Below are positions 1 to 41,471 of a stretch of 41,471 nt of DNA, in pieces. The stretch's first letter is position 1, and each line of letters starts with the position of its first letter. This DNA is from Nitrosospira multiformis. Its GTDB lineage: Bacteria > Pseudomonadota > Gammaproteobacteria > Burkholderiales > Nitrosomonadaceae. The DNA is taken from the NCBI RefSeq assembly GCF_003050865.1, contig NZ_QAOK01000026.1, positions 1 through 41,471 of the forward strand, written 5' to 3'. A program made the translations under genes and the position numbers. The notes beneath the pieces were generated by a model. That model had not been told where the DNA came from. It did no database searches and saw only the letters and a list, made by a program, of their open reading frames with translations.

Positions 1-124
1 GCTGATATTGGGTTTCGGTGATTTCCATACGGGCGTCGGTAGTTTTTATGCCCCAAGCATATCAGAAATTTAACTGTTAGTGTTAACACACCCTAGTGGC
101 AAGCTGTGCAGGAAGAGTTTCTTC

Positions 125-688
125 TTACGAAAGGTGACGTATCACCCTGCAAGGATTTCCTGCAGCGAAAACGTTTGCGGGAATATTTCTGGTAACAATG
201 CTTCCCGCTCCGATCGTCGTGCCCCGTCCGATCGTGACACCGGGATTGATGATCGCTCCACCGCCAATCCAGACGCTGTCTTCCACGGTAATGGGTTTAG
301 CGGCTTCCAGGCCGGTATCACGGTCCTTAGCCGCAAGGGGGTGGGTTGCAGTATAGATCTGCACTGCTGGGCCTAGAAAGACATTATGCCCTATGATGAC
401 CTGTGCGCAATCCAGCACGATGCAATTGAAGTTGGCGTAGAAGTTATCTCCTACCACGAGGTTGTAACCGTAGTCGCAATAAAACGGCGGCTCGATATGG
501 AGGTTTGACCCCGATGTTCCGAGCAGTTCCCTCAAAATTGCAGATCGTTTTTCAGTCTCGTCCGGAAGGCTGTCATTGAAAGTCTTCGCTAATCTTCTGG
601 CACGCTTTCTTTCCTCGACCAGCAGTCGATCGCTGGAGCGATATAGTTCCCCACTCAGCATTTTCTGCTTTTCGGTCTTATCAATCAT
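125..688 (-). CDS. Sugar O-acetyltransferase, maltose/galactoside acetyltransferase type
   Basis: This 187-residue protein would transfer an acetyl group from acetyl-CoA to a hydroxyl of a sugar (maltose, galactoside or Nod-type acceptor) in the cytoplasm. The N-terminal ~60 residues match the Mac domain of this family (KMLSGELYRSSD near residues 9-20), followed by a left-handed beta-helix made of hexapeptide repeats (for example VTIGRGTTIGAGSIV). The catalytic histidine is seen in YTATHPL (H116). Length is normal for the maa/lacA/nodL group and the protein ends in the usual AAGNPCRVIR. It lies 87 bp downstream of an HxlR-type regulator on the same strand and may be cotranscribed with it. The natural acceptor sugar cannot be told from sequence. 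Confidence 0.9.
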   Translation of the reverse strand: MIDKTEKQKMLSGELYRSSDRLLVEERKRARRLAKTFNDSLPDETEKRSAILRELLGTSGSNLHIEPPFYCDYGYNLVVGDNFYANFNCIVLDCAQVIIGHNVFLGPAVQIYTATHPLAAKDRDTGLEAAKPITVEDSVWIGGGAIINPGVTIGRGTTIGAGSIVTRNIPANVFAAGNPCRVIRHLS

Positions 689-775
689 GCCATCTATTTA
701 ATAGCGTTTGAAGAAGCTTTGGAAAGAAAGCAAAAGAAAGCTTTCTCGAGGAAACACCCGGCACTGCCACTTCAG

Positions 776-1153
776 TCAGGTTTCGGACATTCTGTCGGTA
801 TGTTGCAAGGAGCATGGCTGTTTATTGCTCTCGGGGTCATACTTGGCCCCCCAGTGGATGAGCGCATGAAGAGCCGGGGACAAATCCTTTCCTTTTTCCG
901 TGAGCGTATAAATGACTCTTCTTGCATTAAGAGGATCGCGCTGCCTTGAAATGATATTGCACTCCTCCAGCTTTTTCAGACGATCTGAAAGAATATTGGA
1001 TGCAATTTTTTCGGGTGAAGCGAGAAAATCCCCGAAATGCTGCTTGTCCTTGAACAGGATGTCGCGAATGACAAGCAAAGTCCATTTGTCACCCAATATA
1101 TCCAGTGCGCAGCTAACGGGACAGGAAGAACGCTTGTTCTGGTCTTTAATCAT
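776..1153 (-). CDS. HxlR-family winged-helix transcriptional regulator
   Basis: This is a small DNA-binding regulator of the HxlR family, which usually act as dimers and respond to redox or aldehyde stress. The diagnostic start CPVSCALDILGDKWTLLVIRD is present, including the Cys of CPV that is the redox residue in some members, followed by the winged helix and the typical LTEKGKDL motif. The frame is open up to an ATG at 1189 (137 residues), but a perfect TATAAT lies on this strand at 1197-1192, only a few bases before that ATG. The ATG at 1153 gives a family-typical N-terminus of 125 residues, so I prefer it. It is upstream of the sugar acetyltransferase and divergent from the gene at 1399. 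The signal it senses is unknown. Confidence 0.88.
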   Translation of the reverse strand: MIKDQNKRSSCPVSCALDILGDKWTLLVIRDILFKDKQHFGDFLASPEKIASNILSDRLKKLEECNIISRQRDPLNARRVIYTLTEKGKDLSPALHALIHWGAKYDPESNKQPCSLQHTDRMSET

Positions 1154-1191
1154 GCTCACATTATGTTTGATTTTTCCGATACGATTCATTT

Positions 1192-1197
1192 ATTATA
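1192..1197 (-). promoter_or_regulatory. -10 box of the HxlR-type regulator
   Basis: A perfect TATAAT is read on the minus strand just upstream of the regulator. No good -35 hexamer is visible at 16-18 bp. Its closeness to the ATG at 1189 argues that translation starts at 1153. Confidence 0.4.
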
Positions 1198-1311
1198 CTT
1201 TCAATATGCAACCAAATACGAGGATTGAGACTCTATCTGTGGTTGCCGATACAATTTTTTTCAGCTCGGAACGGCTTTATTTCTCATATGGCTCAGATAA
1301 CCCGTTATAGC

Positions 1312-1347
1312 TCGTCCAGGCAAGGTTATACCTTTCTGGATGGACGA
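1312..1347 (+). promoter_or_regulatory. Long imperfect hairpin upstream of the 1399 gene
   Basis: TCGTCCA (1312-1318) pairs perfectly with TGGACGA (1341-1347). Inside it, AAGGT (1322-1326) pairs with ACCTT (1330-1334) across a TAT loop. The nested stems are separated by a small internal loop. The structure ends about 50 bp before the start codon and carries no T-run, so it looks more like an operator or a 5' leader hairpin than a terminator. Its role is not known. Confidence 0.35.
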
Positions 1348-1398
1348 TATGAGGCTGAAAGGCAGCGGCAAGCAAATACAAATCAAGAGGAGTAGATG

Positions 1399-1974
1399 AT
1401 GAAGCAAGCGATACAAGCCGGTACCTCGATTCTTGTCCTTGTAGCAACGTTGTATAGCGGTTCAGCGACCGCTCATGGAAAAGTCTCTATGGAGGAAGAT
1501 AGCTGCATGCGACGGCTTGGCGACAGCAGTATGGTTCATTTAAGTGCCTATCAGCCGCAGTATGAGCCTGCAGATCAATACTGCACCGAAATTCCCAAAG
1601 GGGGAAACACGTTTCTGGTGGTTGACCTCGTGGATCCCGCATTACGGGATATTCCCATCGGGATGCGAATTGTAAGAGGAAGCAATGAGACAGAAGATGA
1701 AACGGTATCTTATGTCAGGCCGAGCTATCACCCCGATGGAGTGATCAAGGGGGAAACCGCCCTGGACAAGGGAGAGTATACGGTTTTCATAACCGGTGAG
1801 GCAGTGCCTCCCGTGCGCTACGAATATCCGTTGCGCGTAGAAATGATCAATTACGCAAAAACTTTTCGCGCCGCGGTCGGACCGATGATAGCCGCTCTGC
1901 TGCTGACTTTGCTTGGTTACAAGATCATGCAGTCCAAGCGAGTGAGGCAATGGAGATCTTCTCGCGGGTCATAG
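1399..1974 (+). CDS. Secreted protein of unknown function with C-terminal membrane anchor
   Basis: I do not recognise a named family. The protein (191 residues) has an N-terminal signal peptide (ILVLVATLYSGSATAHG, cleavage likely after ATA), a periplasmic domain of about 125 residues with two cysteines (SCMRRLGDSS and QYCTEIPKGG) that could form a disulfide, and one membrane segment near the C-terminus (VGPMIAALLLTLLGYKIM), followed by a positively charged tail. It would thus be anchored in the inner membrane and face the periplasm. GAGGAG at 1387-1392 is spaced better for the ATG at 1399 than for the one at 1396. It is divergent from the HxlR-type regulator and preceded by a hairpin at 1312-1347. 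The beta-rich look of the domain (TFLVVDLVD, EYTVFITGE) is only an impression. Confidence 0.75.
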   Translation: MKQAIQAGTSILVLVATLYSGSATAHGKVSMEEDSCMRRLGDSSMVHLSAYQPQYEPADQYCTEIPKGGNTFLVVDLVDPALRDIPIGMRIVRGSNETEDETVSYVRPSYHPDGVIKGETALDKGEYTVFITGEAVPPVRYEYPLRVEMINYAKTFRAAVGPMIAALLLTLLGYKIMQSKRVRQWRSSRGS

Positions 1975-2762
1975 GCACCCAGAGCCCTAGCGATAAGGGC
2001 CGGGCCTTTGCCGCACATTCCTTAATCGGCCATGGCATGGAGGATTTTGAACCCAAGCTTCCATGCCTGCTCGTCGACTGGCTGACTAAATCAGCAGTTG
2101 AGCCTAGCACTTGAGCCTTATGGAGGCCCTGTCGTTTCTCTTCCTTTATAAGCAAAAATTCAGTGCAGACTTCAGTGGAGACGAATGCTTGCTGATCAGA
2201 TTGCAAGCATTGGTTTTTTCTCTGCCTCCCGAACTGAAGAATGGCTTTGCTTCACTCCTCTTGGGCATCCTCCAGATACCCTCCCTGAAGGCGTCAACTT
2301 GATTCGATGGGCTTATGGCCCCGGGTCGGGTCAAAACCTGACCGCTTTCTCTTTCTATTCAGAAAAAGCAGGATAGGACCAGATTTGGGCGGAGGCTAGG
2401 CGATCAACAAATTCCGCTCGCAGAATAACATCATGAGGACGTGCTGGAGCAGAACCCCCGTTTTCAAGAACGCGGCCAAGTCCCCGGTCATTCGCAGGAA
2501 AGTATCTTTCAAGCTCAAATCACGACCTGCCACCATTCCCTTCGCTTCCCCTGGCAAATGCCGTCTAATCCTTATAGTCTCTGAACCAAAGCCCCTGTAT
2601 CATCTATGACGCGGAAAAAGAAAATGGCGGGAGAAAATGGGGCAGTAAACAATGTGTCTTCTCTCAGATTTTTAATACCCTGTTCCTCGATATGTTAATA
2701 AAGGCACTCCCGACGGCCTGAGTTTCCGCATAACTCCAATCTACTCGAAAGGAATAAGTCGT
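1975..2762. other. Gene-poor stretch of about 790 bp
   Basis: No convincing gene was found. Several short overlapping open frames exist on both strands (for example 2111-2302 and 2185-2376 on +, and complement 2396-2599, about 67 codons ending ERNLLIA), but none has a ribosome binding site or family motif. A weak stem (GCCCT/AGGGC) follows the upstream gene near 1985-2000. The stretch may hold decayed genes. Confidence 0.4.
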
Positions 2763-2978
2763 GTGGAGTTCGTAATAGTTAGCTATCCAACTCGGAGGCA
2801 GGTATATGTCGACGGCGATCTGACCGGCTATACCAATGAAGTCCTCCAGATGGATCCTGGCACGCACAAATTTACCCTGGGCCCTCCGGAGGATTGTGAC
2901 CCCGTCTTTTGCGAGGTCATGGTTAAGGGAACCACTGTCCTGCTTCCCATGAAAATTGCCTTTATCAGGAAATGGTAG
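2763..2978 (+). CDS. Small PEGA-like protein
   Basis: This 71-residue protein has no signal peptide. It reads like a single PEGA-type carbohydrate/cell-surface beta fold: SYPTRRQVYVDGDLTGYT followed by LQMDPGTHKFTLGPP, which matches the usual pattern of a PEGA repeat (V-x-V-D-G ... T ... L-x-x-G-x-H-x-v). The start is GTG at 2763 with AAGGA about 10 bp upstream. Its stop overlaps the start region of the patatin-like lipoprotein, so the two are almost certainly cotranscribed and translationally coupled. Two cysteines (CDPVFCE) are close together. The function is unknown; a structural or regulatory partner of the lipase is a guess. Confidence 0.6.
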   Translation: MEFVIVSYPTRRQVYVDGDLTGYTNEVLQMDPGTHKFTLGPPEDCDPVFCEVMVKGTTVLLPMKIAFIRKW

Positions 2979-2980
2979 GT

Positions 2981-4438
2981 ATGAGTATCCGACTTCGCAC
3001 ATGCATGGCTGTGTTTGCTGGAGCCTTATCCTTATTGTTGGCCGGATGTGGCTCCTTTCAGGTAAATCCGCCCTTGGCCAGGTACGATCCTTCCTCAGGT
3101 TACCGTTTCGAAAAACTGGAGCCAGGAAGCAATAGCGATAAACTGTTTGTCATTCTGGTTTTCTCGGGGGGCGGTACCCGGGCGGCGGCTTTATCTTATG
3201 GAGTGCTGGAGGCTCTCCGCGACACCCAGATCCAATGGGAAAACCGGAGAATATCGCTGCTGGACGAAGTTGATGTAATTTCGTCGATATCCGGGGGAAG
3301 CTTTCCTGCAGCCTATTACGCCCTGTATGGGTTACGGATTTTCGACGAATTCCCGAATCGCTTCCTCTACAGATCCATCCAATCCGAATTGATTGACTCG
3401 ACATTGACTCCAGCGGGGCTGTTGAAGCTCGGCGGGGCGAGCTTCGGGCGCAGTGACCTGGCGGCGGAGTTTTACGACCGGGAGGTATTTGGAGCAGGCA
3501 CCTATGCGGAAGTAATTGCTCGCGCTCGCCGACCTTTTGTGATCCTGAATGCCACGGATATGACGACGGGGACCCAATTTCCCTTTACCCAAGACCAGTT
3601 TGACCTTTTATGCTCCGACCTGTCAGGAATTTCACTGGGGCGGGCAGCAGCCGCATCCTCGGCATATCCGGGAGGACTTACGCCCCTCACTTTTCAAAAC
3701 TATGCGGGCAAATGCGGCTACCATCAGCCTGAATGGGTGGATCTTGCCGTTCGGGATCATAAATCGCGCATCAATATACGTCGGGCCGCACGCGCGGAAA
3801 ACAGGCTTTCGTATACCGATACCGAACACAACCCGCGTAAATACATCCACTTGACCGACGGCGGCGTGGCCGACAATATCGGGCTGCGGGAACCGCTCAC
3901 GGCGATCAACAGTTTAAATAATTCCTGGAGCGTGCTTCGCCTGATAAACCAGAAGAAAGTGGACAAACTGGTGGTAATCGTAGTGAATGCGGGCACAAAC
4001 CCCACTACCCGCCGGGATCAGACTCCAGAGGTTCCCGGGCTCGTTGATACCCTGACTGCCGCGGCCGTGGTCCCATTGGGCAATTATTCATTCGATACCC
4101 TTGAATTGTTGCGGCAGACGGTAAACGAGTTCAACGAATCGATGCGACTGGTATCCGGATGCAAGGAATTGGCTGCCAACAAAGGCCCGCGATGCGAGTT
4201 GGATATCCCCGTACCGCACCAGATTGAATTCTTTCCGATCGAGGTGGCGTTTGAATATATCGAAGCCGCCGACGAGCGAAACTGGTTCAAAAATCTTCCT
4301 ACCACTCTGGAATTGCCCCGGGGAACGGTAGATAAACTACGGAAGGTTGGGCAACAAATACTCAACGAAGATCCCGAGTTCAAAAGACTGATGGAAGCGT
4401 TGCATGGATGCATCGCCCTTGCAGGACAGCGTTGCTGA
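2981..4438 (+). CDS. Patatin-like phospholipase, lipoprotein
   Basis: The protein (485 residues) is a predicted serine acyl hydrolase acting on phospholipids at the envelope. It begins with a lipoprotein signal (LLLAGCGSF), so it is probably lipid-anchored. Patatin landmarks are in order: the glycine-rich oxyanion loop FSGGGTRAAALSYGVLEAL, the nucleophile motif ISSISGGSFPAAYY (nucleophile Ser within S-I-S-G-G; the first Gly of the classical G-x-S-x-G is Ser), and the dyad aspartate in LTDGGVADNIGLREPL. ATG 2981 is preferred over ATG 2972 because AGGA (2967-2970) is correctly spaced only for 2981. It overlaps or abuts the PEGA-like gene upstream. A coiled or charged C-terminus follows the catalytic domain. 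Its natural lipid is unknown. Confidence 0.88.
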   Translation: MSIRLRTCMAVFAGALSLLLAGCGSFQVNPPLARYDPSSGYRFEKLEPGSNSDKLFVILVFSGGGTRAAALSYGVLEALRDTQIQWENRRISLLDEVDVISSISGGSFPAAYYALYGLRIFDEFPNRFLYRSIQSELIDSTLTPAGLLKLGGASFGRSDLAAEFYDREVFGAGTYAEVIARARRPFVILNATDMTTGTQFPFTQDQFDLLCSDLSGISLGRAAAASSAYPGGLTPLTFQNYAGKCGYHQPEWVDLAVRDHKSRINIRRAARAENRLSYTDTEHNPRKYIHLTDGGVADNIGLREPLTAINSLNNSWSVLRLINQKKVDKLVVIVVNAGTNPTTRRDQTPEVPGLVDTLTAAAVVPLGNYSFDTLELLRQTVNEFNESMRLVSGCKELAANKGPRCELDIPVPHQIEFFPIEVAFEYIEAADERNWFKNLPTTLELPRGTVDKLRKVGQQILNEDPEFKRLMEALHGCIALAGQRC

Positions 4439-4493
4439 TGGAAAAATTCCATGGAATCACATCGCAGCTCACCTGAAAAGAAAAGGAAAGAAC

Positions 4494-5534
4494 ATGACGA
4501 AGATTCTCGGATTCGCGGCGCACGGCCCAAAACAGAAACTCGAACCATTCACCTATGACGCCGGACCTCTCGCGCCGGAGGAAGTGGAAATCGCAGTGGA
4601 GCATTGCGGTCTTTGTCATTCCGACCTTTCAATATTGAATAACGACTGGGGTATCACCCAGTATCCGATTATTCCCGGACACGAAGCCATTGGTCGGGTC
4701 GTTGCGATGGGTGAACAAGCGAAGGGATTGCAAATCGGGCAGCGGGTAGGGGTTGGCTGGAATGCCGGCAGTTGTATGCACTGCCATGAATGCATGACCG
4801 GTGATCACAATCTTTGTGCAAAAGCCACCGCGACAATCATCGGGCATTATGGGGGGTTTGCCGACAAAGTGCGAGCGCACTGGGCGTGGGCGATTCCCAT
4901 ACCTGAGAAGCTTGAAAGTTCCTCCGCAGGCCCGTTACTCTGCGGAGGGATTACTGTATTTGCGCCCCTGGCGGCCCATGTAAAACCGACCGATCATGTA
5001 GGTGTCGTCGGTATTGGCGGCCTTGGTCATCTGGCCCTGCAATTTGCGAATGCCTGGGGTTGCGAAGTTACGGCCTTCTCTTCCAATCCCTCAAAGGCGG
5101 AAGAAATGCGCACCCTCGGCGCTCATCGTGTTCTCTCCAGCCGTAAGAGCGACGAAATTCGCTCGGCAGCACGCTCGCTCGACTTTCTGCTGGTGACCGT
5201 CAATGTCCCGCTTGACTGGGCATTGCTGCTCCAGACGCTGAAACCGAAAGGACGCATGCATCTCGTTGGCGCAGTGCTCGAACCCCTGCCCATCCCCGCT
5301 TTCGAGCTTCTGAGTGGACAGAAGAGCATTTCAGGGTCACCCACTGGCGGCCCTGCGATAACATCGGATATGCTGGATTTTGCCGCCCGTCACGGCATTC
5401 GGCCCCAGGTAGAGCGTTTTCCCATGAACAGGGTCAATGAAGCGATTGCGCATCTGGCTGCCGGAAAGGGGCGCTACCGCATAGTCCTGGATGCGAATTT
5501 TAATCTGGAGCAGTCAGGAAGTACGAATGCATGA
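4494..5534 (+). CDS. Zinc-dependent alcohol dehydrogenase (cinnamyl-alcohol/YahK-Ahr type)
   Basis: This is a 346-residue medium-chain dehydrogenase that would oxidise or reduce alcohols and aldehydes with NAD(P). The catalytic zinc ligands are visible in CGLCHSDL (C41) and PGHEAIGRV (H63); the structural zinc site is C94, C97, C100 and C108. The Rossmann fold has GVVGIGGLGHLALQFA. The sequence resembles the YahK/YjgB (Ahr) branch, whose members reduce broad-range aldehydes. ATG 4494 has AAGGAAAG just upstream; the frame is open back to 4404 but that part has no such signal. Its stop codon (5532-5534) directly abuts the stop of the convergent lactate dehydrogenase (5535-5537). Confidence 0.92.
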   Translation: MTKILGFAAHGPKQKLEPFTYDAGPLAPEEVEIAVEHCGLCHSDLSILNNDWGITQYPIIPGHEAIGRVVAMGEQAKGLQIGQRVGVGWNAGSCMHCHECMTGDHNLCAKATATIIGHYGGFADKVRAHWAWAIPIPEKLESSSAGPLLCGGITVFAPLAAHVKPTDHVGVVGIGGLGHLALQFANAWGCEVTAFSSNPSKAEEMRTLGAHRVLSSRKSDEIRSAARSLDFLLVTVNVPLDWALLLQTLKPKGRMHLVGAVLEPLPIPAFELLSGQKSISGSPTGGPAITSDMLDFAARHGIRPQVERFPMNRVNEAIAHLAAGKGRYRIVLDANFNLEQSGSTNA

Positions 5535-6545
5535 TCAGCCGCTTCTTAGCAATTCAACCGTCACTTCATTCGAACACGATCCATCGCGTTCAAATTCCGT
5601 AATGTTACGCAGCGTGGTCTGCGCAATGCTTGATAGTGCTTCAGCGGTAAAGAATCCCTGATGTCCCGTTATCAACACATTCGGGAACGTGAGCAGACGT
5701 ACGAACAGATCATCCTGTATCACCTGGCCGGTTAAATCCTGAAAGAACAAGTCACCTTCCTGCTCATATACATCCAGCCCCAGATATCCGATTCTCGAGG
5801 ATTTCAATCCGACAATCACTGCTCGTGTGTCGATAACAGCTCCACGGCTGGTATTGATAAGCATCACGCCCTGTTTCATTCGCTCGACTGCGGCGTCGTC
5901 GATCAACCGATGCGTTTGCGGATTGAGCGGACAATGCAGCGTAATGATGTCGCTCTCTGCATAGAGCGTCTCCAGCGGAACATATTCGACCCCCAGTTGA
6001 GTGCATGTGGAATTCGGCTGCAGGTCGTAAGCAAGCAAGCGGCAACCGAAGCCGCGCAGTATCTGGGCTACCGCGGTCCCAATACGCCCGGTGCCGATAA
6101 TACCGACAATTTTATTGCGCATTTCAAAGCCAAGCAGTCCCTGCAAGGTGAAGTTCCCATTGCGGACGCGATTATAGGCTTGATGAAGACGGCGATTGAG
6201 GGTCAGCATCAGCGCGACCGTATGCTCGGCAACCGAGTGCGGCGAATAGGCAGGTACCCGCACCACACGAATTCCCAGTGCGCTTGCTGACTGGATATCG
6301 ACGTTGTTGAAGCCCGCGCAGCGCAGGGCGATGAGACGGGTACCCTGCGCTGCCAGCGTTTCCAGCACTCTATTGTCCAACGTGTCGTTGACAAATACGC
6401 ACACGACGGGGAAACCTGTCACCATCTGCCGCGTTTCTTCGGATAGGTGGGACTCGAAAAATACCAATTCATGATGAGCATCACGATTGGCAGCCAGTAA
6501 AAATTGCCGGTCGTAGGATTGAGCGCTGCAAACGGCAACTTTCAT
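5535..6545 (-). CDS. ldhA: D-lactate dehydrogenase (D-2-hydroxyacid dehydrogenase family)
   Basis: The 336-residue enzyme would reduce pyruvate to D-lactate with NADH in the cytoplasm. It has the split catalytic domain of the family and a Rossmann fold with GIIGTGRIG (G151-G156). The catalytic triad is R234 (NTSRGAVID), E263 (DVYEQEGDLFF) and H295 (ITGHQGFFT). The DVYEQEGDLFFQD stretch is characteristic of fermentative LdhA rather than of phosphoglycerate or formate dehydrogenases. ATG 6545 is chosen because AGGA lies 6 bp upstream; the frame is open to 6608. It converges on the alcohol dehydrogenase with no spacer between the two stops. For an ammonia oxidiser this would be a fermentative or redox-balancing side activity (inference). 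Confidence 0.9.
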   Translation of the reverse strand: MKVAVCSAQSYDRQFLLAANRDAHHELVFFESHLSEETRQMVTGFPVVCVFVNDTLDNRVLETLAAQGTRLIALRCAGFNNVDIQSASALGIRVVRVPAYSPHSVAEHTVALMLTLNRRLHQAYNRVRNGNFTLQGLLGFEMRNKIVGIIGTGRIGTAVAQILRGFGCRLLAYDLQPNSTCTQLGVEYVPLETLYAESDIITLHCPLNPQTHRLIDDAAVERMKQGVMLINTSRGAVIDTRAVIVGLKSSRIGYLGLDVYEQEGDLFFQDLTGQVIQDDLFVRLLTFPNVLITGHQGFFTAEALSSIAQTTLRNITEFERDGSCSNEVTVELLRSG

Positions 6546-6657
6546 TGGTTTCCTGCCTGCTTGTCCCTTCTTCGGGATGTTGAAATCCGATTTGGAGCTC
6601 TTTTCCAAATCACGTACACCATCAGCTTAACCTCTTCCAGGCATTACCTGAAAAAAC

Positions 6658-6675
6658 TTTACCGATTTTACCGAT
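6658..6675. repeat. Perfect 9-bp tandem duplication
   Basis: TTTACCGAT is repeated twice without a gap, between the lactate dehydrogenase and the GDCCVxC gene. The same core (ATTTACCGATT) occurs twice in tandem at 30862-30889. Confidence 0.6.
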
Positions 6676-6708
6676 GATAGCGACGCTCAGGACAAACTCT
6701 TCGGCAAG

Positions 6709-6933
6709 CTAAGGGGAGGATGAACAGCACGCCTGCATCTGAACCGGAGGGCATTTAATGGACCCGAAGGAACAAAAGACGCAGCAATCACCCGCGCGAG
6801 GCCGTAACAGCGCCTTGCAGCCTTCGCATTCATAATAAAACTGGCAGGCGTCAACTGGCATGATCTCTCGCTTGACGTGCTTGCAGTTCGGACATGTCAG
6901 TTCCGATTCCAGAAGAGGTGTGTTATTCGTCAA
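6709..6933 (-). CDS. GDCCVxC-domain small zinc-ribbon-like protein
   Basis: The 74-residue protein belongs to the family named for its GDCCVxC signature, seen here as RAGDCCVFCSFGSIKCPP. It also has an N-terminal CPNCKHVKREIMP and a middle CEGCKALLRP, so there are three cysteine pairs that probably bind metal or act as a thiol redox site. In some relatives one of the signature cysteines is selenocysteine; here both are cysteine. An extra CC pair lies near the C-terminus (QACCSSSP). The start is TTG at 6933 with GGGA about 7 bp upstream; no ATG is available before the conserved domain. The molecular role of the family is unclear; association with metal resistance genes is common and fits the copper genes elsewhere in the window. 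Confidence 0.75.
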   Translation of the reverse strand: MTNNTPLLESELTCPNCKHVKREIMPVDACQFYYECEGCKALLRPRAGDCCVFCSFGSIKCPPVQMQACCSSSP

Positions 6934-6992
6934 AAGAATTCCCGGGAGTGGTAAAAAATTGTGGCATCATGCCCTCCAGTTTACTGCTACTT

Positions 6993-7346
6993 CTACTGCT
7001 TCACTTCCTCCGCCATCTGACGGTGAGATTCCGCCATCCTCCTGTTTTCCTCTGCGGCTTCTTCATAGAGGTGAGCGAGTGCCTGGGCATGCTCTTTCAC
7101 ATCAGTGGTTTTCCTGCCATAGTAATATCCGTGCTTCCGATATTCGGTCAGACACCTTTTCTGCTCATCTGCCCTCGCCTGCATGGATTCCGCTGCAGCT
7201 TGGTAGTGTCGAGCCAGGGCATAATGGTCTTCACTGGTTTTTGCGCTCTGAATGGCACTCGTCATATCCATGGGATGTGGATTGACGTGGGCACAGGATA
7301 TGAGAGTCAGGGCTGTTAGAATTATGAAACACCACCGAATTTTCAT
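6993..7346 (-). CDS. Small helical lipoprotein, paralog A
   Basis: This 117-residue protein has a lipoprotein signal (ALTLISCAH, lipid on the Cys) followed by a mostly helical, charged domain. It belongs to a family with further copies in this window at 24071-24424 (-), 32907-33350 (+) and a remnant at 20601-20939 (-). Shared features are SCA at the lipobox, NPHPMDMT after it, the block AKTxxDHxALARHYxAAA, a YYG motif in the middle and the C-terminal block YExAAExNxxMAExHRxMAxExKQ. No function is known to me. A metal-related role is possible because the other copies sit with copper genes. It is divergent from glgX, with an extended -10-like TGCTATATT on its strand at 7387-7379. Confidence 0.8.
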   Translation of the reverse strand: MKIRWCFIILTALTLISCAHVNPHPMDMTSAIQSAKTSEDHYALARHYQAAAESMQARADEQKRCLTEYRKHGYYYGRKTTDVKEHAQALAHLYEEAAEENRRMAESHRQMAEEVKQ

Positions 7347-7431
7347 GGACTACCTCACTGTTGGCTTGGTCCAAAAATAATATAGCACTGTAAGTTATAG
7401 CAGTATTCCGCAATTTTATGCAGGTATCCGA

Positions 7432-9537
7432 ATGAAAATCTGGCCAGGCACACCCTACCCCCTGGGTGCGACATACGATGGAGCGGGAACCAATTTCTCC
7501 CTGTTTTCCGAGGCGGCGGAACGCGTCGAACTGTGCCTGTTCGATGAAGCCGGTCGTGAAACCAGGGTGGATTTGCCCGAGGTGACAGGATACTGCTGGC
7601 ACGGCTACCTGCGTGGCGTAGAGCCTGGACAGCGTTATGGTTTTCGTGTGCATGGGCCGTGGGTCCCGGAGCAAGGCAATCGCTGCAATCCAGTGAAGCT
7701 GCTGCTCGATCCGTATGCAAAAGGGATCGATGGCGACGTTACCTGGGATGAAGCTGTATTCCCCTATCTTTTCGATGACCCCGATGCACGGAATGACAAG
7801 GATAGTGCGCCTTTCATGCCCCGCAGTATCGTTCATCAACCGTTTTTCGATTGGTCCGGCGATCGTCAACTCCAGCGTCCCTGGCACGAAACAGTCATTT
7901 ATGAGTTGCATGTCAAGGGCTTCACGGCACAACATCCGGACATACCCCCTGAACTGCGGGGCACTTATGCGGGTCTCGCACACTCCGCCTCCATCGAGTA
8001 TCTGAAACAGCTTGGGGTCACTGCTGTCGAGCTGCTTCCAGTGCACTACTTTGTGCAGGACAAACATCTCCTGGATCAGGGTTTGCGCAACTACTGGGGT
8101 TATAACTCCATTGCCTATTTTGCTCCCCATAGCGCCTACGCCGCAGACAAGCGTCCGGGGGCCGCGAGTGCCGAATTCAAGCAAATGGTCAAGGCTCTGC
8201 ATCAAGCCGACATAGAGGTTATCCTCGATGTGGTGTACAACCACACTGCGGAAGGCAACGATCTCGGGCCGGTGTTATGCCTGAAGGGAATCGACAACGC
8301 CTATTATTACCAGCTTATGGAGGATAGGCGTTACTACAGGGATTACACAGGCACAGGCAACTGCCTCAATATGAGGCAGCCGCATGTGCTGCAACTGATC
8401 ATGGATTCGCTTCGCTATTGGGTGCTGGAAATGCACGTCGATGGCTTCCGCTTCGATCTTGCATCCGCGCTCGCACGCGAACTGCATGAAGTGCAAATGC
8501 TGAATGCATTTTTCAACATTATCCAGCAGGATCCTGTTACAAATCAGGTCAAGCTGATCGCGGAACCCTGGGACCTGGGAGAAGGCGGTTACCAGGTGGG
8601 GAAATTCCCATCAGGCTGGTCTGAATGGAACGGCAAGTACCGGGATTGTATTCGCAATTTCTGGCGCACTCAGGAACCCACTTTAAGTGAATTCGCTTAT
8701 CGCTTTACCGGAAGCTCAGACCTTTACGAGGGGAATTCGCGTCATCCTTTTGCAAGCATCAATTTTGTCACCTCGCACGATGGTTTCACGCTGCGTGATC
8801 TGGTGTCTTACAACGAAAAACACAACCTCTCCAACGGCGAGGACAACAGGGACGGCACAGACGACAACCGTTCCTGGAATTGCGGTGTCGAGGGCCCTAC
8901 GGATGACACGGAAGTGCTTACGCTTCGCGCCCGGCAGCAGCGCAATTTCCTGGCCACCCTGATATTGTCACAGGGTGTGCCCATGTTGCTCGCAGGGGAT
9001 GAATCGGGTCGCACCCAGCAGGGAAACAATAATGCGTACTGCCAGGACAATGAAATTTCCTGGGTGGATTGGGGGAAGGTGGAGACCGGTCTACAGGAAT
9101 TCACCAGACGCCTCGTTCGCTTCCGTCATGATCACCCGGTCTTCCGCCGGCGACGGTGGTTTCAGGGACAACCCATCCACGGCGGGGGTCAGGACGATAT
9201 TGCGTGGTTCAATTACATGGGAGAACAGGCGAGCGAGGAATTATGGGGGAATGGGGGAATTCAAAGCCTGGGAATTTTTCTCAACGGAGACAGTTTCCCG
9301 AATCCCAATGCTCGAGGGGAGCCGGTGAAGGATGACAGCTTCTACCTGATTTTCAACGCGCATTTCGAGCCGATCGATTTCGTTCTGCCCCCGAACCATT
9401 GGGGGCTACGCTGGTTGAAAATACTCGACACCAACGAGGGCTGGGTAGAGAATGCAGCAGATAAGCGGGGGCTCGAAGCTGGATCCGCTTTGTCAGTCGC
9501 ACCCCGGTCACTGGTGCTTTTGCAGCGGCAGGCGTGA
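7432..9537 (+). CDS. glgX: Glycogen debranching enzyme GlgX (isoamylase type)
   Basis: The 701-residue enzyme hydrolyses alpha-1,6 branches of glycogen or limit dextrins, releasing linear maltodextrins. An N-terminal CBM48 domain (PLGATYDGAGTNFSLFS) is followed by a GH13 barrel. Catalytic residues are D342 (VDGFRFDLAS), E378 (LIAEPWDLG) and D450 (VTSHDGFTL). The EGGYQVGKFPSGWSEWNG motif is typical of GlgX/TreX. Length is normal. It converges on the MalQ-TreY gene with a 41-bp spacer and no obvious terminator. Its products are the substrates of the MalQ, TreY and TreZ activities encoded on the other strand. Confidence 0.96.
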   Translation: MKIWPGTPYPLGATYDGAGTNFSLFSEAAERVELCLFDEAGRETRVDLPEVTGYCWHGYLRGVEPGQRYGFRVHGPWVPEQGNRCNPVKLLLDPYAKGIDGDVTWDEAVFPYLFDDPDARNDKDSAPFMPRSIVHQPFFDWSGDRQLQRPWHETVIYELHVKGFTAQHPDIPPELRGTYAGLAHSASIEYLKQLGVTAVELLPVHYFVQDKHLLDQGLRNYWGYNSIAYFAPHSAYAADKRPGAASAEFKQMVKALHQADIEVILDVVYNHTAEGNDLGPVLCLKGIDNAYYYQLMEDRRYYRDYTGTGNCLNMRQPHVLQLIMDSLRYWVLEMHVDGFRFDLASALARELHEVQMLNAFFNIIQQDPVTNQVKLIAEPWDLGEGGYQVGKFPSGWSEWNGKYRDCIRNFWRTQEPTLSEFAYRFTGSSDLYEGNSRHPFASINFVTSHDGFTLRDLVSYNEKHNLSNGEDNRDGTDDNRSWNCGVEGPTDDTEVLTLRARQQRNFLATLILSQGVPMLLAGDESGRTQQGNNNAYCQDNEISWVDWGKVETGLQEFTRRLVRFRHDHPVFRRRRWFQGQPIHGGGQDDIAWFNYMGEQASEELWGNGGIQSLGIFLNGDSFPNPNARGEPVKDDSFYLIFNAHFEPIDFVLPPNHWGLRWLKILDTNEGWVENAADKRGLEAGSALSVAPRSLVLLQRQA

Positions 9538-9578
9538 AATTCTCTCATCCAGGATGAGCCTCTGCAAATATCCCCGCT

Positions 9579-12500
9579 TCAGCCAGTTGTCTGCTCGAAA
9601 GGGGATAGCAACGCATAAGGAAACGTCCCGAAAAGGTGAGCCAGCTCAAACCTCCTGCACGCCTCCCCCGTCCTCTGCACGGCAAGGATCTCGCCCGTCA
9701 ACACATTGATCCACTTCTCACGCAACTCGTCTGAAGGCAGTTCCACGCAGGTGTCGGTCCAGATGGATTTACCGACTGGGAACCTGTGTTGCTCTCCGAT
9801 GAGCCTGCCGAGCAATCGCGGTACAGCAACGACAATAATTTCATTTTCCCGACGCCGTGCAAACACGCATACATGGTCGCTACAATCCCCATGCGCTTTT
9901 AGCGGCAGGTAGTCTCCCTCGCGGAAAAGCTGTTCGTGCTCGCGGCGGAATGTAAGCGCTTTCCAGGTCAGATAGAGCTTGATCCCACCGTCCCGCAGGT
10001 TCTCCATCAGATGCTGGGTGCATGCGCCAGGGCCTTCTTCAGCATGCATCGAGCGGATAGCCTGCAAGGATCTGCGACGACCCGTGTAGTTCACAGGACG
10101 CCTGTTGTCCGGATCCACGAGGCTGAAATCCCAGGTTTCATTGCCCTGGTAGATGTCCGGTACTCCTGGTGACGTAAGTTTGAGTAGCACTTGTGACAAG
10201 CTATTGAAGGCGCCCGCCCATGCAACCCCCTGCTGGAAAGGCAAAAAATCGCGCAGGAACAGATTGGTGGGCTGCTCAGAGAGAAGTGCATGCACGAAGT
10301 CCTGCATTGCTGCCTCATATTCGCTATCAGGGTTGATCCAGGAGCTGCTCACCTTTGCTTCTCGCGCGGCCTTGCGCATATAGGCAACTACGCGGTCGGA
10401 CAGCGCTGCCAATTCCTCGCCGTGCGGTATGTCGAAAGGCCATATGCCCAGCAATATCTGGTATAGCAGGTACTCATCATTCCGGCTCGGCGCATAAATG
10501 TTGCCCAACTCCCGGCGGCTGCTGCGATTGAGCCTGTGCCATCGTTTAAGAGCCCGTGCCCACTGATCGGGTATTTCGGAGAGAACACTTATGCGCGCCC
10601 GTACATCTTCCGACCGCTTGCTGTCGTGACTTGAAGTGGACAGCATGGCATGCGGCCAATGGCTCGCTCGCTCCTGATTTTCCCGGTGAAAGGCTGCGAG
10701 CGACACGCCGAACCGTTGCGGCTCGTTGCCGACCTCGTTGAGCGATACCAGACGGTTATACTGGTAGAAGGTCGTGTCCTCCATTGCCTTGGCCATTACC
10801 GGGCTGGTGTACTGTTGAAACTTCATGGCGAAGGCACATATGGCGTTTTTGTATGCTTCGCTTTGACCCCTGGCGTGCCGACCCAGCAACACCTCCCGCA
10901 CGAAATCGAAGATAGTGGTGTCAACTGCCTGGCTGCGCTTCTTGGCTACCTCAACCGCCCAGTCGACGTAGCGGACATCATCAGCGGAACTTTCGCAATT
11001 GGATACATAAGTACGATAGACAGGAAAGTTGGCGACAACCTGGGCGAGAGCACTGCGCTGGCTGTTGAAGGTAAAATCGCACGTGCGGCGATCACCTTTG
11101 GCAATACGTGCCAATTGTATAGCCAGCACCTGAAGCTCACCTACCAGCGCGCTTTCCATGATCAAGTGTTTGTTCGTTCGTATCATTGCGCCGAGATCCA
11201 AACGTGTCCGAATAAAGCGCTCATAAATACGGGTGAAATGGTCGGCAGCGCCAGTGTCGACAAAAAGGCCGGAGCAAACCCCGGCAAAGTTGTATCCGGT
11301 AGTGCCGTGGATGGGCCAGCTCTTCGGAAGATGTTCATGGGAGGCGAGTATTTTCTCCGCCACGATGTAGAGCGGCTTGGCTCCCTCCTTCATCGTTCCC
11401 GGAAACAATGCTGCGGCGGCCATTGCCTGCAGACGCTCGAAGTATTCCTTGGGCGCGTACAAGCCATCCGGATGATCGATGCGTAAGCCGCTCACATACC
11501 CGCGCGCGATCAGTTCGCGAACCAGGTGGTGCGTGCTTTCGAACACTTCCGAGTTGTCCATGCGCAGCGCCGCCAGATCGTTGATATCGAAGAAGCGGCG
11601 GTAATTGATCTCGTCCGCCGCAGCGCGCCAGAAAGCCAGGCGATAGGCTTGGACGTCCAGCAGTTCATGTAGCAGATCGAAATTCCTGGGTTGCTCCGGT
11701 GCATCACCGTTGAATATGGTGATATTTTCCTGGACGAACTGGGCAATATCGGCGCTCTTCACGTACAGTGAAGCCAGATGGCGCTTGTGTATCTCCTTGT
11801 CGCGCGCTCGTTCGGTGATCGCATCGGGGGAAACGCGGTCGCGCAGTGGCAGATGGTTAAACGCCGTGACCAGGGACTGGAGTTCCAGAAACTCCGGGTG
11901 CTGCTCCCCCAGTCGCATCTCAAGCCGTCTCAGATCGTGACCAAGAATACGGGGATATTCACGCGGGTCTACAGGAAACCGGTGCTCATGATAAAAAACA
12001 CTGAAGGAGCCTTGTTCGGTGTCGAACGCGAGTTTGAGCTCGCCGTTCTCCAGAATCGTGCCATAGTGATCGCCTAGAACAGGTAGCAGCACCTGGCCCG
12101 GCAGGTGCTCTCCCATCACATACCAGTCAATGTCAAAATAGCTGGCAAAGCGGGACGCCGGACCATTTTCCAGTACATCCAGCCACCATTGGTTATCAGC
12201 GCCAGTGATGCACATGTGATTGGGCACCACATCCATGATCTGGCTCATTCCATGACGTTTCAAGGCAGCAGCAAACCGTTCGAAGTCCCGGGCGCTCGTG
12301 ATCTCCGGATTGAGCCTGCCATGGTCGGTTACGTCATAGCCATGGGCGCTGTCAGGGCGCGCTTTGAGGAGAGGCGAAAGATAGCAATGACTGATACCCA
12401 GCTCATCCAGGTACGGGACCAGTTCCGTTGCCTGCCTCAGATTGAAGTCCCGATTCAATTGCAAGCGGTAAGTTGCCCGTGGAATCTGCGCTTGTACATC

Positions 12501-14762
12501 CTGCGCAACCTCACCCTCTGAGGAGGTGGACGCTTGCGATAAGGGACGCTCCCGGCGCAATGCCAGCATTATCCCATGCAGCCAGGCGCTTCCCTGCCAC
12601 TCCTCCAGATTGAGGGGCAGTTTGAGACGCCAGGAGGGGTAAGCGCCTCCTGGCGCACCGGGCAGATTCGGTTGCTCAAGGACCCCGAAGCCATCTTCGA
12701 GTTGCAGCAGCAGAAGTTTCGACGGTGCACGGGCCAGATAGGTGTACACTGCTGCCGCGAGTTCCGCCGTCATTTCCGGGAAGCCGACCTGATGAAGCCC
12801 GCCTCTCGACGGCAATACGCCTTCACTCTCCAATGCCACCAGAAGCTGTGCGCGGTCAGCCGCGCGCTCCACGATTTGCCTGTTCCGCATCTCATCCTCG
12901 GGAAACAGATTGTGACGGTCGCGCAAATCAATATCGAGTCCCTGCCAGAATCCCGCCAGGGTCGGAAGGTCGTGGGTTGTTACTGCCACTACGGCATTTG
13001 CCGGGTACTCCTGCGGCGACTTCAACTGCCCGTCGTGGCGCCGCTCGAAATATAACAATCGTGTGGACATCACGTTTGCGGGATGCAAAGCTTCGCGTAC
13101 TTCCGGTGGTACTGTCCCTAAATCTTCACCTACCACCAGGCAGCGGTTGCGCTGGCTCTCCAGTGCCAGAATGCTCAGCATATCTTCAAAGGGATAGCGT
13201 ATATACGCGCCCTCCGTTGCGGGCAGCCCGCGCACGACCCAGAACAGGCGGCGCAGGCCCATTACGTGATCTATGCGCAGCGAGCCACTGTCCCGCATGT
13301 TGGCGCGCAGAACTTCAATGAAAGGTGCATAAGCGGATGCAGTGAGCTGATGAGGAATCCAGGGCGGCAGGCCCCAGTTCTGCCCCAGGCGGTTGAAGTC
13401 ATCGGGTGGCGCCCCTGCACTGGCTTCAAGTGCGTAAAGTTCACGGCGGGACCACGTTGCCCCACCACCTTCCGCTACGCCGATCGCCAGATCGAACATT
13501 AAACCAATGTTGAGACCCACTTCCCATGAGCGTGTGCCGACCGCTCCCAGTTGCAGGGAAACCTGCCACTGAAGGTATTCGAAATATTCTACATGATCGA
13601 GATGGGCCTCGCAGAATGCAGCTACCTCCGGAGCTGCAGGATCACGGTATGCCTCGGGCCATACGCGCCACCCCCATACAGAGCTGTCCCCTGCCCGAAA
13701 ATATTCCTGAAGCGCCTCGAACAGCGCCTGCTTGCGAAGAATTTCGCCGTGCTCTGCCTGGAAAGCACGAAAAGCACGCGCACGACCAGTATTTTGCGCC
13801 AGATGGGTACTACGGAAATGCCGGTACAGGCAGACGAGGACTTCCGATTTCGCCTCCGCAACACTTCTATAATCCACCTGTTCGGTAGCACGAAGCGCAC
13901 GCAGCCGCGCCTGGAATTCCGGCGCGAGCACTATGGAGCGTGCTTCCTCGCATCCCGCAAATTCGGGTATGGCTTCCACATCCAGGTAAAGCGGGTTGAA
14001 CCAGGTGCGGCTGGAGGGACTGTAGGGACTGGTGTGTTCCGGAGCATCGGGAAATAACGCATGAAGCGGGTTGAGCAGCAGCGTGCTTCCCCCCGCACTG
14101 GCATAGAATTCGACTAGGCGCCGAAGATCGCTGAAATCCCCGATGCCATAATTGCGCTGGGAACGAATACCATATAACTGGAGGGCGGGACCCCACACCC
14201 GCCTCTCACCTTCGATACCTGGCGGCCAATAACAAATGGCAGGAGCCACAATAAACGGCATTTCAGCCAGAGCGAGGCCATCGCTCTTTTCGATGGAAAG
14301 CCGGTGGTACCCTGGTTCCACAGGGAGATCCAGCACCAGAATTCGCCGCACGAATTCCTGGGCGCCGGGATCATCGAAACTGCCGGGAGAGGTGAAGCGA
14401 TAACGCTCGACCTCTTCCAGGCCGTCAGGAATAAATTCGTCGTGGTCTTCGGCCCCGGATTCCCTGTACAAGCGCCAGCGATGGGTCCCCTTGCCCTCGG
14501 CGGCCGGTAGCGAGACTGCAATGCGATAGGGTCGCATCCACTCCCGCACCACTTGTACGGGCGGCAGCACATGCTCCCATTTGCGCCTTATAAAAGTATG
14601 CAGGGACGCTGAAATTTCCTCTTCCGTGGCCGTTGCAACCCCCATTGCCCCGAGTAGAGCGCGCTTTGCGTCCTCCGAAGTGTGGCGGGTATTTCCCCAG
14701 ATATCGCTGTAGCAGGGGAGCACGCCATATAATTCGCACAGCTGGTCAAGCGGATTGCTCAT
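9579..14762 (-). CDS. malQ-treY: Fused 4-alpha-glucanotransferase / malto-oligosyltrehalose synthase (MalQ-TreY)
   Basis: One unbroken frame of 1727 residues joins two GH enzymes. Residues 1 to about 735 are MalQ (GH77), which transfers alpha-1,4-glucan chains; its catalytic residues are D498 (SLRIDHVMG), E546 (VVGEDLGTVPPEV) and D598 (TTHDLPTLAGFW). After a low-complexity linker (SQASTSSEGEVAQDVQ, about 742-757), residues ~760-1727 are TreY (GH13), which turns the reducing end of a maltodextrin into a trehalosyl unit; D1096 (GLRIDHPDGL) and E1136 (YIVAEKILA) are its nucleophile and acid/base, and TSSHDSKRSEDVRARI is the third site. Both halves are full length, so both should be active. The start has GGGAGAAG 2 bp upstream. 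It is the last gene of the treS-treZ-malQ/treY operon, 54 bp after treZ. Confidence 0.95.
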   Translation of the reverse strand: MSNPLDQLCELYGVLPCYSDIWGNTRHTSEDAKRALLGAMGVATATEEEISASLHTFIRRKWEHVLPPVQVVREWMRPYRIAVSLPAAEGKGTHRWRLYRESGAEDHDEFIPDGLEEVERYRFTSPGSFDDPGAQEFVRRILVLDLPVEPGYHRLSIEKSDGLALAEMPFIVAPAICYWPPGIEGERRVWGPALQLYGIRSQRNYGIGDFSDLRRLVEFYASAGGSTLLLNPLHALFPDAPEHTSPYSPSSRTWFNPLYLDVEAIPEFAGCEEARSIVLAPEFQARLRALRATEQVDYRSVAEAKSEVLVCLYRHFRSTHLAQNTGRARAFRAFQAEHGEILRKQALFEALQEYFRAGDSSVWGWRVWPEAYRDPAAPEVAAFCEAHLDHVEYFEYLQWQVSLQLGAVGTRSWEVGLNIGLMFDLAIGVAEGGGATWSRRELYALEASAGAPPDDFNRLGQNWGLPPWIPHQLTASAYAPFIEVLRANMRDSGSLRIDHVMGLRRLFWVVRGLPATEGAYIRYPFEDMLSILALESQRNRCLVVGEDLGTVPPEVREALHPANVMSTRLLYFERRHDGQLKSPQEYPANAVVAVTTHDLPTLAGFWQGLDIDLRDRHNLFPEDEMRNRQIVERAADRAQLLVALESEGVLPSRGGLHQVGFPEMTAELAAAVYTYLARAPSKLLLLQLEDGFGVLEQPNLPGAPGGAYPSWRLKLPLNLEEWQGSAWLHGIMLALRRERPLSQASTSSEGEVAQDVQAQIPRATYRLQLNRDFNLRQATELVPYLDELGISHCYLSPLLKARPDSAHGYDVTDHGRLNPEITSARDFERFAAALKRHGMSQIMDVVPNHMCITGADNQWWLDVLENGPASRFASYFDIDWYVMGEHLPGQVLLPVLGDHYGTILENGELKLAFDTEQGSFSVFYHEHRFPVDPREYPRILGHDLRRLEMRLGEQHPEFLELQSLVTAFNHLPLRDRVSPDAITERARDKEIHKRHLASLYVKSADIAQFVQENITIFNGDAPEQPRNFDLLHELLDVQAYRLAFWRAAADEINYRRFFDINDLAALRMDNSEVFESTHHLVRELIARGYVSGLRIDHPDGLYAPKEYFERLQAMAAAALFPGTMKEGAKPLYIVAEKILASHEHLPKSWPIHGTTGYNFAGVCSGLFVDTGAADHFTRIYERFIRTRLDLGAMIRTNKHLIMESALVGELQVLAIQLARIAKGDRRTCDFTFNSQRSALAQVVANFPVYRTYVSNCESSADDVRYVDWAVEVAKKRSQAVDTTIFDFVREVLLGRHARGQSEAYKNAICAFAMKFQQYTSPVMAKAMEDTTFYQYNRLVSLNEVGNEPQRFGVSLAAFHRENQERASHWPHAMLSTSSHDSKRSEDVRARISVLSEIPDQWARALKRWHRLNRSSRRELGNIYAPSRNDEYLLYQILLGIWPFDIPHGEELAALSDRVVAYMRKAAREAKVSSSWINPDSEYEAAMQDFVHALLSEQPTNLFLRDFLPFQQGVAWAGAFNSLSQVLLKLTSPGVPDIYQGNETWDFSLVDPDNRRPVNYTGRRRSLQAIRSMHAEEGPGACTQHLMENLRDGGIKLYLTWKALTFRREHEQLFREGDYLPLKAHGDCSDHVCVFARRRENEIIVVAVPRLLGRLIGEQHRFPVGKSIWTDTCVELPSDELREKWINVLTGEILAVQRTGEACRRFELAHLFGTFPYALLSPFEQTTG

Positions 14763-14816
14763 GCTTCTCCCTCGATATTCCCTTGTGCTTTCTCTTCATT
14801 TCAGCTTCGGTGGTTG

Positions 14817-16772
14817 TTACCAGGTAAAACTGCTTTTACTTTTATCGGCAACCGATTCGAGCATCCAAACTACCGAACGAGGCGCCAGGATACTTTTCGG
14901 CAGGATACTTTTCGGCAGGGTACTTTTCGGCAGGGTACTTTTCGCCAGGGTACTTTTCGTTGCGCGGGGAGATATTGGTATTGCACCTGGGGATGCAAAC
15001 ACGATCTGCCCGGCAGACTCGGGAGCCGCCACGCTCGCATCGGAAAAGTTCGCCAATAGGCGTAAAGTGGAATTGTCCCCCAATTGCCAGCAGACCCGCA
15101 GGCACTCGGACGCGAATACCTCAAAATGAGCCGAATTACCCTTCATTCCGCGAAGACGCGGCACGATAATTTCCCTACGAAGTTTCATCAGGCTGCGGTA
15201 ATACTCCAGCCAGACAAGGTGCGCTTCATCGTTGAGTGAATCCCAGTCGATTTTCGAGATAAGAAAAGTCTGAACAGCATTCGGATCAGGTATTGCTGTC
15301 TCGGCCATGCCTTGCCCAAAATGCGCAAAGCGGGAGAATTCCCTGCGTCGGCCCTGCGTCACGGCTTCGCGCAGATCCCCTCCGAAGTCGCAAAAAAACA
15401 GGAAAGGCGATTTTGCGGCAAATTCCTCGCCCATGAACAGCATGGGAATGCTGGGCGCCAATAAATAGATGGCTGCCACCGCGCGTATCAACGCGTCTTC
15501 CCCAATATGGGAAATACGCTCGCCGAACGCACGGTTGCCTGCCTGATCATGGGATTGCAGAAAGGAAATGAAAGCCTGGGGCGGCAGATGAATGCTCGCC
15601 TCTCCACGCGCCGTATCATCGCGATAAGCGGATATCTCTCCCTGATAGGCAAATCCTTCCGTCAGGCAGCGTCCGAGGTGACGTACCGGGTTGTCGGCAT
15701 AGTCCGTATAGTATCCATCGTTCTCCTGCGTGGAGAGCACATGCAGGGCGTGATGAATATCGTCATTCCACTGGGCGTCGTACCAGCCGTTTTTCAGGTA
15801 ACGAGCATTGTTGGCATCGTTTTCCAGGATCAGGTGCACGTGGCGCTCTGCATCGACCTCAGCACGTACACGCTCCGCGATCTCGATAAGGATGTGCGGG
15901 CTGGAATGGTCGATGATTGCATGTACCGCATCAAGCCGCAGGCCATCGAAGTGATACTCTTGCAGCCAATACAACGCGTTGTGGATGAAGAAATTGCGTA
16001 CCTCCTGACTTGCGGGGCCGTCGAAATTTATTGCCGCGCCCCATGGAGTGTGATGGCGCTCGGTAAAGAATTCTTTCGCATAAAGGTGAAGATAGTTTCC
16101 TTCCGGCCCGAAGTGATTGTAGACGACATCGAGCAGAACCATGATGCCCCGTTCATGTGCAGCCTGAACCAGTTCCTTAAGATCCTCCGGGCGTCCGTAA
16201 CGGCTATCCGGCGCGTAAAGCAGGACTCCGTCATAGCCCCAGTTTCGCGAACCCGGAAAATCGGCAACCGGCATGAGCTCGATGACGGTCACGCCGAGTT
16301 CGGCCAGATAGTCGAGCCGTTGGGAAACGCCCTTGAAAGTACCTTCGGGTGAGAAGGTGCCTACGTGCAATTCATAAATTACCGCTTCTTCCCATGGTCG
16401 TCCATGCCATTTCGCATCCCGCCAGGCGAAAGCCGAAGGATCGATCACCTCACTTAAACCATGCACATCATCCGGATTGAAGCGCGAAGCGGGATCGGGA
16501 ACGCGGACACCGTTCACGTCAAACCCGTAGCGCATCCCTGCGCCTGCTTCCGCCACAATCGATTCGAACCATCCTCCTGCGCGAGGAGTCATGGGAAGTA
16601 CCAGTTCGTGCTCATTCGTGCGTCCATCGGCAAGGCACAATCCCACCTGCTTGCAACCCGGCGCCCAAAGACGAAAGCTTACTCCGCCATCCGTAATTTG
16701 CGCGCCGTATGGCATCTGATGGGGCATCTCATGAAGCATCTCATGGGGCATCTGATGGATTCTTGTCGGCAC
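14817..16772 (-). CDS. treZ: Malto-oligosyltrehalose trehalohydrolase TreZ
   Basis: The 651-residue GH13 enzyme releases trehalose from the trehalosyl end made by TreY. A CBM48-like N-terminal domain (GVSFRLWAPGCKQVGL) precedes the barrel; catalytic residues are D281 (FDGLRLDAVHAI), E317 (LILENDANNARYL) and D409 (LQSHDQAGNRAFGERI). Two oddities flank this normal core. The N-terminus carries a His/Met-rich tract encoded by four 12-bp repeats (16711-16758), and the last beta domain carries a K-S-[T/I]-L-[P/A] tract encoded by five 15-bp repeats (14887-14961), inserted just before the conserved RSVVWML strand. The start is GTG with AGGGGAAG 4 bp upstream. It lies 21 bp after treS and 54 bp before malQ-treY, so all three are one operon. 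Confidence 0.95.
   Translation of the reverse strand: MPTRIHQMPHEMLHEMPHQMPYGAQITDGGVSFRLWAPGCKQVGLCLADGRTNEHELVLPMTPRAGGWFESIVAEAGAGMRYGFDVNGVRVPDPASRFNPDDVHGLSEVIDPSAFAWRDAKWHGRPWEEAVIYELHVGTFSPEGTFKGVSQRLDYLAELGVTVIELMPVADFPGSRNWGYDGVLLYAPDSRYGRPEDLKELVQAAHERGIMVLLDVVYNHFGPEGNYLHLYAKEFFTERHHTPWGAAINFDGPASQEVRNFFIHNALYWLQEYHFDGLRLDAVHAIIDHSSPHILIEIAERVRAEVDAERHVHLILENDANNARYLKNGWYDAQWNDDIHHALHVLSTQENDGYYTDYADNPVRHLGRCLTEGFAYQGEISAYRDDTARGEASIHLPPQAFISFLQSHDQAGNRAFGERISHIGEDALIRAVAAIYLLAPSIPMLFMGEEFAAKSPFLFFCDFGGDLREAVTQGRRREFSRFAHFGQGMAETAIPDPNAVQTFLISKIDWDSLNDEAHLVWLEYYRSLMKLRREIIVPRLRGMKGNSAHFEVFASECLRVCWQLGDNSTLRLLANFSDASVAAPESAGQIVFASPGAIPISPRATKSTLAKSTLPKSTLPKSILPKSILAPRSVVWMLESVADKSKSSFTW
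14887..14961. repeat. Five 15-bp tandem repeats inside treZ (3' part)
   Basis: The unit on the + strand is agg(a/g)tacttttcggc, in five near-identical copies. Being a multiple of 3, it keeps the treZ frame and encodes K-S-[T/I]-L-[P/A] five times. Copy number could change without breaking the gene. Confidence 0.95.
16711..16758. repeat. Four 12-bp tandem repeats inside treZ (5' part)
   Basis: The unit ggcatct(g/c)atgg occurs four times on the + strand with few differences. It encodes H-[E/Q]-M-[P/L] repeats in the TreZ N-terminus. Confidence 0.9.
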
Positions 16773-16793
16773 GTCTTCCCCTCTTCACCTGTT

Positions 16794-19700
16794 CTACCTT
16801 CTGCGTTGCAACAATCGCATCAGCCGCTGCATGGTTCCACCGACTGACTTCGATTGTTGCGCGAGTGCGTTACTCACGCTGGCAACAGCTTTTTCCACCA
16901 TGAAAAGTGTAACCAAAGCATCGGCTACTCCGGTATCAGCGGGAAACAGCGAATTTCCCTTCATCGCCCTGCGATAGCTTTTGAGGAAATCGGCGCTGGC
17001 AAGCGTCTGCCACTTATCAGCTTGTTGCGCAAGCATAGCGGTTGATTCCGGATATTCATCCGTCACATGCTCCAGTGCCGCTGCCGCCACCTCGGAAAAC
17101 GAAAACAGCATGCCTGCCACATCGCGGAGAGGACTGTGTTTCCAGCGGCGCTCATGCCATGCGCGTTCGGGGCCGCTGCCGTAATTCGTAATCAGAAAAT
17201 CATTGTTCGAGAGCCACACCTGTCGCAGGCTGTAATCTCCGTGGCAGCGCGCCTTCAAGGCCTCGGGATGTATGGCTGCCACCCGGGTGATACGACGGTA
17301 GAATTTCGGCCGGACTGATAAAAGATCGTTGCCGACGTTACCAATCTCGTGTGCGGAGCTGGGCACATCCGCCCATTTCGCTTCCAGCAATTTGTACATT
17401 TCATCCATCTGCGCGCGCGCGGTGTTCACCCACTCCGCAAGATCTTCGGGGGTAATGGGCTCGACGCCGAAAGCCCCCTCCGCATCATCCTGCGCAAGTG
17501 CCTGGTGAAATTCAGCTGTACGCAATCCCAGCGTATTGATAAGGGTCATGTAGGCAACATGCCGCGCATCAATGGGACGCTTTTGTTGTGTGCGAAACTC
17601 ATCCAGGTAGCGTTGCAGATAGTCCTGCGTATGAGCCCAGCCGCTACCCTGATTCTCGGCATAGTGCTCGAGGATTGCCAGAGTGGAATTGCGTCCCTCG
17701 CCGTCCATGTACTCCACGGTACCCGCCAGTTGAGCCATGTGGGTAAATTTGGCGGTCTCCGTCAGAAAACGCGACATCTCCAACTCGGGGTGCACGCCGG
17801 GAAGAAGCCAACGGTATCCTTTCAGTATCAGGCGGTCGCCCATGTTCACAAACAATCGCCCTCTTTCCGAAACTGTCCGCGTCACCGTTGCTGATGCGCC
17901 TGAAATCACCGGACCGGGAAAAGCACTGGTTGCATGGAAAGACACTTGCCCATGATCAAACACGAGTGCTGAGCCATCATGCATGCTGGAGACTATGGCG
18001 CGACAGAAGCTGTCATCCCAGAATGCGTCGAACAGCAAACCCGTCCGCTCCCGGCGACGAACCTTAGCAAGCGTGGCATGCAGCAGCGTGCTCACAACCC
18101 CTTCATCCTCATCCTCGTCCTCCCACACGAGTGCCAGAGGTACGGCAAAGCGATAAGACTCATCATTGGCCAGCGTTAAAACGACGGTGACCAGCAGCCA
18201 GCTTCCCTGCTCCGTCGACCACTCGTGCATCTCCCCGAGCTCAAATTTTCTGACGGGAAGGTTCCTCATCAAAAACCAGGGTTGGGAATAAAAGAAGCGC
18301 GACATGATCTGCCCCTCGAGCTGCTCGCGGGCACGGCGAGCCATCAGGTCTTTCATGCCCCCGCTACCATCGCCGCGGTTCAACAGTGTGCCCCAACCCG
18401 ACTCCATGAGCACAAGGACAGGCAGATCCGGCGATACCTGCCGCTCCTCATGCCAGGCAGGGGCGGCCACGTCGACTGCCAGGCGAAAAGCATAAAAGCC
18501 ATGAGCGCTCAAGGTAAGGAGATACGGCAGCTCACCCACGGGCGGGAATGCGGTGCGGCCCATCAATTCAACCGGTACCCTTCCTTTGAATTGGCTTAAA
18601 TCCAGTTCTACTGGCTGCGCGACTCGGGACAGATTAGCCACGCATAGAATCGTTTCATCCTCATGCTCACGCAAATAGGCAAGAATCTTGCGATTGCCAG
18701 GCCGCAAAAAACGCAGCGTGCCCCGGCCAAAGGTTCGATGCGCCTTGCGCATCGCAATCAGGCGCTTCATCCAGTTGAGCAGGGATGACGGATTACGGGC
18801 CTGTGAATCCACGTTCACTGCACCAAACCCATATACGGGATCGACGATGGCCGGCAGGAAAAGCTGTTGAGAATCGGCTGTGGAAAACCCGCCGTTAACC
18901 CCCCCTGACCACTGCATGGGTGTGCGCACACCGTTGCGATCACCGAGGAGGAGGTCATCCCCCATGCCGATCTCATCTCCGTAGTAGAGCACGGGCGACC
19001 CGGGCATAGTCATGAGCAGCAGATTCATCAATTCAATTCGGTGGCGGTCATTGTCCATCAGTGGCGCCAGGCGCCGTCGAATACCGAGATGCAGGCGGGC
19101 CTGGGGGTCGATTGCATATGTCTGGTGAAGATAGTCCCGCTCGCGATCGGTGACCATCTCCAATGTCAGTTCGTCGTGGTTGCGCAGAAACACGGCCCAC
19201 TGACAGTTCTCGGGGATGTCTGGTGTCTGCTCCATGATCTCTACAATGGGGTGACGGTCTTCGCGCGCAATAGCCATGTACATTCGCGGCATGAGTGGAA
19301 AATGGAAAGCCATATGGCATTCGTCGCCATCGCCAAAATACTCGCGTACATCCTCCGGCCACTGGTTCGCTTCAGCCAGGAACATCCGGTTGCGGTAGTG
19401 CTTATCCAGTTCGAAACGCATGCGTTTGATCACCGCATGGGTCTCCGGCAGGTTTTCGCAGGTGGTCCCCTCGCGCTCGCACAGATAGGGCATGGCATCC
19501 AGGCGCATGCCATCGACACCCGCATCCAGCCAGAGCCGCATCACATGCATCATGGCGTTAAAGACATGCGGGTTGTCAAAATTCAAGTCCGGTTGATGGA
19601 AAAAAAAGCGGTGCCAGTAATAGGCTTTGGCTATATCATCCCATTCCCAGTTGGATCCCTCTGTGTCCGTGAAAATACTGCGCGCACCGCTGTACCTGGT

Positions 19701-20111
19701 TTTGTCGTCGCTCCATACGTAATAGTCGCGCTTGACGGACCCCGGCGGTGCGCGGCGGGCTGCCTGAAACCAAGGATGCTGATCGGAAGTATGGTTGAGT
19801 ACCAGTTCCGTGATTACGCGCAAACCCCGGCTATGAGCCTCCGCGATAAACCGATGGAAGTCCTCCAAGGTGCCGACATCCGGGTGCACACTGTGGTAAT
19901 CGGAAATATCGTACCCGTCGTCCCTTCCCGGAGACGGATAGAATGGAAGAAGCCAGAGTGTAGTGACGCCCAGTTCCGCCAGATAGTCGAGCTTGGAGAT
20001 CAGGCCCGAAAAATCTCCTATGCCGTCGCCATTGCTGTCGAAGAATGTCTTGACGTGCAATTCATAGATGATGGCGTCCTTGTACCAGAACGGATCTTCT
20101 TCTCGTTCCAT
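16794..20111 (-). CDS. treS: Trehalose synthase fused to a degenerate maltokinase domain (TreS-Mak)
   Basis: The 1105-residue protein starts with a complete TreS (GH13, residues 1 to ~550), which interconverts maltose and trehalose: D205 ([11 protein letters not shown]), E247 ([10 protein letters not shown]) and D313 (FLRNHDELT) are the catalytic residues. Residues ~560-1105 are homologous to maltokinase (Mak/Pep2), which phosphorylates maltose with ATP in the GlgE pathway. The N-lobe lysine motif [10 protein letters not shown] (K764) and the [10 protein letters not shown] block are kept. However, the catalytic loop reads HGDYSLRQ (957-964) where HGDxHLGQ is expected, and the metal-binding DFEGEP reads NYGSGP (976-981). 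The kinase half is therefore probably inactive. It starts 1 bp after the original stop of the SmbP-like gene and is first of the three trehalose genes. Confidence 0.95.
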
Positions 20112-20112
20112 G

Positions 20113-20235
20113 CTATTTCGACCGGGCTTTCTGTTTTAGATGAACAGAAGCCCTTCTGACTGCCTCCGCAGCTCTTGTAAAGTGCCCTTTTTTCGCTTCC
20201 CCGATCGCCTTATCCATTTCTTCGAATGTTTCCAT
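20113..20235 (-). pseudogene. Lost 3' part of the SmbP-like gene
   Basis: Removing one copy of a 10-bp tandem duplication (20226-20245) lets the upstream SmbP-like frame continue for about 35 more codons, through EEMDKAIGEAKKGHFTRAA and [14 protein letters not shown], to a TAG at 20113-20115. This tail continues the amphipathic helical pattern of SmbP proteins. It would end 1 bp before the treS start codon, a spacing typical of an operon. I read it as the original C-terminus. Confidence 0.65.
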
Positions 20236-20509
20236 ATGTTTCCATATCATGTTCCGCTTTCGGAAACTGCCCATATATCGATATGAACGGTTGGGTATAA
20301 GGATGTTCGCGGTTTTCCTCGATCAGGTGCTTCTTCGCTTTTTCAGTATGGGCGATAACGCCTCCTGCGTCCTCATTTTCAGCACTTCTGACTGCCAGCC
20401 CTAATTCCTGAAGCGCCTTGTCCTCATGTTCATCTGTAGCATAATCCATCGTAGAACATCCTGCGAGGAAAGCAAAAGCAATCAAGCTGGACGAGAATGG
20501 CTTTTTCAT
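20210..20509 (-). CDS. SmbP-like small lipoprotein, C-terminally truncated by a frameshift
   Basis: The present product is 99 residues: a lipoprotein signal (LIAFAFLAGCSTM) and a helical domain that resembles SmbP, the small metal-binding periplasmic protein known from Nitrosomonas (ALQELGLAVRSAENEDAGGVIAHTEKAKKHL). SmbP proteins bind copper and other divalent metals through repeated His/Glu residues. ATG 20509 has GGGAGAG about 5 bp upstream; the frame is open to 20623 without support. The last 7 residues (GNIRRNG) come from a shifted frame after a 10-bp tandem duplication. The gene is upstream of treS and downstream of the copper genes on the same strand, so it links the two blocks. Similarity to SmbP is judged by pattern only. 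Confidence 0.6.
   Translation of the reverse strand: MKKPFSSSLIAFAFLAGCSTMDYATDEHEDKALQELGLAVRSAENEDAGGVIAHTEKAKKHLIEENREHPYTQPFISIYGQFPKAEHDMETYGNIRRNG
20226..20245. repeat. Perfect 10-bp tandem duplication that shifts the SmbP-like frame
   Basis: ATGTTTCCAT occurs twice without a gap on the + strand. Ten is not a multiple of three, so the second copy shifts the SmbP-like gene into an early stop. Confidence 0.9.
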
Positions 20510-20540
20510 GACATCTCTCCCTGGTGAACGAATCCGAGGG

Positions 20541-20625
20541 TCCTGCCCCTTCTCGGACTCATTGTAAGGGGCGTAACCAAGGTCCGTACAGTAGTAGTAC
20601 CTAAGACTCCTGCCCGGACTCATTG
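20541..20625. repeat. Imperfect direct repeat flanking the spacer between two small genes
   Basis: TCCTGCCC followed by CGGACTCATTG occurs at 20541-20564 (with CTTCT and one extra base between the halves) and at 20608-20625 (without the insertion). One copy covers the end of the chimeric ORF, the other the leader of the SmbP-like gene. It suggests a past local duplication or deletion. Confidence 0.5.
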
Positions 20626-20939
20626 CAGAGTTGAATACAGTTCAACCGCAAAGATTGCTGACGATAGACCGAGGATTCATCACCCTCGCGGCGCCGGCAA
20701 ACATGGGGGATAGCAGAAGTCCGAATGCTGGATAAAAACACCTGCGTCAACGCTGGTGCATCATTGACACCATCGCCCGTCATCGTCAATGTTTGTTTCA
20801 TTTCCTCCGCCATCTTTCTGTGATCCTTTGCCATATCCAGATTTGTCTCCGCAGCCTGCTCATAGCTGCTTATCAATCTTTGGCAATGCACCTTGCGGTC
20901 CTGTCTTCCGCTGCCGCCTCTTAATGCTTGGCAGAGCAT
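20601..20939 (-). pseudogene. Remnant of the small lipoprotein family (paralog D) joined to a P-type ATPase motif
   Basis: The open frame starts inside a relic. Its first ~48 residues match the C-terminal half of the small lipoproteins A and B (VHCQRLISSYEQAAETN, then LDMAKDHRKMAEEMKQ), but signal peptide and N-terminal half are missing. Exactly where the relatives stop after KQ, the frame continues with TLTMTGDGVNDAPALTQ, the hinge motif of E1-E2 (P-type) cation ATPases. The remaining ~45 residues match nothing I recognise. There is no good start or ribosome binding site. I read it as debris from a deletion or recombination that fused two gene fragments, within the copper block. Expression as a protein is doubtful. 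Confidence 0.65.
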
Positions 20940-21061
20940 GATGGTGGGCTTGGGTTCAGGCGCTCCGAATCGCGCTGGCTACGGAAGAAGGACATTTTAT
21001 TCCACTTGTTCCTAGCAGCTACGACGTGTATGCCAAGACGATGTGGCACTCATCGGAAATG

Positions 21062-21203
21062 TTAGCTTACCTCCATCCGGTAACGTTCTGCTACCACCTG
21101 TGTATCTTCGGTAACTGCCTTCACGAGCGCAAAGAGTTCGGCAGCATCCAATTGCGCCAACGCCGGTATCGACGTCGCAGCTCCCAGCACCGTGAGAGCT
21201 CAT
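21062..21203 (-). pseudogene. Small secreted peptide gene broken just after its start codon
   Basis: An ATG at 21203 with a strong AGGAG 6 bp upstream is followed, one frame off, by ALTVLGAATSIPALAQ, a clear signal-peptide core with a signal peptidase site, and then by LDAAELFALVKAVTEDTQ and VVAERYRMEVS before a TAA at 21062-21064. In the frame of the ATG the sequence is different and not protein-like. A small indel directly after the start codon would restore a secreted peptide of about 47 residues. It lies downstream of copB and may have been the last gene of the cop operon. Its family is not recognised. Confidence 0.5.
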
Positions 21204-21310
21204 AGGTTTCTCCTGATATTCGTAAAAATTCTTGGATGAAAGATCTGTTTTAAAGAGTTTGAGAGGTGTCGGCCTGAATGATTCAAGGCAGTGGCACGTC
21301 ATACTGGTGA

Positions 21311-22201
21311 TTAAAACCACAGCCGCAGCCCGGCAACGAAGCGAACCTGGGTGGGGTCCCCACCCTCTTCCCGCACAAGATCGGCAGTCTTGAAAAAACT
21401 GTGGTCGTATGAGACCCCAACATAAGGTGCCATCTCGCGCCTGATCTCATAGCGCAGCCGCAAACCCAGTTCGATGTTATTGAGTCCCCGCCCGGTAGTG
21501 AATTTCTCCACTTTTTGAATTGCAGCGTGAGTTTCGAATCGTCCCTGCAGGATCAGCCGCTGCGTCAGCAAAAAATCACGGGATGTCTGGAAACGAGCAG
21601 AAACATCTCCATCCTGGCTGATAAACAGCGCAGACTCCAATTCGTAGCGATAGGGAACGAGACCCTGCAACCCGATGACAGCATGGGCGCGAGCCACGTT
21701 TTCCCCCCTGAAGGTTTGCGTCTCTCCGCGCACGCCCACCTGGAAATCATAATATTTCTTGATGAACCGGCCATACAGAAGCTGCATGTCGATGTCGTAG
21801 TCTGCCTTGAAGGCAGTATTCCGTTCGCCTTCGCTTTTGACCCATAGGCGGTTGAAGTCCCCTCCGTACCAACCCTGCATGTCCCAGCGGAAATCGCTCT
21901 CGTCACTTCTCGGACGGTATTCGAGAACCTCCGCACGAAAGAAAGCATAGTTTTGGTCACTGTGGGTCGGATGGTCGTACTCGCCACCCTCATTCTTCAG
22001 GGACTGATGGAGCAGGATGCGCTTTGCTTCGTCCAGCCTTTCCCTGAGAGGGGTGGGGGGCAAGGAGGAAGCGGCCGGCACGGTGGAAGAGTTTGTCGTG
22101 GGATGGTGCAAGGCTTGCGCACTTGCTGTCGGTGCCCCGGTACCGACCCCCAAGGCTAGGCCCGCAACAATACCAAGGGTAAGTTGCGGAATCTGTCTCA
22201 T
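21311..22201 (-). CDS. copB: Copper resistance outer-membrane protein CopB
   Basis: The 296-residue protein is a CopB/PcoB-type outer-membrane beta-barrel, thought to bind or export copper together with CopA. A signal peptide (GLALGVGTGAPTASAQA) is followed by a short linker, then the family core with DFRWDMQGWYGGDFNRLWVK and YDFQVGVRGE, and a C-terminus ending in phenylalanine (FVAGLRLWF), as outer-membrane barrels do. The N-terminal Met/His-rich region found in many CopB proteins is short here (QALHHPTTNSS). The start overlaps the end of copA by 4 bp (ATGA), so the two are translationally coupled. Confidence 0.93.
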   Translation of the reverse strand: MRQIPQLTLGIVAGLALGVGTGAPTASAQALHHPTTNSSTVPAASSLPPTPLRERLDEAKRILLHQSLKNEGGEYDHPTHSDQNYAFFRAEVLEYRPRSDESDFRWDMQGWYGGDFNRLWVKSEGERNTAFKADYDIDMQLLYGRFIKKYYDFQVGVRGETQTFRGENVARAHAVIGLQGLVPYRYELESALFISQDGDVSARFQTSRDFLLTQRLILQGRFETHAAIQKVEKFTTGRGLNNIELGLRLRYEIRREMAPYVGVSYDHSFFKTADLVREEGGDPTQVRFVAGLRLWF

Positions 22202-24030
22202 GATCCCATCTCGGGAATCGCATTCGAAACCTCAATCACGCGGAACATCCCCGTTTCCATATGCAAGAGCAGGTGGCAATGGAAGGCCCAGGGGCCGGGT
22301 GCATCAGCGGTGATGGCAACGGAGACGCGCTCCGCGGGTTTGACGAGGACGGTGTGCTTGCGCGGAAGGTATTCACCCGCTCCATTTTCCAGATGCATCC
22401 ACATGCCGTGCAGATGCATCGTGTGCTCCATCATCGTATCGTTCACAAAGGTCCAGCGCAGCCGTTCTCCATAACGGAAGCGGATCGGCTCTCTAGCATC
22501 GGAATATTTTTTGCCATCGAACGACCACATGAAGCGTTCCATATGTCCGGTGAGATGAATCTCGAGCTCACGCTCCGGCTCGCGCTGGTCAGGATAGGGC
22601 CTGAGGCTCTTCAAATCGGTATAGACCAGTACTCGGCGGCCATCGCCGCCCAGCCCGATACCCGGATCATCCAGACGGCTCTGAGTGAAATCCGGAACCG
22701 ACTGATTGCCGGTGCCATGATCGTCTGGCCCATGCTTGACCGGTTTACTGCCCAGGATTTCGAGTCTGCCATGCATATCATGCCTGTCCTGGATGCCTTC
22801 CCCCGCACGGTCCCCATGCATGTCATGCTGCATCCTTGTCTCCGGCTCACCCGTGGTTGCATTACCAGGGTTATGGTCGCTATGGTCCATGCCGTTCATA
22901 TGCTGCATGCCCATGTCCGCCATGCTACGAACCGGATGCCGGCGTTGCGGCGGAATCTCCGCGCTCATCCCGGGACGGGGAGCGAGCGTGCCACGCGCAA
23001 AGCCGCTTCGATCCAGCGTTTCCGCAAAAATCGTATAAGCGCGGTCCTCTTTTGGTTCGACGGTCACATCGTAGGTTTCCGCAGGTCCCATGCGGAATTC
23101 ATCCACTTCGACAGGTTGGACGTTCTGGCCATCGGCTTGCACTACCGTCATCTTGAGCCCGGGGATGCGCACGTCCTGGAAGGTCATGACACCTACCTGA
23201 ATGAAGCGCAAGCGTATGCGTTCCCCCGGACGAAAAAGCCCTGTCCAGTTTTCTGCCGGTGCAAGCCCATTCATGAGGTAGGTGTAGGCATGGCTGGTTA
23301 TGTCCGCCAAGTCCGTCGGGTCCATTCGCATCTGCGCCCACATCAGGTAATTGTCGAGTGTCGCGAGCCAGCCCTTCCGCATCCCGTCCCTGATAAAATC
23401 GCTTAGTGTGCGTTTCTGGAAGTTGAAATAGCCCGGCTGCTTCTTGAGCTTTCCGATCATTGAGCCGACTGAAGAAAAGCTCCAGTCCGAGAGCATGATC
23501 ACGTATTCGCGGTCGTACCGGACGGGGTCGGGCTCGGCTGGATCAATGATTATCGAGCCGTACGCGCCTGCTTGCTCCTGGCCTCCAGAATGGCTGTGAA
23601 ACCAGTAAGTGCCGTACTGCTTGACGGTGAAGCGGTAACGGAAGGTTGTTCCTGGCTCGATGCCCGGGAAGCTCACCCCCGGCACCCCATCCATCCCGGG
23701 TGGCAAAAGTATGCCGTGCCAATGTATCGAAGAGGTCTCCGGCAGGCGGTTGGTGACATTAAGGGTGATGTCCTGTCCTTCCCGCAGGCGAAGCAGCGGT
23801 CCCGGGACCGTGCCGTTGATCGTTATCGCGGTTGTGACGCGCTCCCCAACGTGAAACGGCGTCTCTGCGATAGTGAGGTCGATTACGTCCCCGCTCAGCT
23901 GGGTAGTTGGAGCAACAGCGTTTATCCAACTTCCTCGGGCATAAACTGGCAGAATCCAATCCAGAGCAAATAGTGCTCCCAATGCCCCTGATCCTTTCAG
24001 GAAGTGGCGTCTTGAAATTGAGCCTTTCAT
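22198..24030 (-). CDS. copA: Copper resistance multicopper oxidase CopA (Tat-exported)
   Basis: The 610-residue periplasmic multicopper oxidase would oxidise Cu(I) and sequester copper. A Tat signal (SRRHFLKGSG, RR at 7-8) exports it folded. Copper ligands are visible: HWH 103-105, HSH 145-147, HTMHLHGMWMH in the C-terminal domain and HCHLLLHMETGM (H584-C585-H586, H590, M595) for the type 1 and type 2/3 sites. Between domains 2 and 3 is a Met/His/Asp-rich stretch (MGMQHMNGMDHSDHNPG and more), expected to bind extra copper in PcoA/CopA proteins. It lies 40 bp after small lipoprotein B and overlaps copB by 4 bp, so the order lipoprotein-copA-copB is an operon. Confidence 0.95.
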   Translation of the reverse strand: MKGSISRRHFLKGSGALGALFALDWILPVYARGSWINAVAPTTQLSGDVIDLTIAETPFHVGERVTTAITINGTVPGPLLRLREGQDITLNVTNRLPETSSIHWHGILLPPGMDGVPGVSFPGIEPGTTFRYRFTVKQYGTYWFHSHSGGQEQAGAYGSIIIDPAEPDPVRYDREYVIMLSDWSFSSVGSMIGKLKKQPGYFNFQKRTLSDFIRDGMRKGWLATLDNYLMWAQMRMDPTDLADITSHAYTYLMNGLAPAENWTGLFRPGERIRLRFIQVGVMTFQDVRIPGLKMTVVQADGQNVQPVEVDEFRMGPAETYDVTVEPKEDRAYTIFAETLDRSGFARGTLAPRPGMSAEIPPQRRHPVRSMADMGMQHMNGMDHSDHNPGNATTGEPETRMQHDMHGDRAGEGIQDRHDMHGRLEILGSKPVKHGPDDHGTGNQSVPDFTQSRLDDPGIGLGGDGRRVLVYTDLKSLRPYPDQREPERELEIHLTGHMERFMWSFDGKKYSDAREPIRFRYGERLRWTFVNDTMMEHTMHLHGMWMHLENGAGEYLPRKHTVLVKPAERVSVAITADAPGPWAFHCHLLLHMETGMFRVIEVSNAIPEMGS

Positions 24031-24070
24031 TCGGAATTGGCCTTCTCCAACCGCTTTCTTCGGCTGCGGA

Positions 24071-24424
24071 TTACTGCCTGGTGTCGGCGGCCATCTTGCG
24101 GTGAATTTCAGCCATGGCTGTATTTGCTTCGACAGCTTGCTGGTAAATGTTGATCAAACGATGGCAATGCGCCTTGAGGTCTTGAGCACGCTTGCCATAA
24201 TAAGGATGTGTTTCATATTCCCCGAGTTCTTTTTTATGCTCCTTCACCTTTACGCGCGCTTCATCGGCCGCCGCTTCATAATGCCTGGCTAACGCATTGT
24301 GGTCCGCAGGGGTTTTAGCTTCCCGAATCGCGGTTGTCATATCCATTGGGTGGGGATTCAATTGGGCGCAGGAACTGACTAAGCCCAGCATAGCCAAGGC
24401 TACGAAAAATACCGATGTTTTCAT
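24071..24424 (-). CDS. Small helical lipoprotein, paralog B
   Basis: This 117-residue lipoprotein (signal ending LVSSCAQ) is the closest relative of paralog A at 6993-7346: NPHPMDMTTAIREAKT, DHNALARHYEAAADEA, YETHPYYGKRAQDLKAH and IHRKMAADTRQ align along the whole length without gaps of note. It has a strong GGAGG ribosome binding site 6 bp upstream. It is directly upstream of copA (40 bp), which places it in the copper operon. It could be a periplasmic metal-binding or envelope-stress protein, but no experiment known to me defines the family. The remnant copy at 20601-20939 keeps the CHCRLI-like HCQRLI segment closest to this copy. Confidence 0.8.
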   Translation of the reverse strand: MKTSVFFVALAMLGLVSSCAQLNPHPMDMTTAIREAKTPADHNALARHYEAAADEARVKVKEHKKELGEYETHPYYGKRAQDLKAHCHRLINIYQQAVEANTAMAEIHRKMAADTRQ

Positions 24425-24533
24425 GATTTACCTCCTTCAGTTGGGTTTAAAAAAATAAACTACTCCTGTTCACTGGCCTCTCCCTTTGGCCTGATCCCTC
24501 CGCAATCCATCGACGAAAAGCCCAATGTCATCG

Positions 24534-24545
24534 GCAAATATTTGC
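24534..24545. promoter_or_regulatory. Perfect 12-bp palindrome upstream of lipoprotein B-copA-copB
   Basis: GCAAATATTTGC lies in the 147-bp gap between cusA and lipoprotein B, about 110 bp before the latter's start. It could be an operator of the cop operon. No match to a known copper-regulator box is claimed. Confidence 0.3.
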
Positions 24546-24571
24546 TCTGATTGCTTCCTTTTTTAGCATCA

Positions 24572-27500
24572 TTATGGCCTCTCAGTTTTAAGTGAGCGCC
24601 GGATTGGAACTTCCTTGACCAGAGCGAAGACGGCCGGAAATACGACCAGCGTCAGTACTGTAGTGGAAACCATTCCGCCCACCATGGGAGTGGCTATATG
24701 CCGTGTCACCTCGGATCCCGTGCCTGTGCTGAACATGACGGGAAGCAGCCCGACCACGCTTCCAGCGATGGTCATCATCACCGGACGTATGCGGTATACC
24801 GCACCCTGGATCACTGCCTCGTAAAGATCTTCAACGGTAACTTTTTCGCCTGGGGCTTGTTGCGTCGCCGTGATACTCGCTAACGCCCGATCAAGGAAAG
24901 TGAGCATGACCATTCCTGTTTCAGTCGCGATACCGATGAGCCCGATAAAGCCAACCGCCGCTGCGATGCTCATGTTGTAGCCGAGCAGATACATGAGCCA
25001 GATGCCGCCGACCAAGGAAAAAGGAACCGAAAGCATGACGATCAGCGTCTCGGTGAGTCGATGAAAGTTCAGATATACAAGCAAGAATACGATCAGGACC
25101 GTGAGCGGCACGACTACCTTCAGTTTTTCGACCGCACGTTCCATGTATTCGAACTGGCCACTCCAGGTTGCATAATACCCCGGCGGAAACCGCACCTGCT
25201 CACGTACTGCCTGCTGGGCTTCCGCGACATAGCTGCCGATGTCGCGGTCGCGGATATCGACGAAGATGTAAGCCGACAGCAGCGCGTTCTCCGTGCGGAT
25301 ACTCGGCGGGCCTTGGAGGAGTTTCACCTGCGCAAGTTGCCCGAGCGGGATCATTGCCTGGTCCATGGTGGGTATCAGCACCTGGGTAGGGATTGCCTGG
25401 GGATCACTGCGCAATGCACGTGGATAGCGCACGGTGACAGCGAAGCGTTCCCGTCCTTCCACGGTGGTGGTTACCGTTTCGCCACCCAGCGCCACCGAGA
25501 TTACGTCCAGCAAGTCTCCTACGACCAGCCCATGGCGCGCGAGCGCCATGCGGTCCGGCTCGATATCGAGGTAATAGCCGCCAGTAATGCGTTCCGCATA
25601 GACACTCGTCGTTCCAGGCACCGTTTTTACCGTTGTCTCGATTTGTCGGGCAAGGATTTCGATTTCCTCCAGATCCTTGCCGAACACTTTGACGCCAATG
25701 GGCGTGCGTATGCCTGTGGCAAGCATGTCGATCCGGTTCTTGATCGGCATGGTCCAGGCATTGCTGACCCCGGGCATCTGGAGCGCCCGGTCCATTTCAG
25801 CGATCAATTTATCCACGGTCATCCCGGAGCGCCATTCAGCCTCCGGTTTCAGGTTAATGATGGTTTCAGCCATCTCCAGCGGCGCCGGGTCGGTTGCAGT
25901 ATTGGCCCGCCCCGCTTTGCCGAGCACTGATGCCACCTCCGGAAAGCTTTTAATGATCCTGTCCTGCGTCTGCAATATCTCAGCCGCTTTCGTCACGGAA
26001 ATGCCCGGCAAGGTCACTGGCATGTAAAGAAGTGTGCCTTCGTTCAATGTCGGCATGAATTCAGTGCCCAGCTTGAGTGCGGGATAAACGGTTATCCCAA
26101 GCACAGCAAGCGCTGCCAGAATGAGTGTCTTTTTCCAATGCATCACCCGGCCCACTACCGGATGATAGGCTCGGATCATGAAACGGCTCAGTGAATTATC
26201 CTGCTCCCGCGGAATGCGGCCACGGATCAGAAGCAGGATCAAGGCTGGAACCAGGGTGATCGAAAGCAAGGCGGCACCCGCCATGGCGAAAGTCTTGGTA
26301 TAGGCCAGTGGCTGAAACATGCGCCCTTCCTGCGCTTCAAGAGTAAATACAGGCAGAAACGATACCGTGATGATCAACAGGCTGAAGAACAGCGATGGAC
26401 CAACTTCCTTACAGGCATCAATGACGGCCTCTTTGCGTACTGCACCTGAAACTTCCGGGCCAACGCGCGCAAGATGTTTGTGTGCATTCTCGATCATGAC
26501 GATCGCCGCATCGGTCATTTCCGCAATCGCTAGAGCGATGCCCGCAAGGCTCATGATATTGGAATTGATGCCGAGGAACCGCATTGCGATGAAAGCGATG
26601 AGTACGCCGATGGGAAGCATGATGATCGCCACCAGGGCGCTCCGCACATGCATGAGGAAGACCGCGCAAACCAGCGCCACAATAATGATCTGCTCGATCA
26701 ACACTTCACGCAGCGTCGTGATGGCGCGGTGGATCAGATCCGAACGATCGTAGAGGGACCGGATTGAAACACCTTCCGGCAGGGCCGGCATGATCTCGGC
26801 GAGCTTCTTTTCGAGATTGCGTGTGATATCGAGAGCATGTTCGCCATGCCGCGCCACCGCAATACCCGAAACAGCTTCTCCTTCGCCGTCAAGCTCGGCT
26901 ATGCCGCGACGTTCCTCAGGAACCAATTCCACCCGGGCAATGTCGCGCAACAGCACCGGCGTGCCCTTCTCCGCCTTGACGACGAGTTTTTCGAGATCGT
27001 CTATCCCGCGCAGATAGCCTTTGCCGCGCACCACATATTCTCTCTCCGCGAGCTCGATCACACGCCCTCCCACATCGCGATTGCTGGCAGCGATAACCTG
27101 AGACACATTCTTTAACGGGATGCCGTAAGCCTGTAGCTGCTGCGGATTCACTGTAACCTGATAGCTTCTTACAAACCCGCCTACGCTGGCTACTTCCGCC
27201 ACGCCCTCCGCCGCGGTTAGTTGATAACGCAAGAACCAGTCCTGGATGGCACGCAACTCATCGAGGGTACGATTCCTTGCGGTCACGACATATTGATAAA
27301 CCCAACCTACTCCGGTGGCGTCCGGACCAAGTGAAGGCTTTATATTCCTGGGCAGGCGAGCAGCAGCAAAACTCAAGTATTCCAATATGCGCGAGCGTGC
27401 CCAATAGATGTCTGTGCCATCCTCGAAGATGACGTATACGAACGACACGCCAAAACTGGAGAGACCACGCACTACCCTGGATTTCGGCACACTCAGCATG

Positions 27501-27715
27501 GCAGTGGTGAGTGGATAGGTAACCTGGTCTTCGACTATCTGGGGCGCCTGGCCCGGATATTCCGTGTAAATGATGACCTGCACGTCCGAAAGATCGGGAA
27601 TTGCATCTATAGGTGTCTTCCATACCGAATACATGCCCCAGGCCATTACGAGGAATGTCCCAACCAGCATCAGGAAGAGGTGCCGCACCGACCATTCGAT
27701 GATATTGCCGACCAT
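24572..27715 (-). CDS. cusA: Cu/Ag efflux RND transporter CusA (HME family)
   Basis: The 1047-residue inner-membrane pump drives Cu(I)/Ag(I) out through the CusCBA complex with proton motive force. N-terminal membrane helix (IIEWSVRHLFLMLVGTFLV) is followed by the large periplasmic and transmembrane blocks of RND proteins. The TM4 motif GIALAIAEMTDAAIVMIENAHKHL fits the Cu/Ag-type subgroup rather than the Zn/Co/Cd CzcA type. ATG 27715 is preferred because it starts the conserved N-terminus 1 bp after the cusB stop; upstream Met at 27784 lies within cusB. It is followed by a 147-bp gap and the cop operon. Confidence 0.95.
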   Translation of the reverse strand: MVGNIIEWSVRHLFLMLVGTFLVMAWGMYSVWKTPIDAIPDLSDVQVIIYTEYPGQAPQIVEDQVTYPLTTAMLSVPKSRVVRGLSSFGVSFVYVIFEDGTDIYWARSRILEYLSFAAARLPRNIKPSLGPDATGVGWVYQYVVTARNRTLDELRAIQDWFLRYQLTAAEGVAEVASVGGFVRSYQVTVNPQQLQAYGIPLKNVSQVIAASNRDVGGRVIELAEREYVVRGKGYLRGIDDLEKLVVKAEKGTPVLLRDIARVELVPEERRGIAELDGEGEAVSGIAVARHGEHALDITRNLEKKLAEIMPALPEGVSIRSLYDRSDLIHRAITTLREVLIEQIIIVALVCAVFLMHVRSALVAIIMLPIGVLIAFIAMRFLGINSNIMSLAGIALAIAEMTDAAIVMIENAHKHLARVGPEVSGAVRKEAVIDACKEVGPSLFFSLLIITVSFLPVFTLEAQEGRMFQPLAYTKTFAMAGAALLSITLVPALILLLIRGRIPREQDNSLSRFMIRAYHPVVGRVMHWKKTLILAALAVLGITVYPALKLGTEFMPTLNEGTLLYMPVTLPGISVTKAAEILQTQDRIIKSFPEVASVLGKAGRANTATDPAPLEMAETIINLKPEAEWRSGMTVDKLIAEMDRALQMPGVSNAWTMPIKNRIDMLATGIRTPIGVKVFGKDLEEIEILARQIETTVKTVPGTTSVYAERITGGYYLDIEPDRMALARHGLVVGDLLDVISVALGGETVTTTVEGRERFAVTVRYPRALRSDPQAIPTQVLIPTMDQAMIPLGQLAQVKLLQGPPSIRTENALLSAYIFVDIRDRDIGSYVAEAQQAVREQVRFPPGYYATWSGQFEYMERAVEKLKVVVPLTVLIVFLLVYLNFHRLTETLIVMLSVPFSLVGGIWLMYLLGYNMSIAAAVGFIGLIGIATETGMVMLTFLDRALASITATQQAPGEKVTVEDLYEAVIQGAVYRIRPVMMTIAGSVVGLLPVMFSTGTGSEVTRHIATPMVGGMVSTTVLTLVVFPAVFALVKEVPIRRSLKTERP

Positions 27716-27716
27716 C

Positions 27717-29354
27717 TCAGTGCTTCTTTCCCTGCCTGGCAGCGGCACTGTCCTGTGACTGTATACGAACGATGACGTACTCACCCGGCGATGCTTCCGT
27801 TATCTCGAAAGCAATCTCCTGGCCGGGTTTCAATGTTCGTAGTAACGCGGGATTCAGCACCTTGAGATCCATTACCATCGCCGGCCAACTTAAGCTTGCG
27901 ATTGGCCCATGGGCAAGGGTTACCGTTGTATTGGCCACGCCTATCGCTTCGATGACGCCTTCTCCGCGATGACTCATCGATGAAGATGGAGACGGAGGTA
28001 AAGGTACAGTTGGTACAGTCCCGGATGAGCCAGGGGCGACTTGGCTTCTCTCTCTCGCTTCACCAGGCATTAAGTCCTGGCTGCTGCGGCCAAAACCGCT
28101 CAGTGCAGCCTTGAGGTTGCTTTCGGCATCGATGAGAAAATTGGCTTTTACCACAACCATTTCCCCCGCCTTCAGTCCATCCAGAACTTCCACATAGTCG
28201 TTCGCGTGCTTGCCCAGCTTCACGAGCCTCGGTTCAAAGCGGCCCTCGCCGAGATCCATCAGCACAGACTGCGTGGTACCAGCATCGAGTACGGCCGATT
28301 CGGGGACGGCGAGCACTCTGGCTTCACGTTGGATTGAAACGAACTCCACTTTCCCATACATCGCCGGTTTCAGCAGCTCTTGCGGATTAGGCAACTCGAT
28401 GCGCACACTGGCAGTGCGGGTTTCTGGATTGACCGTGGGGTATATGAACGTCACTTCGCCCGTGAATATCTCGTCCGGATAGGCTTCAATCCGGATAGTG
28501 GCAGTCTGGCCCGCGTGTATCATGACAAGATCCTGCTCAAACACATCTGCGAGCATCCATACTCTGGAGAGATCGGCGATCCGATACAGCGTTTCTCCCG
28601 CCATGAAGCGCTGGCCCTGAATAAGGGACTTATCCAACACAATGCCGTTCACTGGGGAACGCAATGTGAGATATTGTCTGATATGACCTTCTTGCCGGAG
28701 TGTCTGTAAATCAGCCTCCGATATGTTCCAGTTGCGCAGTCTCTGCAAGGCACTCTCAGTCAGCCGTTCCATCCCCGCCTGAACCTCAAGCCCGCCATCC
28801 TCCACGTCCTTGGTTCCTCTCCGGGCGATGAGATATTCGTGCTGTGCCGTGATCAGGTCGGGGTTGTACACGTCCATCAACGGATCACCCTTTCTAACCG
28901 CTTGGCCCGTCGTATTGACATGGAGCCGCTCGATCCATCCCTCGAATCTGGGCGCCACGATATGCAACCGCCGTTCGTCCGCCTGCACTGTCGCTACTGC
29001 CCTTACGGTGCGGGTGAGTGCGCGCATGCTGACCTGCTCGGTTTTTACTCCCAGTTTTTGTATCCTGTCGATGCTGATCTTGACCGCCGCATCGGCGAAA
29101 GCGGATTCCCCGCCTTCGTAAACAGGCATATAGTCCATACCCATAGGATCTTTTTTTGGTATCGGCGAAGTGTCCGGCAGACCCATGGGGTTGCGGTAAT
29201 AGAGAATTTTCCTCTCACGCTTACCGTCGGCTGAAACCGCACCCGAGGCATTAGCTGCAGAGGTCGAAGGCCGGGTTGCACCCCACCAGTACCCTGCGAT
29301 GAGTAAGACCGCAGCCAGAGCGACAAAAGTTATTGATTTGACGGCGAGCTTCAC
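27717..29354 (-). CDS. cusB: RND adaptor CusB with heavy-metal-binding and CusF-like domains
   Basis: The 545-residue periplasmic adaptor links CusA to CusC. After an N-terminal membrane anchor (FVALAAVLLIAGYWWG) comes a heavy-metal-binding motif (residues ~51-79, YYRNPMGLPDTS and PMGMDYMPVY), then the barrel, lipoyl and alpha-hairpin regions (TLRSPVNGIVLDKSLIQGQ). The C-terminal ~75 residues (from VIEAIGVANTTVTLAHGPI, with WPAMVMDLKV) are a CusF-like copper-chaperone fold fused to the adaptor; in Escherichia coli CusF is a separate protein. A low-complexity linker rich in Ser/Pro/Thr connects them. The start is GTG and overlaps the cusC stop; the end is 1 bp before cusA. Confidence 0.93.
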   Translation of the reverse strand: MKLAVKSITFVALAAVLLIAGYWWGATRPSTSAANASGAVSADGKRERKILYYRNPMGLPDTSPIPKKDPMGMDYMPVYEGGESAFADAAVKISIDRIQKLGVKTEQVSMRALTRTVRAVATVQADERRLHIVAPRFEGWIERLHVNTTGQAVRKGDPLMDVYNPDLITAQHEYLIARRGTKDVEDGGLEVQAGMERLTESALQRLRNWNISEADLQTLRQEGHIRQYLTLRSPVNGIVLDKSLIQGQRFMAGETLYRIADLSRVWMLADVFEQDLVMIHAGQTATIRIEAYPDEIFTGEVTFIYPTVNPETRTASVRIELPNPQELLKPAMYGKVEFVSIQREARVLAVPESAVLDAGTTQSVLMDLGEGRFEPRLVKLGKHANDYVEVLDGLKAGEMVVVKANFLIDAESNLKAALSGFGRSSQDLMPGEARERSQVAPGSSGTVPTVPLPPSPSSSMSHRGEGVIEAIGVANTTVTLAHGPIASLSWPAMVMDLKVLNPALLRTLKPGQEIAFEITEASPGEYVIVRIQSQDSAAARQGKKH

Positions 29355-30761
29355 ATGCGCTCCCTTGACATGAGTTCCCGGGGAGTGGGTGATAAGTTGA
29401 GTGGCGATTTACCCGCGAGCAGATCGATCTCCGCGAGTGCCTTGTTGTAACCTGCCATGGTCGTTGCGAGGCTGATTTCGGAGTTGAGCACTGTCATCTG
29501 GCTGTCGAGCAGTGTCATGAAATCAACCCGGTTAACCCGATAAGCCGCCAGGGTGGATTCTACGGTAAGCCGGGCCTGTGGCAGGATGGCGGTCTGGTAG
29601 AGCCGCGCGGACTTCAGGCTTTGCTCGGCCAGCGCTGTCTGCTGGCGCAGTCTTGCTGCCACCTCATTGCGTTGTGCTTCATAAGTGCTCAAGGCTTGAT
29701 CACGCATCGCCAGCGACTCTGCTTCCCGTGGCTGGAGTTTGTCGCCGCGCCACACAGGGAGATTCATCGCCACCGTCAGACTCACCATGTCCGGCCGCCG
29801 GCTGTTGTCCAGCATGTTGTCACGCTGCCCGTAAGACATGCGCACATCGAAATCGGGATAATAATTTTTGCGCGTAAGTTCCAGCGCTTTGTCGTTGCGG
29901 GCAACGAGACTTTGCAGTGCCAACAATTGCGGGCGTTGGGTCAGGGCGGTCGCAAGCAACGATTCCAGGTTCAGGGTTTCCTCGCGCAATTGCGGGGGTG
30001 CGGGCACTGGCAGCGGCCTATTCCCGACCCAGCCGAGCGCGTATCAGCTCGGCTTCGATTACCGTTCTTTCTCCTGCAAGCTTCAGCAGTTCATCCCCCA
30101 TTCTGGATACCTGCGTCTGGGCCTTTAGCACATCGGCCTGGTTTCCTCGCCCTACTGCGTAGTGATCTTCAGCAATGTGGAGAAGCTCTTCCAGGATGAG
30201 CTTGTTTTTTTCGACCAGGCGGGTCATTTCAAAGGTGAGGCCCAGATCGAGATACGTGACCTTGATATCGCGCACGACACGGTTCACAGTCTCCTGATAA
30301 CCATATTCGATAGCCTCTGCATCTCTGGCGGCGACATCTTTACGCAAACCACGTTTCCCTGGAAAAGGGAATCGCTGGGACAGACCAATCATTTTCATGG
30401 TCATGTCCTCACGGTTAAAAGTGGAAGATGCTAACGGGGCATTGATCACCCCTGCTTCCAGAACAGGGTCATCCAGCGCTTCCGCGGGCGAGATTCTCTG
30501 CTGGGCTGCTTCCCGTTCCCGCAGCGCGGCCTGGATTTCCGGATTATTCTCCAGGGCTTCCGCAATCAGGGTAGACAGGGTAGGAAGGGTAGCCAGCGAA
30601 GCCGAGTTTTGGGGATTTGCCGCCGCAAAGGCTTCCGCAAATTGTTCTGGAGCAGCCTGTGTAGACGCTCCTCTACTTGGCCGGGATGAAACTTCCGCGT
30701 GGGCCAATGTAGAAACCATGACAGCGGCAAGCACGGGGGCGATGATTCCCATCGGAATCAT
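29351..30761 (-). pseudogene. cusC: Outer-membrane efflux protein CusC/TolC family, split by a frameshift
   Basis: Two adjacent frames make one TolC-family outer-membrane channel. The upstream part (stop at 30018-30020) holds the signal peptide (IIAPVLAAVMVSTLAHA), then PTLSTLIAEALENNPEIQAA and the first half ending AELIRARLGRE. The downstream part (to 29351) continues with LPVPAPPQLREETLNLESLL, NYYPDFDVRMSYGQRDN and the second half. Deleting one G in the GGG near 30021-30024 joins them as RARLGRNRPLPVPAPP without loss. The start at 30761 overlaps the stop of a 24-codon leader ORF. It overlaps cusB by 4 bp. If the shift is real, the CusCBA pump would need another outer-membrane partner; a sequencing error is equally possible. 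Confidence 0.8.
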
Positions 30762-30832
30762 CGCGAGCTCACCGGTCCTGTTTGAGCTTGCTTCCGCCAT
30801 TTGACGATGATGTAATCTGAACCTGATTTCAT
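30758..30832 (-). CDS. 24-codon leader ORF coupled to cusC
   Basis: An ATG at 30832 has a perfect AAGGAG 6 bp upstream and opens MKSGSDYIIVKWRK followed by QAQTGPVSSR and TGA. The TGA overlaps the ATG of the cusC signal peptide (ATGA at 30761-30758), which has only a weak own site (GGTGAG). This may be a leader peptide coupling translation to cusC. Alternatively it is the frameshifted true N-terminus of CusC. Confidence 0.35.
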   Translation of the reverse strand: MKSGSDYIIVKWRKQAQTGPVSSR

Positions 30833-30861
30833 CCTGAGCTCCTTGAAAATATGTAACCACC

Positions 30862-30889
30862 GGGATTTACCGATTGGGATTTACCGATT
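30862..30889. repeat. Perfect 14-bp tandem duplication upstream of cusC
   Basis: GGGATTTACCGATT is repeated twice without a gap in the 139-bp space between the CzcI-like gene and cusC. It contains the TTTACCGAT core that is also duplicated at 6658-6675. Confidence 0.85.
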
Positions 30890-30999
30890 CAGCAATAGAA
30901 AAATAGCCCGCGGAATTTTCGTCAGGGGCAAATGACCCATACAAAAACGCTGAGCAGCAAAAGACCTGCCGTCTGTGCTGGTGTAATACGAGTAAGAGA

Positions 31000-31404
31000 T
31001 TAAACTAGAGGGGGTCGTTGCGGCTGCTGAAGGACCAACGAGGAAAGGCGAAAAATGGGCAAGATGGCGTAAGAAAATCCACCAGGAAGATTGAGTGCAG
31101 ACGCCGCAGGTGGCAGACCATTACCGCTTATGTGGCAAACGACTCCATCGCAGGAAAGGGTCAAATCCGCCCTACCCTCTGCGTTATCACCATCCGACTG
31201 TCTATCCGGCTGTTTGTGATCGCTACTGTCATGCAAGGGACAAGCTGTGGATGGGACTTCATGATCAATTTGATTTTCAGGCCCCCCAGATACAGATATA
31301 TTTCTGGCTTGAGCGCATAGCGGCATGATAGCGGCTAAGGCACTCTGCAGGGGCAGCGACAATATGATCAGAATCGATAGGAATGTGCGCACGCGCAGCA
31401 TCAT
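31000..31404 (-). CDS. CzcI-like periplasmic protein at the head of the cus operon
   Basis: This 134-residue protein has a signal peptide (FLSILIILSLPLQSALA) whose look, together with the cysteine soon after cleavage (MPLCAQ), recalls CzcI and other small proteins that open heavy-metal efflux operons. A His/Asp/Cys-containing middle (STACPLHDSSDHKQPD) could bind metal, and a second pair of cysteines is in LSCDGVVCHISG. The C-terminus (PGGFSYAILPIFRLSSLVLQQPQRPPL) also resembles CzcI tails. It is first of the minus-strand genes running into cusC and divergent from ppk2. ATG 31404 and 31401 are both possible. Assignment is by pattern; regulatory or metal-sensing function is inferred. Confidence 0.55.
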   Translation of the reverse strand: MMLRVRTFLSILIILSLPLQSALAAIMPLCAQARNISVSGGPENQIDHEVPSTACPLHDSSDHKQPDRQSDGDNAEGRADLTLSCDGVVCHISGNGLPPAASALNLPGGFSYAILPIFRLSSLVLQQPQRPPLV

Positions 31405-31487
31405 ATTATCCAGTATGAGGCATCTATCCTGTCAGAACAAGCGTTACGTGTTATAAAGGAAAATCCATGTCCTGCCATTCCAATTCT

Positions 31488-31501
31488 TCAACAACTGTTG
31501 A
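31488..31501. promoter_or_regulatory. Palindrome in the divergent cus/ppk2 region
   Basis: TCAACA-AC-TGTTGA is a 6+2+6 palindrome about 85 bp upstream of the CzcI-like gene and 110 bp upstream of ppk2. It could be an operator for the efflux genes; no match to a defined CusR or CueR box is claimed. Confidence 0.25.
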
Positions 31502-31609
31502 TCTATCATAGTAGAAGGTTGGATAAATTCAAGTTGAACTTTATCCTATCGGCATTCGGTGTCTTCGCCTCCTCTGGCGATCGGATTTTGTACGGAGAAA
31601 TACCTGACC

Positions 31610-32428
31610 ATGAGCAAAAAAGAAGGCAAGAAGGAGGACAAGAAGGAAAAAGAAGCACGTGCTCCCGAAATATCCAAGGAAGACTACGAGGACACGCTAT
31701 ATAAACTCCAGATTGAACTTGTCAAGCTTCAACGGCACCTCATCGAATGCGATGACAAAATTCTGATCATCATGGAAGGGCGGGATGCCGCCGGCAAGGA
31801 CGGCACAATCAAGCGGATCACCGAGCACCTGAGTCCGCGTGAAACGCGCGTTGTCGCACTCGGCAAACCCTCGGACCGCGACCGCAACACCTGGTATTTC
31901 CAGCGTTATGTCCAGCACCTTCCCGCAGCGCAGGAGCTTGTGCTGTTTAACCGCAGCTGGTACAACCGGGCGGGTGTGGAGAAGGTAATGGGTTTTTGTA
32001 CCGATACGGAGTATGAAGAATTCATGGGTTCAGTGGTCGAGTTCGAGCTCATGCTCAGACGCTCCGGTATCAAACTCCTCAAGTATTATCTCGATATCAG
32101 TAAACCTGAACAGGAAAAAAGGCTGAGCCAGCGCAGAAAGGATCCTCTGGCGCAATGGAAAATCAGCGCGCTCGACGAGTATGCTCTCGAAAAATGGGAT
32201 GAATATACATTAGCACGCGACAGGATGCTGACGCATACGCATAATTTGATTACGCCCTGGATCATCGTGCATGCGGACGACAAGCAACTGACCCGGCTGA
32301 ATGTCATCAAGGACATGCTCAGCCGACTGGATTACAAAGACAAGAACGAGCACCTGATTTTGCCGGATCCGCAAATCATCTCAACATTTACCGCCTCATT
32401 CATAGAGGAAGGTCTGCTGGCGGCATAG
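31610..32428 (+). CDS. ppk2: Polyphosphate kinase 2 (class I PPK2)
   Basis: The 272-residue enzyme transfers phosphate between polyphosphate and nucleotides, usually making ATP or GTP from the diphosphate. It has Walker A GRDAAGKDG (57-65), the lid region with RNTWYFQRYVQHLP and the Walker B-like LFNRSWYNRAGVEKVMGF (112 onwards). One-domain length is that of class I PPK2. The first ~20 residues are Lys/Glu-rich (KKEGKKEDKKEKE). ATG 31610 is the conserved start, with GGAG at 31593-31596; the frame is open to 31559. It is divergent from the cus operon. A short stem GCGTAC/GTACGC follows the stop (32429-32449) without a T-run. Confidence 0.93.
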   Translation: MSKKEGKKEDKKEKEARAPEISKEDYEDTLYKLQIELVKLQRHLIECDDKILIIMEGRDAAGKDGTIKRITEHLSPRETRVVALGKPSDRDRNTWYFQRYVQHLPAAQELVLFNRSWYNRAGVEKVMGFCTDTEYEEFMGSVVEFELMLRRSGIKLLKYYLDISKPEQEKRLSQRRKDPLAQWKISALDEYALEKWDEYTLARDRMLTHTHNLITPWIIVHADDKQLTRLNVIKDMLSRLDYKDKNEHLILPDPQIISTFTASFIEEGLLAA

Positions 32429-32906
32429 GCGTACTGTTTTATTGTACGCATAGCCTTTCAGGAAACACTTTCATTTCAATCGGGCTGCTCCCTCCGGGAG
32501 TCCATCAAATGGGAGCGGCGGCGTCTCTCCGTCATGATCCGTTAAAGGGGGCCGGGATGCATCTCCTCCCGGCAGATGCAATACCAGCGGAATCACTCCC
32601 TGCCTTCTCAAGACCTTGAGACGCCACCGCATTCATTTGCGCAGTCTGATTGCCCTCATTCTATAGGCATATCCCGCGCAATAAACAAGTTATGACTTTC
32701 AAAAGCTATGCTGGGTTCTGGTTTTAATGCTCGTCTTTATTTTTGTTTCACCTGCTTCCCTCTACTTTACATCTTCCTTGAGGGTTGAGACACTTTAGAC
32801 ATAAATAAGTTGACAAAGTACCCTTCGATTGATACCCTGTTCCATAAGCAGAACGTCCGTATCGCGCACTTCCCCGGTTCAACTCAGCTTCAGATCAGGC
32901 GTCCGT
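32429..32906. other. Intergenic region of about 480 bp
   Basis: No gene was found. It begins with a 6-bp stem (GCGTAC/GTACGC, 32429-32449) after ppk2 and ends with a likely promoter for the lipoprotein at 32907. The middle (32480-32700) shows nothing I can assign. Confidence 0.4.
32810..32838 (+). promoter_or_regulatory. Likely sigma-70 promoter of lipoprotein C
   Basis: A perfect -35 TTGACA (32810-32815) is followed after 17 bp by TACCCT (32833-32838), which is preceded by TG one base away (extended -10). The hexamer itself is weak. The transcript would start about 60 bp before the ATG at 32907. Confidence 0.4.
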
Positions 32907-33350
32907 ATGACAATAAGAAGTTTTCCAGCGATTGTATTCCTGCTCGTGCTATTGTCTTCATGCGCCCCCATGAGTCCATATGAAGCGGTCAACAGTCCTG
33001 CTCTCCTGAAAACGGTGGAGGAGGCCAGAACATATAAGGATCATTGCGCTTTGACAAAGCACTTTGAGAATCTGGCTGAAGAGATGCGCGCGAGAGCAAA
33101 CGAGCAACGAAAACTGCTCGATCATTATCAGGAAAAAAGCTATCTATACGGACGGCTGGCGCAGGATCAGCAATCGCATACCTGGGCGTTGATGCAGAGG
33201 TACGAGCATGCAGCCAAGGCAAGCCTTGGCAAAGCGGCCCTGCATCGTCAAATAGCGGCAAGGCTCGAACAGGAGGGTTACGTTGTATCCTCACACCAGG
33301 CAGTCGATGGAATTTCCAATCCACAACAAACCAATAACTGGAGTAATTAA
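32907..33350 (+). CDS. Small helical lipoprotein, paralog C (diverged)
   Basis: This 147-residue lipoprotein (signal ending LVLLSSCAP) is a diverged member of the family of A (6993-7346) and B (24071-24424). The match is clear in TVEEARTYKDHCALTKHFENLAEEM, then ARANEQRKLLDHYQEKSYLYGRLAQD, and ends at ALHRQIAARLEQ. The NPHPMDMT motif of A and B is replaced by SPYEAVNSPALL, and there is a ~35-residue extension after the family end. ATG 32907 begins the signal peptide; the frame is open upstream to 32829. It stands alone, behind its own predicted promoter. No function is known. Confidence 0.7.
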   Translation: MTIRSFPAIVFLLVLLSSCAPMSPYEAVNSPALLKTVEEARTYKDHCALTKHFENLAEEMRARANEQRKLLDHYQEKSYLYGRLAQDQQSHTWALMQRYEHAAKASLGKAALHRQIAARLEQEGYVVSSHQAVDGISNPQQTNNWSN

Positions 33351-33498
33351 GGTACCGCAAGGCATCTTTTAGCATTGCCTTTGTGTATGCGAGTAACTCG
33401 CAGGAAATAAGGCCGCTGACGAAGTCCTGTGTGCTATCCTATCGTCCGGCCTTCAATCGATGATATAAAAACAGTCCAGCATAGCCATGGAGGTATCA

Positions 33499-33792
33499 TT
33501 GTTAAAAAGGTGGTTCCCGCTGATAATTCTGGTTATCTTTGCGCTGCTCAGCATTGGAACGCTTAACCGGCTGGCGAGCAATATGGCGCAGAAAAGAGAC
33601 TTCTACAGCGATCCGTTGTGCTGGACGTTTTGGGATAAAACCCATCAGGGCGCTCTGGATGCTCGCCATGAAAGAGCACCGGAAAAACCTGTGGTAATCA
33701 GGAAAGGGCGCTTTCATGAAAAGCGGGGCTCTTATCGCACAGACCTGAATATTTTCCCAAACCATTCAGAACCAAGGTCAACAACAGTATAA
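33499..33792 (+). CDS. Small single-span membrane protein of unknown function
   Basis: The protein (about 97 residues) has one N-terminal membrane segment (WFPLIILVIFALLSIG) and a basic, soluble tail without recognisable motifs; it could also be a secreted protein with uncleaved anchor. The frame has an ATG at 33487, but a perfect GGAGG (33489-33493) inside its first codons is ideally spaced for the TTG at 33499, so I place the start there. Nothing else is recognised. Confidence 0.5.
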   Translation: MLKRWFPLIILVIFALLSIGTLNRLASNMAQKRDFYSDPLCWTFWDKTHQGALDARHERAPEKPVVIRKGRFHEKRGSYRTDLNIFPNHSEPRSTTV

Positions 33793-34137
33793 AATAACTG
33801 TAAGCGGCGTACCTATTAATCAGCGAGCAAACAGTACAAGCATCATACCGGTGGAAGCCGGGAGGCAGCACGTTTAAAGCGTCATTATTGGTTTGGCTGG
33901 ATTCCGGTTTGCTGGATTCGAGTCGGCCAGGAATGACGAGATTCATAGTGTTTTCTGGCCGGATCAATAAGGAAACGCTGCTGGAGTGCGCCTGCTTCGC
34001 TACAGCGGGTCATTTAGCCTGCCTTAGTTTGCCTCAGCCTGCCTTAATCTGCCTTACACATAAATCATTCCAGTTATAGCCACCTGCCCTTGCAATACCC
34101 ATAGGCCAGGATGTCTTATTCCTGACACTGCGATATC
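33793..34137. other. Intergenic region with repeats
   Basis: No gene. It holds a copy of a dispersed-repeat-like sequence (ggctggattccgg, tgctggattcgag, caggaatgacg; about 33893-33940) and four 10-bp tandem units at 34014-34053. Confidence 0.5.
34014..34053. repeat. Four imperfect 10-bp tandem repeats
   Basis: The units ttagcctgcc, ttagtttgcc, tcagcctgcc and ttaatctgcc follow each other directly, about 110 bp upstream of the helicase gene. Confidence 0.8.
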
Positions 34138-34164
34138 ATGGTGGAAGGTCGATTGATACCTTCC

Positions 34165-36129
34165 ATGCCTGATATCAATTCTTTTTTCTCTGCCGACGGT
34201 GCTCTGGCCCGTAGTGTGCCAGGTTATACAGTGCGCTCACAGCAGAGGAAAATGGCTCAGGCAATTGCCGATACCATTGCCTCCAACACGATCCTGATTG
34301 CCGAGGCGGGGACGGGCACAGGCAAAACCTTCGCCTATCTGGTGCCCGCCTTGCTGACAGGTGGAAAGGTGATTATTTCCACCGGGACAAAAACCCTGCA
34401 AGACCAGTTGTTCAGCCGTGACATTCCTACCGTGCGCAGCGCGCTCGAGGTTCCCGTTACCGTGGCTTTACTGAAGGGGCGGGCAAATTATGTTTGTCAC
34501 TATCATCTGGAACGTACCTTCCAGGAAAGCCGCCCTGCCCTCGCCAGCCGCGAAGAGGTGAAGTATCTGAACTTGATTGAACGCTATGCCAAGGTCAGCA
34601 AGAGCGGGGACAAGAGCGGTCTGAGTGAGGTACCAGAAAATGCGTCCGTCTGGCAGTACGTCACCTCCACCCGCGACAATTGCCTAGGTTCGAATTGCCC
34701 GCACTACAAGGACTGTTTTGTCATGGAAGCACGCAAACAGGCCCTGTCAGCAGATGTGGTGGTGATAAACCACCATTTGTTCTTTGCCGACGTCATGCTA
34801 CGTGATGAAGGGCTATCGGAATTGCTCCCCGCCTGCAATACAGTAATATTTGATGAGGCTCACCAGTTACCGGAAACAGCCAGTCTATTCTTTGGGGAAT
34901 CGGTCAGCACCAGCCAATTGCTGGAGTTGGCCCGTGACAGCGAGGCTGAAGCGCTGCGGAGCGCAAAAGATTTTGCTCCCCTACCCCCTGCTATTGCGGC
35001 AATGGAAAAGGCCGCACGCGATTTCCGCTTGACTGTGGAAGGTGAGAATACGCGCCTGCCCATGGCTGCAATCAAGGCAAACGCAAAATTTGCCGGCGCG
35101 CTGAGTGATTTGCAGGAAAAACTGGGTAATCTGGTCGATCTGCTCGAAAAGCAGGCTGAACGCTCGGATGGCCTGGAAAATTGCTGGCAGCGTTCGCGGG
35201 AAATCGCCAGCTGCATAAAACGCTGGCAAGAGCAGGCTGAAGCCGAAGGCTTCGTGCGGTGGGTGGAAGTATTCAGCCAGGCATTGCAACTCAATGCCAC
35301 CCCGCTTTCCATTGCGGAGATATTCAACAAGCAATTAGGCGGATCCCCACGCGCCTGGATATTTACGTCCGCAACCCTTTCAGTCAAGGGCGACTTCGCT
35401 CATTACAATGATCAAATGGGGCTGAATACGGGAACCATCCCTTCGCATTCCATGTGCTGGGAGAGTCCCTTTGATTTTGCCCATCAGGCTTTGCTCTATG
35501 TTCCAACAGGCATCCCGGAACCGAACAGCAGCAGATATACGGAAGAAGTGGTGAAGGCAGCGCTGCCGGTATTGAAGGCCAGCCGGGGGCGGGCATTTTT
35601 CCTGTGCACCAGCCTGCGTGCCATGCAAAAGACATATGAACTGCTGCTGGCGGCACTCAAGCAGGAAAGACTCGACTACCCTCTGCTGCTGCAAGGCCAG
35701 GGTTCGCGCTCCCACATGCTGGAGCGCTTCCGGAAGATGGGCAATGCGATTCTGATCGGCAGTCAATCCTTCTGGGAGGGCGTGGATGTGCGTGGGGAAG
35801 CATTATCCCTAGTGGTGATCGACAAACTTCCTTTCGCTCCTCCCGATGACCCGGTGCTTGCCGCACGTATCGAAAAAATCAACAAGGAAGGCCGTAATGC
35901 CTTCATGGAGTATCAATTGCCGCACGCCGTGATCAATCTGAAACAGGGAGCCGGCAGATTGATCCGGGATGAGACTGATCGTGGTGTACTGATGATTTGC
36001 GATCCACGCCTGATCAGCAGGCCCTATGGCAGAAAAATCTGGCAGAGCCTGCCACCCATGAAGCGCACACGCAATCTGGCTGAAGTGGAAGAGTTTTTTT
36101 CGGCCAATTCCACGGCAACCAAGGTGTGA
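34165..36129 (+). CDS. DinG/YoaA-family ATP-dependent DNA helicase with Fe-S cluster
   Basis: The ~654-residue superfamily 2 helicase (XPD-like) would unwind DNA 5' to 3' in repair or replication-fork rescue. Walker A is AEAGTGTGKT, and DEAH is D230-H233 (VIFDEAHQLPE). Four cysteines for a 4Fe-4S cluster are at C111 (NYVCHYHLE), C173, C178 and C184 (RDNCLGSNCPHYKDC). C-terminal motifs include SQSFWEGVDVRGEALSLVVIDKLPFAPPDDP and QGAGRLIRDETDRG. Gene identity fits YoaA better than DinG by length. ATG 34165 begins the conserved N-terminus (INSFFSADGALARSVPGY); an upstream ATG at 34138 is possible and neither has a clear ribosome site. The next gene overlaps its stop. Confidence 0.92.
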   Translation: MPDINSFFSADGALARSVPGYTVRSQQRKMAQAIADTIASNTILIAEAGTGTGKTFAYLVPALLTGGKVIISTGTKTLQDQLFSRDIPTVRSALEVPVTVALLKGRANYVCHYHLERTFQESRPALASREEVKYLNLIERYAKVSKSGDKSGLSEVPENASVWQYVTSTRDNCLGSNCPHYKDCFVMEARKQALSADVVVINHHLFFADVMLRDEGLSELLPACNTVIFDEAHQLPETASLFFGESVSTSQLLELARDSEAEALRSAKDFAPLPPAIAAMEKAARDFRLTVEGENTRLPMAAIKANAKFAGALSDLQEKLGNLVDLLEKQAERSDGLENCWQRSREIASCIKRWQEQAEAEGFVRWVEVFSQALQLNATPLSIAEIFNKQLGGSPRAWIFTSATLSVKGDFAHYNDQMGLNTGTIPSHSMCWESPFDFAHQALLYVPTGIPEPNSSRYTEEVVKAALPVLKASRGRAFFLCTSLRAMQKTYELLLAALKQERLDYPLLLQGQGSRSHMLERFRKMGNAILIGSQSFWEGVDVRGEALSLVVIDKLPFAPPDDPVLAARIEKINKEGRNAFMEYQLPHAVINLKQGAGRLIRDETDRGVLMICDPRLISRPYGRKIWQSLPPMKRTRNLAEVEEFFSANSTATKV

Positions 36130-36848
36130 GGCACATTTTGCCCGCGACTCTGGCGGGGTTTATCCTCATGCAGGATGTGCGTTGCGAAGACAACGATGCG
36201 TCTGAGAGTTCCCAAAGCCGAAGACCTGAGCCAATGGTCTTTGACCTGGTCGATCCGATCGACGCAAAGAAGGGTGAACTCGAGATCAATGCCTTGCTGA
36301 ATCTTTCGCCGCGGGAGGAACAGTTACGCTGGTCGCCCGAGATTGAATACACCTACATGGATGGTCACTCGATCGAGTTGGAACTACCGATCGAGAACGA
36401 TTTTTTGCAGCAATATAAAGTTTCCCTGCAAGGCTCTCTCGGTAAATTAGCCCAAGGTCGCATGCTGCATGGGTGGCAGGTTATCGGCCGACGGAAAAAC
36501 GATGAAAAAGTGTTCGCGGCTGAAATCCTCTATTTGAATGATTATAAATTTTCTGACACGTGGAGCATGATGAACATGCTCGGAGTACGGCACACGGCTT
36601 TGGGGAAATCCGGTGAGTTCGTCGGCTTGCTCAATAACAGCCTGTTTTACAGTTATTCAAAACATCTCGCCCTGGGTATAGAGTTGAACAGTGAAATAGA
36701 AGAGCGACGGTGGCGCTACCGATTGACTCCCCAGCTTCAATACGTCTTCAACAAGCACTCGATCATTCAGGTGGGCGGCGGACCATCGCAGTTGAACAGC
36801 GAGCGAACCGAGTGGCTATTGACCTCACGTATCATTTATGATTTCTAA
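36126..36848 (+). CDS. Predicted outer-membrane beta-barrel-like protein, unknown function
   Basis: The 240-residue protein starts with GTG inside the helicase stop (GTGA overlap), so translation is probably coupled. The N-terminus (ILPATLAGFILMQDVRCED) could be a short or atypical signal peptide. The rest alternates polar and apolar residues in strands (EIEYTYMDGHSIELELPIEN, NSLFYSYSKHLALGIELNSE) and ends in phenylalanine (SRIIYDF), the usual outer-membrane barrel signature. No family is recognised. Its coupling to a DNA helicase gene is unlikely to reflect shared function. Confidence 0.6.
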   Translation: MRHILPATLAGFILMQDVRCEDNDASESSQSRRPEPMVFDLVDPIDAKKGELEINALLNLSPREEQLRWSPEIEYTYMDGHSIELELPIENDFLQQYKVSLQGSLGKLAQGRMLHGWQVIGRRKNDEKVFAAEILYLNDYKFSDTWSMMNMLGVRHTALGKSGEFVGLLNNSLFYSYSKHLALGIELNSEIEERRWRYRLTPQLQYVFNKHSIIQVGGGPSQLNSERTEWLLTSRIIYDF

Positions 36849-37022
36849 TCCGGGGATGCGATCGAATTCCTTTTGCTATTCTGCCACACCCGTATCCCGC
36901 ACCCTCCCGGATTTAAGGCATTGCAGCGAACAGATCGTGCTGGCAGAACTCACTTTGTCCCAAACCAAGAGAGCCAAAAGGCCGCGGATAAAAATGGAGC
37001 AAGAATGAAAGAAGGAGGTTTT

Positions 37023-37256
37023 CTATGAGCGGTCGCGCAGTTCCGTCACACCTTCTTTTTCTGCACAATGATTGCAGCAGAACATTGCCCCGCTTTTCTC
37101 CAGGCCGTGCCCAATAATTCGAACACCGCAGTGCGTGCAGGTGGGCGCAAGCTGGTTGATGGCACATTCAAAGCTGTCGAACGTATAGGTTTTATTCGAA
37201 AAGACTACCTGAAAAGCTTTATCGTAGTCGTTCCCGCATCCGTCGCATTTCGGCAT
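37023..37256 (-). CDS. Small zinc-ribbon protein (metallothionein-like in some databases)
   Basis: This 77-residue protein has four CxxC-type pairs: CDGCGNDYDKAF, FECAINQLAP, CTHCGVRIIGHG and CCNHCAEKEG. This is enough to bind two zinc ions, and it also has several histidines. Relatives of this size and pattern are common in proteobacteria and are sometimes labelled prokaryotic metallothionein, but true function is not established. ATG 37256 is fixed by an excellent GGAGGAG 4 bp upstream; the frame is open to 37307. It stands alone on the minus strand. Confidence 0.75.
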   Translation of the reverse strand: MPKCDGCGNDYDKAFQVVFSNKTYTFDSFECAINQLAPTCTHCGVRIIGHGLEKSGAMFCCNHCAEKEGVTELRDRS

Positions 37257-37400
37257 ACGCTCCTCCTCTAGGGCTGAAAACGAGCCTTCCAATAGGCCCG
37301 GCTGCACTGCTGCAATTGAAAGAAATCCGAAAAAACTTCTATTCCACTGCCTCGCCAGACTGCGCGAATCGTTTGCTCTTTCCGGTTATAAAAACAAAAT

Positions 37401-37704
37401 GTGCTTCCCGGAATCGTTGTGGTCCAAAGTGAAGGAAGGACTTATCCTGATGTTGGTATTGCCGCGGACACGAACCCATCAATCCAGCGACCTGGCGAAT
37501 TGCTTATCCGAGACGAGATTATAGACGGGCACAAATACACTCTATCTCTGCGCGGCTCGGTGCGCTATCGAACATAGTATTCAGGGAGAGGATGGAGGTA
37601 TTTTAACTTGGACGGTTAATTGGCAGCCTATTCGTTATGAATCCCGGATTATTTGCGATTCTGAGCGGAAGATAACGATAGTCCAAATGGCTCATACAAC
37701 TTGA
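37401..37704 (+). pseudogene. Small gene split by a single-base frameshift
   Basis: Two overlapping frames both look protein-coding. Frame one, from GTG 37401 to TAG 37577, reads LPGIVVVQSEGRTYPDVGIA, then RPGELLIRDEIIDGHKYTLS and LRGSVRYRT. Frame two, from about 37570 to TGA 37704, reads EHSIQGEDGGILTWTVNWQ then PIRYESRIICDSERKITIV. Skipping the C at 37569 joins them into ~100 residues. There is no clear ribosome binding site or signal peptide and I recognise no family. It could be a decayed gene or an assembly error. Confidence 0.4.
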
Positions 37705-37836
37705 AAAGTCTAAATTCTGTTATACATTTAAAAACACCGATGAGGTTATTAGGCGTTTTTTGACGCTAACACCGCTCTTGCCGGTTCAGATCTGGTTATT
37801 CACCCCAGCTTTCTTGAGGAGAAATAAAATGAAAAA

Positions 37837-38445
37837 ATGCATATTGCCATTCTTGCTATGGGATTCGTTACTGGTAGCGTAAACGCGGCCGATTTTTCTT
37901 TCACGGGAAACTTTGAGCATGATAGTGAGGTACAGGAGTTTAACTTTACCGTGTCCGCACCGACGTCTGACGTTACCTTGCGTACCTGGTCTTACGCGGG
38001 AGGAGCAAACGCCGCTGGAGCGGAGGTTGCCCGAGGAGGATTCGATCCCATCGTCACACTATTTGATGCATCAGGAAATTTACTTGGTGAGAATGATGAC
38101 AGCGGTCTGGTGACAGATTCCGTCAGCGGAAATGCTTGGGACTCTTTGCTGACACGCGATCTCTCGGCTGGAAATTATACTGCGACCGTCACTCAATATG
38201 ACAGCTTTGCCAATGGACCCTTGTTAGCGGATGGCTTCCAAGGCACTGCTGATATGAACTTCAGCGGTCGTGATCCGCATTGGGCGCTGGATATTTCGAA
38301 TGTCAGTTCCGCCTCAGTCGGCGCTTCTTATGTCTCTGAAGTTCCTTCTATCCCGGAGCCCGAATCCTATGCTCTGCTGCTGGTGGGCCTCGGCCTTATC
38401 ACGTTCATGATACGGTACTCTTCAAGGAAGCAAATGCCGGTATGA
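37837..38445 (+). CDS. PEP-CTERM secreted protein (DVUA0089-like)
   Basis: The 202-residue protein is exported by a signal peptide (IAILAMGFVTGSVNAAD) and ends in a PEP-CTERM sorting signal: PEPESYALLLVGLGL, a membrane segment and the basic tail RYSSRKQ, which an exosortase cleaves before surface or exopolysaccharide-linked display. The middle (FDPIVTLFDASGNLLGENDDSG and SAGNYTATVTQYDSFANG) matches the DVUA0089-type extracellular domain. Oddly, the AGGAG (37817-37821) is spaced for the ATG at 37829, which opens only a short out-of-frame peptide (MKKCILPFLLWDSLLVA). One more A in the A6 run (37832-37837) would fuse MKK to this frame. No exosortase gene lies in the window. Confidence 0.8.
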   Translation: MHIAILAMGFVTGSVNAADFSFTGNFEHDSEVQEFNFTVSAPTSDVTLRTWSYAGGANAAGAEVARGGFDPIVTLFDASGNLLGENDDSGLVTDSVSGNAWDSLLTRDLSAGNYTATVTQYDSFANGPLLADGFQGTADMNFSGRDPHWALDISNVSSASVGASYVSEVPSIPEPESYALLLVGLGLITFMIRYSSRKQMPV

Positions 38446-38564
38446 AATAGGGGAGGAGTGAAATAATCTGTCTTTTTACTCAATCGCGTGCGCCACCGTA
38501 CAGAAAAACGACAACGTTAGCGATTATAGTGACACCTCGAAAATAACCGGAGGAGGTAATCATC

Positions 38565-38867
38565 ATGAGCTATCTGAAACCTGTTCTTACCGCAACGGTG
38601 CTGGCGCTGGCGCTGGGACTTCCCGCTTGTAAATCCGAACAGGAAGCAGCGCGGGAACAATCATTGGAACAGAAGGCCGATACAAAGGAAGATAAGGCGG
38701 ATGTGATGCGGAAGGAGGGGGAGGCAGCCGCGGACAGGATCGAAAGGCAAGATCCTGGTATGGATTCCAGGAGCACGGATCGAGCCGCCGACGCTGCACG
38801 TGAATCCTCTGAGTATCGTGCCGACCAGTTGGAAGATCAAGCCGATCGCCTGCGCGAGCAGAAATAA
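38565..38867 (+). CDS. Small charged lipoprotein, predicted coiled-coil
   Basis: This 100-residue protein has a lipoprotein signal (LALALGLPACKSEQ). The mature part is almost only Glu, Asp, Lys, Arg, Ala and Gln (SLEQKADTKEDKADVMRKEG, ESSEYRADQLEDQADRLREQ) and should form a long amphipathic or coiled-coil helix in the periplasm. GGAGG is 7 bp upstream of the ATG. It is followed by a strong terminator at 38881-38930. No family function is known. Confidence 0.75.
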   Translation: MSYLKPVLTATVLALALGLPACKSEQEAAREQSLEQKADTKEDKADVMRKEGEAAADRIERQDPGMDSRSTDRAADAARESSEYRADQLEDQADRLREQK

Positions 38868-38880
38868 TGGTTATAACGGT

Positions 38881-38930
38881 TAATCCTGGTTAACGGCACT
38901 CAACTGCCGTTAACCAGGGTTATCCTTTTT
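38881..38930 (+). terminator. Strong intrinsic terminator, possibly bidirectional
   Basis: CCTGGTTAACGGCA (38885-38898) pairs perfectly with TGCCGTTAACCAGG (38905-38918) around a 6-base loop, extended outward by TAA/TTA with one G-T pair. A TTTTT run (38926-38930) follows on the + strand. The right arm reaches the stop codon of the convergent acyl-CoA synthetase, which it may also terminate. Confidence 0.85.
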
Positions 38931-40773
38931 CGTACAGCTCGGTAATCTGGCTCGCAAAGCATTTTTCGATTTCTAAACGTTTCAGTTTCAGGGTGGGTGT
39001 CAGCAGGCCGTCTTCCACCTTCCAGGGTTCCTGCGAGAGATGTACTGCCCGAATTCGAGCGTATTTGGGGAAACCGCGCAAGGTTGCCTTGATCCTTTTC
39101 AAAGCGGCTGCTCGGGCAGTTGAATGTGCCAGTGATTGGGGCTCGTCCGCTTTCAGGCCGAGGGTGGAGGCAAGGTTCTGCCACTCCCCCTTGTCCACTA
39201 CAACCAAGGCTGCCAGATAGGACCTTCCCTCGCCTACCACCATTACCTGGTCAAACAAGGGTTCCTGAACGATAGCCATCTCCAGATCTGCAGGCGGTAC
39301 TTTTTCACCGCTGGACGTGACCAGAATCTCCTTGATCCGTCCGCTGATAAAAACATGATTGTCAGAAATACGTGCCTGATCACCGGTATGCAGCCAACCC
39401 TCTGCATCAATCGCAGCGCGGGTTTCTTCCGGCCTGTTCCAATAGCCGAGCATGACGCCCGGACTACGGGCCAATAATTCGTCCTGCTCGCTGATACGAA
39501 GCTCTACGCCAGCCAACGCACTTCCCGTTGATTCCGGCACAATGTCGTGCATGCGATTAGCTGTCAGAACCGGGGAAGCTTCAGTCAATCCATAACCTTG
39601 GAGAAGCGGTAAACCCAACCCAATGAAATGCTTTGAAACATCCATGGCAAGTGGACCGCCTCCACTTACCGCAAGCCGGATCCGCCCTCCAAATGCGGCC
39701 AGCACCTTGTCAGCCACCAATTGACGCAGAATAGGCCACGCAACGCGCTGCCATAGTCGCTCCTTCCCCTGCCCTTGCACAGCGGTAAAGTGCTCCCAAC
39801 CAAGTGCAACAGTCCAATCGAACAACAACCTGGCAATCCGTCCTCTTTCCTGCACCTGCTGGTTCATCTTGTTGCGAATACCCGCATAAACCTGCGGCAC
39901 GGCAACGAATATACCAGGCCGTACGGATTTCAAATCCTCCGGCAAATCTTTCAGCGAACGGGCATAGGCCACGCTGCTTCCTGCCATGAGGGGAACGTAA
40001 TAGCCAACAGTGCGCTCAAGCATATGGGAAAGCGGCAGGAGCGAGAGATAGACGTCGTCCGGATAGCCGGATATCGCCTGAAGTGTTGCCTCCGCATCCC
40101 AAAGCACATTGAAGTGCGAAAGCATGACACCCTTGGGCTTGCCGGTAGTTCCCGAAGTGTAAACAAGTGTGGCAAGTGCGTGAGGATCGGACGGATGATA
40201 TCTACCTTTGCTACCAGAGTTGCCTCCATCCTCCTGATTGCTGGCATGCTCATCTGTTTCCCTCAGCCATTCATCCACACCCTGTAGTGCCCTGCCCTCG
40301 CTACCATCTGCTGACGAGTGTTCAAGGCATAGTATCTTGGCTAATCCGCCAGCATCCTTGCATCGGGAGGCCAGTGTTTCCCAACGCTTTTGAGTGCCCA
40401 CCAAAAGTAACCGGGTGCCGGAATCCTCGAGAATATAGGCAATGTTATCTGGCGCATCAAAAGGATATAGAGGCACCACCACGAGCCCGACAGCGAGTGC
40501 AGCCTGATCAAAGCAGACCCACTCAATGGAATTGCTCAGCAGGATCGCGACACGATCACCCGGTTCGAGATTCTCCCGCATCAGTGCGCGCTTCCAGCGC
40601 GCCACCCGCATACCCATTTCCTGCCAGTTGTATTCCCGCCATTTCCCGCTCTCGACATCAAATTGCCGGTACGCTATCGCTTGTGGGTTACGTTTGATTC
40701 GGATGGAAAAAAGCCCTGCCAGCGTCTGGGCCTCTTCACATGAAATGATATCTGTCTTCCGCTTTTGCCCCAT
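38920..40773 (-). CDS. Long-chain acyl-CoA synthetase (AMP-dependent ligase)
   Basis: The 617-residue AMP-forming enzyme activates long-chain fatty acids to acyl-CoA. The AMP-binding P-loop motif YTSGTTGKPKGVMLSH, the YGLTEASP A5 motif, the WLHTGDQARISDNHVFISGR hinge region and ILVTSSGEKVPP A8-like segment are present. Proportions are those of the long-chain (FAA1/FadD15) type rather than short FadD. ATG 40773 is preferred over GTG 40779 because GGAG is spaced correctly for it. It converges on the charged lipoprotein over a shared terminator. It stands alone on its strand, so its partner genes are elsewhere. Confidence 0.92.
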   Translation of the reverse strand: MGQKRKTDIISCEEAQTLAGLFSIRIKRNPQAIAYRQFDVESGKWREYNWQEMGMRVARWKRALMRENLEPGDRVAILLSNSIEWVCFDQAALAVGLVVVPLYPFDAPDNIAYILEDSGTRLLLVGTQKRWETLASRCKDAGGLAKILCLEHSSADGSEGRALQGVDEWLRETDEHASNQEDGGNSGSKGRYHPSDPHALATLVYTSGTTGKPKGVMLSHFNVLWDAEATLQAISGYPDDVYLSLLPLSHMLERTVGYYVPLMAGSSVAYARSLKDLPEDLKSVRPGIFVAVPQVYAGIRNKMNQQVQERGRIARLLFDWTVALGWEHFTAVQGQGKERLWQRVAWPILRQLVADKVLAAFGGRIRLAVSGGGPLAMDVSKHFIGLGLPLLQGYGLTEASPVLTANRMHDIVPESTGSALAGVELRISEQDELLARSPGVMLGYWNRPEETRAAIDAEGWLHTGDQARISDNHVFISGRIKEILVTSSGEKVPPADLEMAIVQEPLFDQVMVVGEGRSYLAALVVVDKGEWQNLASTLGLKADEPQSLAHSTARAAALKRIKATLRGFPKYARIRAVHLSQEPWKVEDGLLTPTLKLKRLEIEKCFASQITELYEKG

Positions 40774-40779
40774 CTGCAC

Positions 40780-41279
40780 GGCTCCATATATCCTCTTTAT
40801 CCTCTTGAAATCAAGCCAAGGTGTGACACTTATGGTTTTGCTGTCCCCTCGCTTCTTCTTGGGCTGTGGGTAGTTCCGCTTTCATCATAGATCAGATCGC
40901 GGGGAAAACCGTTTTCGACAGAGTTCAAGTACGAAGTCAAATGATGGCCGGCATATATCCCATACAAGCGATATTCGCATCTTTCGATAAGCCATCTCCT
41001 GATCTTGCCAAAAGGGCCCGGCTGAACATCAGTTCGACCCTGAAGACAGGCTTGTCGCTCAGGAATGCTTGTCGCCCGTTCAGGCCCCTTCGATCCTTCG
41101 ACAGACTCAGGAGCAGGGCGAACGGGAGACGAAGTGTCAGGATGAACAGCGACGAAGGGTTTAGAAGAGAAGGGAAGAAGAGATCGAACGAATGGAGAAA
41201 TGTACCCCTACTCTTAATTGTGAAAGCGGAAATTGAAAGATGAAGATGTGATGAGCACAACCTCGGCTGACCGAAAAAA
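40780..41279. other. Gene-free region of about 500 bp with a dispersed repeat
   Basis: Open frames on both strands (for example 40866-41243 + and 40937-41308 -) look like shadows of a repeat rather than genes. At about 41070-41130 there is ttcgacagactcagg and agggcgaacgg, the core of a repeat common in proteobacterial genomes. A TGTGATGAGCACA sequence at about 41247 is a possible left boundary of the adjacent insertion element. Confidence 0.45.
41097..41125. repeat. Dispersed repeat (TTCGACAGxCTCAGG...GGGCGAACGG type)
   Basis: The sequence matches the core of a short palindromic-type repeat scattered in many proteobacterial genomes between genes. Only one clear copy is seen here, with related fragments (cttgtcgctcagg, ttgtcgcccgttcag) just upstream. 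Confidence 0.5.
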
Positions 41280-41471
41280 TTATCGCATTTTTTCAACCAG
41301 GCGTTCATAGGGAGTTTTCCCGCCCAAGCGTCCGTGAGGCCTGTGATAGTTATAGAAGGCCTCCCATTCGGCTAATTTGGCATTCAGGTCAACATTATCC
41401 TTATAAGTTAACAGCTGGTAGAATTCGCGCTGGTCGGTCCCATGGGACCGTTCCACCTTGCCGTTCAGCCG
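41280..41471 (-). mobile_element. IS481/IS3-type transposase, C-terminal part, cut by the window end
   Basis: The frame runs in from the right edge of the window and ends with TAA at 41280-41282. The 63 visible residues are the end of an rve-type integrase core: RLNGKVERSHGTDQREFYQ, then LAEWEAFYNYHRPHGRLGGK and TPYERLVEKMR. The KVERSHGTD...E spacing holds the catalytic glutamate region, and the NYHRPHGRLGGKTPYE tail is typical of IS481-type (and IS3-type) transposases. Terminal repeats were not identified with confidence. The element may be complete beyond the window. Confidence 0.85.

Follow-up and report, generated by a model that had tools for sequence, protein, structure and literature searches.

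The maltokinase half of a Nitrosospira TreS-Mak fusion is very likely a dead kinase, and its state is associated with absence of detected GlgE

Introduction

The stretch of DNA analyzed here (41,471 nucleotides of Nitrosospira multiformis, referred to below as the window) encodes a protein in which trehalose synthase (TreS) is fused to a maltokinase (Mak) domain with altered catalytic motifs. The question raised by this locus is whether such a domain can still act as a kinase and, if it cannot, why it has been kept. A first-pass annotation of the same DNA had proposed that the maltokinase half is catalytically dead, an evolved pseudokinase kept as a structural or regulatory domain. The checks that it suggested, alignment with relatives and a search of the genome for a separate Mak and for glgE, were run and are described below.

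Results

The fusion gene and its genomic setting

The window contains a cluster of glgX, malQ-treY, treZ and treS-mak, in which the following features were located:

7432..9537, plus strand, glgX debranching enzyme
9579..14762, minus strand, malQ-treY fusion of the PRK14507 type, 1727-aa protein
14817..16772, minus strand, treZ, directly downstream of treS-mak
16794..20111, minus strand, TreS-Mak fusion gene, 1105 aa, an ORF without stops along its full length
18474..20111, minus strand, TreS (GH13 trehalose synthase) half, residues 1-546
16845..18353, minus strand, putative pseudo-maltokinase half, about residues 587-1089

The 1105-aa frame is uninterrupted, as had been noted before. Its TreS half matches the NCBIfam model TIGR02456 with 910.6 bits (cut-off 678.35) and can be aligned over its full length with TreS enzymes of solved structure, GH13 catalytic blocks included. 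Because the blocks [15 protein letters not shown] and RNHDE align with solved TreS, this half is expected from its sequence to be active. The Mak half matches TIGR02457 (TreS_Cterm, 'putative maltokinase') over residues 587-1088 with 322.7 bits, under the cut-off of 375.05. The C-terminal domain is a maltokinase homologue along its length, and the protein belongs to the TreS-Mak fusion family. Maltose handled by TreS probably comes from, or is drawn off by, the neighbouring MalQ-TreY. At window positions 21311-29354 lies a copper cluster encoding CopB, a CopA-type multicopper oxidase, a CusA/CzcA-type pump and a CusB-like adaptor, the C-terminus of which (462-518) matches CusF.

A search of the whole genome (G000, 99.54% complete) gave a single TIGR02457 match, the window fusion itself, and hence no second Mak. 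The GlgE N-terminal domain (PF11896) gave no match in this genome while a control genome was positive; a GlgE protein search, which had no positive control, gave no match either. A glgB-like gene, named from its sequence and its match to neighbours of glgE, is present on contig C13, and another GH13 gene on C4. It had been argued that without kinase activity TreS output would not enter the GlgE pathway. With neither GlgE nor a second Mak found in the genome, the pathway appears to be absent rather than starved.

Active-site residues lost and kept

Reference columns were those at least 95% fixed in 65 Mak copies which come from GlgE-positive genomes and have both catalytic Asp residues. The active-site segments of the window protein are as follows:

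17853..17867, minus strand, P-loop, residues 749-753, ERGRL replacing EQSNT (alignment)
17820..17822, minus strand, K764, ATP-phosphate lysine, kept (alignment)
17220..17243, minus strand, catalytic loop HGDYSLRQ, residues 957-964, D959 and Q964 kept, H961 and G963 lost
17169..17186, minus strand, NYGSGP, residues 976-981, replacing the Mg-binding DFEGEP (alignment)
16833..16892, minus strand, C-terminal maltose-pocket segment, residues 1074-1093 (alignment)

Both motifs reported earlier, HGDYSLRQ at 957-964 and NYGSGP at 976-981, are exact and their bases are in line with 17170-17250; K764 and [10 protein letters not shown], described as conserved, are both present. The catalytic loop proved to be only partly altered: H961 and G963 have gone, but the loop keeps its catalytic-base Asp (D959) and its Mg-ligand Gln (Q964). 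The Mg-binding site has lost its Asp, now N976, together with both Glu of DFEGEP (D976, E978 and E980). The Mg-binding Asp is present in 65/65 intact copies from GlgE-positive genomes by the definition of intact; the Phe and Glu of DFE, which lie outside this definition, are also present in 65/65 and are both lost in the window. In the P-loop, S136 (M. vanbaalenii numbering) is replaced by G751 and N137 by R752. In the maltose pocket K1074 is kept, Y1077 has become Ala and Y1081 Asn, and E1078, E1082, R1086, W1089 and P1093, all fixed in intact copies, are lost as well. These changes erase the YE..YE..R..W..P segment at the C-terminus, and R611, R1003 and Y1007 are lost too.

Alignment to structure 4u94 placed Ser136, Asn137, Asp322, Tyr416 and Tyr420 of M. 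vanbaalenii Mak among the lost sites. According to the accessible text of PMC4306142, Asp-to-Asn at the Asp322 equivalent fully abolishes activity of M. tuberculosis Mak, the Asn137-equivalent mutant is inactive, the Ser136-equivalent mutant is drastically reduced, and activity is practically gone in Tyr416, Tyr420 or Lys413 mutants. Because mutations at the equivalents of the lost sites inactivate or strongly impair an assayed maltokinase, the window protein is, judging by its residues, very likely kinase-dead. Thus the proposal of a dead maltokinase half holds, with the metal-site Asp, both Glu, the P-loop Ser and Asn and the pocket tyrosines all missing; among the hallmarks of an active maltokinase, the catalytic base of HGD remains. 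Retention of D959, Q964 and K764 would make residual nucleotide binding possible.

The dead clade and other dead lineages

The gene was found in 18 of the 23 genomes of the window's genus that were searched. In these copies, from isolates and MAGs alike, residue 976 is Asn in 17/18 and His in 1/18. Since Asp976 is replaced in all 18, a sequencing or assembly error in the window was rejected. N976 was also found in ten further copies (Thiobacillus, Hydrogenophilales, Rhodocyclaceae and other records), eight of which have HGN instead of HGD. Together these 28 copies form one clade, starred in the Mak tree, which indicates that the loss at 976 predates the split of these genes. Members outside Nitrosospira are at 50-57% identity, and the clade as a whole keeps both length and open frame. 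GlgE was not detected in the genomes of 26/28 copies, and the other two (G302 and G830) coexist with another, intact Mak in the genome.

Within this clade 29/56 columns that are fixed in intact copies hold the same residue, 159/539 columns are at least 95% fixed, and six positions are fixed as new residues (G751, W966, N976, Y977, G978 and A1082). Catalytic and sugar-site residues and the pocket segment drift. Over all copies without D959 or D976, K764 is retained in 41/43, and Q964 is present in 34/34 rows of the three main dead groups. The residues hit vary by lineage: Asn, His or Gly at 976; Asn, His or Gln at 959; or the pocket only.

Six genomes of another genus in the window's family (code g3; loci L074, L079, L070, L071, L075 and L031) form an independent dead lineage. 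Here HGN or HGH is combined with DFEGDP and a retained P-loop Asn, a pattern different from that of the window, suggesting that decay began elsewhere in the active site. In G056, also of g3, GlgE is present and Mak intact. The Mak halves of L078 (G091) and L157 (G096) have both catalytic Asp and neither pocket Tyr, and GlgE was not found; they perhaps show decay at an early stage, with the sugar site the first to go. Two intact TreS-Mak fusions lie near each other on one contig in L119 (G309) and in L123 (G338).

Association of intact Mak with GlgE

The set comprised 107 genomes with a Mak domain, namely 36 relatives (of 121), 41 from a sample of the order, 21 from a sample of the class and nine behind named contigs, and 113 Mak copies were aligned. 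In the order sample Mak was present in 53/399 genomes, 12 of which were already in the set; the class sample gave 22/369, and 21 were newly added. Eleven loci repeating genomes already in the set were dropped. GlgE was scored by PF11896 in every genome of the set, and among the relatives 9/121 were positive. Copies were called intact by two definitions: the first requires two catalytic Asp, and the second four key sites, the pocket tyrosines being added. The latter was adopted after the exceptions G091 and G096 had been seen. In four-site scoring a gap counted as intact, which touches G666 and G129, scored intact, and G832 and G822, dead at other sites.

By either definition, all 63 GlgE-positive genomes have at least one intact Mak. 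GlgE-negative genomes lack an intact Mak in 39/44 cases by the two-Asp definition and in 41/44 by the four-site definition. G091 and G096, exceptions under the former, were dropped as such, having lost both maltose-pocket tyrosines with GlgE not found. Two of the remaining exceptions (G238 and G486) are drafts in which treS-mak is cut by the contig end, on the side expected to hold glgE. In the third, G392, Mak looks intact, glgE was not detected and glgB directly adjoins treS-mak, whereas the order is glgB-glgE-treS-mak in the four GlgE-positive loci laid out (L080, L081, L082 and L155). This comparison makes G392 look like a recent loss of glgE, and its intact-looking Mak suggests that losing GlgE is not by itself immediately fatal to the kinase.

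In four genomes (G104, G148, G302 and G830) a dead fusion and GlgE lie on different contigs, and the contig with GlgE also carries a second Mak, which is intact. This second Mak is an open frame of 533-589 aa in the first three; in G830 it is an intact fusion. G183 and G832 have small second fragments, which were not used.

The Mak tree was built with motif columns omitted (quick IQ-TREE, SH-aLRT support) and has several long rows, above all G822 and G440. Parsimony on this tree requires at least seven changes between intact and dead states by the first definition and at least nine by the second. Two-trait Markov models favoured dependence of Mak state and GlgE, with significance that may be overstated as a gene tree was used: LR was 29.0 (first definition) and 38.7 (second) with GlgE scored anywhere in the genome, and 35.3 and 45.2 when the four dead-plus-GlgE copies were recoded without the partner. 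The fitted rate of kinase loss was zero with GlgE present, some rates being at their bounds. With the first definition the sign test on independent pairs, which is more cautious, was not significant (median p 0.125 over 5 starred pairs); with the second (7 pairs) p was 0.031. On average there were no pairs in the opposite direction.

Selection, fold and retention of the domain

The dN/dS of dead Mak domains is similar to that of intact kinases, and that of TreS was 0.03-0.20 in 13 pairs of dead-Mak fusions. The predicted fold is retained in the Mak half of the window copy. With fold kept, catalytic residues lost and purifying selection continuing, the domain has the properties of a pseudokinase; a decaying pseudogene domain was disfavoured because of the dN/dS values. 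The proposal of an evolved pseudokinase kept as a domain is strongly supported by these data, the clade-wide state, the absence of GlgE and the inactive Asp-to-Asn mutant.

Among relatives, 36 have TreS above the cut-off and all 36 have a Mak domain, in a single frame in 35 and over two contigs in G101. In the class sample 1/22 TreS has no Mak domain: this is a free-standing TreS of 579 aa in G629 (C32:8029-9633), in which no Mak was found and a GlgE protein search, run without a positive control, gave no match either. G629 shares its family code with G484, whose fusion is dead, and is a possible end point of the decay series. Hence the Mak domain can be lost but seldom is.

Discussion

Comparison with assayed and solved proteins

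The fusions of Pseudomonas aeruginosa (PA2152) and Estrella lausannensis (TreS/Pep2) have the same domain order as the window protein, TreS followed by maltokinase. As reported in the accessible text of PMC8084333 and PMC7935935, these are assayed active kinases of GlgE-pathway bacteria, whereas in the window the kinase residues are lost and GlgE was not found. Mycobacterial Mak/Pep2 (4u94, 4o7o, 5jy7) is a separate protein and has EQSNT, DFEGEP and Tyr416/Tyr420, all lost in the window. Glucosamine kinase (6hwj, 6hwk, 6hwl) was solved free-standing and has a different substrate, and the many other kinases in Foldseek/VIA lists are related by fold only. Literature searches turned up neither an assay of a Nitrosospira enzyme of this kind nor a paper on maltokinase as a pseudokinase, in Nitrosospira or in ammonia oxidizers. 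No mention of dead Mak copies was seen in the accessible text consulted; the GlgE-pathway survey of Chandra et al. 2011 may note degenerate ones.

Origin and maintenance of the dead domain

We consider it probable that the domain is a true pseudokinase fused to a working TreS, which decayed after GlgE loss and has been kept as a structural part. Computation showed which residues are lost, that relatives share this state, that it is associated with GlgE, that purifying selection persists and that the fold is predicted to be kept; inactivity of this exact protein, the order of events, a scaffold role and toxicity as a driver are inferred. An ancestor would have lost GlgE, the user of maltose-1-phosphate. 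With its product useless, and reportedly toxic in some bacteria, the active site of the kinase would then have decayed in the maltose pocket, the metal site and the P-loop, with the catalytic base going too in some lineages. The remainder would have stayed under ordinary purifying selection, most likely as an integral part of fold and oligomer.

In the mycobacterial TreS:Pep2 structure, as described in the accessible text of PMC6509496, Pep2 docks on TreS, beta-sandwich included, chiefly via its C-terminal lobe. The dead domain may dock on the TreS beta-sandwich in the same way, and TreS may need it for folding, stability or quaternary structure. That docking, together with the nearly constant presence of the domain on TreS, suggests that it stays as a structural or assembly part, although G629 counts against a strict need, since TreS can exist without it in this class. 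Where structural and regulatory roles had both been envisaged, the loss of the maltose-pocket tyrosines tips the evidence towards the former and away from maltose sensing. TreS would only interconvert trehalose and maltose, the latter being exchanged via the neighbouring MalQ-TreY and TreZ.

Toxicity of maltose-1-phosphate is a plausible but unproven driver of kinase death, and simple loss of use would suffice equally. According to the accessible text of the respective papers, M. tuberculosis is killed by this compound once GlgE is removed (PMC4526890), and the authors suspected it as the reason why no colonies of one E. coli strain were obtained with a TreS-Mak plasmid (PMC7935935). P. aeruginosa without GlgA and GlgE, given otsA/otsB, had maltose-1-phosphate raised about 2-fold and was still assayed alive (PMC8084333, accessible text), which argues that toxicity is not universal.

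Other explanations were weighed against the same data. A regulatory pseudokinase, binding nucleotide or phosphosugar without catalysis and tuning TreS activity, is an unlikely though not far-fetched alternative. It would explain the retention of K764 and Q964, the six newly fixed residues of the window's clade, and the elements in common between ATP site and TreS interface in the mycobacterial complex (PMC6509496, accessible text). Against it, the P-loop Ser and Asn and the pocket tyrosines have been lost, the pocket segment drifts, and a handful of newly fixed residues is unremarkable in a clade where 159/539 columns are highly fixed anyway. A bolder version is somewhat more doubtful still: that kinase death is recurrent and predictable on GlgE loss, and that each dead domain becomes an obligate regulatory TreS subunit, sensing nucleotide or energy state via the retained Lys and Gln and setting the trehalose-maltose balance.

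We regard passive decay, in which an unneeded domain is on its way out and held only by its frame with TreS, as improbable. Drift of catalytic and sugar-site residues and the domain-free TreS of G629 would fit it, but the intact-like dN/dS and the 29/56 unchanged columns do not, nor do the length and open frame retained over a wide clade (Nitrosospira, Thiobacillus, Hydrogenophilales and Rhodocyclaceae) and the predicted fold of the window copy. There is even less to recommend a kinase that is still active, either because other residues stand in for the metal ligand or because it acts on another substrate. The protein-kinase-like fold has supported other chemistries, and D959, Q964 and K764 are kept in Nitrosospira copies; however, the pocket tyrosines are lost, relatives of the same clade have lost the catalytic base too (HGN), and the equivalent Asp-to-Asn mutant is inactive. 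Nothing was found in favour of a sequencing or assembly error, the chance of which is negligible given the 18 concordant genomes.

Significance

The TreS-Mak copies provide a natural series in which a metabolic kinase has repeatedly turned into a pseudokinase; lack of the next enzyme is a clear correlate, and close intact relatives serve as controls. The non-catalytic contribution of the Mak domain to TreS becomes testable. The host is a soil ammonia-oxidising bacterium, and loss of the kinase active site has happened repeatedly in relatives without the enzyme that uses the product of the kinase. Annotation as bifunctional TreS/maltokinase can imply that these nitrifiers have a GlgE pathway when they do not, an error which inspection of the motifs and of glgE absence corrects.
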